Source: Dacryopinax spathularia
Lineage: Eukaryota > Basidiomycota > Dacrymycetes > Dacrymycetales > Dacrymycetaceae
Direction: 5' to 3'
DNA: 64,000 nucleotides
Assembly: GCA_037974965.1 (NCBI GenBank)
Contig: JBBPFI010000015.1
Location: 655,001-719,000 of the forward strand
Shown here: in pieces, positions 1-64,000 of the stretch
How positions within the stretch are numbered: position 1 is the stretch's first letter
How the letters are laid out: every line of letters begins with the position of its first letter
Notes under the pieces: generated by a model
Database searches by the model: none
The model's input: the letters and a program-made list of their open reading frames with translations, nothing else
Told to the model about the DNA's origin: nothing
Made by a program: the position numbers and the translations under genes

Positions 1-1438
1 AGTCGATGCAGTCCAGTTCGTCTCCCCTGCTTGAGAGCCGGAATGATGACTCACTCAGCTCGATTTACAGATATCGAGCACCTAAACCCGCAGCAACACG
101 AACCATTATCCTTGCTTGGCCTCGCCCTGACCCGCTACCTTGGCATATCCCCCCAATCCTCTGACCCAGAAGAGACACGCCGTAAGCTCGCCGAGTACGG
201 CTTCACTTCCATCCGCGACCTCAGCAACCTTCTCTCACGCGTACGTCCGCCCAAAACTTCGCACGTTGATGCAGAGACTGAAACGAACTTGCACAAATAG
301 TTCCAGACAAACTCCTTCTCACTTACGACCCCCGATCTCACGAATGTGGGCGTGGCGATCTCACCACTAGCAGCGTTGATCTCCCATTCCTGCGAGCCCA
401 ACGCCGTAGTGGTGTTCCCCACCGGTCTTGGTAGGAGAGGGCAGTTGGAAGTAGTCGCTCTGCGGGATTTACAGCCTGGTGAAGAGGTACGCATTTTCCC
501 CTGTCATCCAGTGAGAACCATTACTGAGCAGTAGGTAGGTTCTGACGTCATATGTGGATGTCGCCCTTCCCCGCCAGCAACGGCAGAAGGAGCTGAAGGA
601 TCGGTATCTCTTCGAGTGCATGTGCGATCTTTGCGAGAAGGAGAAAGACGCGAGCTGGATTGATCCGAGGATGGCTGTGCGGTGCAGGAAACATGGCTGT
701 AAAGGGCTTATTCGTATACCGAGTAAGATCAGCTCTCCCTTTCTCGCCGAGCAAGGCTCTGATAGGACAGTAGGATCTGGGACTACTCAAGTCTCGTGCC
801 CGACTTGTAACACCAACAGTTCGATCGATGCATCTGCCCTGCATGAGCACATCAAGCTAGGTATCGAAACACTCGAGAAAACAGAATCACTCCAATTCTC
901 CGAACCCGATAAAGCCCGCTTCCTGCTCACTTCCGTGCTGAAACATCTCACCCGCCTCGCGTCGTCCGCCTATCCTCTTCTTTCAATCATGCAGCTCTTA
1001 CAGCAGCTTCTTATAACCGCCCTCTCCGAGCTCGAGCCGACGAACCCAGAGCGCGATCGACTCTTGCAGGATGCCGCGGCATGCGCTGCTCTCGTCCTGT
1101 CAGGGATGGAAGCCGTCTACCCGTCTGGACATCCAAGCAAAGGCGTCCAATATGTAACACTAGCAAAACTCCTCATGGCTGAAATGCCCAACTCGTCCGA
1201 ATCATCCTCAGCAACAACATCAAGCCTTCCAGCCGAATTATCGGTCCCGTTACCAACAGGAATCGCACGCTTACGAATGGCCCTGGACTTGCTGTCTAAG
1301 GCGGCTTCTGAGTTGCCGAAAGGATTTGGAAAAGATGGAGGGATCGTTGGCAAGGATGCGAGGTTGCTTGCACTTGGGTTGGAGAGGGAAATCAGCATGT
1401 GGTCCGCCTTTGGCGGGAATAGGCGTATTCGTGGTTGA
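1..1438 (+). CDS. SET/MYND (SMYD-type) protein lysine methyltransferase, 5' partial
   Basis: Probable protein lysine methyltransferase; the gene runs in from the left edge. Exons: up to 240, 301-486 and 539-1438, both introns phase 0 with donors GTACGT and GTACGC. Exon 2 holds the SET core: a stretch ending in LISHSCEPNAVVVFP matches the NHSCxPN motif that binds the methyl donor. The splice into exon 3 gives GEEVLTSYVDVALP, the usual SET-to-post-SET join, followed by a Cys-rich post-SET (CMCDLCEKE). After that come about 250 residues of helical C-terminal region as in SMYD proteins. The MYND finger and the first half of SET must lie upstream of the window, so the true start is not visible. 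Target protein cannot be told from sequence. Confidence 0.85.
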
Positions 1439-2053
1439 TGGGCAAGGCATAGCTTACGAACTTAGTCACACGGAAGTAGGGATTTGTAATATACTTGCTT
1501 GCGTACGAAAACGCACGGTGTCGGTCAAATGACCGTCCGCCTCCTCAGCCCATTCTGCGCATTCTGCCGTAACCCCCGTTGTTTCGGAGCAGCGGCGCGA
1601 GCCCTGCTTTCAACGGCAATTTCCTTTTTTGTCCTGCGGCAGGTTGACGCCGATGACGTGGAAGCTCAGACCCTGGGAATGCGGCGCGGTCCAAGGCTTT
1701 GTAACCAACCTTCATACTTTGGGCACGGACAACCAGGTTTACGCACTGTGCTGACCAAGCCCTTGCTTTAGTCCTTGTGGTGATCCTTCCACGTTGATTG
1801 TCCGGTGGACAACTTCGGCACCAATTGTGCTTCTGTGACAACGGACTGAGTTTGGTTGGACGGAGATTCTGCGGCGGACATGCCGACTTCATGGATCACT
1901 ACCGGGCCCACCGTTGTTTCCTCTCCGATCGGGCGGGGTGAAATGGGTATAAAGTCGGTCAGGAAAGTCCATTAAGATGTCTCCAACCAGCCCGCCTCCT
2001 CAGTCTACAGTCTACTACTTGCCTTCCAAGCCAACTAGCCCACTACTTCAACC
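1439..2053. promoter_or_regulatory. Intergenic region, promoter of GST copy 1
   Basis: No convincing gene. A TATA box (TATAAAG, 1948-1954) lies about 100 bases before the GST start. The short frames here look like random open stretches. Confidence 0.5.
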
Positions 2054-2833
2054 ATGTCTCACGGAAAGCAGTTCACCCTTTACACCCATAACGGCGGCCC
2101 CAACGGCTTGAAGGTCGCCTTTCTCCTCGTCGAGCTCGGCTTGACCTTTGAGCCCATCTACCTCGACTTCAGCAAACAAGAGCAGAAAGGCCCCGAGCAT
2201 ACGAAGTACAACCCCAACGGCCGGATTCCCACCCTCATTGACCACCATAACAACGACTTCGTGCTCTGGGAGTCGTGCGCTATCCTGCTCTACCTTGTTG
2301 AGCGGTACGACAAGGAGCACAAGTTCTCCGCTGTGACCGAGGGCGACAAGGCGCTCCAGAACCAATGGCTGTTCTTCCAGGCTTCGGGGCAGGGACCATA
2401 CTTCGGCCAGTGGTTCTGGTTCACCAACGCTCACCCGGAGAGAATTCCCTCCGCTCAGAAGAGGTACAAGGACGAGGCAGCGCGCGTCCTTGGTGTGCTC
2501 GAAGGGATTCTGAAGGACAGGGAATGGTTGGTCCCCTTCCCACACCTTTGATAGCTCCTGCGGTGCTGACATACCTTCTAGGTTGAACGGAGGGAAGTAT
2601 ACGATCTCGGACCTCGCATTTATTCCCTGGAATCGCCTTGCCTACGATTCGATCATTGGCCCGGATGACTTCCAAGCCAAGTTCCCTGCTGTCTATAAGT
2701 GAGTTGCTTGCCCCGCTGGCAAAATTCCACGCTAACTGCTCAAAGGTGGCACACGGCAATGGTCAACCGCCCTGCTGTCAAAGCGGTTACAGACGACTTG
2801 GCTGCACGCTTGGAGGCTTTGAAGGCGAAATAA
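2054..2833 (+). CDS. Glutathione S-transferase, Ure2/GST-N type (copy 1)
   Basis: Cytosolic glutathione transferase that would conjugate glutathione to electrophiles, or act as a Ure2-like glutathione-binding protein. Exons 2054-2526, 2582-2698 and 2746-2833 give 225 residues. The N-terminal thioredoxin-fold half has the pattern NPNGRIPTLIDH and the glutathione-site WES. The C-terminal helical half begins near residue 90 (NQWLFFQASGQGPYFGQW). Intron 1 has a weak donor (GTTGGT) but is fixed by the split Trp codon, which also falls there in the three paralogs at about 45, 56 and 58 kb. The protein starts MSHGKQFTLYTH, almost identical to those copies. Closest in DNA sequence to copy 4 (58,323). 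A TATA box sits about 100 bases upstream. Confidence 0.93.
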
Positions 2834-3415
2834 TCACCTGAGGCTCATTGAATCTGAGGCTCGATAGGGTAGTAGCAGAACTGATATTTTGTTTGTTATT
2901 ACAAGCAATGTTAGGACCGTGGAACACTCTAGCCACGGCCACCTAATGCTTTAGCTTTGGAGGGTGCAATTCCCGATCCGCCTGTCCTTGCTCTTGACCG
3001 CTTTCGCTGCAACGACGGACGCGGGCCATTCTGGCCCCGATGCGTGTGAGAAACGACTTCGATGCACTGCATTGTACTGTACAAGCTGGAATTGTATGGT
3101 TACAGTATGCCGAAAAAAACCAAAAACAGTGTTCAGGGAACAAAACGGCAGAAAACGGTGATGGCTCAAAGGTAACAAGCGTTTAGGTCGTGAATGTGAA
3201 AGATAAGGGTGTCGCGGATATAGATCGCAAAAAGCCTAGTGATACAAAGCGACAAGGGGAGCGCACAAAAAGGGGAAGGGAACCAAGGAGTCCGATAGGT
3301 CTATGCTCGAGCTGTAAGTGTGGTTCGGGATGTAGTGGACGATTTTGCAGGGCGCGGCTCTGGGCGAGACGGGTCCTTCGGAACGGCCGAGCCGGTTGGG
3401 TTTGTCTTCCTTAGG
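2834..3415. other. Intergenic region between convergent genes
   Basis: Shared 3' flank of GST copy 1 (forward) and the histidine kinase (reverse). I see no gene, RNA or repeat here. Confidence 0.5.
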
Positions 3416-6400
3416 CTACGGGCGAGGGAGACCATTGCACGAAGGTCTTTTTCGAGTACGGGTTTGGTTAGCACGCTAGAACATTGTCAGCGGGCCATCT
3501 GGTTGGAGACACGTCAAGGACTCACCGGTCAACACCAGCATCTAGATATTCTTGCTGATCTTCGGCAAGCGCGTTGCCCGTGACTCCCACCACGAAGGTA
3601 TGTCTCCCAAGCTCGCGGAGCTTGTACACGACTTGCACACCAGAGTAGAAGGGCATCTGGTTATCGAGGAAGACGATCCCGTACTTGTGCTCATCAACCG
3701 GCTCTTCGTCAGGACGATCAAGTGGCGGAGTTGGAATGGCGGAGCCCGCATAGAAGGGGTCGGAGCGCAGTGCACGTGCCGCAGCTTGAGCGCCGAGAAG
3801 CATATTCAGAGCAACGGCGCCGTCTTCCGCTACATCTGCCACGCATCCTAGTCGTGTAAGCAAACGAGCCATCAGCCTTCGGGTGAGATGGTCGTCATCC
3901 ACCACCAAGACGGGGAGCGGTTCCTCAGCCGGTGCGGCCTGCGCAGGTGTAGGCGATCGAGGACCGCCAGGCGGCAGTTCCAACGCAGAATTCTGGGGCG
4001 TGGGCATGAATGGGCTTTTGGGAGAGGATCGGGGATCCTTGACGGGTCCTTGCTCGCCCGGTGATGGAGCGAGGGCTGAGGTGATTGATTGCGGTGAGAG
4101 CGCATCGGGGCCACTAGGGGAAGGTACGCTGGAGCGCACGGTTCCTCCGGGGGAAGTGACCGCTGCTAAACGACGAGATGTGAGCTCGACCATCCCGTCG
4201 TGCTCTAGGATGGTCTTCATGGCCGAGTCTACAACGCGTGTCAGCATTGATTACACGTAAGGGAGATAGCAGAACGCACCATCGCTAAGCGGCGTGTCTA
4301 ACAACCCGCTCTTCCCGCTCGCCTGCGTACTGGGCGTCGCACCCTCCACAGCCCTAGCATCCAGTACACCAGTCTGAGGGAGCGGGATCCTAAACTCGCT
4401 CAAGCGCGACTGAGCCGTGAAGACCGTCGGGACAGCAGCCTCTCCTCCGTTCACCTGTCCAACCCCATTGGCAGGGGGGGATGATAGCGGAGCGCCGCCG
4501 TCAGGAGAGAGCGGGAGGGGGACGGATGTCTCCTCGTTCGCTAGCTGCTCCATTAGAGGAGTGATGGCTTCTTTTCCGACTCCGAGGGCGATCTCGACCC
4601 AGAACGTGCTCCCCCTTCCGGCTTTACTCCTCACACCTAACCGGCCACCGGAGAGCTTGACGATATGCCTCACTAGGGCAAGTCCCAGGCCGGTTCCTTT
4701 GCCGCCTTGATACCTTCCGATCTCCGTTTGCACGTACGGACTGTTTCACGAGCCATGAGTCAAGCGAGTTATGGGAAAGTAGGAAGCGGGTGAGACGCAC
4801 CTAAACAACTGATTGGCCATTATATCCCTCGGCCGTATCCCCACGCCCGTATCCTCCACCTCGATCCTAACAACAATACTGTCCTGCCCCGCCGGCCTCC
4901 CCTTCCAGCGCCACGGACTCCCAGCCGTATTCCCGCTCGTACCCGTACCCGTCTCGCCCGAGCTCCTCGCTTTCTCCCCGCTGCTCCGAGCCCCATTACT
5001 GCCACCTGTGCCGCCGCCGGGATCATGCTCGTCACTTGTTCTTGTCCTATGGCCGCCCTCCCAGCCTTTTACGAGTGTGGTGCGTACGCAGACTCGCCCG
5101 CCGGAGGGGGTGAACTTGCACGCGTTGCTAGTCAGGTTCGTGACGAGTTGCCGGAGACGCATCTCGTCCCCCAGAACCCAGCCCTCACATTCTCCAGGCA
5201 AAGGGAGTGGGATACCAGATTCCTCAGAAGCGGCGCGGTTCGCCTCGTCGTCTATCCGTTTATCGAGCTGGGTTGTGACGGTCAGCCCGCGCGCTTGGGC
5301 GGCAAGCTCGAGCGGGATGAGCATGGTGCGGATGACGTTGTGGAAGCAGAAGGGGCTGGAGATGGACTCGAACCGGCCGGAGTCCATCCGGTTGAAGTCG
5401 AGCACGTCGTTCAGCACTGTTCACCACACCCATATTAGTTGTATGCTTAAGGTTACGGGGAATGGAGGCAGGACGCACCCTTAGACATCATATTCAAACT
5501 CCCCTCCAACGCGCCAAACTCAATATCGTCCTTCCCCCTCCAACTCAAAATATCCGGCGCTAGATTCTGCACCGCCAAGAGCGCAGTATTCAGGGGTACG
5601 CGAACCTCATGAAAGATATAAGAGACAAAACGTTTCTTGCTGTCGCTCGCGCGCCGCTCGAGGTCTTGCGCTTTTTCGGTCACTTTGAATTGCGCCTTTA
5701 GCTGCTCGCGGAGGATGAAGATCCGCCGTTCGGCCGTTTCGCGCATGTAGTGGACGTAGATGAGGAAGGCTTGGAAGACGAGGAAGTTGACGACGTCTGC
5801 GAGCGCGACCGAGCGAAGCGAGGGAGCGAGAGGGAGCGATAGGGAGGGACCGCGAAGCACCGGCGAGCGTAGCGAGCAGGCGAGAGGGAAGGACCATAGC
5901 GAAGGAGACGCGAGCGAGCAGGCGAGAGCGACCATAGCGAAGCAGCCAAGAGCGAACAGCGAGAGAGAAGCGGAGCACCCATCAGCTCCTTCGCAAAGCA
6001 AACCAAAGAAAAAGCACGCACTCCTAACCCAGCTCTGCCGATCCGGCAAGATCAGCACACACATCAGGACGAAGAAGCTTGCTGCTCCGAGGGCGGCGTA
6101 GAGCCTGTGTTGGCCGAGGGCGAATAGGGCGAGGACTGGGAGGGCTGTTGCGAAGCTACACATCGTGTATCAGCAACTGGGAGGAAGGGGCGGTGAAGGG
6201 AGAGGGAGGGAGGGGCAGACGAGGGGGAAGAAAGGAGCCGAAAGGGAGGGGGGCGAATGGTGAGGGGGAAGGGAAGAGAGGATGATGGGTAAACAGGGAC
6301 GTACTAGAATGTTGAAAGGAAGTCTTTATTCCCACACAACGGATGATCCGCACTCGTATAATACCCACACGCCCACATATCCCAAATACTAAACCAACAC

Positions 6401-8388
6401 CAGCACCACGTCGCGCACGCCAGCAACGGCTGATAGACAACTTGCAGTCTATGGCCCCAGCGAAACTTGGGCGCGTTGAACAGGACTAAGATTGTGACGG
6501 GGACAGTGAGGAGAGGGGCGACGCCGAAGTAGGTGATCTTGTTGTATATGTTTAGCGGGCGTGGGATGAGCGAGATGGCGAGGATGGTGTTGAGGATGTA
6601 AAAGAGGGAGGCGGAGAAGGCGAGTTGTTTGGAGGTGTACCACCACTGCGAGCGGGAGTGAGCGGAGCGAACGGGCGGGAGCGTGGGACGAGTGCGCGAA
6701 GCGAATGAGCGAATGTGCGGACGAGGGAAGCGAATGCCGCAAGGCAGCGAACAACAGCCACTTCCCCACCGGTGACGAGCCATGACACGGATGCCATGGG
6801 GAAGAGAGGGGGAAGGAAAGGGAAAGGAAATGACCCCATGGGAGGGCAACAGGAAGCCAAAGCAAGAAAGCAAGGAAGCAAGAAAAACACTCACATCCCG
6901 CCTATAACTCTCCTCCTGCTCCCAACTCCAAAAGCTCAAGTCAAAAAACCTACACACACCGGGCCACCCACTCCTCCTCACCCAGCTCCAAAAGCCCCCC
7001 AAGCCCCATATCCACCACATAATCGCATGGAGCGTGTCGGGCGGTTTGGGCGGGTGAGGGGAGGGAGGGGGAGGGGGGTAGAACAGGGGGGAGGAGGGGT
7101 CTTCTTCGCCGGAGGGGGGGAGGGCTGCGTTGGGGGGGAGGAGAGGGTTGGTCGGGTTGGAGGGGTTGGAGGGGTTGGAGGGGTTGGCGGGGTTGAGGGC
7201 GGTGGGAGCAGAGGGGGTGGGGCCGTCGACGACGATCTCGTCGACTGTGTCGGTACTGCTTTGATACACTTTTCCTCTCCATCTTACTTCTTCCCCTCCT
7301 GCCCCTCCCCCTCCCCCGGCTCCGCCGCCTGCTCCCGCAGCAGAAGGATACGGATGCCCGCCATATTGAGATTGAGGATATCCATACCCCAGCTCAGCCA
7401 ACCCAGCCTCCTCAGCCTCCATATCCTCCCTCTCCCTCTGTCCCGGCAACCCAGCTCCAACGCCATTATGCGTCAGCGCAGCAAGAAAAGCAGCATCATC
7501 CGCGTCCTGCCCATTTCCCCACCTCCCGCCCGGCCCCGGATGAGAGCTGGGGAGCAAAGTCCCATGCGCGCCGCCAGGGGCGTAGGAGCGAAAAGGGTCC
7601 GAGTGGGCGGAATGGAGTTGAGAGCGGAGGACGGAGTCGTACAGCCCTTGGTCTTCGGGGGCGGGGTTGGCGATTGCGGCGCGGAGACGGGCAAGACGGG
7701 CGCGCCAGCGGGAGGTGAGGACTAGGCCTGCGCGGGAGGGGTTCGCACCACCACTACTTCCTCCTCCTCCAGCAGCACCACCTGAACCGGAGCCGGGGCT
7801 TGGGAGGGGGGCGATACCGCCGCCGGGCGTGGAAGAGAGAGGGGAGAGGGGGAACGTTTCTGCCGAACCGTCCTTATCCGACCCCGACCCTCCTCCTAAG
7901 GCTCGTCCATTGCCGTTCCCGTTCCCATTCCCGTGTCCTCCTCCTCCAGCGCCAGCCGGGGTATAGCGAGCGGGACTAGCAGCTCCAGAGCCGAAGCTCC
8001 TTGCTCCTCTCAGTTGCTGACTTGACCTCGGCCGTACCTGACTCAGCGGCGTGACGCCCAGTATGGGCGCATGAGCCAGCACTTCCGGTGAGATCTGATG
8101 CGGGGTATGAGATGCCGAAGGGGCCGTATTGGGTCGACTTGGCTGGCGCGATGAGGGTCTTGAGGAGGGTCGAGATCGGTTCGGAGGGGGGAAGGAGGGA
8201 GTGTGGGAGGGGAATGGCGAGCCTGTTGGGGTGGGGGAGTTGGGCGATGTTGGGGATGAGGGAGAGTGGGAGGCTGAGGCTGAGGATGGACGGACGCGTT
8301 TTGATGTTGAGGGTGAGCGGGAGGGGGCGGGGCGGGCGAGTGATGGGGTTTGGTGGGAGGGTGGTGAGGGGGATGAGCTGTGCGCCAT
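3416..8388 (-). CDS. Membrane hybrid histidine kinase
   Basis: Two-component hybrid sensor kinase of 1375 residues. Exons (high to low): 8388-6895, 6645-6305, 6155-6022, 5796-5479, 5416-4801, 4740-4280, 4228-3526, 3476-3416. Residues 1-450 are Ser/Pro/Gly-rich and probably disordered. About five hydrophobic segments follow (roughly 500-680), then a helical linker. The phospho-acceptor box reads FHEVRVPLN near residue 720, the N box MRLRQLVTNLTSNACKF, G1 DTGVGI, the F box LFSPYVQTEIG and G2 GGKGTGLGL. A Ser/Pro-rich spacer leads to a receiver domain (VLVVDDD near 1230, phospho-Asp in FLDNQMP, conserved Lys in VLTKPV). The F box and the receiver Lys region appear only after splicing, which supports the model. 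Signal sensed is unknown. The first and third introns are unusually long (249 and 225 nt) and rich in AGCGA motifs. Confidence 0.93.
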
Positions 8389-9078
8389 GCCCTCTCCTCT
8401 TCTTAAGCTTGCTTCGGTGAAGCTCGTCGCTGAGGAGATGGTGAGATGTTGGGTGGTTGTTGTACTCGAGGTTGCGAGATGGTCGTCGAATGAATAGATG
8501 ACGTCTCTCAGCGTCTATACCCTTGTCCAGCACCAGTCCAGCAACACCTTCGAAGGGACTTCTCAATAACCGCCCTCTCAGCGGCAACCGTATAAGCAGC
8601 AGCAGCAGCTAGCAGCAGCAGCAAGAAGCAGTAGCAAGCAAGCAAAGCAGCTATATGCGCCCCCTTCCCTCAGCAACAACCCACAAGCTTCCCCTCAGCT
8701 AGCGAGCGAGCGAGCGAGACGATGCGGATGAGAGGCGTAAGGCGACGCCACGAGCCCAACCCTTTCTGGCTCAGGGAAACAGCCTCCCTAGAGCTGATGG
8801 GCTGTCAGGTACCGATTTGGAGTGGTGACGGGGGGAGCCGAGATCGGTCCCGTTTGAATCGTAAGGTAGTGGGTGGGGGTTTATCCGCTTCTCCGGGGGT
8901 TACTCCTTTGAGCCTGAGAGTGTCTCTCTTGTTGCTACGTTGCTAGGATTTCCTTCAGAGCTTTTGGTGGTGGCGAGTGTTGCGGAATTGTAGGACAGAG
9001 CCGCTGCGACCTAGCGTCTGGGCTTGTTGCGGTTGTTGCTTGCTCTGGTGGGAGGCGCGTCCCTCTGAGACCAGGAAT
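8389..9078. promoter_or_regulatory. 5' flank of the histidine kinase gene with simple repeats
   Basis: No gene seen. AGC-type triplet runs lie at about 8596-8655 and a GAGC/GCGA run at about 8700-8722. These probably fall in the 5' untranslated leader of the kinase gene. Confidence 0.45.
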
Positions 9079-9316
9079 TCCGACTCCCGTGACACTTTCA
9101 ATGCGCACCCGCGGCATAGGGCATAGGACCCTTGCGCCTCCGCAAGGGATCAAATGGTGCACAGCCGCTCTAAATGCTTCCTTTTTTCTTACATCTTCAC
9201 ACAATTCTCGCAATATTTACATGTTTTTAGTAATTAAAACTCAATAATAAAGGTTTATTACTATTGAAAATCCAGGCAAAATTTTCAGAAAATCATTTGA
9301 AGCAAAACTGAGGGAG

Positions 9317-9347
9317 ATAGAGTTAGCGGCACAGCCGCTAACTCTAT
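9317..9347. repeat. Perfect hairpin, 14-bp arms with 3-base loop
   Basis: Arms 9317-9330 and 9334-9347 are exact reverse complements, with ACA between them. It sits just left of the telomere-like array. Confidence 0.8.
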
Positions 9348-9386
9348 AAAGTCGATTTAGCCCCGAAATCGCAGAAAATTGCCCCA

Positions 9387-9452
9387 GGTTAGGGTTAGGC
9401 CGTTAGGATTAGGGTTGGGTCGGTAGGGTTAGGGTTAGGGTTGGTGGTTAGG
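9387..9452 (+). repeat. Interstitial degenerate telomere-like repeats (TTAGGG)n
   Basis: About ten TTAGGG or near-TTAGGG units, several perfect and in direct succession, others with one or two changes. TTAGGG is the common telomere repeat of basidiomycetes. The array is internal, with at least 9 kb to the left and 54 kb to the right. Confidence 0.7.
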
Positions 9453-9603
9453 TGTAAACGGTTTCTTGTAATTTATTTATTCAATTTTTACTATATTTTA
9501 TTACAATTTAATAATAATTAATAAGTATTTCCTACTATTCAGGGGGTGTCAGGGTCCGATCGCGCCGCGCGAGCGGAAGCAAACGGAGGCAAAACACCCT
9601 ATG

Positions 9604-9648
9604 CACCTTCTATGCACTATGCGCGTCGCGCATAGTGCATAGAAGGTG
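9604..9648. repeat. Perfect 45-bp palindrome
   Basis: Arms of 22 bases (9604-9625 and 9627-9648) are perfect reverse complements around a single T. The inner part is built on GCGCATAGTGCATAG. It overlaps the right inverted end of the AT-rich island. Confidence 0.85.
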
Positions 9649-9662
9649 TCACGAAACTCGGA

Positions 9663-11684
9663 CGCCCTCTCTGAGACAGCGTTAGGTGGTCGTGGTGGAC
9701 ACCGACCAGAAGGACGGCTGCCGGCTGATGCGGGGGCAAACTTACGTCCGTACGTCACAGGCACAACCCTCCGAACTTCTATTTGCACCATTCATTTTGT
9801 CTGCACTTTGCAAATCGTCTGTTGCTCTGGTCGGAGAGTTATCCACCTTCGGATGCCTGGTTGAGCACTCTATCCGTGGATTGTACTTGCTGTTTAATAT
9901 CTGCTGCCTAGCATCTTACCCCAGTAGAGCCAGCGCATCATCATCAATATCCACGACAATGGTCCAACATCTGCCGAACCGAACGGGACCCTGTAGAGGG
10001 ACTGAACCTCAGGGTATCGACCCCTGAGGCGGTACTTGACTTCCAAACCGAATCTGAATAACCTTGCTGCTGGATCTGGATCTAGAGCAAAATCGGGCAC
10101 TATTATTCACATCTCTGCTCCGCAATCTGAACCAGCGCTAGTCTTCTCCTGCTCGCCCCTCGTCTTGGGAAGGGGGGAAGTCGCTCGTCTCTCCATGCCG
10201 CCGTCTGCTTGGCTGGCTTGCCCCTTGGTCGGATAGGGGGACGAGCTGACCTGCTATCTGTGGAAAGCCTCCCGCCGCTTCGGACGTCTTCCTGCGCGCC
10301 GTTCGGCTCCGAGCTGCTCGGCCCGGTTCATCCCTCTACCAACGAGTCTTTTTCTCCGGACGTTGACCCCTCTCTGCAGTGTGGGAGCTCGTAGGCGAGG
10401 ACAAACATGCACCATCCAGCATCCCTCAGCTCGAGAAACTGTATTTGTTTTTGCTTCTGCTTCCTAATTTTACGTTTCTGCGCGAAGAGCTGTTCCTGGG
10501 TCTGCGATTGATGTCTGGATTTCTGCGTTTATGGTCAACGACTTACATCTCCTTTGGCATCCCATCCTTACTGAGTCTTTCGCGCTCAGCCTCAATCCCA
10601 CATCACCAGCGGAGCGTCCTTGGGAGTGTGACGTGCTTATGCTGGAAACGCATGCCGGATCTCTGCGAGGCTGGTCCTGATTCCCTCTCAAATCGGCACA
10701 TATGCCCTGGAAGATGTGTTAGGCTCGGAACGAACCACTGCGGAAATGTTCCGCGCCTAACCACGCAGAAACGTCCTCCTCCTGGGGCAACGCAATATGA
10801 TATCACGTTACCCTGTCAATACGAGCCGGCCTCACACAGGAGGAGCATGGGTTTAGGTAGGGCATTATCATCCCCGCCTGCCATGACTTGCTGACCCCCC
10901 TTGGCCGCACTGAACCTCAGTTCTTCGCAATCGGACCTCCTTTCGGCGAGAAATACCAAACCGACCGGCGGTATTCGAGGTTCGGACAGCATACCATGAT
11001 ATTGCACTTCAACAGCTGTACGGCGAGTGTGACCTTTTCGGACACGTCCCAATGCCGAAAGGAAGAATGTATTGGCTTAGTCAGGAGGTCCGATCCGCGG
11101 CGATCTTCGCGATAGACTCGCCCTGCGCGTCTACGTCCTGCGAGTTGGGGCAAGGCAAGGCGTTCGTTCGGGGATAAATAACTAAGGTACGTGTCTTTTA
11201 CGTAGGTCGCTGAAAGCCGGCCGTGGCGAGCAGAATCAGCTTCGTTCCGTAGCAACCGAACGTGCTTCGATCTGGCGATCTGCCAAGCGAGAAGAAAACC
11301 GACGACAGCACACTTCACAAGTTTGCACCCCGCTCGCTGCTTAAAGCGGCAAATTTCCGATGCGGGGAATGATCTCCACTCCCCCAACGACGGGACGCAG
11401 CTTCCTTTCCACCTCCATCGGGCCAGCCGCCGCCAAGGGTTCATGGCCCTTCGCCGAAATTCTGGTCAGCAGGAGTTATCGGCGCTGCATCAGAAGGGAG
11501 ATCAGTACGATGAATGTCAAGGTCATATTTCTTCTTAATTTCTTGATCTTGGTATACATTGATCAAATCAACATCAGCCGTCATCCCGCTTCATCCTCCC
11601 CTTCTCCTTCCACTGTCTCTCGGCTGTTCCGCAAGATTCCGGTATTAGCTCGCGCCCAAATGTCCGCGCATGCTGCGGTAGGCG
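9663..11684. other. Gene-poor stretch, nothing recognised
   Basis: Several open frames of 60-170 codons occur, but none shows a known motif, sensible splice continuity or repeat structure. Confidence 0.4.
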
Positions 11685-12083
11685 TCATCCCTGCAACTCG
11701 AGCCCCGTGTTGAGCGCGAACGCGGCCAGCGCGCCAAAGTCGATCATGTCCCTCGGCATGGCCCGCAGGAGCGCGACGCACCAGTCCCACTGGCTCCAGC
11801 GCCGCTTGTCGCCCGCGATGGCGTTTACTTCGTCCACGGCTTGCTGCATCTCGCGGAGATCGGTCGGGCGGCGCGTGCAGCGCTGCATGGCGAAGACTTG
11901 GGAGTTGGGCTGGAGCGCGCTGAAGGCCGCTATTATCGGTTCGCCCGTGTCGGGCGAGCGGGCGGGGTAGAAGAACGTCGCGCTCGTAGGGGACATGGCC
12001 AGTGCCAGAGCGACGTAGCCCGACTGGTTCGCGACCGAGTAGGTGAGCAGGTAGACATAGTTGGTCGTATAGGTGGTGGGCAT
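11685..12083 (-). CDS. Orphan small protein, function unknown
   Basis: A single open frame of 132 codons that I do not recognise. The start at 12083 is chosen because the protein becomes regular there (MPTTYTTNYVYLLTYS), and a strong TATA box (GTATATAAGG on the minus strand, about 12,286-12,295) lies roughly 200 bases upstream. Features seen: an alternating hydrophobic N-terminal half (beta-like), a middle helix with RRWSQWDWCVALLRAM, and no signal peptide or membrane segment. The layout (beta-rich start, then a W-x2-W helix near an ID motif) loosely recalls the protein at 46,380. The 3' end may continue through an unseen intron. Confidence 0.45.
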   Translation of the reverse strand: MPTTYTTNYVYLLTYSVANQSGYVALALAMSPTSATFFYPARSPDTGEPIIAAFSALQPNSQVFAMQRCTRRPTDLREMQQAVDEVNAIAGDKRRWSQWDWCVALLRAMPRDMIDFGALAAFALNTGLELQG

Positions 12084-13679
12084 TATCGGTGTGCGGATGA
12101 TGATGATGATCTCGAGACACGTATGTGCTTGCAGGCAAATTAGGCTTGGACCTTGTTCTATTGATTGTGTGTTTGCCGAACGTGACGATCGAACGAAGAA
12201 ACCGATATGCAGCTGGAGGACGGTCACCGACTGTGTACTTCTGGTGCGGCGAGACTGATGGATCGAGGGGAAAGGACACACATACCTTATATACACTATG
12301 TGGTGGTCAGTCAGAAGGTCGTGTTAGCAGGGCATGTGAGCCGCCAACGATTGGAAATACCTCTCGCACTACGGGACGGGGCGAGCCCGCGCGCGGCTAG
12401 CTCGTTGCTGGCCGAAAGTTATAGGCCTCGCAACAGCTGGTCACGCTGTGCTGCTTCCTGCTTCTCTTCCTCCCCTCGTTCCCCTATTGCGCTTCCGCAT
12501 TGCATTGTACGTCATCAGGAAAAGGGAGACCCTGATTACCGTCTTGCCCGACATGACAGCCCAAATTCGGCTCCGACAATAACCAATGACTTGGAATGAG
12601 GCTTCGGTCGGTCGGCATTCCGCACCGCCGGCCGTACCGCGCTTTTCCGGACAACACGGAAAGTATCGTGCTCCTGTCCCTTTATGGCATCGCGCCGCAC
12701 CTCGCATTCATTGCTGCTTTGGGCGATCTTATTCATCTCGAGCCTGCGCCTTGTCTCGGAAGCGGACCAAGCGCTCGGCTGACCGTGCAGAAGTATGGTG
12801 CCTCCGCTTCGTACATTGAGGGGGACAGAGCGGCGCGATCGCGCTTAACAGGCCATGCATCTTGCACGAGGCACACAATCGATATTGTCAGAGGATGATG
12901 CCGTCATAAGGAGCGGGATTCAGCAAGGACCGCCTTCACTCAGCGCTTCGTGTGTACGTATAGGTATACGTATGCTGCAGGTGGCCCGCTCTAGAAATCA
13001 CCACAATCACATTGTCGATAGCCCTGGGCCCTTACGGCCAGCTTTGATAGAGCGTGACTTGGAGATACGTGCGTCGCCTGACGAGTTCGCATACAGCAAG
13101 TACACCGTTACGGAGCTTTCCGACGCCGATAGGATTCCGCCCGCACGCGGAAGGCAAGAAGGAAACGTTCAGGCATCACTTGAGCGGGTCATTCCCGCGT
13201 GCAATCTCTATCACCCGGATCGTTGTCAATGTGCGGACCATGGTCCATCATACGACACCGGCTGCATCCAGGGAGCAGGTCAGATTTCTCGATAACCGGA
13301 TCGACGCGTTTCTCTGCCAGCTGGCCTGGAACCGACATGCGGACTTCTCGTAGATCCGGCGGCTTGAACCGCGGAGCTACGCTTCAGGTAGCATGTGAAG
13401 CAAACCGGTGGTTCTCCTGCAGCCTCGTACGGGACGGCGGGCGCATGCAGCTGGTATTGTGAAACCGCTTTGCTTGGATTAGTATATCTGCGACCTGGAT
13501 TTGCGGTCGCGGCGTGCGTTGGTTGAGTTGTTGACTGTGCATGATCCGGGAGCGTGAATGCCGCAGCAGCGTGGCACAGGCAACCGCAGCTGCGACGGAA
13601 ACAAGGCGGAATGTGCGGAGGACGCCGCTCGCTGTGTATGTATTCCTACGAATACCCCTCAGCTCAGCGCAATACGTAA
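12084..13679. other. Gene-poor stretch
   Basis: Holds the TATA element of the gene ending at 11,685. No other gene is supported; the frame at 12855-13295 (146 codons) has no recognisable feature. Confidence 0.4.
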
Positions 13680-14682
13680 TCATATCAACCAGTGCAGTCT
13701 GCCGATAGTGACCTTTATATCGTCCTTCCGTTCAGCTGCTGGCAAGCCAATCCGCCGCATGAAGTCATCCATCATCATGATCTGCAACCTCGAGGTACTC
13801 CCATCCTCAAATATCACTCTTCCGCCCTCTCCAACCCATTCACACGTGACCATCGCGTAGCGCTCGTTCCCCTTAGGTCCGTTTGTGATGTTCACGGCCC
13901 AGAGACGGAACTCCCATTCTGGCGCTGGCTTGCCGTGCACCCAGACTTCGCCTTGGTCTAGCCGGCAATCGATTTTAGATATGTCGAACGACATGCCGTC
14001 ACCCGTCGCTTTGACGAACGCTTCCTTGATGGACCAGAGGATGATCGCACGCTCGACGAGCTGCTCACCAGACATGAGCTCTTTCAGCGATGCACGTTCG
14101 CCCATCGTAAGCTGGCAGCAGTTCAGCGCCTGGCGTGTGGTGCGTACATGCAGACACATACCTGATCGCTGAGCATATTGGCGAACATCCGCGGAGTCTC
14201 GTCCGATCGGATGGCGATCTTCATCACATCCACGCCGATCTGATGTTTCTCACCACCAGGAGGTCGAGAATAGCCGATCGCAACACAGCTATTGTCGTGG
14301 GAAAGGTTGGTCAGGATTGGCGGGTCCATGACGGGATGTACCTGGTTCCTTGTCAGATGCATATACCTTACGAGCAGGACGATCGCGGCATACCAAGTAC
14401 GGTTTCCCCTTTGGCATTCGTCCGAATCTTAGCTCTCCTTGTGCGCCTTGCTCGCGGAGCACATATGTGTTGAGGTGTCGGCCGAGCAGAGAACCTGTTC
14501 CGTGGTAAACCAGACGTTCCGTGGAAGATATATGCACACATACGCCATTGATCCTCCTTGCGGTGAAACCTCGTTACACCAGGGCGTGACTTCTCTTCTA
14601 GGAGATTGAGCGCCGGCTCGTAAAGCTGGACAGCGCTTATCAGCCAGCGAACAGTATCATGCGCGTCGCCAGCGTACCTCAT
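13680..14682 (-). CDS. 4'-phosphopantetheinyl transferase (Sfp/Lys5 type)
   Basis: Moves the phosphopantetheine arm of CoA onto a carrier-protein serine. In fungi this activates aminoadipate reductase (lysine synthesis) and, where present, polyketide and peptide synthases. Exons 14682-14538, 14494-14394, 14341-14162 and 14111-13680 give 285 residues. Visible motifs: N-terminal VRWLISAV, then LLGRHLNTYVLRE, the NLSHD motif near residues 94-98, the metal-binding GVDV about 20 residues on, and WSIKEAFVKATGDG near 168-181. All are signature elements of the Sfp-type family, and they join only after splicing. Start chosen at the first in-frame ATG after an upstream stop. Cytosolic. Stands alone in a gene-poor stretch. 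The position of the last intron's acceptor (14112) is my choice between two in-frame sites. Confidence 0.88.
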
Positions 14683-16447
14683 CCTCCGGCCACCAAACGA
14701 GCACGATCGCCCTCACATGCGAGTTGGGCGATTCCATCCGCCTCTATTCGGGTGCTGGTAGTCGTCGAAGGTCGCGTTAGCTGGCCAGATGGACGTCGAT
14801 ATTAGTCATGATGGCCATGACACGCAATAGGCAGGTCAGCGAAATGTCGCATGTGACAGAATTGAGAAGGTCGAAGGGACGATCAGACTGGAATGTGTAT
14901 CGCCACTCTCCGGCTCTTACGACGACGACAGAGTTCTCGCTACAATGGTTAACCTCTACTTTACCACTGGTACACCTATGTCCAAACGCACCTACTGGCG
15001 AGAACGGATGTACGCTTCTTCGTGGGATACGGGCCTAACGGCCTGGTCCAGCTTCATGATGGCCAGTCACACCGGACCTCACCGCGCTGAGAACCCGTCG
15101 ATCAACTCTGGTGTTGACAAGTCGGGTCTCATCAATGATTCGAGCGCGACGTTGGATTTGCATACCATCTGCAAACGTATACGGTGACGATAATCGATGG
15201 CATCGTTTCTCAGCGTCTTGGTCCTCCTCCGCCGAGAGCTACAAGAACGGATCCCCGTCGTCCGAGGGCAACGGCTTACCCCGTCTCACGCCTGCGCATA
15301 TGGCCGCTGCATCAAGGAATAAAGAACACCCACAACCGCCATCGATCTCATGTCCTTATCCTGAACTCGTAACCACTAGAGCCGCCCGATGGATACTATA
15401 CGGACGGCTCTATCGGATTACGACCTCAAGAGGGAAGGGCTGGTCCTAGCGCACGGTCCAGGACTGACGGTACATGCTTGATTTTGATGGTCTATCTGCC
15501 GAGTCTCTTTGCTACCCACGCGGGTCAGCTTCGGCAACTTGTTATCAGCGCTTTGTTTATCAGCGCTTTGTGGTCTATCTGTTATGCTGGACGTGGCAAG
15601 GCTGTCCAGGCAAACGCTTGAATGTGCCTGGCGGTACCTGGGCAGCGGTGATAACGGCCCATCTTGCCGTTACACGTTCACCGTTCTGCACCATACGCGG
15701 GAGCACTGCTCCCTCGCGACCATGTCGAAAACTGATGGGTCGATGATCGGGTGCTCTAGGATCGTGAGGTGGCTGCTTTGCGGTAAGGCATGCTTTTACA
15801 GGCTGGACAAGCGATGGCCGCACGAGCGCTTACCGTCTGCTAAGCGAAGCCTCTCGGCTTGGTTCAGTAACCACCTGCACGGGTTGCAGCAAGTTGCGAG
15901 AGATATTACACCGAAACGACGGCTCACATCGAGTGGTGGTCTCATTCCCCATCCCCTTCGCTTGCGTTGCATCATTCCACGATCGCCCCCGGTCCAAGCC
16001 CTGCACATATCGATGACGTCCTTCCCTGTCTTGCCCTGATTTTACGCCTCCCCCTTCTCCATCTGCCCCATCTCCCTTGCTCTCGGAACGAACGCTCTAG
16101 CCATCTGCTATAACAAGCAGATGGGCGGCGGAGATCATCTTTCCACCCGCTGGGACCTGGTTGCGGAATGATACGTCCACTGTCGAGGTGGTTGACGCGG
16201 GCGAGCTCGCTAAGGTTGTCCGAGACAGTCGGCACTGGCACTTCTCGGGGTCGGCAAACTGGCCTCTCCATTCACTTGACGTTTCCCTGGGAGCGGCGCT
16301 TAGCTGCTCTTGCTATCGACCTGTTCAAGTGCAGGAAGAGGTGGAAAAGAGTATATATATGCTTCAGAGGAAGTGGTTTTTATTCAGCAGTCGACTTCGC
16401 TAGGCACCGCACCGACGTCTCCTCCCTCAACCTCACAAAAACAGAGT
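14683..16447. other. Gene-poor stretch
   Basis: No gene supported. A short direct repeat (two 14-base copies of TATCAGCGCTTTGT) lies at about 15,542-15,571. The last part is the promoter of the secreted protein gene, with a TATATATG element near 16,353. Confidence 0.4.
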
Positions 16448-17343
16448 ATGGCCCGCATCTTCCTCTCGAGTCTACTCCTCCTCGGAGCTCTCCTAACCAC
16501 CCAAGCACTCCAGCTCCTCCCCTCCGAGCAACCCTACACCCCCACTCCCCTCCAAGCGCTATATCACACCCCCTCCCGAGTCACCCAGCTTACCGTGAAC
16601 CGGCTACTTGATGTGCTCCAGAATTACGGGCTGGTCGAGGTATGTCTTACTTCCTTACCATGTCTTTTTTGTTGCGGAGTAGAAGAGTGAGACTGATGAC
16701 GCGTGTCTCGCTAGCATTATGGAGTGTATGCGCTCCATACTCACTTGAGAGTGGGGGAGGGCGAGGTCCTCTATCTTTCGTACGTTTTTCTTTTAGGATC
16801 TTACACTTCCACGCGGAGGGCGCTGATGGCCGCGTGGGTAGGCAAGCGCCAGCGGGGAACTTTACTTCCATCACCGTTCGCCCTTACTTGGACGTGGCGA
16901 ACGACAGCCTGCCGATGAGTCACCAGGTCCTCTTCACCCCCGAGTCGGAGGAAGTGCAGCTGCTGCCTATCGAACATGCCCCCCCTACCCCAGATGCGCT
17001 CTCAGCCCGGCAAGCACTAGGCACAGCGCTCAGCAACGGACTCCTGGCCGAGTTGTCAGACGTGATGCGGACCACACCCAGTAACGAGACGGTCGCTTTG
17101 AGCCAGATATTGCCGATTCACAGGAACGCCCTCAGTATTGGGAAGGTAGTGCTTAACCAGCTTCCGGACGAAAGCAGGCAGGTAGCGGTGATTGCTCCTG
17201 AGCTTGGAGGGGCAAGTTTGGGGCTCTTTACGCGCGGTTTGGGAGGAACCATTTTGCACAGGAAGGATGAAGAAGGGTCGGATGGTTGCGAGGTCGCTGC
17301 TGGTTGTGTCTGGAGGTCGGGGGTTGATGGAGATACTTGCTAG
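16448..17343 (+). CDS. Secreted orphan protein with signal peptide
   Basis: Predicted secreted or surface protein of 252 residues, function not recognised. Exons 16448-16639, 16715-16779 and 16842-17343. It opens with a clear signal peptide (MARIFLSSLLLLGALLTTQA, then LQLLPSEQP). Splicing joins NYGLVE to HYGVYALHTHLRVGEGEVLYLS and then to QAPAGNFTSITVRPYLDV, one continuous beta-rich domain. The model is strengthened because read-through frames around both introns are broken. There is no second membrane segment and no clear GPI signal. The last 25 residues (Gly/Glu/Cys-rich) look less regular, so a further 3' intron is possible. Confidence 0.65.
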
Positions 17344-17579
17344 ACGGGCGAAAGGGGTCTGGAAGGATCAGGAGGTATTCGGAAGGTGGCGGTATACTCC
17401 TCCGTGGTCCTTTTGTCTGGATAGCTGGTCAGAGGATGGTAGATCCCGGTGTGTTTCCCAGCGTGGGGCGTAATCAGAACATCGTGGTCATTATACACAG
17501 CACGGGTTGCCAGATATGCGTAACACGAGAGGGAGATAGATGCCAGGGGTACAACGGCTAGCGCTGTCGCCTCCGACAT
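17340..17579 (-). CDS. Possible 79-residue single-pass membrane protein
   Basis: An open frame starting MSEATALAVVPLASIS with one hydrophobic segment (about residues 6-25) and a polar tail. It lies 79 bases downstream of the SmF gene on the same strand, and its stop overlaps the end of the secreted orphan on the other strand by four bases. Size and layout resemble small mitochondrial inner-membrane subunits, but I cannot assign a family. Confidence 0.3.
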   Translation of the reverse strand: MSEATALAVVPLASISLSCYAYLATRAVYNDHDVLITPHAGKHTGIYHPLTSYPDKRTTEEYTATFRIPPDPSRPLSPV

Positions 17580-17658
17580 CGAAACAGGACTGGACTGGGC
17601 GTCTATGACATCGTTGCGTCTTCGGCCGGTGCTTCTCTGTATTGAAACGAACGCGGAG

Positions 17659-18099
17659 TCAGTACTCATCCAAGAGAGGCATGGAAGGGGGACTTATTAT
17701 GTAGAGAACGTTGTTGCACCTGACCAATGTATGAGCATATATGCATGTAAGACGGGTGAACAACACGCACCGAATAAACACCTCCCCCAGCGCGCCATTC
17801 GACTTCCCATCCTGGAACTCCTCCGTATTCGCCAGCTACACCCACCGCCCCCCATCAGTATCCCAATTCTCCCTCCTCAGGGAAGGTGGGAACGTACCTG
17901 AAGGTTCATAAACCCGTCCGTGCTGACCAGGTAGCCTTTATACTCCAACCCCCATTTTAGGCGTACGAAGACCTGCTTGCCCGTCAGGTCCTGGAGGAAA
18001 GGCTTCGGGTTGACCGGTGTGACCTGCTCCACGGCATCAGCATCAGCACTACATTCCCGGTACCCAATAACAATAACCACATACAGGACCGGACGACAT
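17659..18099 (-). CDS. SMX3: Small nuclear ribonucleoprotein F (SmF)
   Basis: Core Sm-ring subunit of spliceosomal snRNPs, 88 residues, the expected size. Exons 18099-18085 (only MSSGP), 18023-17898, 17835-17771 and 17719-17659. The Sm1 motif reads [23 protein letters not shown], followed across an intron by LANTEEF, and the Sm2 motif is [20 protein letters not shown] before Sm1 is diagnostic for SmF rather than other Sm or LSm proteins. Nuclear. Transcribed divergently from the NC2-beta gene, with about 400 bases between their start codons. Confidence 0.96.
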
Positions 18100-18499
18100 G
18101 ATGCTGGTCGTCTTTTGCGTGCAGAGAAGCAAAGTGGCGAGGACGCGTTGACTCCCGCCGAACAAGAGAAGGATCAGGGCCTTTTCCCGGGATCAAATGC
18201 CCGGATGTTCTGCATCGCCACCAGACTCTATATAACCCCCTGCTTGTTTCCCCCGCTGAGGGCCGTCATCGATAGCAAAGCGCGTGCAAAGGCCAGGGAC
18301 CACCTCGAAAACATCGTCACTTTGCCCACCCGGCACTGGAAATAATCGCTGGCTGGATATCGACTTGCTTTTACTTGTTTTGGGAATCCGCTTCTCTCAT
18401 CAGCTTTTGCCTTCTGCTTTTGGATTTCTGGGGTGCGTCTAGCGGACGACGAGCTGCTGCGTACGCACCTCTCGCTGCTGAGCGGGAGAAAGGGCAAAG

Positions 18500-19214
18500 A
18501 TGTCCGACAATGAGATGATGCATGGCGGGGACGACGACCTCAGCCTCCCGCGCGCCACAGTTCAGAAGATAATACAAGGTGCGCCCCGTCCCTCCCTCCC
18601 CCTCTCCATCTTCTCACCATCTCACCGTCCTTCCTCCCCGCCGCCAAAATATCCTAACATGTGACTGGACAGAAATGTTACCAAACGAGATGGTCTGCGC
18701 GAAGGATACGGTGACGCTCATAATCGATTGCTGTGTCGGTACGCCCTTCCTTCCCCTCGTTCCTTCTTCCTCCTAGGAGGTGCGGAGAGCTGACTGTCGG
18801 CGGTGTGATGGCAGAGTTCATCCACTTAATATCGTCCCAAGCGAACGATATATGCGAAAAAGAGTCGCGCAAGACTATTGCCCCCGAACATATCCTTGCG
18901 GCGCTGAAGGAGTTGGGGTTCGATTCGTACGTTGAGGAAGTGGAGAGTGTGTTGAAGGAACATAAGGTTCAGCAGAAGGTGCGTCCGTCCCCCCCCCCCC
19001 CCCCCCCCCAGCTATCCCCCTATCCACTGTTCTTGCGGAGAGTAAGAGCGCAGGCTGATATGGTGTGATATGGTAGGAACGGGAAAGGAAGAGCAACAAG
19101 TTGAACAAGTCGGAGTTTACGGAGGAGGAGCTGTTGAGGCAGCAGGAGGCGCTGTTCGCCGCGAGCAGGGCGAGGTTCGCGGCGAATAGTGGTGGGCCGG
19201 GGGAGGGGTCTTGA
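18500..19214 (+). CDS. Negative cofactor 2 beta / Dr1 histone-fold transcription repressor
   Basis: Beta subunit of NC2, which binds TBP on promoters together with NC2-alpha. Exons 18500-18578, 18673-18738, 18815-18978 and 19077-19214 give 148 residues. The histone fold spans residues 10-100: LSLPRATVQKII, then EMLPNEMVCAKDTVTLIIDC, EFIHLISSQANDICEKESRK and TIAPEHILAALKELGF. These are near-invariant Dr1 motifs. The C-terminal Gln/Ala tail is typical. The third intron contains a run of 21 cytosines (18989-19009) as its pyrimidine tract. Confidence 0.96.
18989..19009 (+). repeat. Homopolymer run of 21 C in an intron
   Basis: Lies just after the donor of the third intron of the NC2-beta gene. 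Such a run is prone to length change and to sequencing error. Confidence 0.9.
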
Positions 19215-19482
19215 CCGTGCGGGGCGTCGTGAATCGGAAGGGCGATATGGAGATATTGCGAGATTGCAAGGGCTGGCCGTGTGTATAGGGTGTTGGGTCG
19301 TTCGGTCTATCGTCGCTATCATGCGCTGCGATGGTCGGCTGGGAGAAGTCGTCGTTTGTACACTACCTTTCGTGTACTGTACTCTAATGTGTATCATCCC
19401 GCGGCGCATATACGCATATACCCAAACTCTAAACAGTCCAGTCTAGCTCTACGCCCTCTCCTCAGCCTCCTTCCCCCTCCCC

Positions 19483-20977
19483 TCAAACTGCCTCCCCCCT
19501 TTCCTCAGACTCACCGGCAGGCCACTCCACCCTCCTCCTAAGCGCCTCCAACCTCCTCCCCGCCTGCTCCCTCCACCCTTCCCGCATAGGCGGCAACCCT
19601 CCCTGCTCAATCGTATACCCAGCACTAACACTGCCAAACAACATCGCCTCACCCATATCCCCACCCGTCAACTCCAACCCCGCGGCCAGTCCACCAAGGA
19701 AAGCGTTCCCAGCACCAGTCACATCGACCACCGGGTTCCCCTCTCTCTCGCACGGGGGGACCCACAGTCCATGGTACTGGGGAGGAGAATAGAGATAGGC
19801 CCCAAGCTCACCAGAACGGATTATGACTGCCTTCGGCTGGCCGTGCGGAGACGCGTGGAAGAGCTCGGAGGCGGCACGGGCGATGAGCGAGGGGGTGGGA
19901 GGGCCGGGGAGGGAGAGGAGGGAGAGCGCTTCGTCTGCGTTTGGACTGAGGACACGCAGGTGCGGGATGACCTCTTTCAACTGGGGAAGTTCGTCGGGTA
20001 TGCAGCGGTCCTACGCCCCCAATTTCCGTCAGCTCTGCTCGCTACTCCCTAGTAGGCATCGGAGGGGAGGGAGGGGGGACGTACGGGTATAGGCTCGTAG
20101 ATCAGCTCCGGGCTCCACTGCAGCTCCTTGAGCTCAGCTAGGATCTCCAACGCCCGGGTGGGGGAACAGATGAAGTGCAGCCTTTTAGGCCTTGCTAACC
20201 TCGTACCGACTAGGTCATGGGGAGAGATGCGGACGCGCGGGACGAGGTACTCAAACCTACTTCTTTATCAGCCTTTCCCATCTCACCGTACTTCCCACCC
20301 ATTCCTGACCTCCGCAGGCCCGGAAGGAAGTCGGAGCCGGAAGGGGAGCGAAGGGTACAGAGAGGGAGGAAGAAGAGGGAAAGACGCACCCCCTGACCTC
20401 CCCCATATAGATATTAGCAGCCCTCGTCGTCTCCCTCCCCTTATCGTCCCTCCAATCCCAAATCCCCCCATAACCCTCCAAGATCTCCTGGAACCGGGGC
20501 GGGAAATCGAACCCGCGGTCAACGATCATCCCTATCTCTTCCGCGGGCAGCCTAGGTGCATGTCAGCATGGGATGGGGGAAGGGAGGGAGAGAGGAGGGA
20601 GGGAGAGGAGAGGGCGGACCAGATGCGGGCTCCGACTGTGCCTGCTCCCTTGTCAGCTATATGCACAAGAAAGCAGGGGAAGGAGGGGGAAGAGGGGAGA
20701 GGGGGAGAGGGGGAAGGGCGTACAGTACGTCCCGCCGCCGCCGATCTACTTTCCCTTTATCAGCCTCGGTGCGAATTGGGTTACGAAGATGATATGGGGA
20801 AGGAGGGAGGAAGGGGAGGCGGCTCACCTCGGCCGGATGCGCCTTCCCCGCTATCGGTTTACCCCCCGAGTCAAGGAAGCGAAATTCGTCGATGATGAAC
20901 ATCCCCAGTGTCACGAGCGTGCATTGTCCTTGTCCTCCTGGTTGGGCTGACGAATCTGAAGCTGACGTGGTCGCCAT
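19483..20977 (-). CDS. PfkB-family carbohydrate-kinase-like protein, MAK32 type
   Basis: Ribokinase-fold protein of 356 residues. The yeast relative Mak32 is needed for stability of L-A virus particles; its substrate is unknown. Exons 20977-20828, 20745-20724 (22 nt), 20656-20620, 20551-20390, 20256-20085 and 20010-19483. Seen in order: LGMFIIDEFRFLD at the N-terminus, IGGGGTY on the microexon, VGARIWLPAEEIGMIVDRG, a middle with RPKRLHFICSPTRALE, LSPNADEALSLL, and the C-terminal PfkB signature VDVTGAGNAFLGGLAAGLELT with the catalytic Asp-equivalent region. The acceptor of exon 3 has two in-frame options four codons apart; I used the one with the better pyrimidine tract. Confidence 0.88.
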
Positions 20978-21263
20978 AGTGGGCGCTACGAGGGAGGGGA
21001 AGAGAGAGGATTGAAAGCGGAGGGAGACAGCGCGACACGCGGGTTAGGGGGATGGATATCATCCATACACAGCCACTAACAATGACCCTCTGCTGTCTTC
21101 TTCGTTCTTCCCATCTCTTCCGGCGCTCCCTTCGCGAAAAGGATGTGTGCAACAATATACATTCTGATGTCTGGGATATCTGTGCGTGCAATAACAAAAA
21201 AAAACATCAATACCCTACCACCCCTCGTCCCCCCCCCCTCTTTCGCATACGCCCAGAGCGAGC

Positions 21264-23558
21264 TCAAACAGCCCTCTCACCCCACCAATCAACATCCTCA
21301 TCCCGCTCCATCGCCCCCGGTCCCCCTCGCCACACTCTCACAACCCCATCATCCCCGCCCGTCGCGAGCAAGTCCTCGTTCCCCCATGCGAGGGAGGAGA
21401 CTTCTTTTGATGGTGCGTGGCCCGGGAGCTGGATTCCGTTCCTCGGTCCGCGGTCCGTGGTTGGCGCTTGGTCTGCGGTCTCGGGGGTGGGTTGGGGAGG
21501 TGGGGGTTTGTGGGTTGGGGAGAATGTAGATGGGGAGGAGGCGGTACGGTTGACGCGTCGAGGTGTTGATGGACAGCCTTTCCTGGTCTGAAACTGGCCC
21601 GCAGGAGCCATCCTGGCTTGTTCATATCGGCGGCGTTGGCCCGAGTACCCACCCAGAACATCCCACACCCACCCCCTCCCCCCCTCCCCCCCAGCCCCGA
21701 CCCACCGTCCCCCCGGACTAGCCTGGAGAGTCACATAAAAGCTCCCGGCTCTGTACCGCTCGTCCCTTAGCCCTTCCTCGATCCAGGAATCGACGGGGGA
21801 AGAGAGGGATGTGGAGGAGTAGGCGCGGATACGGGAGTCGGCGGTGAGTGCTAGGAGGAGGTGGGTCGTGCGGGAGGAGGTGAGGGATATTATTCCTCGC
21901 GGGCGGAGGGGGCGGGTGGGGAGGTGGGAGAGGTGGGATGAGAAGGGAGAGGAGAAGGAGGGGGAGGGGGAGATGGTGCGGTCCGGGGAGAGTTCGGCGG
22001 GGTGGGTGGGAGAGCGGACGTCCCAGAGCTTGAGTACCCTATCCGCAAATCAGAATCGTTGATCCATACTTCACAATAGAGAGAGAAATGGAAAGAAGAG
22101 AAGAGATAAACGGAAAAGGGAAGAGGGAAAGGAACGAACCCATCACAGCTCCCACTACTAACGACCCCCCACTCCCTCCCCTCCGCATAAACAAGCCCCG
22201 TAACACTCTGCTTTCCCCCCGTCGTCGCCGCACCTCCATTCCCTCCATTCCCTCCATTCCCTCCCATCTTCCTTCGTCCTCTCCTCGCCATCCCTGTTGC
22301 GAGCGGAGGGGCGTGCGCATCGGGGATGTGGAGCGTACATTCTTCTCCGGGGGGGAGACGGAGGTCCCACAGACGGAAGGAGCCGTCCCTCGCTCCTGTG
22401 GCTAGGAGCTCTGCGCTGCGTTAGCGTCCCTTCCTTTTGCAGGTCGGCAAAAACGAGGAAAAGGCGAGATACAGGAAACGAAGTAGGACAGAGGCAAGTA
22501 AGAGAATAGAAGTAGAAGAGAGGTAGGTATATGGAGAAAGGGGAGGGACGTACGAGTATGCGAAGGATCCCACGTTACCCGCCTCACACTCCCAGTGTGG
22601 CCTTCGAGCGTCGCTACCGTCCGCTGGGCCTTAACGTCCGTCAACACGCACGTCCTATCACCCGACGCGCTCGCCTACACAAACCACCTCCAGTCAGCCT
22701 CTCCATTCCCAGCACCTCTCATACGTGCGTGGTACATACCAAAAGCCGATCTCCCTCCCCCCAAGCAAGCGCAAACACCGCATTCGCATGCGGCCCAAGC
22801 GTACAGTACTGAGGCATCGGGTCCCACCGCCCGCGCTCCTCGACCCGCACAAGCTGGACCAACCCCTCCTCTGTCCCCGTTGCGAGCAGCTCGGGGCCGC
22901 CGGTAGAGGAAGAACGGGAGAATGAGAGTGAGAAGGGGATTGAGTAGTCTCGGGTGGGGAGAGGGGAGGGGAACGTGAGTGTTTGGGTGTGCGAGGAGGA
23001 GCGGAAGGAGAGGAGGTGGGGGGTTGTGGGCACTGATGTTGAGGTCAGCTGTTGTCCCGCGCTAGGAGGGAGAGAGGAGAGGGGAGGAGAGGAGGGGGGA
23101 GAGGGGAGGGGGGACGTACGGGATTGTGGGAGGATACGGGAGCCTAGACGGTTAGAGATGATTGCGCTCGGGAAGGCAGGAAGAGGTCGGCGCTGCACCC
23201 TTCTTCTGGGGGGCGACTGCACCACTTCCTCCTTCTCTTCTTCATCCTCCTCTTTCTCGCCTTCATCCATCTGCTCGTCCTTCTCAACATCGTTCTCCGC
23301 CTTGTCGAGCTCAGCAGGCTTCAACGGACTGCTCCTGAAAAAGTCATAGTCCGCATCACTCGACCTTGGCTCTCTAGCCCTCTTGATGCCTCTTTTTACA
23401 TTGCTGGGAGGGGTAGGAGGGGTGTTTTCCGCATCTTCTTGTGCTGCGGGGCGGGAGAGGCGGGATTTGCGTGGGAAGTAGGAGGTCAAGCTCGAAGGCG
23501 GCGAAGGAGGGGTGGGGGAGGGGAGGTTGGTGCGTTCTCCTAAGGCTGCACGGGGCAT
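21264..23558 (-). CDS. Cdt2-like WD40 protein (CRL4 substrate receptor candidate)
   Basis: WD40-repeat protein of 632 residues resembling Cdt2/DTL, the receptor that brings PCNA-bound Cdt1 and other S-phase targets to the Cul4-Ddb1 ubiquitin ligase. Exons 23558-23120, 23032-22740, 22674-22554, 22410-22140 and 22038-21264. After a disordered N-terminus (basic and acidic stretches, residues 1-150) come WD repeats: ANAVFALAWGEGDRLLASAS, LEGHTGSVRRVTWDPS, LLATGARDGSFRLWDLR (a WDxR-type repeat that would contact Ddb1), SVTGLVYAEGREWGVVSSG, GVLKLWDVRSP, and a last repeat EVSSLAWGNEDLLATGGDD. The pairing of a WDLR and a WDVR repeat fits DCAF proteins. Start is the first ATG; a longer reading would need a TTG. 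Nuclear role inferred from family. Confidence 0.78.
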
Positions 23559-24498
23559 GATCAACCTCTATGTTGGGATAGCAGTACCAGGTAGCTGAAG
23601 GGGCTGAGTACGAACGAGCGATAGCAGATGTGTGCTAGTAGTCAGCAAAGAGAGTGGAGACAAGCGAGGAAAGACGAGACGGTGACGCGCCGATGCATTA
23701 CGCCTAAGCGTTACATTACCATATCACATCCCATCCGCGACGCGTCCCCTCACCGCGTCACGCTTTGCTTTTCCCCAAAAGCACCCGAACCACACTTCTT
23801 GAGTGGAAACAACCCACACGGAACCAGCGAAGCCTTCTTTCGTAGGAAACGCCGGTCGGCTCCGAGTTGGGCGGGAGGTGGGTGGCGAGCGGCTTTGACG
23901 TGCATGTGGAAGCTGGCAGGCCGCAGGCCATTCCACACTCGACCTCCAAAGGGGAGGAAGAACTCATCCTCCGCCTCATTATCCTTCAACCACACCCAGC
24001 AAACAGTCGGCAAGTAATCGGAAGCCGGCTCATCCGTTGACCACCTTCTCTCGACGTAAGAGAAGGAGGCGTCACTCCTCTTGGCTTCTTCGGGCAGACT
24101 CGCGTCATCTCGCCACCCATTCGCTGGTCGTTGTGCGGGAGACGTAAGGGACGACACCTTCTTCCTTCCTTCCTTCCTTCGTTCGTTCGTTGAACACGAA
24201 CAGGACACGAGTATAGCAATTGGCGTATTGCTCGTCTTCCAAGTTGTCCGCTGAGGACGGGATTGCTGCTTGATTCGTTACTACTACCTCGCACGCTACC
24301 GGGGTTACTCTAGCTGGCGTTGCCTGCATATCGGGGGACACGGCACTGCGAAGTGACTGGTTGTGACGACCTTCGTCAACTCGACTGCGCATCTCATCAA
24401 CCCGCCCACCCAAAGACTCCCACCAAAGCCCTCACCATCCATCACCACCCCTGTCACCCAAATCCCCACGAAAATCGCGTCCATCGCCCGAACGAACA
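23559..24498. promoter_or_regulatory. Divergent intergenic region
   Basis: Lies between the Cdt2-like gene (reverse) and the orphan at 24,499 (forward). It holds a short TTCC/GTTC tetranucleotide run at about 24,167-24,191. No gene supported. Confidence 0.45.
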
Positions 24499-26526
24499 AT
24501 GGCAGCCGTATCGACCTACCCACCCCCCTCCTCACCCCACAACACCCACCCCAACACCCACACCACGTTGCCCTCCCTCCCGAACGGTCCAAAACCGCGC
24601 ACCGTCTCCGCACCCTCCCCACCCACCGCCCACACAGCTCACAACACCACCTCCCCGCGTCATCCGAGCGCATCCCACGCCCAACCTCCTTCCACCGGTA
24701 ACGGCCTATCAAGCGGAGGAGGAGGAAGAGGATCATCAGGAAGGAAACCGATCCTCAACTGGCTCCATCGAAAACTTCAGTCTGCACGACGAGCCTCCTC
24801 CTCCTTGCCTTCCCCGAGCCTGGCTCCTTCCGCTCGTGCGGGGAACGGGAGTGGGAGTGGGAGTGGAAAATATCACCCCCTCGGCCCTGGCCCAACCCAA
24901 AGCGGGAAGACCGGCTCCTCGAACGGCTCGAACGGCACACCACTCCAAACTTACCCCTCGCGCCGGTCCCGCCCAACCGCCGACGCACCCTCCCTCTCCG
25001 GCCGCATCTCCCCCACCTCAGACCATTACCCCCCCACGAACCCCTCCGAAGCAGGAACAGAGCCAGAAGCAGAAGCAGACGACGACGCCTCCACCCGCCC
25101 CCTCCCGCCCACCTCACCCCCCTCGCCCGCTCCGAGTCGGCATACCTACTCCTCCCGCCTGTCGGTCAGATCGGGCAGCACGAACGGCACGGGCACCAGC
25201 GCGTATGGCGGGAGCGGGAGGGGGAGCAGTTTTGCCGTTTCGGCTAGTACGAAGCCTACTACCCTGCTCTCGATCGACTCCGCGGCCGGCTTCGGACAGA
25301 CGATGGGGCAGGGGCAGGGAGGACTGGGAAGAGGACATCCGGCGCCGAGCATCCATTTCTCTCACCTCCCTCCCAGTTCTCCGACTCCCAGTGGGCCGGG
25401 TAGTGTACCGCATACACCGACCCAATCCTCTGCACCCTTTGGTGGCTCGGCACTCGACCCGTCCACCGCCGGCGGAGCAGCAGGACTCGGCATCTCCCCC
25501 ACCTCGGGAGCAGTCGAAAACAAGCTCTTAACAACATTACATAACCCCCGCGCACCCCGGTTCTCTCAACCCCACCCCTCGCGTAACCCCGACCCCCAAT
25601 CCCCAGCACAGGACAACGCCAGTATCCTCACCCTCGCCTCAACCACCGCGGGGGGCCGACTCCGCCCAGGATCATTCTACCCCTCTTCCCTCTCTCGGAG
25701 GGAAGCGGAAGCTGAGGAAGGATGGTATGGGTATGGGTATGGGTATGATGCAGATGGATATGGATATGGGTATGGGTATGGAGAGGATGGGGACGGAGAG
25801 GGCGAAGGGGAGGGGAGTGCGAGTGTCCGAGCGATCAAGCCTAGGAGTAGGAGAGGCAGCTGGGGGACTGAGAGGACGGGGGGGACGTTTGGGACGATGG
25901 GGACTGTCGGGACTGTCGGGACTGGTGGGGTGTTGGAGGAAGCCGCCTTTGGTGCTGCGGGTGTGGCTGGGGCTGGGACTGGCACTGGCACTGGAGAGGG
26001 CGAGGGCGAGGTGGGGGAAGAAGCGGCGGAAGGAGAGCCGATCGGCCATGCTTTGGATCGGAGGGCGGACGCACATGCCGCCTCCCAACAAACCAGCACA
26101 GCCGAGCGAGATGCAGCAGCGGATACGGCCTCCAGCCATGTGGACGAAATATCCACCTCTGCCAGCCCAGGCGCCAGCACGCAAACCGGCTCGGAACATA
26201 CTACCACTACGACTACCACCACCACCCGCCGGCTTGCGCCGGATGGACTGACTGAGGGGGCGAGCGTGGCTAGTTTGTTGAGTTTCCCGCTGACGGAGGG
26301 GTCGGATTCCCACCGCGACAAGGAGAGGGAGAGCTTGGTGCCGGATCCTGATGCAGAGTCGGCTGAGCAGGGAGAACATCCGGAACGCGGCGAGCAGGGG
26401 AAGCATGGAAGTGAGGAGGCGAAGGAGGCGGGACTGGGAGAAGGACTTGGCGTGCATGCGGGTGGGGAGGGGATGGAGCTCGATACGCCTGTTCCTAGGG
26501 GGCGGGTTCTGGAGGGTGAGGACTGA
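24499..26526 (+). CDS. Large low-complexity orphan protein
   Basis: A single uninterrupted frame of 675 codons, unusual here because most genes are split. I do not recognise a catalytic domain. What is visible: a short conserved-looking patch RKPILNWLHRKL (about residues 82-93), Ser/Pro/Thr-rich disordered sequence, a block with SIHFSHLPPSSPTPS and NASILTLASTT, a Tyr-Gly repeat (YGYGYGYD... YGYGYGYG, about 412-430), SVRAIKPRSRRGSWG, a Thr-Gly repeat, and an acidic Glu/Gly tail. No membrane segment or signal peptide. The patches suggest a cytoplasmic or nuclear scaffold-type protein, which is inference only. Confidence 0.7.
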   Translation: MAAVSTYPPPSSPHNTHPNTHTTLPSLPNGPKPRTVSAPSPPTAHTAHNTTSPRHPSASHAQPPSTGNGLSSGGGGRGSSGRKPILNWLHRKLQSARRASSSLPSPSLAPSARAGNGSGSGSGKYHPLGPGPTQSGKTGSSNGSNGTPLQTYPSRRSRPTADAPSLSGRISPTSDHYPPTNPSEAGTEPEAEADDDASTRPLPPTSPPSPAPSRHTYSSRLSVRSGSTNGTGTSAYGGSGRGSSFAVSASTKPTTLLSIDSAAGFGQTMGQGQGGLGRGHPAPSIHFSHLPPSSPTPSGPGSVPHTPTQSSAPFGGSALDPSTAGGAAGLGISPTSGAVENKLLTTLHNPRAPRFSQPHPSRNPDPQSPAQDNASILTLASTTAGGRLRPGSFYPSSLSRREAEAEEGWYGYGYGYDADGYGYGYGYGEDGDGEGEGEGSASVRAIKPRSRRGSWGTERTGGTFGTMGTVGTVGTGGVLEEAAFGAAGVAGAGTGTGTGEGEGEVGEEAAEGEPIGHALDRRADAHAASQQTSTAERDAAADTASSHVDEISTSASPGASTQTGSEHTTTTTTTTTRRLAPDGLTEGASVASLLSFPLTEGSDSHRDKERESLVPDPDAESAEQGEHPERGEQGKHGSEEAKEAGLGEGLGVHAGGEGMELDTPVPRGRVLEGED

Positions 26527-27028
26527 TCCCCCTGCTCACAGCTTTCCATGTTGGAGGTCGCGTGGTGGTGGTGGTGGAGAGTTGGAGTTAGGAGTGAAGG
26601 CGTGGAAAGTGGAGTAAGCAGGGTTGTCTCGTTGTTTCGTTATGACTATCTCTTTCTGTCCGTATCTCGCTGTTCCGCATTGACTAGTGTCTCATATCTT
26701 GCTTCTGCTCTCTTCTGTTGCCCACTTAGGCCTGCAAAAAGTGTGGGTCGGGGGGGGGGGGGGGCGTGGGCAGTAGTCATATCTTTTCGCTTTCCCTTCG
26801 CTGAACCAAGCTTGTGGATCCGCCAGCCGGCTCTGGTAACGTACTGGACAACAACTTGAGACAACAAGTATGAAAAACGGTACAACAAATCACCACGCAT
26901 GGTCGGACATCCATCCAGCCCAGCCCTAAAAACCATCCATTCCTTCCATTCCATCCCTTTCCTAATCCTAACCTAGTCCAAGTCCTCCAAGTCCTCCAAG
27001 ACAGACCCCGACCATCCGAGACAACATC
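26527..27028. other. Intergenic region between convergent genes
   Basis: 3' flanks of the low-complexity orphan and of C2HC family member A. Contains a run of 15 G at 26750-26764. No gene seen. Confidence 0.5.
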
Positions 27029-27719
27029 TCACATCCCCGACGTGAGGATCCCCACGATCAGATTGTGTCGCTCCACACTGACGGTTACGGGCGCTAGGAG
27101 CGCTTCTGTCATTATTCGGTGCATGTCGATGGGTATGCAGTCCCGGCAGGTGAAGAAGAGGTAGATTACGAACTGTCTCTCACGTTAGCAGCCTCTTCCG
27201 GAGAATGAGGAGGAGGAGAAGGAAGAAGAGTAGGAGTAGGAGGAAGAAGAAGGCGCCCACCTCGGAGAGCAGATTCCACATCTTGATATAATTCTCCTTC
27301 CCCGCCTCCGCCTTCGGCTTCACACTCCTCAGCGCCGTCACGGCATCCGCCAACGTCGTCGCCGGCAGCTTCGGGTCCCACCTCTCGAAAACCGACGCTG
27401 TATACACGATCCCACAACTATCACACGGATGATTCTGGAACTGTCTCACTCCCCACACCCGCCGACATATCGAGCAGATATAGTGGTCTGGCTGGACACG
27501 CATCTCCCGGATCCGGAACGAGACGGAATGCATGATCGAGTTGGGGTCATGGGCGATGCGCGACTCGGCCATGTGCCACAGGAAGGAGTCGATCCAGCTC
27601 GTGTCGTTTAGGTAGATGGGCAGGTATTGCGGGATGGGGACGTCGGATTGGGCGCGCGTGGGGGGGCTGTTGGCGGACCAGAGCAGGCCGGGGATGCCGT
27701 TGAGCATCGATTTGGACAT
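27029..27719 (-). CDS. C2HC-motif orphan family, member A
   Basis: Unrecognised protein of 200 residues, one of four related genes in this window. Exons 27719-27261 and 27172-27029 with one phase-0 intron. Residues 82-99 form C-x2-C-x11-H-x-C (ICSICRR...HPC), a likely zinc site. The first exon ends MWNLLSE and the second starts FVIYLFFTCRDC, with the core FVI-x-LF-x14-ALLAP shared with members C (38,008) and, more loosely, B (35,790) and D (48,317). The intron falls at the same codon boundary in all four. No signal peptide; no domain I can name. The core of the second exon was predicted from the other members before I read it, which supports the model. A TATA-like CTTATAG lies upstream near 28,060. 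Confidence 0.75.
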
Positions 27720-28315
27720 TTGGGCTGCGAGGAGGGTAGGACGAGCGAGATGTACTGGGAGAGAGTCGGAGGTTTGGATACAGAGGTGAGCAGGTCAAGC
27801 AAAGCCTTGTAGGGGAGTCAGGCTCGACACCACATCGAAGCAGCACGCAGCATACGGCGCTTGCCGAACACCCCCTTCCCACGCAGGTAATTTCCGCTTA
27901 CAGGTACCGGATCACGCTGGACAGGACGCAAAGCAAGCGAGAGAGATGATGAGGCGCCTTCGCTGGGAGACCCAACTGGCCGAGACATGTGCAGCGGTTG
28001 GCTCAGGGATGTTCACATGATCCGTGGGAGGAGAGGGGAACGTGTCGGCGCGAAGCTGCTATAAGAGGGAAGTGGAGACCCTATTGTTCGGAGTATTGTC
28101 AGCCATTCTTGCGTAAGCAAGGCTGTAGAGTGCGCTGGAGTGTAGTCGTTTGTTGTGAATGAGGTGCAGGGAGAAAAGGCTCTTCTTTCTCTTCCGATCG
28201 ATCTATTCGTCCTCAGCCAGAAACCTGAAGAGCATCCAGCATTGTTTCATTTGTACCTCCTGCCGCAACGCGATCGTAGATCGGTCTTGCACACCCATCC
28301 AAACGACCCAGACCT
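27720..28315. promoter_or_regulatory. Intergenic region, 5' flank of family member A
   Basis: Lies between member A (reverse) and the end of the homoisocitrate dehydrogenase gene (reverse). No gene supported beyond a TATA-like element near 28,060. Confidence 0.4.
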
Positions 28316-29795
<1,480 letters not shown>

Positions 29796-30145
29796 TTTAT
29801 CCAAGAGATACCAGAAACAACAATAATCCCAGAAGAGGACGAGTTCCCCAGTCTAAGTGGAATTGTTGCAGCAGGAACCCTGAGGTGGAGAATTCCGCGA
29901 AATCAATTATATTACATAATCACACGGGCCCTGGCGTGTTCAGTCGTCGCTTACACCACCACCGCCAACGACGACGACGACGTGCACCCACCGTGGTCAG
30001 AGCATACACGCGTACTGTCGACAGCCAGCATCTCCTGCTCCCTTCTCTGCTTCTCAGACGCCATCTTTTGAGCTAGACTCTACCTTCGGTTTTTGGCTTG
30101 GATCCGCTGTGCGATCTTCGACCTTGCTGGGTGTAGGAAGGCGCG
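29796..30145. promoter_or_regulatory. Divergent promoter between LYS12 and ARL1
   Basis: A 350-base region between two start codons on opposite strands. No clear TATA box. Contains a short CAC/GAC triplet-rich stretch at about 29,955-29,985. Confidence 0.4.
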
Positions 30146-31023
30146 ATGGGACTATCATTCTCAAGCCTCTTCAATGTCCTCGCCAACTGGGGGAAAGAAC
30201 GTGAAGTACGGATCCTCATGGTCGGGCTAGATTCAGCAGGGAAGACAACCATACTATACCGATTACAGGTGCGTCCTCGTCTCTGCCTCGCTCTGACGGT
30301 ACTTGCGTGAACGTGGCTGACGTCAGCAATAGATCGGAGAGGTCGTGTCGACTATACCGAGTATGTGGTGCTTTGTAGAGAAGGGGAAGTGGGATGTTGA
30401 CTAACGGAGCGTAGCAATTGGGTTCAATGTCGAGACTGTGCAGTATAAGAATATCAAGTTCCAGGTGTGGGATCTGGGAGGTACGTCCCTAGTCCGCGTC
30501 TCCATACACCACGAACTGACCTAACGCCATAGGTCAATCAAGTATACGGTTCGTCCATGCCCCAATCGGACCGGAGACCCGTTGCTGACAGTGCTGGCAG
30601 ACCATACTGGCGCTGCTACTTCGCCAACACGCAAGCCATAATCTACGTAATCGACAGCAGCGACCACGCCCGACTCCCCACCTCGCGCGCCGAGCTGCTA
30701 ACAATGCTAAGCGAAGAAGAGCTCCGAGGCGTGCCGCTGCTCGTGTTTGCCAACAAGCAGGATATAAAGGGCGCCCTGAAGAGCGGGGAGATTAGTGAGC
30801 AGCTGGGGCTGGATAAGGAGAAGGGGAGACAGTGGAGTGTGAGGGGGAGCTGTGCGACTAAGGGGGAGGGGTTGGAGGAGGGGTTGGATTGGTCCGTCTG
30901 CTATTCTTTCTGTTCTTTAACCTTCCATCCCCTCTCTTCCACCATCTATCAATCTTCTCCTCGTTCGTCTCGTCAACATACTAACCCCGCCCCAGGCTGG
31001 TGAACGTACTACAAAACAAATAA
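30146..31023 (+). CDS. ARL1: ADP-ribosylation-factor-like GTPase Arl1
   Basis: Golgi small GTPase that recruits GRIP-domain golgins. Exons 30146-30268, 30333-30360, 30415-30480, 30533-30548 (16 nt), 30601-30891 and 30996-31023 give 183 residues. It starts MGLSFSSLF, so Gly2 can be myristoylated. The P loop is GLDSAGKTT, switch I ends [27 protein letters not shown] is switch II with the catalytic Gln, NKQD is the base-binding motif, and CATKGEGL is the SAK-equivalent. The [14 protein letters not shown] form and length fit Arl1 over Arf1. The microexon carries most of switch II, so skipping it would destroy GTP hydrolysis. Confidence 0.95.
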
Positions 31024-31741
31024 CCGCCTCGATCCCATCTCCCTCTCCTCTTCTCGCCCCGTCCCCATCACCTCACACGAGGCCGAACAAACCTTGCATA
31101 ACCCACGCCTACTATACCCGCGCTCACACCTCATACTCTCGGGGAAGACACGAGTGCCGCATACTTTTGCATGCATTGCAATGCTTTTCGTGTACTGGTA
31201 TTGTACTAATTTTACGCTTATTTTGGAGCTCACTCGTCGGTGTCGTCGTGATGATGGTGCCAAGTGCGTGCCTTTACGTGCGCTTGGGAGGAACAACATC
31301 ACTCGTGCTCTTGGACTCACTCGGACAATGGCGGCCGACGTCTACTCATCCCGACTTGGACAACAAGAAACCGCAATCGTAGTCTGAAGAAAGGTGCCAT
31401 ATGAACGCTCCCCTTTGTCATGAATTGATAGTTGCAGGCCCGTAGCACAAGAAAGGACACACGTACAACAAGTTCTCAAACACTGCTGAACAAACGAACC
31501 CAAGAGCGCGAAGAAACGATCGTCTGAGTCAAGACCGTGCTTGTGTCGATGTCGCGCGATGTGCGCCATTTCTGATTGTCGTATCAGCATGGCAACGCTC
31601 GCACGAAGTCCCTCAGATGCTCAGGACAAGCAGAGCGAGAGAAAAAATCCACCAACTGAGCTCGAATGGCCACTCACTCTCGCTGTCCATCGCAGTAGAC
31701 GGTGAATGTACAATCTCGGACGGCGGCAACATTGTGACAAG

Positions 31742-31834
31742 TGGGACAATGGACTCTGAGGAAGACAACGAGAACAATGGACCTAACGTTACAACAACGA
31801 TGTCGACTCTTTTGACTGTCACCCGACGGTCATA
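31742..31834. repeat. Degenerate direct repeat, copy 1
   Basis: Matches 32301-32392 over about 92 bases at roughly 70% by eye, including the shared strings ACGAGAACAATG and CAACGATG. Weaker matches on both sides suggest a larger old duplication unit. Confidence 0.55.
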
Positions 31835-32300
31835 AGATTGGGGTTTGCGTTACATCATCGGTGGACAAGGAGCGTGGTATCACCCTCTCTGTGAGGCAGC
31901 ACGGACCTGCGAGATGCTTTGGTTCCCGAATTGGCGATGTCACGCAGAGGGCCACGTTTCTACTACGTGTGAGCACAACATCTTCACGGACGCTGCCCTT
32001 TGTCCGGAATTGGCAGCTGCTGACGGTTGGTCGACGAAGGATGTCGGGGACGACGAGTCACAGGGAAGGACATGACTATTTGAATCACAAGCAACCGTCT
32101 GCCATTACGAAACTGCCAGCAACACTTTCACCGTTTGTGAGTGATTCTAGCAACTGAACAACCCTCATAGGCATAGAGTCCCTGAGACGCCGCGGCACAA
32201 GCAGAAAAAGAGAAAGCTTGGCCATCTGAGTCAAGGAGCCTCGTCTGGGTGCCGAGCGGCGGAATCCAGTGACGCCGGCGTTCTTGGATGGTGGCAGGAC

Positions 32301-32392
32301 GCTGGACAAATGGACTTCAAAAACGAACCAACGAGAACAATGAACCTGCAACGATGATATCGACCCCTTTGACTATCATCTGACGGCAGAGA
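32301..32392. repeat. Degenerate direct repeat, copy 2
   Basis: Second copy of the repeat at 31742-31834, about 560 bases further on and in the same orientation. On the minus strand a short frame with VKGVDIIV parallels VKRVDIVV in copy 1, so the unit may once have been coding. Confidence 0.55.
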
Positions 32393-35300
32393 GGGCCACG
32401 TCGCACTGCAAGGGATGGTCGTGCCGCGATATTTCCGCGCCATGTGCTCATCGTCGCCGCAATCAAGGCATCATCCGAGAAGGGTGACGCCGAAAATTTC
32501 CGAGACAAAATCCTCGGCTTCGTCAACTGTGGGCAACTGCTGCTGAAACTCGTTGATTAATTCCTCGCTCGATCGGGAACATGTCGACATCTGCTCCTGC
32601 CGGATGTTGCTTAATCACACGCTCGATCGGGAGCATCACACTAAACCTGTGCTGGTGGCCACCATCTTCGTCTCCCGGGTACTTCGGTCCGCCATGGACT
32701 CCGTACATATCCACAGCGGATCACCACGTATACTCAAGACTCGCGCGGCACGTTCCCTCTCCGCATGTAATGCCGTCCTGCCGCTGAATGCCCAAGCAAT
32801 CCCGTCATCAGACGATCTTATCAGACTAGCCATCTCCTGCCAGCTGCAGCACGACATCACAACTCTGCCAAACACGGAAATTGTGCAGAGACTGACATCA
32901 ATGGGCGGCAACGGCACCGGGACCGGAGAAGTAGATCATCCGGAGCAAGGGGCAGGCAGGATGCCAGACTTCACGTGCCGGCACGCGGTTCATATGGCAA
33001 CGTGCGGCGCTTCCGTACCTTCGCCCTGGGACTTCCCAAATATGCTGTTCGCTCGGCAATCCCTTCCCAATGTCCCATCCCTGCGCATGGATGGCTGTTC
33101 CCACGGGTTTGTACACCTGCTCGGGCCTCACGAAGACGTTAAATTTTCTTACATTGCGAAAATACAAACGAGTGCTCGAGGGGCACATCAGCGCTGGTCC
33201 CAGTCGGATTCTGACGGGCCGCTGCGCTGCGCTTGCCCGATTACACAGTATCGAGCCAATTACAGGCATCGCAACATATACTTTCGCCCAAACCAGCAGA
33301 ACCGCGTTTTGCTGTTCATTTTCGAGAGAAGCGCTGGAGGCATTCGCGGAATGTTGATGTAGCTCGATAGTCGGTCACTTGGCCGGATGGGCCGCTATCC
33401 GACGGCTTTAAAGTGTCACTACATTGTGCACTCGTTTGGTCGACCGCGATAAACAAAGCTTACTAACAGGCCTGCGCTCATCCTCCACCAGACACGTATG
33501 CCGGGGGCTCACAACTGCCACCCATGTGCGACGGGGACATGCCTAGGAGCATTCCAAATGACCAAACCGCCACGCTTCGCGACCCCCCAAGCCGTTCGAT
33601 CAGAAGACTGTGAAATTACATTCGTCCCGGAGCGCGATCGGCCACCATCAGATTCCAACTTGGGAAGCTTGACGCCATGAGCGGGTTCCTCTTTGCCACT
33701 CGGGTCTGAACGCTTTGAGGACTGCGTCTTTGGGGTTTCGCCAGAAGAAGTTCCTCTTCTCCCCGGAAGACTGAGAAAGAATTCTTGCCACTCGGCACAC
33801 GCGCCGCTAGATCAGAAGAGAGGTAGCCCAGTTCATGGGCCCTCCTTGCCTCACTCCTTTGGGAACTGATGCATACTACCACTTCCTCTCAGGCACTGAA
33901 TCAGGTGCTCGGGGGTCTCAACTGTATGCGAAATTCCATCTTGGCACGGCTTGCACGAATATTGCACAAATCCGCTTGCTCGCACCGATGGAGAGCAAGA
34001 CGTCCAGTCTTGCCGCCCTCAGTGGGCTCGGCACCTTACCCTGGTCCCGTTCTGGACTACCGGTGGACCCAAGGATAGCCCCCGGACTGTGCCATGTCTA
34101 GCGCCTGAAGGTACCCATCCGAGCTTACTGACACTGAAGTGAAACATCTAGGTACTTCCGGCAGCCCCATAGGGAAGGTAGGGCTAGCGAGGCTCTCGAT
34201 TACATTGGAACAAGGTTTCGGGGAGGGACTCGGCTGCGCTTATTCCTTGGCGAGTAATCGGGATGTCCGTATGTCCGATCGGGACCTACCGTGTGACGAT
34301 CGAAGATGAGACCTTCCGAAAATGTTCGAGCACAACATGACCGGAGTTAAGAGAAATTGTGTAACTCCGTTTCTGGGGGCTGAAGTACGCCTCCTATCGT
34401 TGGGGTGGGGCGAGTTGTGCGGCCGTCCGATGCCGATATCCGGCACTCGAAAATGAAGCGACCGAATAATTTCGCATCTTGCACTTTAGTCATGGCCCCA
34501 TATGTATACTGTCTCACTTGGCGAGCTTGAAGAACCGGGTTTAGCAAAGGGATCCCATCGTGAATTCTTGCTTTGGGCGCGGCTGCCCGGGGAAATTGAT
34601 TTGAATGATGGTAACAGATGGCGAAGATCTGCATACTGGCGGATCAGCTCGGTGGCCGCGGTTCATGAAGGCTGATGGGTCCCGGATAAGCCAACGCACC
34701 TTCCGGAATGTCAACACGCCGCTGGGTCGCCTGGATGGTGTGGCAACAAAAGGGTCGCAGGGGTGGTCCAGAGCTGACAATATTTACTTCAAGGTTCATA
34801 ACAGACCATCACATCTCGGCACAGCTTTCGCAACATATCAGGTTTGTTGTACGTTATAGCCAGCCAAAGATGTACTCGGACCGAGACATCTCAAACAAAG
34901 AATATCAAAGGGCGGCAAGGTGGCCTGGGCGCAGCATTGAAATTTTCTCCGCACGCGGCGGGCATGAGGTTGGCGCCGAATTAGAGTTGCCTTCCTGGAT
35001 ATTGCCAGATGGACCGTTCTGCTTCTTCAGCTGTCAGCAACAATACAATGCACTTACAGCAGTGGACCCCTCCACGCCCTTCCCAGGAGGCTTGGTAGCG
35101 AATCAGGAGGATGATGCGTAGGTCCCTCAGGCGATTGTATCCTTCCGCGCCATTGTCCTCCTCGACCATGCTTCCTATGGCCGCACTTTCCCCTCAGTTG
35201 AGACCCATACCTCCGCAACAATAGGCAAACCTAGCCTCCCCCAATTCTAAAATCAGACGTTCTCTTCTGTCTGAAATCGACATTCGGTATTGCAAACGGA

Positions 35301-35683
35301 GGATTTTCAACGGCTTGAGCGCGGACCACAACTGCGACACCGCACCCTTCGCGTACCTGATGGTTCGCGCTCCGGATCGAAGGCGATGGCGAGCGGACTT
35401 TGGGGGGAGTTAGTTGCCATCCCGGATACCCGACTGCCAGCAACATATCACATCATATCACGCTGCGGTCCGAATCGAGGGATGAATGGGATGGCCGCCA
35501 GTCATCCCCATCTCGTCCTCGTCCATCACCCCTCTCTCTCCCCCAGACCTCGGTTCCCGCATCTTCCCCCTGGGCCTCATCACACAGCTTCAACAGCTGG
35601 AGAACACGTAGCCTGCGCAGAGTTCGGGAGCTTGTGAACAGGCAGAATCCTGCCGCGTGACGCGCGGTCTGTGGGAAGAAGGG

Positions 35684-35694
35684 GTATATATATT
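35684..35694 (+). promoter_or_regulatory. TATA box of family member B
   Basis: TATATATATTG about 100 bases before the start codon at 35,790. Members C (37,911-37,920) and D (about 48,216-48,223) have TATA-like elements in similar places. Confidence 0.6.
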
Positions 35695-35789
35695 GGCCTT
35701 AGTCTGGTACGCCCACGGCCACAACGCCCGTCGACTACCCCTAATAATCTCCTTTCACAGTCGCGGCAACCGTCGAGTCATACGATCCC

Positions 35790-36419
35790 ATGAACAACAT
35801 GGTACAGGCCGCCCCCATCGGATCGCATATCTTCATACGGGTGGATCGGGATGCCGACATGCAGAGGTTCCTCGACGAGATTCGCGCTCGACGACTACCG
35901 GAGAACTTCCATCAATTGTGCAACCTCACTTCGTTCATGCTAGAAGATCAACGCTGGTCCTTGCATGGCACCTGGCATCGGTTGTGCAGGAGATGCGGTC
36001 GCTCATTCCAAGAGAATGCCGGTCAGCTGTGGGAGATGCACAACTGCGCGCCTGCATTCAAGATCAGCCTCATCATCAATGATGGCAACGGCAACTTCCT
36101 CGCGACTGCAGAGGAAGCCCTCGAAGACTTGAAGGAGAGGGCAGGCCGACTTCGCACGCGAGCTGCTTGGTTATTATGGGAACTTGTTTGCGAAGTACGC
36201 ACCCTTAGCATCTTGTTGTCAACTGTCTTCTGACCCAGAGTATAGCATGTCATCGAACTGTACCTCCAGCATTACACCCACGTTCCTGGCCTAAGCCTTC
36301 GCACCATCTTGGAACGGCGCCTCATCAGTCCTCGTGTGCTGAGAGCTGCGCCTCGACGGGAGGAGAGCTTGTGGAGTACGGTGGAGGAGCTCGAACCCGT
36401 GGGCGAGGACGAGGAGTAG
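35790..36419 (+). CDS. C2HC-motif orphan family, member B
   Basis: Unrecognised protein of 192 residues. Exons 35790-36194 and 36246-36419, phase-0 intron with donor GTACGC and acceptor TATAG. The likely zinc site is C66-x2-C69-x14-H84-x-C86 (LCRRCGR...HNC). Exon 1 ends LLWELVCE and exon 2 starts HVIELYLQHY, the same junction as in members A, C and D. The tail is acidic (VGEDEE at the end). It is 1.6 kb upstream of member C on the same strand, so the pair probably arose by local duplication, though they have diverged widely. A TATA box lies at 35,684. Confidence 0.75.
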
Positions 36420-36613
36420 TTCGATTGAAAGCTGGGCGACCAAGAGGAAGGTTCACTTCGAGCACTTCATGTACGATATTGACACTGTATGATACTTTCT
36501 GTAACTGTATGCAACACTTAGGACTTACATCGCGATTGTTCACGCAGTCTGGGTGGAATCAAGTCGCGTCAAATTTGTACTTGTCCTCATGCTGATATGA
36601 ATGATTGCAATCA
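36420..36613. other. Intergenic region
   Basis: 3' flank of member B; nothing else seen. Confidence 0.4.
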
Positions 36614-37114
36614 TCATCGCTCTGAGTGGACCAGCAGGGTAGCTACATAGCTATTGATATCGTTGAAGCAACCTGACAGGCAAAATAGAAATGGCCTCTT
36701 CAACAGGTATGCAGCTGCCTCTGCGGGAATGTTCGGGAGCTTCGGGTCAATCACGCTCCCAACTTCTTCGGGTGCTTTGCAGAAGGCTATCTTGACATTC
36801 GGGAGATGGCGTAAACATTGAAGGTCTGCCTCTGCCGAACAGAACTGTCTCTGATCAGTCGAGTCATGGGGTAGGAGCAATATGTCAATCAGATGACCGA
36901 TTGATGGTGATGGCCAGAGAGCCCCTAATCGCTGATACTGTGCCACTCCTCGGGCCAATGAGCGTTCAACATAGTCTGGATGCCAGTGAATCGGGCCGCC
37001 CTTGCTGGTTGGCTTTGGATGTTGCACCTCTATGGCCGTCACCTTGATGGAATGATGGCGTAGGTGGACATAACCCGGCCGTCTAATTACAGGCCCACTC
37101 CTCATACAATGCAT
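36614..37114 (-). CDS. Possible orphan ORF between family members B and C
   Basis: A 166-codon frame whose composition looks protein-like: PSIGHLIDILLLPHDS, then LRHLPNVKIAFCKAPEEVGS and LPNIPAEAAAYLLKRPFLF. I recognise no family. It may be the last exon of a longer gene, since the frame at 37,102-37,350 on the same strand is also open and ends near its start. No splice junction could be fixed. Treat as tentative. Confidence 0.35.
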   Translation of the reverse strand: MHCMRSGPVIRRPGYVHLRHHSIKVTAIEVQHPKPTSKGGPIHWHPDYVERSLARGVAQYQRLGALWPSPSIGHLIDILLLPHDSTDQRQFCSAEADLQCLRHLPNVKIAFCKAPEEVGSVIDPKLPNIPAEAAAYLLKRPFLFCLSGCFNDINSYVATLLVHSER

Positions 37115-38007
37115 GCTGCCGCCATAGTGAGTCTACGCAGCGGCGGCTGCCCCAGAGATACGGCACAAGAGCTGACCGCGTGCAAGATGAGGTAATAGGG
37201 GAAAATCTGACAGACAGGTGTCATCTGAGCTGGTGAATCCGGTGATCGATTTGCGTGCTCGGTCTTCCAGGTGGGCGGATTGCTCCGAGACATCCGTACT
37301 CCACCCATCTGTTTAATCAGCACTTCCATCGACCGTGGGAACGATGGCAACCCGCGGCCACGTCAATCTGACCAGCATAGTGTAGGGGTCGCTTTGGGAA
37401 GCAGAAACTGCTCGCACCGCACGGACCATCTCTGCGTAACGGACTCGGATGAGCAATCTGGAGGTGGTCGAGTCGCTACATTGTGCCATATCACACCGGG
37501 AAAAGACCCCCAGAATCTGAAAATTGATAGGACCATCTCGGATCGATCATATCTGATATTGATGGGGTATTCCATATAAGGCAAAGGCCGGCGGTTTTAC
37601 GCTCTTCGCGAAGACAGCGCGTCTATTCGGGTTGTCAGGCCAAGGACCCGGTTGAGACGGAGACGTGGTATGACTTGGCCGCAAAGCTCGTATAACCAGT
37701 AACCCTGCTCTTCGTACCGGCGGAGATGCAGTTCGGGCCATCACGGCGGTGCGCAGCGCATCAGGCAGGTCGCGTGGGAGTGTGCTTCGTGGTTCTGCCA
37801 GCGCATTGATCCGCTTTACCTCCTCCTGCTTATTGGGCCATGCTCGCCGAAATCCGTCATCATTTCTGTTTTTCGCCCTCGTATTCCGTATGATTGGAGC
37901 TTTCGCAACAGCATATAAACCGGACAGTATTGAGAGGGTTGACTGTGCTGAGACAAGCAACACAATAGCGGCCCCCGCCCAACTCCCCCTCAAACCTTAT
38001 TGCTCCG
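37115..38007. promoter_or_regulatory. Intergenic region with promoter of family member C
   Basis: Contains a TATA element (CATATAAAC, 37,912-37,920) about 90 bases before the start of member C. The minus-strand frame 37,547-37,993 crosses this promoter and is judged spurious. Confidence 0.45.
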
Positions 38008-38667
38008 ATGTCCGCCGTGAATGGGAACCGCCCGACAGCTCGTACTTCCGCCACGGAGCCGATCACGGAACACGTGGATGTTTACCTCGAAGGCGAACGC
38101 TACTTACGAACATGCATCGAAGTAGCTAATGCGATGGGCATCCCGCGGGCGCAGCCACCACTGAGCGAGGCAATCTCCTTCTGCGTTGCTGAGCAGGAGG
38201 TACAGCGGAATACCTGGATTTGCTGTCTTTGTCAAGGGACCTATACGCTCCATGGCTTTCACTACCATGTTTGCAGCTACGAGGCTGCGATCATGACCGC
38301 AACACTTCTCGAGCACACCGTACCGCTCCGGTATGTCGTGGCGGATTCGATAACAGCACTTCAATACCTGAGAACTGGGGCTTTGGTCGCACACAGTCCT
38401 TGGGCGCTGCTCATGTGGAAGCTGGTAACACAAGTGAGTGACAATACAGTTTGAGCACAAGTAGTCGGCTGATGGCTTGTCCAGCACGTAATAACGCTCT
38501 TCCTGACCTGCAGCCATGAGGTGGACCTGCCCATGCAACATATCTTGGACGAAGCTTTACTGGAGCCATCAATGGTTGCAGAGAATCAGATGCTGGATAC
38601 ATTGCAATCGCTCGTGCGGGAGCTGGAGGAGCATGAGAGCTATCAGGAAGAAGACATGTCAGAGTGA
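38008..38667 (+). CDS. C2HC-motif orphan family, member C
   Basis: Unrecognised protein of 202 residues. Exons 38008-38433 and 38485-38667, phase-0 intron with donor GTGAGT and acceptor TCCAG. The likely zinc site is C72-x2-C75-x11-H87-x-C89 (ICCLCQG...HVC), the same spacing as member A. Exon 1 ends LLMWKLVTQ and exon 2 starts HVITLFLTC; PMQHILDEALLEP then parallels IDMHRIMTEALLAP of member A. The C-terminus is acidic. Function unknown; no signal peptide or membrane segment. Confidence 0.78.
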
Positions 38668-39009
38668 TGGGATGGTTTGGAGAACGGCGGAAGGCGGAAG
38701 GCATGCAGGATCGGTCGCTGGCGGAGACGACTTCACGTGGGGTAGCGAGGGGATGGAGGACGAGCAGTAGCGGAACCAGCACGATACCCATTAATGTCGG
38801 TCACTGTATAAGCACAACAGCATGGACACTGACGGCAACGTTCCTAGATGATACCAGTTCGACGATACCGATACCGTCCTCCGATATCGCGACTCTCGCC
38901 AGTCCACACCCCCAACCCCCACTCCTCTTACACTCCGATTCTCGTGATGCAACATACCCACCAAACCCATCCGTACAAAACAACCTATTGTCGTACATCC
39001 CACAATCAC
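38668..39009. other. Intergenic region between convergent genes
   Basis: 3' flanks of member C and phospholipase D. Nothing recognised. Confidence 0.45.
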
Positions 39010-42000
39010 TCAGAGGTACACCGCCATGAACGGGTTGTACGTGCTCCATTGCGTGCCTGATATTAGGTCGGTCTCCTCGATCAGGAAGTCGAGAGGGCTC
39101 TCGACGACGTGTCCGCGGACCTCTGTAGTTCTGATCAGCCCCAACCGGAAAGTCGGAAAGACAGATGACATACGAGATAAGCGAGTCTTGATCTGCTCCA
39201 GCGTGACGTCCGGTGCGACGTGTCCCGGCAATGTATGCGGTACGAATTGCTGTCACGCATCATGGTCAGGCAAAGGTTGGAAATGCGGATCTGGAAGGGA
39301 CTGAAGCGCACCTTATACTGCCCGAAGTTCCGCACCTGATCATTCGGCACCGTCCTAAACAGCTCCGTGAAGATCTCCCTATTCGTCTTCGCCGTCTTAT
39401 TCCACAGTTCTTGGAAGCTGTCCGATAATGGGTCAGCAACGAGGTCGTCTTCCGGCTGGCCGAGCTCGTTGTCAAGCGGGATGGGCGCGGGGTGCATGAA
39501 GCTCGTTACAGGCTCGTCTCGGTCGGAAGGGCAGTTTTGGGGAGGGATGAGGCCGAGGTGCTCGCGGAAGAGCTTGCGCCGGAGGGTGGTTGCGAAGCGG
39601 GCGACCATGTGCTGGTGCGCCGTTAGCACCTCCTCCAGGAAGACATCAGAGGACCTACAGGGTGTCCATCCATAGTAGACTTGAACATATCTGTGTCCTC
39701 CACGACCAACGCAATCTCGGAATCACCATCACCACGCTGTGATCGATCGTTAAAGTTCGCGCTGCCCATCTGGACAACAGTCAATCTTGCATCACAACGG
39801 AGATGGGAAACAATGGTACGCACGATGACTCTGGTATCATCCACAATCATCAGCTTCGAATGTATGTAAATCTCCTCTGATACGTAACTACCCAGATTGT
39901 CAGTTTTAAAGTCCGACGTTGGGAAAGGGCAAGATGCGCACCAGCTTTTCTCCTCCTCCTCCGACCCCAGCCACTTCTCATCCTTCAACTCCGTCTTATC
40001 CTGCAACGCATGCTGCCCGACCGAATCCGCCACAACAGCATCATGTTCCACCTCCGCCGCTTCCTCAAACCGTCTAATAATCTCCTTGGCCTCGTCGACC
40101 GTATCGGGCGCTTTGATCTCGACAAGCTCGACATTCTGCTGCGTCGCGCCCAGGTTCGCGTCGTCCGCTGTGTCCGCTTTGGGGACCGCCACGGTTACGG
40201 TCATCGTTTCGGATTTTCGGTCCTCGCCGGCCCAGATACGCGAGAGGGCGACTTGCGCTTCGCGGAATGTGATGCCCGATTTTTGCTCCATGCGCTTGAT
40301 GAAGGATTTTGGGGCGCCGATACGGTCGTACCCCCGGAGGTGGTAGATCCGGATGTACTCCGTCCTGTCACAAGCTCGTTAGCACTTCGCCACCAACATC
40401 CATACCTCTATCGGCACGACCGCCATCATGGTAGAGGGGGAGGCGTGGAAAGCGGACTCACGGATCATACCCCGCCCTCCTAATCTCCTCATAAATCGAG
40501 TGCCCACCGCGATTAATAGTCCTATAAGTCGCGCCCAAGATATTCTTCAACGCGCTCTGCTCCGCAATGTTCCCCGAGAACCCCGGTACTTCGGGTATGA
40601 CGACCATCACCTTGAACTTGCGCCCGTCCCGCGCGGCCTGGAGGATCCGCTCGACCAGGGCGCGCGCAATTTGGTTCTTGACGGGGCCGTCGGAGGTCGT
40701 GTTGGATATACTGGGTATAAGGGGTCAGTATGGCTGAGCTTTAGCTTCGAAAAGTGCGTGCGCACAAGAATTGGTTCTCTGCCGCGGGTGTCAGCTAGGT
40801 TCTGGGATTTTGCTAGGGCCATGCTCACCAATATAGATGAAGTGGTTCGCTTCTTGGATGAGCTGGATGTCTAATGTAGGCCGTCAGCTACTCCGGCCGG
40901 AAGGGGGACAGATCCTGGACGACTCACAGGCATTCTGAATACTGTGTTCTGTCAAGACGCCATGACTCCAATCGCTCACACTCCTCACAACCTGCACCCT
41001 GCACGTCCCGACCGGCGAATGTCCGTCCACCGGATCTGGAGGAGCTTGCGGCCCAAGCCAGCGCTGATGAAACCTCCTCCCGAGCTCATGGAACGCCTCC
41101 CTATGCGGATGCCTCGCAATCGGCTCGTTCGGCCCCACTTCCTCCGGCGTGTGCGGGAAAGCGAGCACGTCGTACCGCCTATCATGCCGGTATTTCCGGT
41201 GTCGAACCTCGTTCCACCGCTCGACGAAGTGCTGCACTACGTCGAGCACTACGGGGCCCGTGAACGTCATGTGCGTGTCGTGCCATGGCATCCGGGGGGT
41301 CTCGAGCAGGGAGACGGCGTTGGAGGTATAGTGGTCGACAGCCTGGAAGTCGAGAATACGGGCGTTGTTGTAGTCCTGGCCCGGGAACAACGTCCTTTCA
41401 AACCGCGTAGGGTGTACATCCGCCATAGGACTAGCATCACACATCCCAAAGTCAGAAAAAGCTGCATATATGCGCGTAAAGGGGAAGAGACGGACTGATT
41501 ATGCGTGTCCCACCGCCCGAAACAGGCGTCAAGCCCTCCTACCGCCGCGCGCAGGTTATCAACCACCACGACCTTCTCGTGATGGCTCCAGAACTCGACA
41601 TCGTCCACGGTACCAATATGATCCGGATGTCGCATCACCGCGATATTCTCGTGCAGGTCCTCGAGCGCGTGCTTGGTGTGGTGCGAGGACATGCTCATCG
41701 TCTGCGTCACTTCTTTGTACACGATTATGTACACTCGGACGCCTTCGCGGGCCTTTCGGGCGAGGAGTCGGTCGAGGCGCCATTCTGGGTGCAGGGCGGG
41801 AGGTCGACGAAGGTAGAGCTCGGGGGAGAGCCACCAGTCGAGGATGAAGATGTGCGAGCGGGCGGAGTCGAGCATTTCGGAGAGGGCGTAGAAGTAGTCG
41901 TGCCCGTCTATATGCCTGCGCAAGCATCAGCTCTGCCCCGTATCAATGGTAGGAGGATGGGAGAGGGGGGACGCACCACTTGACGACGTTCCTCCATCGA

Positions 42001-42380
42001 TCTACCGCGAAAGACCGAAACCGGTGCTGCGAGTTGATCTCATCCCGTATCCTGTCCTCCTCCTTCTCCCAAGCCTCATCATGTCTATGGTTCGGATTCC
42101 TACCAACTCATCAGCACTCACCCACCTTGCCCTCTCGACAACCCAGAGGCTGCAGGCAAGAGGGCGGCAAAGGAAGAGGGACGCACCACTTCCCCTTGAT
42201 CTCCTGGATCGCATGATGCGCGATCTTGCTCACTATGTTCACTTTGTTGTGGGTCCGCACGCGGGCTTGGTCCAGATCATGTTGTAGGCGCTTGCGGAAA
42301 TGTCCGTGTTCATGATGCTCGCCCTGTTGATGATGAAAGTGGTGTTCTTCGCGGGGTGAGTCGGGGTCGGAGTCGGACAT
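39010..42380 (-). CDS. Phospholipase D (PLD1/Spo14-type catalytic core)
   Basis: Hydrolyses phosphatidylcholine to phosphatidic acid and choline. Thirteen exons: 42380-42187, 42099-41977, 41915-41496, 41430-40928, 40870-40829, 40778-40766 (13 nt), 40710-40462, 40364-39942, 39887-39824, 39769-39659, 39611-39312, 39249-39174 and 39122-39010, giving 876 residues. The first HKD motif is HHEKVVVVD, with [11 protein letters not shown] after it and NHPMADVHP across a splice. The second is HSKLMIVDD followed by [32 protein letters not shown] between them crosses two introns and confirms the microexon. C-terminal [14 protein letters not shown] and [13 protein letters not shown] match the family tail. 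There is no PX or PH domain, so it is shorter than Spo14; the N-terminus is His-rich. Peripheral membrane protein. Confidence 0.93.
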
Positions 42381-43010
42381 GGTGCACCGGACGCTGGTTT
42401 GAAGCTGGAGATGCGGGAGATGTGCAGCGGGTACGAGCGTGTATAGGAACAGGAGCTACAACAACAGCAAGAACGGCGAGCTGGTATAGTACACGTATGA
42501 ACACACGCTAGTGTGTCTAACATCCCTCAATTCGGCATGCTGCGCCCGTTCTCCATCGAACCCTTGGCAAGCATCATCGCCGCCCTCCAACCGCTCTTGG
42601 CAGCAACAACCCCGGCAACATCGGCATCCCCCATCGCCCGTGAAAAACGCTTAACGGCCGAAATCGAAGGTCCCAAGCATTTCATTTCCGGGAATGAATC
42701 CCTCACGGAAAGGTTATGGAAATGAAGCGAGGACCCTGAGCTGGTGGGATGCGCAACCCGGACGGCACGACTCGACCATCTCTCCTTCGTCCAAGTTTGG
42801 ATATTCTAGCTTGCTGTCTTCGCTGTCCCTTGCTGATCACATTCAGGTGGTGGGCATTCAGAGATCGGGGATTGGACAATTGCCTGGGGCGAGCGTTGAC
42901 AGATTGGCCGCTGCCCAGTCGCTGCTCGATATCTGCTATCGCTCAAGGACGGTCACTGAGGAGCATACATAAGACGCTCTCTCCGGCTTGATTCGAGTGC
43001 AAGACCCACG
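42381..43010. promoter_or_regulatory. Divergent promoter between phospholipase D and ARG8
   Basis: A 630-base region between two opposite start codons. No clear TATA box and no gene. Confidence 0.4.
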
Positions 43011-44858
43011 ATGTATCTCTCCTCACAAGCCGTCTCAGCGGCTTCCCACGCCAGAGTCGTCGCTCCCGCGGCTCTCCGGCTGTCCGTACGGCCAATATCC
43101 ACTCCCACCGCCGTACGTCCCCTCTCTCCTTTGCCCTCCATCTCCAACAACCCGGCTGACCCTCTCCGCAGCCTTGCTCAAAGTTCCTCGCCGTCACCCA
43201 CCCCGAAGACCCCGCCTCGCTCGACCCCTCCATATCCCGCCAAATCGCGCGGTTCGACAGCGTGACCGCCTCTACCTACGCCCGCCCCCCGCTCATCTTC
43301 ACAAGTGGGTATGGTTCCTGGCTCCGCACGACTCACCCCCAGCGGGAGTACCTCGATTTCTCCGCCGGCATCGCCGTCAACGCCCTTGGTCACTCTGACA
43401 CGGGCTTCATATCCGTCATGGGCGACCAAATCGGCAACCTCGCGCACGCAAGTAATGTCTACTGGAACGAATGGGTCGGCGAGCTCGCCTCGCTCCTCGT
43501 CGGTCTCACGCGGAAAGAAGGCGGGCTAGGCTGGGCGCCGGACGAGGAATACGAGTTTTATAAGAGGGACAGCTCTTCTCATCTTCTTTGGCCACGGAAG
43601 TATACGGAGCCTGAGGAACCGGGGCTGCCCGTTCCGAGCGGGGCGAAGGTGTTCATTTCCAATTCTGGGACGGAGGCGAACGAGGGTGCTTTGAAGTTTG
43701 CCCGGAAATACGGGAAGGAGTTCTGGGCTCGGAAGACCGGCAAACCATGGGAAGAGAGCCCGAAGACGAGGGTACTATGCTTCGAGCACGCCTTCCACGG
43801 TCGTTCTATGGGCGCACTCTCAGCGACCCCGAATGAGAAATACCAAAAACCGTTCGGGCCGCTGGTGCCCGGGTTCGATGTGGGCAAGTTGAATGACCCC
43901 AAGAGCGTGGAGATGATCACGGAGGATCATTGTGCGGTTATTGTGGAGCCTATTCAGGGAGAGGGGGGGATACATGAAAGTGAGGTTGGCTGGTTGGAGG
44001 CGGTTAGGAAGAGGTGTGATGAGGTGGGGGCGGTGTTGATCTTTGATGAGATTCAGGTGCGTCCCCTTCACAACCTCTGTCGCTACAACTTCCCTCCGTC
44101 CTTCTCTCTCTCCCACGCCCTCTCTTGCCCTCTCTCTTGTCTTGAGAGGTATCATCTTGCTGACGCACGCAACAGTGTGGACTGTACCGTACCGGCTCCC
44201 TCTGGGCACACTCCAACTACCCGACCACCGCTCATCCAGATATAATAACCATGGCCAAAGCGCTCGGAAACGGGTACCCCATCGGTGGGCTCATAGTGCG
44301 GGACACGATCGCCGAGAGCGTCACACCCGGTGTACGTCCCCTCCTTGCCCTTCCTCTTTCCCAAAGGGAAGTTGTTAGAGACGCATGCTAATCCGTCCCA
44401 TGTAGTCCCATGGCACCACCTTCGGCGGAAACGTCCTCGCCGCCCGTCTCGCGCACTACGTCCTCACCCGTCTCTCCGACCCCAAATTCAAATCCACAAT
44501 CTCCCACCTCTCGCAAACCCTCTCAGCCCGCCTACTCGACCTGCCCAAATTCTTCCCCTCGCTCATCTCGTCCGTCCGGGGCCGAGGAGCGATCCGCGGA
44601 ATCGGGTTCTTCGACCCTGTCCATCCGGCCAAGGTGGTCAGGATGGCCCGGGAGAGGGGAGTGTTGTTTTTGACCGCGGGGAAGGACGCGATTCGGTTTG
44701 TGCCGAGTTTGAATACGGGGACGAGGGAGGTGGACTATGCGATGGACGTGTTGGAGAGCTGCTTGGTTGTGCTGGAGGGAGAGGGGGGGGGGACAACAAG
44801 GCGGAGTGAGGTTGCCGGGGGATGCGATTTGAGGGGGATGATGAAGAACTATGTGTAA
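43011..44858 (+). CDS. ARG8: Acetylornithine aminotransferase
   Basis: PLP enzyme that converts N-acetylglutamate semialdehyde to N-acetylornithine in arginine synthesis. Exons 43011-43112, 43172-44056, 44176-44331 and 44406-44858 give 531 residues. The first exon is Ser/Ala/Arg-rich, as expected of a mitochondrial presequence. Motifs: YLDFSAGIAVNALGHSD, SNSGTEANEGALKFARKYG (PLP phosphate), FHGRSMGALSATPNEKY, IVEPIQGEGGI, LIFDEIQCGLYRTG (Asp to the PLP ring, split by an intron), and MAKALGNGYPIGGLI with the Schiff-base Lys. Longer than yeast Arg8 (423): an extra stretch of about 35 residues (YEFYKRDSSSHLL... region, residues about 190-230) sits before the SNSGTEAN motif. The tail after VLESCLVVL is also extended. 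Confidence 0.9.
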
Positions 44859-45112
44859 CTACGTGGGTATTTTGATCTGTTCCGTTTTGTTTTCTTGCTT
44901 CAAGGCCGGCTCGACGGCTGAGGGATGTTGGGCTCAGCGCCGCAAAAATAATAGACAACAATTGCTCACGACCATTGCCTGACCACGGATCCCAGTGATC
45001 GGCACGCATATAGACTTCTGAGCGGTGATTATAATTAGACTATACACTATCTCGCCATCGTAGCGTACAACAGACTCCCACATGCAACGGTGCATACATA
45101 CAGCTGGTTCGC
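44859..45112. other. Intergenic region between convergent genes
   Basis: 3' flanks of ARG8 and GST copy 2. Nothing recognised. Confidence 0.45.
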
Positions 45113-45938
45113 TTACGGCGTCTTAGCAGCCTCAGCCCTCGCCTGAATAGCCTTCCTAACCTCGACATCCTTCTCCCGTGCAGCCTTTATCGCAGGTCGG
45201 CCAAGCATAGCGTTGTGCCACCTTCACTCCCCCCACATTAGCTTGGTCCCAGACCGGACGGGTAAGGATGGACGTACCGGAATACGGAAGGGAACTTGGA
45301 CTGCACGTCGTAGGACGCGCCGAGGATCATGCTGAAGGCTAGGTCTGTCCATGGAAGGAAAGCAAGGTCGGCGATGGTCATCCTTCCCCCTACCAGCCTG
45401 TGACAGTGACAGCATTTGCCCGCGTCAGGGCGAGAAGCCAAAGCCGGTAGATGGAGAGAGCGTACCACTCCCGCTCCTTCAATACGCTTTCCAGGACTCC
45501 AAGCACTCTCTCCGTCTCCCTATAGTACCTCTCCACGGCCGAGGGCACTTTCTCCGCGTGAAAGAAGCTAAATATGAACCATTGTGCGAAATAGGGCTGC
45601 TGCCCCGAAGCCTGGAAGAAGAGCCATTGATCCTGTTCCGCCTTCTCCCTTTCCGTCGCCGCTGACAGCCTATGCTCGAGATCGTATCGCTCAGTCAAGT
45701 AGAGCAAGATGGCGTTCGACTCGAATAGGGTGAAGTTGGAGTTGGAGTGGTCGATGAGTGTGGGCACTCGGCCATTCGGGTTTAGGGCGAGGTAGGTGGG
45801 GGTGCGGTGTTCTTGTGTGGCGAAGTCGAGTAGGATGGGTTCGTAGGTGAGGGAGAGCTCGGACAGGAGGAGAATCACTTTTTGGGCATTGGGGCTGGAT
45901 TGGTTAGTGTAAAGGGTGAATTGTTTGCCGTGCGACAT
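45113..45938 (-). CDS. Glutathione S-transferase, Ure2/GST-N type (copy 2)
   Basis: Paralog of the genes at 2, 56 and 58 kb; 233 residues. Exons 45938-45466, 45397-45278 and 45221-45113. The first exon is exactly 473 nt, as in all four copies, and ends inside the same Trp codon. It begins MSHGKQFTLYTN; the glutathione site has NPNGRVPTLIDH and FESNAILLYLTERYD, with Phe where the other copies have Trp in W/F-ES. The helical half has DQWLFFQASGQQPYFAQW. The most diverged copy, with SSPNAQKVILLLSEL near the start and an Ala/Arg-rich C-terminus. A TATA element (ATATAAGCC on the minus strand, near 46,005) lies about 65 bases upstream. Confidence 0.93.
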
Positions 45939-46379
45939 TGTTGGAGCTTTGGATGATGTTGCTTGCTCTTCGAGCGATGTTCACCTGCCCCTTTGAAGGC
46001 GGCTTATATGCATCCTCAGGTCCGGGGTTGACTCATGTCCAACCGCTGTAGGAACAGCCGTGCCAGAGAGCAACGCAGTAAGTCCGGCATAGCTTATAGT
46101 GATCCACGCAGAGCGCCGACCGTGGACAGTTGGTCCCAGACTGTCATGACTTCGACTTGGTAATGTCAGGAGGAGGGGGCAGCGCCGAAGTAGGGGACCG
46201 CGTCGTGTGCATTCCGCGCATACACGCGTCCTCACCACCTTCGCATGCCGGTCATCGCGGCGACTTCGAGTGCATAGCGCTCACCGAGAATATACAACGC
46301 TGTGAGTCATGTCCATTGCCTAGTTGTGAGATGGATGAACTGAGGGGGTTTGCTGGACGGCAGGGCGTTCTACAATAGC
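45939..46379. promoter_or_regulatory. Divergent promoter region
   Basis: Between GST copy 2 and the orphan at 46,380. Carries the TATA element of GST copy 2 near 46,005. Confidence 0.45.
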
Positions 46380-46970
46380 ATGGCTGCGGCCCGTAACGAG
46401 ATCCCGCACGACCCCTTCACCCCCAACACGCTCTACATCGCCATCTACAGCCGCTACGACAATGACGTCGAGGTCAAAGACCTCGGGATGATGTTCTGCG
46501 CCGTAACCGCGAACGCGGGGACGTACTTCATCGCTCAGCAGCGCAAGTCCGACGGGAAGTACATCCTGAACATGACGAGCGACTATCCTCCGGGTATGAC
46601 GATCCATGGTTGGTTCCCGATTGGGTTACGGCCGGTCGAGTATAAGGAGACGACGACGGCGAACGGGAATGTGAACGGTGTGAGGCGGGACATTACGACT
46701 GAAGAATCGTGGTTATGGACGGCAAGGCTGCTCAAGCAGTTCGGCATGAATCGGTGGGGCAAGCCGAGCAGCATCGACTGGCCAGCCGTGCGGTCGCTCG
46801 TCATCCCGAGGATGTATACGATGTCCCCGCAGTGTATCGTCGAGATGCTGGATAGTGTCCCCGGGCTGAGAGAGGAGCTCGGCTGGTCGGACGAACAGGT
46901 GCAGGAGGTTAAAGAGAAGGCCGAGAAGCAGATGCAGATGGAGGCGGATCATGCTGTTGTTCAGGACTGA
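46380..46970 (+). CDS. Orphan protein, function unknown
   Basis: An uninterrupted 196-codon frame with good codon regularity. It starts MAAARNEIPHDPF, then NTLYIAIYSRYDNDVEVKD, a beta-rich middle (FCAVTANAGTYFIAQQ), ESWLWTARLLKQFGMNRWG, a stretch IDWPAVRSLVIPRMYTMSP, and a charged helix at the end (EVKEKAEKQMQMEADH). No signal peptide or membrane segment. The order LYIAIYS, beta region, W-rich helix and ID-x-(P/G)A resembles the shorter orphan at 11,685-12,083. A link to small fungal proteins of unknown function with a similar start is possible but not shown. ATG at 46,380 used; the frame is open further upstream without another ATG. Confidence 0.6.
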   Translation: MAAARNEIPHDPFTPNTLYIAIYSRYDNDVEVKDLGMMFCAVTANAGTYFIAQQRKSDGKYILNMTSDYPPGMTIHGWFPIGLRPVEYKETTTANGNVNGVRRDITTEESWLWTARLLKQFGMNRWGKPSSIDWPAVRSLVIPRMYTMSPQCIVEMLDSVPGLREELGWSDEQVQEVKEKAEKQMQMEADHAVVQD

Positions 46971-48316
46971 TGTATTATGCAGAGTATACCATATCTACCG
47001 AATCAAGAAAAGAAGAAGTGCTCACTCCTGTCGATCTTTCCGAACTTGCGAAGTTATCTCATCTCTGCGCTATTCTGATGGTCTTACCAATGAGTCTTTG
47101 TCGCACGCTCTATTCACCTGGACTTCTCCGGCTGCCAGATACCGGATCATCCCGCTCCGATTCTCCCAATCGGTTGCACATATTAAATCAGAGGGCTCTA
47201 ACTTCAACCCGAATCCCCGCATATCAGCCAACACAGCAGAAGCTGGGTATATGCCGAGCGCTGCGCACACGACACCCTCACGTGCCGTATTCTTCTCATG
47301 GAACCCATCAGCTACTACTCTATCCAGCATCATCACTCACCATCTGTAGTCGGAACGTCCCGTCCACTCGGAGCTTGCCACGGAGACAGAGCGGACTTCC
47401 CCTTCCTTGCGGCGATCTAATCCAGATCTGATCAAGACGACGGAAGCGCCGCCGCACGTCGGAGTCCGAACCTTCCAAGTCGTGCCGCACTCCGAGCTTG
47501 CTTGACTTCCACACTAGCCAGAAAAGGAGATCGACCGCTTATTTCCCTACTGTCGACCTGCGGTGGATGGCAACGTTTGTTGATCAGAGTGAGATCAAGG
47601 TTTGATGCTATGCAGATGACGGGGGGAGATAAACGCTTACTCGCCGAGCTTGTCGACAATGGGACACAGCTGTGGCCGCCTATGTCCGCTCGCACTGGCA
47701 GCGGCACTTGTTCCGGCTGGACATGCTTTCTGCTTCACTTACGAGAATGCTCTCCACCGGGGATGGTACTTGACTGCGCTCCAAGGCGACGACGTGGTCA
47801 TTATTCGGGATGCTCCACGATCGCTACAGCAAATGGTGCGTGCCGCCTCCCGAAGCAGACGGCGACTCTTCGCCATCGCTCGGCGATGCTCTTTCGGAAG
47901 CCCGGTACCTTCCCCGGCACTCCTCACGGCACACCCATCCCACAACCCGGGGAATGACGCGCCCCCATCTTCGCAATCTACTGCGCTATCCGCCGCCCGC
48001 GCACAACTTCTGATGGCGCGTCTGATCCTTGATCACCACTTTCCATCTCCGGCGAAAGGCGCGTTGAAGCCCCTGTCTCGGACGGTCTCGATCCACCGGA
48101 CGCTCTCCGTCTCCACCCTGCCCAGTGATGGCCGGCCAGGTACATGGCGCTGGGGCTGAGGAGTGCGGCGCTAGACGCCACATCTTGCGCAGTAGCGGCG
48201 GGGCGGCCACAACTCGATATAATCCCCTCTCCATCCGCTCTGTCCTGTGAAACCCGCCTTGGTCTGCAACAACTCCCCCTCTTCCGAACTTTCAGCACCA
48301 CTCGATCGGGCTCCCG
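46971..48316. other. Gene-poor stretch upstream of family member D
   Basis: Two long overlapping frames (47,502-47,957 and 47,650-48,159) contain protein-like patches such as RGWYLTALQGDDVVIIRDAP and HWQRHLFRLDMLSASLTRML, in different frames. I could not build a spliced gene from them. It may hold an unresolved or decayed gene. A TATA-like GATATAAT lies at about 48,216-48,223, before member D. Confidence 0.4.
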
Positions 48317-49154
48317 ATGCGTCCCTCTGACTCCTACTCCCACTTCCACGCCCACGCTCATGGCTATGAGCAGCCCCAATACAGAGTAGAGCACCACGTC
48401 CTCTCCCTCCTCCACCCCTCCTCCCTCGCCCATTTCCTCTCCCGCGCCCAGCAGCTCCACATCGACCTCTCTGACCCTTTTCAACTCTGGTCCGCAACCG
48501 CGATCCGGACATGGGACCAACTCGTCACGGACGACATCGGCTTCTACTACTTCTGCGTGCGGTGCGAGGATTCCCCCACGCGCGAGGAATGGGCGGCGGG
48601 ACACGAGTGTATGGCAGGTGAGGGTGTGAGGCTAGGGGTGGAATTTCTCGTTCCGCCATATGAGAAGAAGAGGAGGCAAATGGACGGGTTTAGGGGAGCG
48701 GGAACCGGGACGGGGAGGAGGAGGGCAAGATTGGGCCCGGGGCAGGATTGTGCGGATCTGGCGGGGGCGCTGAGGCTTGCTAGGCTGGTCTGGATGGACC
48801 CGAGCAGGCCTGAGGAACATAGACGGATGTGCGAGATTTTCGCAAAGGTCTTGAGTGTCGTGAGTTTCCCCCTCATCCTCTCCCTCTCCTCTGTTCCTCT
48901 GTTCCTCTGTTCCTCTGTTCCTCTGTTCCTCTGTTCCTCTGTTCCAGCGAAAGAATGTGCTAACGCTGATGGCATCACAGCACGCTCTGGCCGTCTTCCT
49001 CCCCTACCATCCGATTTTCTGCCCCATCGATTGGCGCCCTTTCCACGAGGAAGGGCTGATCCACCCCGAGATCGCGCACCGGTACGGGCGCGAGCTGGGC
49101 GAGAAACTGAGGGCGCCGGGGAGGGCGATTACGTTTCCTTGCGAACGCGGGTGA
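48317..49154 (+). CDS. C2HC-motif orphan family, member D
   Basis: Unrecognised protein of 238 residues, the most diverged member. Exons 48317-48859 and 48981-49154, phase-0 intron. The likely zinc site is C80-x2-C83-x12-H96-x-C98 (FCVRCED...HEC). Exon 1 ends EIFAKVLSV and exon 2 starts HALAVFLPYHP; ID-x-RPFHEEGLIHPEI then follows the pattern of the other members (ID-M-HRIMTEALLAP in A). Insertions in exon 1 include a His/Ser-rich start and a basic Gly/Arg stretch (GAGTGTGRRRARLG). The intron carries an 8-base repeat array as its pyrimidine tract and a CTAAC branch-point-like site near 48,959. Confidence 0.7.
48891..48945 (+). repeat. 8-bp microsatellite (CTGTTCCT)n in the intron of member D
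   Basis: Six full copies and one partial copy, with no variation, placed upstream of the branch-point-like CTAAC. Confidence 0.9.
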
Positions 49155-49431
49155 GGGGACGGTGTGGGTGTGGGTTTGTTCATGCATGTTTGTGTTTAAC
49201 TTACTGTAGTTAGCGTGTTGTGGACATGGGACGGGGCGCGCGGTCTTAGTTTTCAGTTTTTGAGTGTAGGTTTGGTTTGGGTATTAGGCGGACATGTAAG
49301 TATTATCCCTATGATTGCGTACAAGTACAACTGTGATACTCCACAGTACATGCGAAACGAGAAACAGGAGAGAACGACCTGCACTAATCACTCGAGCAGA
49401 AACAGACACTGGAAGGAAATAGAAAGAAACA

Positions 49432-50176
49432 TCATCGCCTCGAACTCCTCTTGCCCGCCTTCTTCCCCCCTCCACCCAACATCCTCAGCCTGCTCCTACT
49501 CGGCTTCGAGATGCCTTTTGCGCGCTTCCATTCTTCGTGTCTGCTGTCCCTTTTCCCGTGGGTCGACACTTTCTCCTCCTTCCCCTCTTTCTGCTCCGGG
49601 CCGTCACCTTGCATAGGCACGTCATCTTCCGTACTCGTACTCGGGAGAGCCGGCTCTGATGAGACGGGGAAAAAAGGGTCAGCACTGTCCCGCAATAGAA
49701 CAGAGAGGGAAGGAGAAAGCGGAAGCGCGCCAAAAGGAAGAAGATCAATCCCGATCAGAGCTCTCGAAGAGCCACCCGAACTGATCTTCCCAATTCCCCT
49801 TCTTCTTCCGCGAGGAGGCATCGCAGCCTTCGACGCCCATCTGCTCTGGGTTCACCAACCCCAAACAGGTATACGCCCATTCCCTTCCTTCTCCCTTCCC
49901 GTCATCCTCGCGAAGAGGAGTAACAGAAGCCCAAGGCGAAGCAGCAGCAGAAGGAGGAGGATACCAACCTGGTGCTCCAGCAGTAATCTCCTCCTCGCTC
50001 CCGTCCTCCCCAATCATCCTCAGATCCCCCTCGGGGTCAGACTCGATCTTCCGCGCCAGCTTCTGGTGTAGTCTGTTGATCCGAGCTGCGTGGGTGGCCG
50101 CGTAGACGGAGGATTCGCGTTCTCGTTTTGTGCGGCGGAACGTGCGTTTCGTTTTGGAGCGGAGGGATTTGGCCAT
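49432..50176 (-). CDS. LLPH-like nucleolar protein (DUF2423 family)
   Basis: Small basic protein of 217 residues whose N-terminus MAKSLRSKTKRTFRRTKRE matches the LLPH/DUF2423 family, which is linked to nucleoli and ribosome assembly. Exons 50176-49776 and 49684-49432. Downstream are a helix (ATHAARINRLHQKLARKIE), an acidic stretch, WAYTCLGLVNPEQMGV, and after the intron VSTHGKRDSRHEEWKRAKGI and a very basic tail (GGGGKKAGKRSSRR) typical of nuclear targeting. The donor GTGGCT is weak; I chose it because it joins the two frames and leaves a good pyrimidine tract. The family assignment is firm, the exact intron less so. Confidence 0.82.
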
Positions 50177-50694
50177 TTCTCTTCGTTCGTGTGTGTGTGT
50201 GGTTGTGTGGTGCGTGGGGTGTGTGTGGTTGTTGGTTGTTGGTTGATGTATGATATGACCAAGCTGGTCGATGTGGTGGTAGATGCTAAGACGGGATGTA
50301 GGTCGTTTATGCGCTCGAAGTGGTCGTCGTACTGCTCAAAGTAGCTGCGTGTTACACGGACAACTTGCGTGTCGTGGTACCGGCCTGAAAAGTGATGACT
50401 TGCCCCACAAACAGCGGCGCAGTAAAAATCGCAAGCTAGGGACCGCAAGCGGGTGGCGGTGCCCCTTTAAGACTCGGAACCGAGGAAGCCGGATTAATTG
50501 CCATGGTTATCGTGTGCTCTGACGTGAGGGAGGAATGCCAGTGCGGACCCTGATGAGGGCGATGGGATTGTCTGGCACTTTCCAATACACAAAACTAGAC
50601 TAGTACTGCTCGTACCTGCTATCGTTCTCATCTGACTTGCTATCTAAAGCCTGAGCTGTCTCGAGGTCTGAAAGCGGAAAGTGGTCAGAGCGGG
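50177..50694. promoter_or_regulatory. Divergent promoter between LLPH-like gene and riboflavin kinase
   Basis: Contains a GT-rich stretch at about 50,187-50,245 next to the LLPH-like start. No gene supported. Confidence 0.4.
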
Positions 50695-51653
50695 ATGGCC
50701 TCACCCACCTCTCCACACAAACACGACGAACCCTTCAGCACCGAATCATACCGCAATTCCCGTCCTACAATCTGTGGCCCGGACGATGGGCCAGAGCCTC
50801 CATTCCCAATAGTGATGTACGGGCTCGTGCAGTCCGGCTTTGGCCGGGGGTCGAAAGAACTTGGTTGTCCGACCGGTACGCTCTTGCCTCCCCCCCCCGT
50901 CCTTCTCCCTCTCGTCCTCTCCCATGCCCGGATGCAAGGGTGAAAGGGTGAAGCAGTTTGGAGAGTTGTGCTGATTGCGAGACAGCGAACCTGCCGGACG
51001 AAGCGATCCTCCCTATGACATCGCAGTGCAAGCCCGGCATCTACTTCGGCTATGCCCGAGTGCACCAACCACCAAAGGGACAACCCGTAGATCTTGGCGA
51101 GCAGGGCATAGAAGTGCACCCGATGGTGATGAGCTTGGGGTGGAATCCCTTTTACAAGAACGAGAAGATGACCGCGGTGCGTCCCTATCCCCTCTCCCTC
51201 TCTCTCCTGCCGTCTTTCTCCTTCGCTGCTGTTTCGCAGTTCGTCGCAGGGGGGGAGGAAAGGGTGGTGGTGATGATGATGAGCATTGCTGATTGGAGGG
51301 ACAGGAAGTACACATTATCCATGAGTTCGCGCACGATTTTTACGGACACGAGATATCCGTCATCGTCCTCGGCTACATCCGTCCAGAGCTGGACTACACA
51401 TCTCGAGGTGCGTCCTCCCCTCTCGCCTTCCTCCTTCTGTCTTCTTCCTCCCCCTCCTCCTCCCCCTGCTCCCGTTCCTGTTCCTCTCTCCATATATCCG
51501 ACTAGGGGGATGAGAGTATGCTGATTCTGTGTGACAGATGCATTGATAGACGATATCGCTACTGATATCCGCGTCACCCTGAATTCTTTAGCCAGGCCGG
51601 CATATACAAAGTTCAAGAACGATACGAGTTGGTCGCAGGCGAAGATCAAATGA
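50695..51653 (+). CDS. FMN1: Riboflavin kinase
   Basis: Phosphorylates riboflavin to FMN. Exons 50695-50875, 50986-51176, 51305-51407 and 51538-51653 give 196 residues, the usual size of a monofunctional fungal enzyme. Signature motifs: [21 protein letters not shown] (Gly-rich nucleotide site and PTAN, completed across the first intron), [33 protein letters not shown] (flavin site and catalytic Glu, joined across the second intron), [17 protein letters not shown], and a C-terminal helix [14 protein letters not shown]. Yeast Fmn1 is found in mitochondrial and ER membranes; no obvious presequence is visible here. Confidence 0.95.
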
Positions 51654-51952
51654 TCCTGTCAGCACTGCTACTGGGGACAATAGGCAGCGTGGAACAGTTG
51701 TGAGGAGGTCAGGGTGGGGAGACGGGACTGCGAGAGAGAGACTGGGATGCGGGGGATGAGTGGGACGACGGGTGGGATAGAGATGTATCGACTAGACTAG
51801 ACGCGTTCGCAGCATAGATCTGATCTTAGACGCAATGAGAGAGAACGCCCGATTCCATTAGACAACGCCAACAACATGTGAAGAACCGATTTCCGTCAAA
51901 TGGTCCCAATGTCAACGCATGGCTTCCCCACTCCCCTCACCCTCCCTAGCGC
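51654..51952. other. Intergenic region between convergent genes
   Basis: 3' flanks of riboflavin kinase and the rhomboid gene; nothing else seen. Confidence 0.45.
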
Positions 51953-53531
51953 TCACCAGATCCTCATCTTCCTAAACTTGAACACGTACATCAAGAACCC
52001 CGCAACCAGCCCGCCCACATGGCCCGCATTGTCCGACCCGCCCTGCTGGCCCTTCGGCTACGCACACGCATCAGCACGCTGCATACACCGGACAAACTTC
52101 CCCTCCCTCCCCTCCTTCCCGTCTCTGCTCTCTTCCCTCCCCCTTCCTCCACCGACGAGGCAGAGGACAGAAGAGCGAGAGGCAGAGAGAGGGATAAGGA
52201 GGAGAGAAGAGGAAATGGCAGCGAAGGAGAAAGAGGTCCTGAGAAGAAGGAAGGAAGAGGGGAGGAGACGCACCTTCTTCAGCATATAGTACGCGTCCCA
52301 GCAGAATACCCCTCCCAAGCAGGCCCAGGCCGGCAGGGGTATTATGGCGAAGAGGAGGAACTCGGCGGTCGGGAAGAGGCAGGCGAAGAGGGATAGGGCG
52401 CAGTATACCGCTCCTGTTCGCCGCAGCTCGTCAGCTCATGGACTGCAAGCCGGGGTGCAATGCAACAATGCATGGACGATGATGATCCGACGGATAGGGT
52501 GAAGGATAATGCAGAGGGAGGAAGTATGCGAGCGAAGTGGAAAGGAACGGTTAGAGGATAAGGAAGGAAACGCACCGCTCGCCCCCAACGCGAACCCCGG
52601 CCGATCCCCCCTCCACCAAACGCTAACCGCGCTACTCGCCACACCCCCAAGCAAGTAAACGCTCAGAAACCTGAATACGCCAATAGTGGCCATGAGCGTC
52701 CCCGCGGAAGACCAGATGATGAAGCAGTTTATGAGGAGGTGCCATTCGTTTATTTGGGAGAAGGAGGCTGTGAGGAGTGTCCATCTGGCCGTGCGTCAGC
52801 ACGGGTTGTATATGCGTGGTAAGGGGGGCGGAGAATGTAGAAGAAGCAGGAGGTGGGGTGAAGGGACGGAGAGAGGGAGTGAGTGAGGTGGAGGGAGGGG
52901 GAGAGAGAGGGAAAGGATGAGGGGGAGAGACGCACATCCGACCTTTCTTCCAGTTCTCCCACGAAGACGCAAAGTTCTCCAACAAGAACTTCAACGGCTG
53001 ATCATCCCCAAATCGTTTCTGTGCCCCAGCGTCAGCTCGTCAGCCACACATCCCCCTCCAATGTACAGCGCAGGAGGTGGAAGGCGGACGCACCACATTC
53101 TGCAGCCCGATCTTCCACTGTATCCAAACTAGCACGTTGAGCCCGATTATACCCCATGTGACGTAGTTCTCGGGGAGCCTATCTATCCTCTCCCTAAAGC
53201 GGTGCCACCAGCTCCCAGGTGGGGGTGCGCCGCCCCACCCGCCGCCGGAGGAGGAACCGCGTGAAGGACGATTGTAGTAGTCTCGTATGGAGCGACGGAG
53301 GGTAGGGAGGATGTTGAGGATGCTCCATTTCTCTGCTTGTGTGGTTGCGATTGGAGACGGTGCAGGAAGAGGGAGGGGTTTGGGGAGGAGAGGGAGTGTG
53401 TGAAGGCGCGTTGTTTGGGCGACAGTTGGTGGTGGTCGGTGTGCGAGCCGGAATGCCGAGCTGAAGTTGAATGCTTGTCTACTCGGACCTGCTGCTAGTC
53501 GCCTACAGCCTACTCCGATGAAGATGTTCAT
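51953..53531 (-). CDS. PCP1: Mitochondrial rhomboid protease
   Basis: Intramembrane serine protease of the mitochondrial inner membrane (Pcp1/PARL type; processes the dynamin Mgm1 in yeast). Exons 53531-53094, 53018-52936, 52784-52576, 52413-52274 and 52057-51953 give 324 residues. The N-terminal 60 residues are rich in Arg, Ser and Ala without acids early on, a plausible presequence. WTLLTASFSQINEWHLLIN is the L1 region, GASGAVYCALS holds the catalytic Ser (the codon after Ser is split by an intron), and DNAGHVGGLVAGFLMYVF holds the catalytic His. About six to seven membrane segments. The ATG at 53,531 is the first in frame; the open frame upstream has only a TTG. Confidence 0.92.
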
Positions 53532-54263
53532 CTTGCCCTCCCTCGCAGAGACAGACAATGAGCCAGTACGATTGGTGCAGGAGGCGTGAGGATGATATGG
53601 GCAACACAGAGAGCGGCCGGTCAGGGACGCGTGAAGGCTCGGCTTGGCAGGTTGCCATTTTGGGAATTCCCATTGTCAGTCTTGCGGCAGAATCGCTGTT
53701 GGGGCCTGAACGCACCTCATCGGTCACATCTATAAGGGCAGGCCACAGACCAGTTGTATTCCGTATATTTTACCTGGTGAGGAGCTGGACTGGGTGGTAC
53801 GTAGAGAGTTCGCATCCAACAGCTTGTTCTCGCTCTCCGCTTGATTCACCAGTTACTCGTCCAATCTGTATCATTCCGAACGATCGATATCGATAGCAGA
53901 CAGACGCAACATGCTCTCTTGAACAAATCGTGATTACTATTCCGTCTCGGTGAGCTATTAATCAGAAAGTGAGCCAGGATCGTGTCGGCCATGCTCGGCA
54001 TAAAAAACTCGCGTCGGCCCGCCCCTCCAAGCTTTCAACGGCACAATCCCTGCTCCCTCCACCTCCTCTTCCCCGCCGCTGTCATGTTGGCCCCGTTCTC
54101 CACCCGCCCAATGCGGGGTATGCCAGCTGAATGCCGATTCGCCCCGTTGATGCGCTGCTCTACTTGTAGCCCTCCTCTACTGGTCATCTAGCTACTCTCA
54201 CATCTTCCCACCACCTCTTCCTACAGTACCCAAAGCAAAGCGACCAATTCAGGTGGAACGACA
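53532..54263. promoter_or_regulatory. Divergent intergenic region
   Basis: Between the rhomboid gene and the dehydrogenase at 54,264. A 112-codon forward frame at 53,558-53,896 shows no family features and is not called. Confidence 0.4.
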
Positions 54264-55773
54264 ATGTCCAAATCAGCAATCGGATTCATAGGCCTCGGCG
54301 CCATGGGGTTCGGTATGGCCACCCACCTGCTCAAATCCGGCTACCCCGTAACAGGGTTCGATGTCTGGGCTCCAACACTAGAACGATTCAAAGCCGCAGG
54401 AGGGGAGACGGCCACGACACCTGGGCAAGCGGTGAAAGGGTGCAAGTTCTGTATTTGCATGGTCGCGAGTGCGCCGCAGGCTCAGAGCGCGTTGTTTGAT
54501 ACGGAGGATGCGGCTGTCAGAGGTCCGTTCGCGCTTTCCCTACAATACCGTACGCGAGGTTGATGATTGCTGTGGGTAGCTCTGCCAAAAGACGCGGTCC
54601 TTCTGCTGGCATCAACGGTGCCTTCAGCATACGCGACCTCTGTTGCAAGCCAGCTCGAAGCCCTCGGCCGCCAGGACGTTCTCTTCATCGACTGCCCCGT
54701 CTCGGGCGGCACGGCCCGGGCCGCCACAGGCGAACTGACGATCATGGCCGGCGGCTCACTCTCTGCCCTCCAAGCAGGGCACACACTCCTGCTCGACCTC
54801 ACCGCGCCCAACAAGTTGTTCATCGTCCAAGGCGGCATAGGCGCAGGAAGCAACATGAAGATGGTCCACCAAGTCCTCGCAGGGATCCACGTCACAGCGG
54901 CCAGCGAGGCCCTGGGGCTGGCAGCGAGGCTCGGGCTGGACCCGGGGAAGGTTTATCAGACGGTGGTTGGTGCGAGCGGAGGGAATGGGGATGGGGGGAG
55001 CGAGGCGTGGAGCTGGATGTTCGAGAACCGGATGCCGAGGGCGCTGAGGGAGGAGTATAAGCCTGCGGCTAGCGCGCTGACTATTATGCTTAAGGACCTC
55101 GTACGTCCCGTCCCCCTCTCCCGCAACACAGCCTCTCTCTTCCCATCATCAGACGGACGGCACTGATTGTTTGTAGGGAATCATAACGAGCACCGGAAGG
55201 ATCAGCAAGTTCCCGACCCCATTAGCGTCGATCGCAGAACAGCTCTTCCTCTCGGGCGTCGCACTCGGCTGGGCAGGGGACGACGACTCCTCCATGGTCC
55301 GTTTATACTTCCCCAAACCCCTCTCTTCCGTCCAGCCCTCTTCGACCAGCAAACTCTCCGAATCCGACCGGGAACAACTCGTCCTTGACCTGCTGTCAGC
55401 TGTGCACCTAGTGACTGCTGCGGAAGCCCTGGCGTTCACGCATCACCTGGGGCTGGACGTGAAACAGTACTACGACCTCTGCGCCGACGCAGCAGGGGCG
55501 AGCTACTCCTTCCGCACGCACGGGCCAGAGATCATGTCCCTTCTCACTGGCTCCTCCCTCCCAGCCTCCCAGGAAGGAACGGGAGCGAAGAAGTTGAGTT
55601 TGGAGGAGAGGATCGACAGGCTGGGGAAGGTGCTGGGGGAGGCGAAGGAGGTTGGGTGTCCGGTTTATTTGGGTGGGGAGGCGATGAGTGTTTTGACTTT
55701 GGCTAGGAGGAGGGTGGGGGGTGAGGTGAATGAAGTGAGAGGGGTGATCGAGGGGTTCTGGGCGGCCAAATAG
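54264..55773 (+). CDS. 3-hydroxyisobutyrate dehydrogenase-like (6PGDH-fold) protein with duplicated C-domain
   Basis: Beta-hydroxyacid dehydrogenase family; substrate could be 3-hydroxyisobutyrate, threonate or another short hydroxy acid. Exons 54264-54522, 54580-55100 and 55177-55773 give 458 residues. The NAD-binding start is IGFIGLGAMGFGMATHLLKSG; DVLFIDCPVSGGTARAATGELTIMAGG is the substrate-binding signature (here FIDCPVSGG), and GAGSNMKMVHQVLAGIHVTAASEAL carries the catalytic Lys. After about residue 300 a second helical 6PGDH C-domain follows (LVTAAEALAFTHHLGLD... YDLCADAAGASYSF). The double C-domain resembles the front part of long fungal fusion proteins that go on to a sugar-acid kinase and aldolase; here the protein ends after the second domain. 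Confidence 0.85.
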
Positions 55774-56079
55774 GAAGGTCGTTCTTTATGAAGATCGTTC
55801 TTTGTGAAGATATCGTAGGATGTGTAGCAATGTTGTTGAGCTATGTCAGGAAGGTGGGAGGATCGGGATTGGTGAATGCTAAGGTGAGTGTGAGGCGTCG
55901 GCGTTATGTCGTTGTAGGCTTCTTTTGAATGAATTGACAATCATCTCGGCCCGGCCGGAATGTAACAATGGATGACGTGCTTATCTAACCTCCGCAAAAG
56001 AAGCGTCTCTCGGCATGCCTATAAGAAAGCTCCAAAGCTCATTCATACCTGTACTTACAGCATTCAGGAGGCGCGCACC
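55774..56079. promoter_or_regulatory. Intergenic region, promoter of GST copy 3
   Basis: TATA-like CTATAAG at about 56,019-56,025, about 60 bases before the start codon. No gene. Confidence 0.45.
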
Positions 56080-56897
56080 ATGTCGCACGGCAAGCAATTC
56101 ACCCTCTTCACCCAAAACGCCAGCGCGAACGGCTGGAAATCCGCTTTCGTGCTGCACGAGCTCGACCTCTCCTACTCGCCCATCTACCTCGATCTCGCCA
56201 AGGACGTCAAGCAGCCCTGGTACACTCAGAAATACAACCCGAACGGCCGTACGCCATGCATAGTCGATCACTGGAACAACGACTTCATTCTGTGGGAATC
56301 GAACGCTATTTATTTGTATCTGGTGGAGAGGTACGATAAGGAGCATAAGATCTCCGCGGAGGGGGAAGAGGAGAGGTACTTGCAGTATCAGTGGCTGTTC
56401 TTTCAGGCTTCGGGACAGGGACCGTATTATGGCCAAGCGGTGTGGTTTACGATCTTTCATCATGAGGATGTGCCGAGCGCGAGGGAGCGGTACCGAAACG
56501 AGGTGCTTCGGGTGCTTGGCGTGCTCGAGAGCGTGCTGAGTACAAGAGAATGGTTTGCGCCTTGTTGCAAAGAATCCGTCGCCCAAGCTGATGTGACGGC
56601 TGGCCAGGCTGGTGGGTAATAAGTGCACCATCGCGGATATCTCCTTCGTGCCGTGGAACATCATCGCGACGACGGTGATCTTCCCGCCGAGCGAGTTCAG
56701 CTTGGAGGAGAGATTCCCGGCGGTTTATAGGTAAGCATCCCGCTGCCTCCTCACGATGTCGGCTGACCAATGTGACGCTTTGCAGGTGGCACACGGCGGT
56801 GATGGACCGACCTGCAATCAAGGAAGTAGCGAGGATCCAGACAGCGCTGAAAGAGAAGCAGGATGCAGAGAAGCAAGAGGCCGCGGGAAAGGTGTAG
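56080..56897 (+). CDS. Glutathione S-transferase, Ure2/GST-N type (copy 3)
   Basis: Paralog of the genes at 2, 45 and 58 kb; 235 residues. Exons 56080-56552 (473 nt, as in all copies), 56608-56730 and 56786-56897. It starts MSHGKQFTLFTQNASANGWK; the glutathione site has NPNGRTPCIVDHWNNDFILWES. The helical half has YQWLFFQASGQGPYYGQ. Exon 2 reads LVGNKCTIADISFVPWN and exon 3 WHTAVMDRPAIKEV with a Lys/Glu-rich tail. The first donor (GTTTGC) is non-standard but fixed by the split Trp codon. 1.4 kb upstream of copy 4 on the same strand, so a tandem pair. Confidence 0.93.
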
Positions 56898-58322
56898 CGA
56901 GCGCACAGGACCAAAGACTCTGAAATAGACTCTTGACACGGCTGGCAGATTATCGAACGCTATATCTGTCGAGCGTTAGAAGTCGGATTCTCGGAAGTGT
57001 CGACATCTTCTGTTCGCGATCAGAGCAACGTGACTGGGAGCGGTCCCCTGGACCACGAACAAAGCAACATCTCCTTTGTCCGAGATCAGTGCGGAGAACG
57101 TCACAAAACTTCTTCGGCAGTTGGCCTCTGATGTTGGTCGCCGATTTGCAAGCCGTTGTCTTGTAGGCCGGTGGTTCGTCCCAGAAGAGAAACCAGGATG
57201 GCGGCTGACACAGGTGAATGGTGTCATGCCACTGGCTTCACCTAAGCCAGATCCGAGATACTGGGTTGATTGCGCTTTGACCGGATGGTGGCAGCAGAAG
57301 TCAACATGGGACCGCCCATTACAGACACGTCGGACGATGCAAGGGTTTCCATGAAGGCAGGCATGGTACCAACATGTGGCGAAACCACGAGGCAACGATC
57401 CAGTTTGTCGATGTCCTCGGAAGGACTCAAGCCTGAATTGGCCATCCCGAACAAATCCGAGACGAACGTTGATTCCGGCGTTTTGAATGCAGCGATCATC
57501 AGGTAGACGATGAATGGCGGTGTCGGAAAATGTCGGCGTTGTTTTCGCGCCAGGCTCGCACGATTGGAAACATTGATCGAGTTGGGTCACGACCCATCCA
57601 TACGCGCATGTGCGATGCAGCAAACGATTAAGCCAGCAACTTCGAGTTACATGCCTGCAAAGGAGCGGAGTAAAGCAGTACCATTTGATCGTCGCGCATT
57701 GGGGGAGCGGAAGCTTTCGTCCGATAGTTACCGGAAATTTCCTTGGCCATCGGCGCTCGGTCTTAGCATTTCGTTTCAGACCTACAATCAACACCACTTT
57801 CTACTGCGTTAGTCAAGCTATCAAGCTGGTTTATAATACTTACTACGCAAATACTCTGATTATGGCCTGATTTGGATGCGAAGTCACGAGAAGAGCGTTG
57901 TTTCCTTGACAAGCGGATGTCTCTTCGCTCGTTGAACCGTTGCCAACATTTCGGCCGGAGGTTCAGCGGGCTGGCCGCAGCGCCGAAAGTTCCAGCACTT
58001 TCCTCTTGTTCTACGACTGTATTGACAAAGCAAGCAACACGGATGACAACTATGCGCTTACACCATCATCCTAAAGGTACCCCTCTGCGACTCCGGAAAT
58101 ACGATTCGCCGGTTGGTAATGAAGTAATGCCGCCTAGCTGGCTTGCACCCCAATCCCTCGTGGGCTGAACCACGATTCCATCCCGGGAAACACGCGATGG
58201 AACGACGTGGCTACTTTCCAGCGTATATAAGGAGGGCGTGAAACCTTTCTTGTCGGGCCAGCAGCTCAAGTTCAGAATAAGCAGCTTCATACCCCCTTCC
58301 TCTGCGCGCTCAGCTCTCGACC
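56898..58322. other. Intergenic region between GST copies 3 and 4
   Basis: 1.4 kb. A 273-codon minus-strand frame (56,976-57,797) is Cys/His/Arg-rich with no domain; a second minus frame (57,242-57,499, MIAAFKTPESTF...) looks a little more protein-like, but I could not find flanking exons. A TATA box (TATATAAG, 58,224-58,231) lies about 95 bases before GST copy 4. Confidence 0.45.
58224..58231 (+). promoter_or_regulatory. TATA box of GST copy 4
   Basis: TATATAAG about 95 bases before the start codon. All four GST copies have a TATA-type element 55-105 bases upstream, whereas most housekeeping genes in the window have none that I can see. Confidence 0.65.
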
Positions 58323-59104
58323 ATGTCCCACGGCAAGCAATTCACGCTCTATACCCACAAGGGCGGTCCCAACGGTTGGAAGGTCGCCTTCCTCCTGCGC
58401 GAGCTCGGGCTCACATACGAGTCGATCTACCTGGACTTCGGCAAGCAGGAGCAGAAGTCGCCCGAGTTCCTGAAGCTTAACCCGAACGGCCGGATCCCGG
58501 CGATCATCGACCACGGGAACAACGACTTCGTGCTCTGGGAGTCGAACGCCATCCTGCTCTACCTCGTTGAGCGGTACGACAAGGAGCACAAGTTCTCCGC
58601 TGTCACCGACGCCGACAAGGCGCTCCAGAACCAATGGCTCTTCTTCCAGGCCTCTGGCCAGGGCCCGTACTTCGGCCAGTGGTTCTGGTTCCAGTACTAC
58701 CACGCGGAGAAGGTGCCTTCCGCGCTCGAGCGGTACAAGAAGGAGACGGAGAGGGTGCTCAGTGTGCTCGAGGACGTCCTGAGCAAACGGGAATGGTAAG
58801 TAACTTGCGCTGCGACCAGGTCTCGAGCAAGATACTAACGCTTGACTTTCAGGCTTGTGGGTGACAAGATGACAATTGCCGATCTCTCCTTCATCCCGTG
58901 GAACAACGCTGCATTCGCGGGCATCCTCGGGCCTGACTACAACGTTGCTGAGAAGTTCCCGCATGTACACAAGTAAGTAACTTGCGCGGCGTTTTGGTGA
59001 TTTGAGCGCGATGCTGACTCTTGCTCCTTAGGTGGCACACTGCGATGACCTCTCGGCCTGCGATCAAGGCGGTGATTGAGGAGAAGGCGGCTGTTTCGAA
59101 ATGA
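58323..59104 (+). CDS. Glutathione S-transferase, Ure2/GST-N type (copy 4)
   Basis: Paralog of the genes at 2, 45 and 56 kb; 221 residues. Exons 58323-58795 (473 nt), 58853-58972 and 59032-59104. It begins MSHGKQFTLYTHKGGPNGWK; the glutathione site reads NPNGRIPAIIDHGNNDFVLWES and the helical half NQWLFFQASGQGPYFGQW. Exon 2 is LVGDKMTIADLSFIPWN, exon 3 WHTAMTSRPAIKAV. Both donors are canonical GTAAGTAA, the only exact GTAAGT donors I found in the window, and codons are strongly C/G-ended. Together with the TATA box this suggests high expression (inference). It shares long identical DNA blocks with copy 1, 56 kb away. Confidence 0.95.
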
Positions 59105-59991
59105 AGGGTTAATCATGTTGGACAACCTGATGTAGCAATAGATGGGCGAACTGGAATGTAATAAAGGACAGTTCAGCAAAAACGTCCGTTTGATGCGTGA
59201 GCACGGCACCAGCGAGGTCGAGGCTATCACCTCGGCGCGGCGCCCGTGATGATACTTGCTTCTCGGAAAGCGGGTTTGGATGATCCACTTTGACTTGCTC
59301 CAGCTGTGTTTCCTTAGTGGGAAAGCACTGGGATATGCTCCGCCACGTGACACTGCAACTCTACATCGAGTTGTCCGTATTTAGACTGTGCGTTGATCCG
59401 GGATGACGGACGACAGCTGGTCTGGACGATATAATCTCTGATCTCATCGGCATTACCCACGCTCATGTGATCATACTGGCAATAACAATTTGTTATGATC
59501 TTGCTCAACAACGCCAAGATGCGTGTGCATCCAGATCGATAGGGGGTGACCATCGAGCGGACGAGGCGGCGTTCTAACCAGGAATGATTCCCGTATGGCC
59601 GTGTCAGAGCTAGTCTCTGATGAATGGAAAATGAAGATAACTTACACGTTATTTCTCTTCTACTTCTCCTCCGCCCCGCCCCACAGCATGTAGAATGGAA
59701 ACTATACCGTTGATAGACATCCGATACTCAACGGACGTCGTCAAGAAGGAAGAGTGCTGACCATCGAAGGACACGAACCCTGAGCGGAAACACTGCCCAA
59801 CGCGGTCGTTCCGCTGCTCCTCGCTGTCCCTTTCATCGTCGTCAACACCTACTCAGACAGCGTTCAGCAACTATCTTCGACGAAGGGCGTCGTTTGTTCA
59901 CCGGTCTCTATCTTGTCAACGGCGACTTGACGCCCCGCCTCATCGTCAGCCGGCTCCCAACACTTAGCAGGAGCTCGGGTAGGGGCAAAGG
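59105..59991. other. Intergenic region before COX15
   Basis: About 890 bases. No gene supported; the two short minus-strand frames have no features. Confidence 0.45.
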
Positions 59992-61707
59992 ATGTCGTCT
60001 CTCCTCCTTCCTCGCAGCCTCTGCTGTAGGACCCTCCAACGTCTACCTTCACTAGCGAGCAGAGGCACCAGCTTGTCTACTCGATATCTCTCCGATGTCG
60101 CGCCTCCTCTCGTAACTGGATCCCCGCCAACGAGTCGTGCCGCCTTCCGGGTACCGCAAACCCAGGCGACATCGAAGATCCTGCACATGTTCTCTGCGCG
60201 CTCTCATCCTGCAAAGCCCAAGCCGAGATTCTTCGCCACCTCGTTTCCTCTAAGTGTCCGCCCACTCGAAACGACCTTCTTCACCCACCGATCCCTCTCA
60301 ACAGCATCGGTAGCCTCCACAGCAGACTTCGCCAGCGTCGCCGCATCCGAAGGGCCCATTCCAACGGCGTCCGCGACCGAGCCTCTCCCACCGCTCTCAC
60401 CACCATCAGTCGGGTTCTGGCTGCTCGCACTTGCCGGTCTGTCATTCGCGATCGTCTCTGTTGGAGGTGTTACGCGCCTGACCGAGTCTGGATTGTCGAT
60501 CACCGAATGGCGACCTGTAACAGGGACGCTTCCGCCGCTGAGCGACGCAGAGTGGGAAGTCGAGTTTGCGAAATATAGGGAAACGCCAGAGTTCAAGATG
60601 TACGTCCCTCTCCCCATCTTCTTCCACTAGTACTACCGCTGACCGACCCGGCGCAGGCTGAACGCCAACATAACGCTCGACGCCTTCAAGCGGATCTACT
60701 ACATGGAATACTCGCACCGGCTCCTAGGCCGTATAATCGGACTCGCGCTCATCCTCCCCTTCGGATACTTCTACCTCCGACGTCGGCTCACCCCCGGTCT
60801 GCCGGCCAAGCTAACGGGCCTGACGGTCTTGCTCGGTGCCCAGGGCGCGCTGGGGTGGTATATGGTCGCTTCGGGGTTGGAGGACGAGATCCTCACTACT
60901 CCCGGAGCAGTCCCACGCGTCAGCCAGTACAGGCTCGCAGCGCACTTGGGCGCAGCACTGGTCTTTTACTCCGGCCTGGTCCTGACTGGGCTCGCGGTGC
61001 TACGTGACGCAGCCTACGTCCGCGGCCGGGGCTGGAGAGCCGACGGAGGGTGGGAAAGAGCCTGGGCCGCCGGTCCGCGTCAAATGCGCGCTTTCCGGCT
61101 CGCGACGTACGCCGTGGGAGCGCTGGTATTCGTCACTGCTCTCAGTGGTGCCTTTGTGGCGGGGCTGGACGCGGGGCTGATATACAACGAGTTCCCGCTC
61201 ATGGGTGGCCGCTTGATCCCGCCTGGTGAGGAGCTCGTCAGGCCTGAGTTCAGCCATGTGAGGATCAAGCATACCCGCTCTCTTCCCTCCCCCACCGGAG
61301 CGACAGGGGAGAAAGAGCAGGTGGTGGAGGTAGAGGAGAAGAACCAGCCATGGAGGAACATCTTCGAGAACCCCACGACGGTGCAGTTCGACCATAGGGC
61401 GCTGGCTATGACGACTTACGCTGCTGTTGGGGCGCTGTGGTTGCTCTCGAGAAGGGTTAGGCCGGCTCTGCCGAGGCCGGCCAGGAGCTTGGCCGGGTGG
61501 GCATTCGCTTTCGCTAATGTCCAGGTGGCGTTGGGGATTAGCACGCTGCTGTATCTTGTGCCGGTGCCGTTGGCGGCGGCGCATCAGGCGGGGAGTGTGT
61601 GTCTGTTGACGTGCATGCTGGCGCTTGCGGCGGTCATGAGGAGGCCGGGCAAGTGGGCGAGGGTATGGAGAGAAGCGGTGAAGAAGGGTCAAGCGAAGGT
61701 GCAATAA
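59992..61707 (+). CDS. COX15: Heme A synthase
   Basis: Mitochondrial inner-membrane enzyme that oxidises heme O to heme A for cytochrome oxidase. Exons 59992-60599 and 60657-61707 give 552 residues. About 130 residues of Ser/Thr/Arg-rich N-terminus act as presequence and linker. The first membrane segment follows ([39 protein letters not shown] is the family hallmark), then [82 protein letters not shown] and [12 protein letters not shown]. The His residues in [20 protein letters not shown] and AAHQAG are the expected heme ligands. Slightly longer than yeast Cox15 (486) because of the N-terminus and a matrix or intermembrane loop near residue 400. Confidence 0.95.
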
Positions 61708-61913
61708 CCCATTGCGGGGGAAAACAAAACGAGATGCAAGGGGGAAGCTTGCACGAGATTCTGAAAATGGACTGCGACCACTCATTGTACTTTACGCAAC
61801 ATGCATCGGCGCTGGTAATATGATACTGTTCTTGCGCGCTCATTTGCAGCTTGCCCACCGAGCGGGCAGGAATCAAGAGATGCAGAAAATTATGATATTC
61901 GAACACGCTCAGC

Positions 61914-63026
61914 TCAATCCATGTTGATATCCTCCTCTCCAGCCAGCGAGCCCGGCATCTCCCCTGGCTGGGGCTGAGCCTCCTGCGTCGCCTCACCTGC
62001 ACTCTCGCCCCCAGCCGGACCAGTAGCAGCCGCGCTCGCCGCTGGGTGAACCGGGGCGGGCACTTCCTTGGGCAGCATACTGTCCAGGTATGGCTGGATT
62101 ACCTCCCCCTCCAGGATCCGGAAGACGCCCTCTTTCCCTAGTGAGGCTACTTTTGCTTGCTCGTGCACGCCTGCGGGGCCGAGGATGCCAATGGAAGTGT
62201 TGTGGATCGTCAACTCCTTGTCCTGCTGCAGCGTCTCGCGCAGTGCGTGCAGTCCATGTCGGATCAGATCCTCCAGGGAGCCTACACCACGCTCAGTTCT
62301 AGTATCTGGGCGACTGGGGAAGAAGACGCACAGTTTTTAAACTCCTCAAAGTGTTTCTCCAAATACGTCTTCGCGCTCTGGCTCCTCGCCCCGATACTCA
62401 TCGCAAAGTACTCATAGCTGTTCCCAGCAGGCGAGAACTCGTACAGATGCGGCCCGCTCTGATCCTGTCCGATCACGAGCAGGCCCACACCGTATGGCCG
62501 CCTGCCGTATTCTTGCGTGTTTACTTGCGCGCGGTCGGCGATGGCGGAGACGAGGCGGTTGACGGGGACGGGGCGGTTGAATGTCATGCGGGAGGCCATG
62601 GCTTGTTGGCGCATGAAGTTGCTGCATACCATTTCAGGAACAACGAGCAGTCGCAACGAGATGTATGCGCACCTTAGAACACGTGCATCGGATGTTAGAC
62701 CAGCAATAGCGATCCCGACATGGTCGTCTATCCTGAACATCTTCTGCTGATACGAAGCGAGCTCTCCCGATGACCTCTGCGAGCACAGTTAGCATCACTG
62801 ACAGCACTCAGACCGTGCGGCGCACCTTCAGTGCCAACAGAATCGCATGCGTCTTCGAGCGCATCCCAACCGCCGCACTTCCTTGCTTAACAGCCTCGAG
62901 CGCATACTCGACCTGATGAAGCCTTCCCTGTGGGGAGAAAACAGTATTGTCCGAATCATAAGTGTTCCTGAACTACTCTCTCTCATCAGCCTCATATTTT
63001 CCGGATATATGCGCCATGCTCACCAT
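61914..63026 (-). CDS. PRE5: 20S proteasome subunit alpha-6 (alpha type-1)
   Basis: Alpha-ring subunit of the proteasome, 303 residues. Exons 63026-63024 (the ATG alone), 62972-62826, 62776-62673, 62621-62332 and 62281-61914. The N-terminus reads [37 protein letters not shown], the alpha-type signature with the gate YD and the HQVEYA motif. Then [69 protein letters not shown] and [18 protein letters not shown], which fit alpha type-1/Pre5. The C-terminus is extended by about 60 residues rich in Ala, Pro and Glu. The ATG-only exon is followed by a 51-nt intron (GTGAGC...GTAG); no other in-frame ATG fits the conserved start. Confidence 0.93.
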
Positions 63027-63280
63027 TTTGAAGCAAAGGAGAGGGAGTGCGGAGAAGGTGACGACTACTGGACGGTACGAGGATGCCTGGAATGGCCCTG
63101 CGAACCAGGTTACGCGTCGTCGTCCCAGGGCGCGAGATTTTGGTTCCGTAGGGGAAAGGTGCTGACGCGTTCTTGCTGACTAGTCAACTTTGACCAGTAA
63201 AGAGCGCCCGATGACGCTGGGCGAATGCATTCTTAGGTCTAGGACTGCTCGTTAGTGTTCGAGTACCGAAGTACTCCAGA
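63027..63280. promoter_or_regulatory. Divergent promoter between PRE5 and BolA-like gene
   Basis: A 254-base region between opposite start codons; no clear TATA box. I did not find a PACE-type proteasome element by eye. Confidence 0.4.
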
Positions 63281-63764
63281 ATGTCGTTATTTGCAAGGTC
63301 AATAGCACGCCCCTTGCGGACAGTGCCCACCCGCTCGTTCGCACGGACATTCGCGACCACCCCTCGCGCCTGGAATGCCGCCCCGACACCAGCACCAGCA
63401 GAAGGCCGCCAACTGCTAGAAGGCGAGAACGCAATAGCAGCCAAGCTGATCGAGAAATTCAAGCCGAGCAAGATAGAGGTCGAAGACGTTTCCGGTCTGT
63501 CCCCGTCTCCTTTTCCTACTCCTGAAGAATCATGCTGAGGCGATGATACGAAGGCGGGTGCGGGACGTTCTATGCTATCACGATCCAGAGCAGCGCTTTT
63601 ACTGGCATGCCGTTGGTGCAGCAGCATAGACTTGTGACGAAGGCTATTAAGGAGGATATTGAGGGGATACACGGGCTTCAGGTAAGCCTGACTTTATGCG
63701 CTTCGGATTCTCTATGAGTGCCTGACCTCCTTGCCAGCTAAAGACAATACCGGAGACACCATGA
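63281..63764 (+). CDS. BolA-like protein, mitochondrial BOLA3/Bol3 type
   Basis: Small protein (122 residues) of the BolA family, which works with glutaredoxins in iron-sulfur cluster transfer. Exons 63281-63494, 63554-63681 and 63738-63764. The first 40 residues (MSLFARSIARPLRTVPTRSF...) are Arg-rich with no acids, a strong mitochondrial presequence. The BolA domain follows: EKFKPSKIEVEDVSGGCGTFYAITI, with the Cys of GGCG typical of BOLA3/Bol3, then MPLVQQHRLVTKAIKEDIEGIHGLQLKT, with the conserved His near the end of the cluster site. The GGCG motif is completed across the first intron. The last exon is only 27 nt. Confidence 0.9.
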
Positions 63765-64000
63765 GGCCGTCACTACGATGATTGAGGAGCTCCGCCTGCA
63801 TCACGTACGGTATACCCACTAGGGGTTTACATCGTGGCCAGGAGACACACTAAGTGGTATAGTGGCCAGATGTCGGTCGTGGACGGGCGTTCTTCCCGAC
63901 TGGCCCCGCAAACATTTGTAATACTTTCATCCTGACTATTCGAAAACCAACGCGCAATATCTGTATTACGTATGTCTGCTAAGTAATGAGATATATTCCA
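63765..64000. other. Right end of window, nothing recognised
   Basis: 3' flank of the BolA-like gene; no gene, RNA or repeat seen. Confidence 0.45.

Follow-up and report, generated by a model that had tools for sequence, protein, structure and literature searches.

Four paralogous small genes of Dacryopinax spathularia share an intron and a probable C2HC zinc finger

The window analysed here, a 64,000-nucleotide stretch of the Dacryopinax spathularia genome with a GC content of 56.8% and short introns, carries four small two-exon genes, A to D. Their coordinates and their single phase-0 introns are as proposed in the initial annotation, and splicing produces open proteins of 200, 192, 202 and 238 residues. 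In the following lines, exon 2 includes the stop codon and the branch-point motif is placed relative to the end of the intron:

27029..27719, reverse strand: gene A, 200 aa; exon 1 27261-27719, intron 27173-27260, exon 2 27029-27172; CTAAC 11 nt upstream
35790..36419, forward strand: gene B, 192 aa; exon 1 35790-36194, intron 36195-36245, exon 2 36246-36419; CTGAC 11 nt upstream
38008..38667, forward strand: gene C, 202 aa; exon 1 38008-38433, intron 38434-38484, exon 2 38485-38667; CTGAT 11 nt upstream
48317..49154, forward strand: gene D, 238 aa; exon 1 48317-48859, intron 48860-48980, exon 2 48981-49154; CTGAT 10 nt upstream

The introns measure 88, 51, 51 and 121 nt in A, B, C and D, respectively, and in all four a CTRAY branch-point motif ends 10-11 nt short of the 3' end of the intron. 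As a background, such a motif lies 9-16 nt before 118 of the 3191 YAG sites of the window. In-frame stops occur in the introns of A, B and C (two each in B and C), and the intron lengths of A and D are no multiples of three. GC3 exceeds GC2 in each of the four genes. When the four proteins are aligned with MAFFT, with the introns unmarked, column 207 holds the final exon 1 residue of every one of them, which upholds the claim of a conserved, phase-0 intron position for splice sites that were taken from the earlier reading and chosen by eye, further GT-AG pairs being present. Judged from these features, the introns look real. Chance open reading frames and spurious introns were considered as well, and are rejected in view of the coding bias, the branch points, the common column 207 and the motif count given below. 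The gene models and their common intron are regarded as shown. The intron of gene D also harbors, at 48887-48945, a perfect 7.4-copy TCCTCTGT microsatellite.

Each exon 1 encodes a C-x2-C-x(11-14)-H-x-C motif, with residue positions and spacer lengths exactly as first described:

27423..27476, reverse strand: finger of A, residues 82-99, C-x2-C-x11-H-x-C
35985..36047, forward strand: finger of B, residues 66-86, C-x2-C-x14-H-x-C
38221..38274, forward strand: finger of C, residues 72-89, C-x2-C-x11-H-x-C
48554..48610, forward strand: finger of D, residues 80-98, C-x2-C-x12-H-x-C

Among the 1343 stop-free stretches of at least 30 aa on both strands of the window, this motif has four matches, and these are A, B, C and D themselves; residue shuffling predicts 0.325, a comparison slightly biased in favor of the four genes since the spacing range was set from them. 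The motif is more than chance. In an alignment cut tightly around it (A8), four of 82 columns are invariant and hold C, C, H and C, which is in part a product of the tight cut; the MAFFT alignments A4, A6 and A7 and several other settings misplaced motif parts of B or D. The conserved Cys/His pattern is embedded in a hydrophobic one, [YW]-x-C-x2-C-x3-[WYFP]-x(4,7)-[FW]-x(2,3)-H-x-C, readable in A, C and D and, with Arg in place of the first aromatic residue, in B; the second aromatic is replaced by Pro in D. Zinc binding by A–D, as the initial annotation supposed, is likely in view of the four invariant Cys/His columns; the models of the site itself are of low confidence and stop short of a confident ligand-site structure.

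Among known zinc domains, the motif resembles, and yet differs from, the classical C2H2 finger, whose ligand pattern is C-x2-C-x12-H-x(3-5)-[HC]. A and C share with it the arrangement aromatic-x-C-x2-C-x3-aromatic-x4-[FW]-x2-H. None of A–D has the classical ligand pattern, however: all four end in H-x-C instead of H-x(3-5)-H/C, after spacers of 11, 14, 11 and 12 residues, an ending that is uncommon among beta-beta-alpha fingers. A model of the zinc region (pLDDT 66.1, pTM 0.44) built, like that of exon 1, from an unspliced exon piece contains a strand (4-8), helices (12-23 and 30-34) and a strand (37-41), followed by two strands (50-53 and 59-61) that flank C-x2-C (53, 56) and a helix (62-67) that precedes H-x-C (68, 70). 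If real, this beta-beta-alpha order would be a further likeness to the C2H2 finger. The model is in line with such a finger preceded by a strand-helix-strand module and is too weak to serve as proof. Foldseek comparison of the zinc-region model with PDB and BFVD gave no match at E ≤ 0.001; the exon 1 model (pLDDT 43.7) was too poor for a structure search.

No Pfam family matched the four spliced proteins at its curated cut-off. Below threshold, the ESCO acetyltransferase finger zf-C2H2_3 (PF13878) aligned with residues 90-110 of A and with none of the other three proteins (E 0.095; 13 bits, cut-off 27), and DJ-1_PfpI (E 0.14) and Mad3_BUB1_I (E 0.15) were found in C. The zinc regions gave NDUF_B8 (E 0.11), the CSL zinc finger Zn_ribbon_CSL (PF05207; E 0.13, not significant, in one of the four regions) and, as the sole C2H2 model listed, zf-C2H2_6 (E 0.97), which at 10 bits falls far short of its cut-off of 25. 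Sequence searches of PDB with protein C and with profiles A4 and A8 returned nothing significant. The 37 sub-threshold PDB matches of A8, many of them near-copies of each other, include 15 to the C2H2 finger proteins Kaiso, CTCF, SALL3/4, ZBTB20, ADR1 and PRDM9 (best E 0.15), along with eight T-cell receptor chains and further unrelated entries. The first of them, at a non-significant E of 0.088, is the LIM protein paxillin (PDB 7qb0). LIM domains have eight ligands and two zinc sites, whereas only four ligands are conserved in A–D.

The four exon 1 products likewise found no family in PHROGs or NCBIfam, so the statement that A–D contain no known domain holds for Pfam and PDB and, as regards exon 1, for these two collections. 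A search of viral contigs with gene C gave no pattern match, and one of prokaryote genomes with gene A gave 14, none of them a relative; because these collections are non-fungal, absence from them says little. The family could of course already be named in fungal databases, either as a domain of unknown function or as an annotated regulator absent from the libraries used. Pfam-A was the nearest usable test among libraries that cover neither fungal proteomes nor UniProt, which leaves some room for this alternative; against it stand the lack of any Pfam match at the curated cut-offs and keyword searches of the open-access literature in which none of the titles listed described such a family, and we consider it rather unlikely. 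A–D are best described as a true set of paralogues that carry a probable C2HC zinc finger and are nameless in the libraries searched. A basidiomycete protein family that lacks a known domain has counterparts elsewhere: a study of mushroom-forming fungi reports 158 conserved unannotated gene families in Coprinopsis cinerea that are developmentally regulated (PMC10949477). The same study presents snb1 as a predicted seven-helix membrane protein, and in this respect it is unlike A–D.

Hydropathy in A–D peaks at a Kyte-Doolittle mean of 1.63 over 19 residues, which makes a membrane helix unlikely. The pI values of the whole proteins are 7.7, 5.9, 4.8 and 7.0 for A, B, C and D, respectively. Together, a hydrophobicity of at most 1.63 and a pI range of 4.8-7.7 lean towards contacts with protein over contacts with DNA. 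This bears on a second alternative, in which A–D would be sequence-specific DNA-binding regulators whose finger and basic neighbors touch DNA, the acidic tails at the ends of B and C acting on transcription. The finger regions of A and B are indeed basic (pI 8.2 and 8.7), and D has a Lys/Arg-rich linker after its finger. However, C and D have finger regions that lack this basic character (pI 7.0 and 4.4), B and C are acidic as whole proteins, neither A nor D shows an acidic tail, and a single finger is seldom enough for specific DNA binding. We regard this alternative as unlikely and, as a conjecture, rank a small intracellular interaction protein first and a DNA-binding regulator second.

Upstream of the genes, candidate promoter elements are present in three cases:

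35685..35694, forward strand: TATA box of gene B, starting 105 bp before the ATG
37914..37919, forward strand: TATA box (TATAAA) of gene C, starting 94 bp before the ATG
48218..48223, forward strand: TATA-like TATAAT of gene D, starting 99 bp before the ATG; outside the TATAWA pattern and identified by eye

The expectation for TATAWA is 0.012 per 60 bp. Gene A has no TATA box within 400 bp upstream. The elements found hint at regulated expression of some members of the family.

That A, B and C are homologous is borne out at the level of their protein sequences. BLASTP gives 77 bits for A-C, 40 bits for B-C and 26.6 bits for A-B, with no significant pair for D. Leave-one-out HMM scores are 71.1, 37.1 and 84.2 bits for A, B and C, respectively, each reached by none of 1000 shuffles (hmmsearch scored 741, 684 and 806 of the 1001 sequences in the three runs, and unscored ones were counted as lower). 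Identity among the three is only 19-27%, and D has diverged further; this may reflect age or the fast evolution supposed in the initial annotation. Exon 2 opens with [FH]-[VA]-[IL]-x-[LV]-[FY]-[LF], of which the initial annotation had the first three positions right, followed by four free positions and a Leu that needed correction. The later core reads [IF]-x3-[ARG]-L-[LI]-x-P, with three residues in the spacer, not five, and Ile or Phe at its head; the remainder of it stands. No fifth member was found among the 1343 stretches of the window with profiles of A–C and A–D, whose best unrelated matches had E values of 0.51 and 0.72. The common descent that had been put forward for all four genes is accordingly strong for A–C through BLASTP and the leave-one-out HMMs, and depends for D mainly on exon 2 and the intron position.

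It is conceivable that D does not belong to the family and resembles it in motif and intron placement by chance. As a whole protein it has no significant score: against the A–C profile it obtains 1.5 bits, which 12 of 1000 shuffles attain, and with the AC, AB and BC profiles 62, 11 and 102 shuffles of 1000, respectively, do as well as D. In a test of exon 1 over 41 sites, D comes first outside A–C (apart from a second site in A), barely, with a score just above background (24.3 vs 20.3). Exon 2 gives a far clearer answer. Among 1476 acceptor sites, each with 29 open codons after it, D scores 29.0 and the next unrelated site 12.7; only A, B and C (42, 35 and 52 with self left out) and one site inside exon 2 of B lie above it. 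Its intron junction occupies the common alignment column, and it is one of just four motif matches in the window. A chance resemblance is improbable on these grounds, and D is very probably a member of the family with A–C.

The genes are interspersed with unrelated frames. Pfam was run on 152 stretches of the window in three sets, and 150 of these stretches are identical to entries among the 235 stretches of at least 105 aa. Neighbors with a Pfam name include the following:

28319-28885: isocitrate/isopropylmalate dehydrogenase frame (end), about 0.6 kb from gene A
30.5-31.0 kb: Arf GTPase
39.6-41.9 kb: PLD-like frames, the first below the cut-offs and the second above the PLDc cut-off
43.2-44.2 kb: aminotransferase class III
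45.4-46.0 kb (45393-45980): glutathione transferase
51 kb: riboflavin kinase

Between the Arf frame and the PLD-like frame (30.9-39.7 kb) lie 26 open stretches of at least 105 aa. Fifteen were tested singly and gave no Pfam match; the remaining 11 include B and C, for which the spliced proteins were searched instead. One frame in this interval, also free of Pfam matches, starts with a tandem pair of 54-nt repeats that are 72% alike (32528-32635). A 719-aa open stretch on the forward strand (24367-26523) has no Pfam match at E 0.001, and an overlapping frame opposite to it has a weak SOBP match below the cut-off. Scans of the window with Rfam and with ARAGORN (bacterial code) were empty, and a degenerate GGTTAG/TTAGGG telomere-like repeat array occupies 9387-9452. 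The glutathione transferase N-terminal domain was found in three of the 53 frames scanned in 45-64 kb and in one of the 52 scanned in 1-24 kb. The one such frame tested is Ure2p-like, with PcUre2p4 and PcUre2p6 as its best PDB matches, where Pc presumably stands for Phanerochaete chrysosporium; these frames are perhaps a second local gene expansion.

Four scattered, diverged copies amid unrelated genes, together with the frequency of small zinc domains in mobile elements, might suggest a transposon or virus protein adopted by the host, yet such an origin is highly improbable: the region 26.8-49.5 kb contains no inverted repeats and, as direct repeats of at least 25 nt, only the intron microsatellite and one 54-nt pair, and therefore bears no sign of a recent mobile element, the common intron kept in A–D means that they are no retro-copies of spliced mRNA, and PHROGs (exon 1), viral contigs (gene C) and BFVD (E ≤ 0.001) gave no match.

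Based on the above data, we propose that one small intracellular protein gave rise to A–D as four old paralogues, by local duplication in a basidiomycete. In the proposed architecture, an N-terminal module of strand, helix and strand would be followed by a single C2HC finger that has the beta-beta-alpha, C2H2-like hydrophobic spacing and takes H-x-C as its last two ligands. Zinc would keep this finger folded. The part of the protein that follows is predicted to be mostly helical, and the conserved intron would cut an apparent helix there. The protein may act as a small interaction adaptor or regulator, with the finger and the C-terminal helices docking on a protein partner. The adaptor role is conjecture; small intracellular single-finger interaction proteins that arose by old local duplication and dock on a protein partner are the best explanation at hand, which we hold tentatively and at slightly less than an even chance. 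A wider reading, which we find possible and a little more doubtful, is that A–D represent an undescribed basidiomycete family with a helical tail and a zinc domain of its own, in which H-x-C would close a beta-beta-alpha finger joined to a strand-helix-strand module. Such a family would have expanded locally and diverged while keeping the metal site, the intron and the helix after that intron.

A–D make up a genuine family of an ordinary kind that apparently has no name, and by itself the finding settles no open question. Were it confirmed, a family with a small zinc domain would join the many unnamed families of mushroom-forming fungi, and the four genes would illustrate how much paralogues can diverge around an intron and a metal site that stay fixed.
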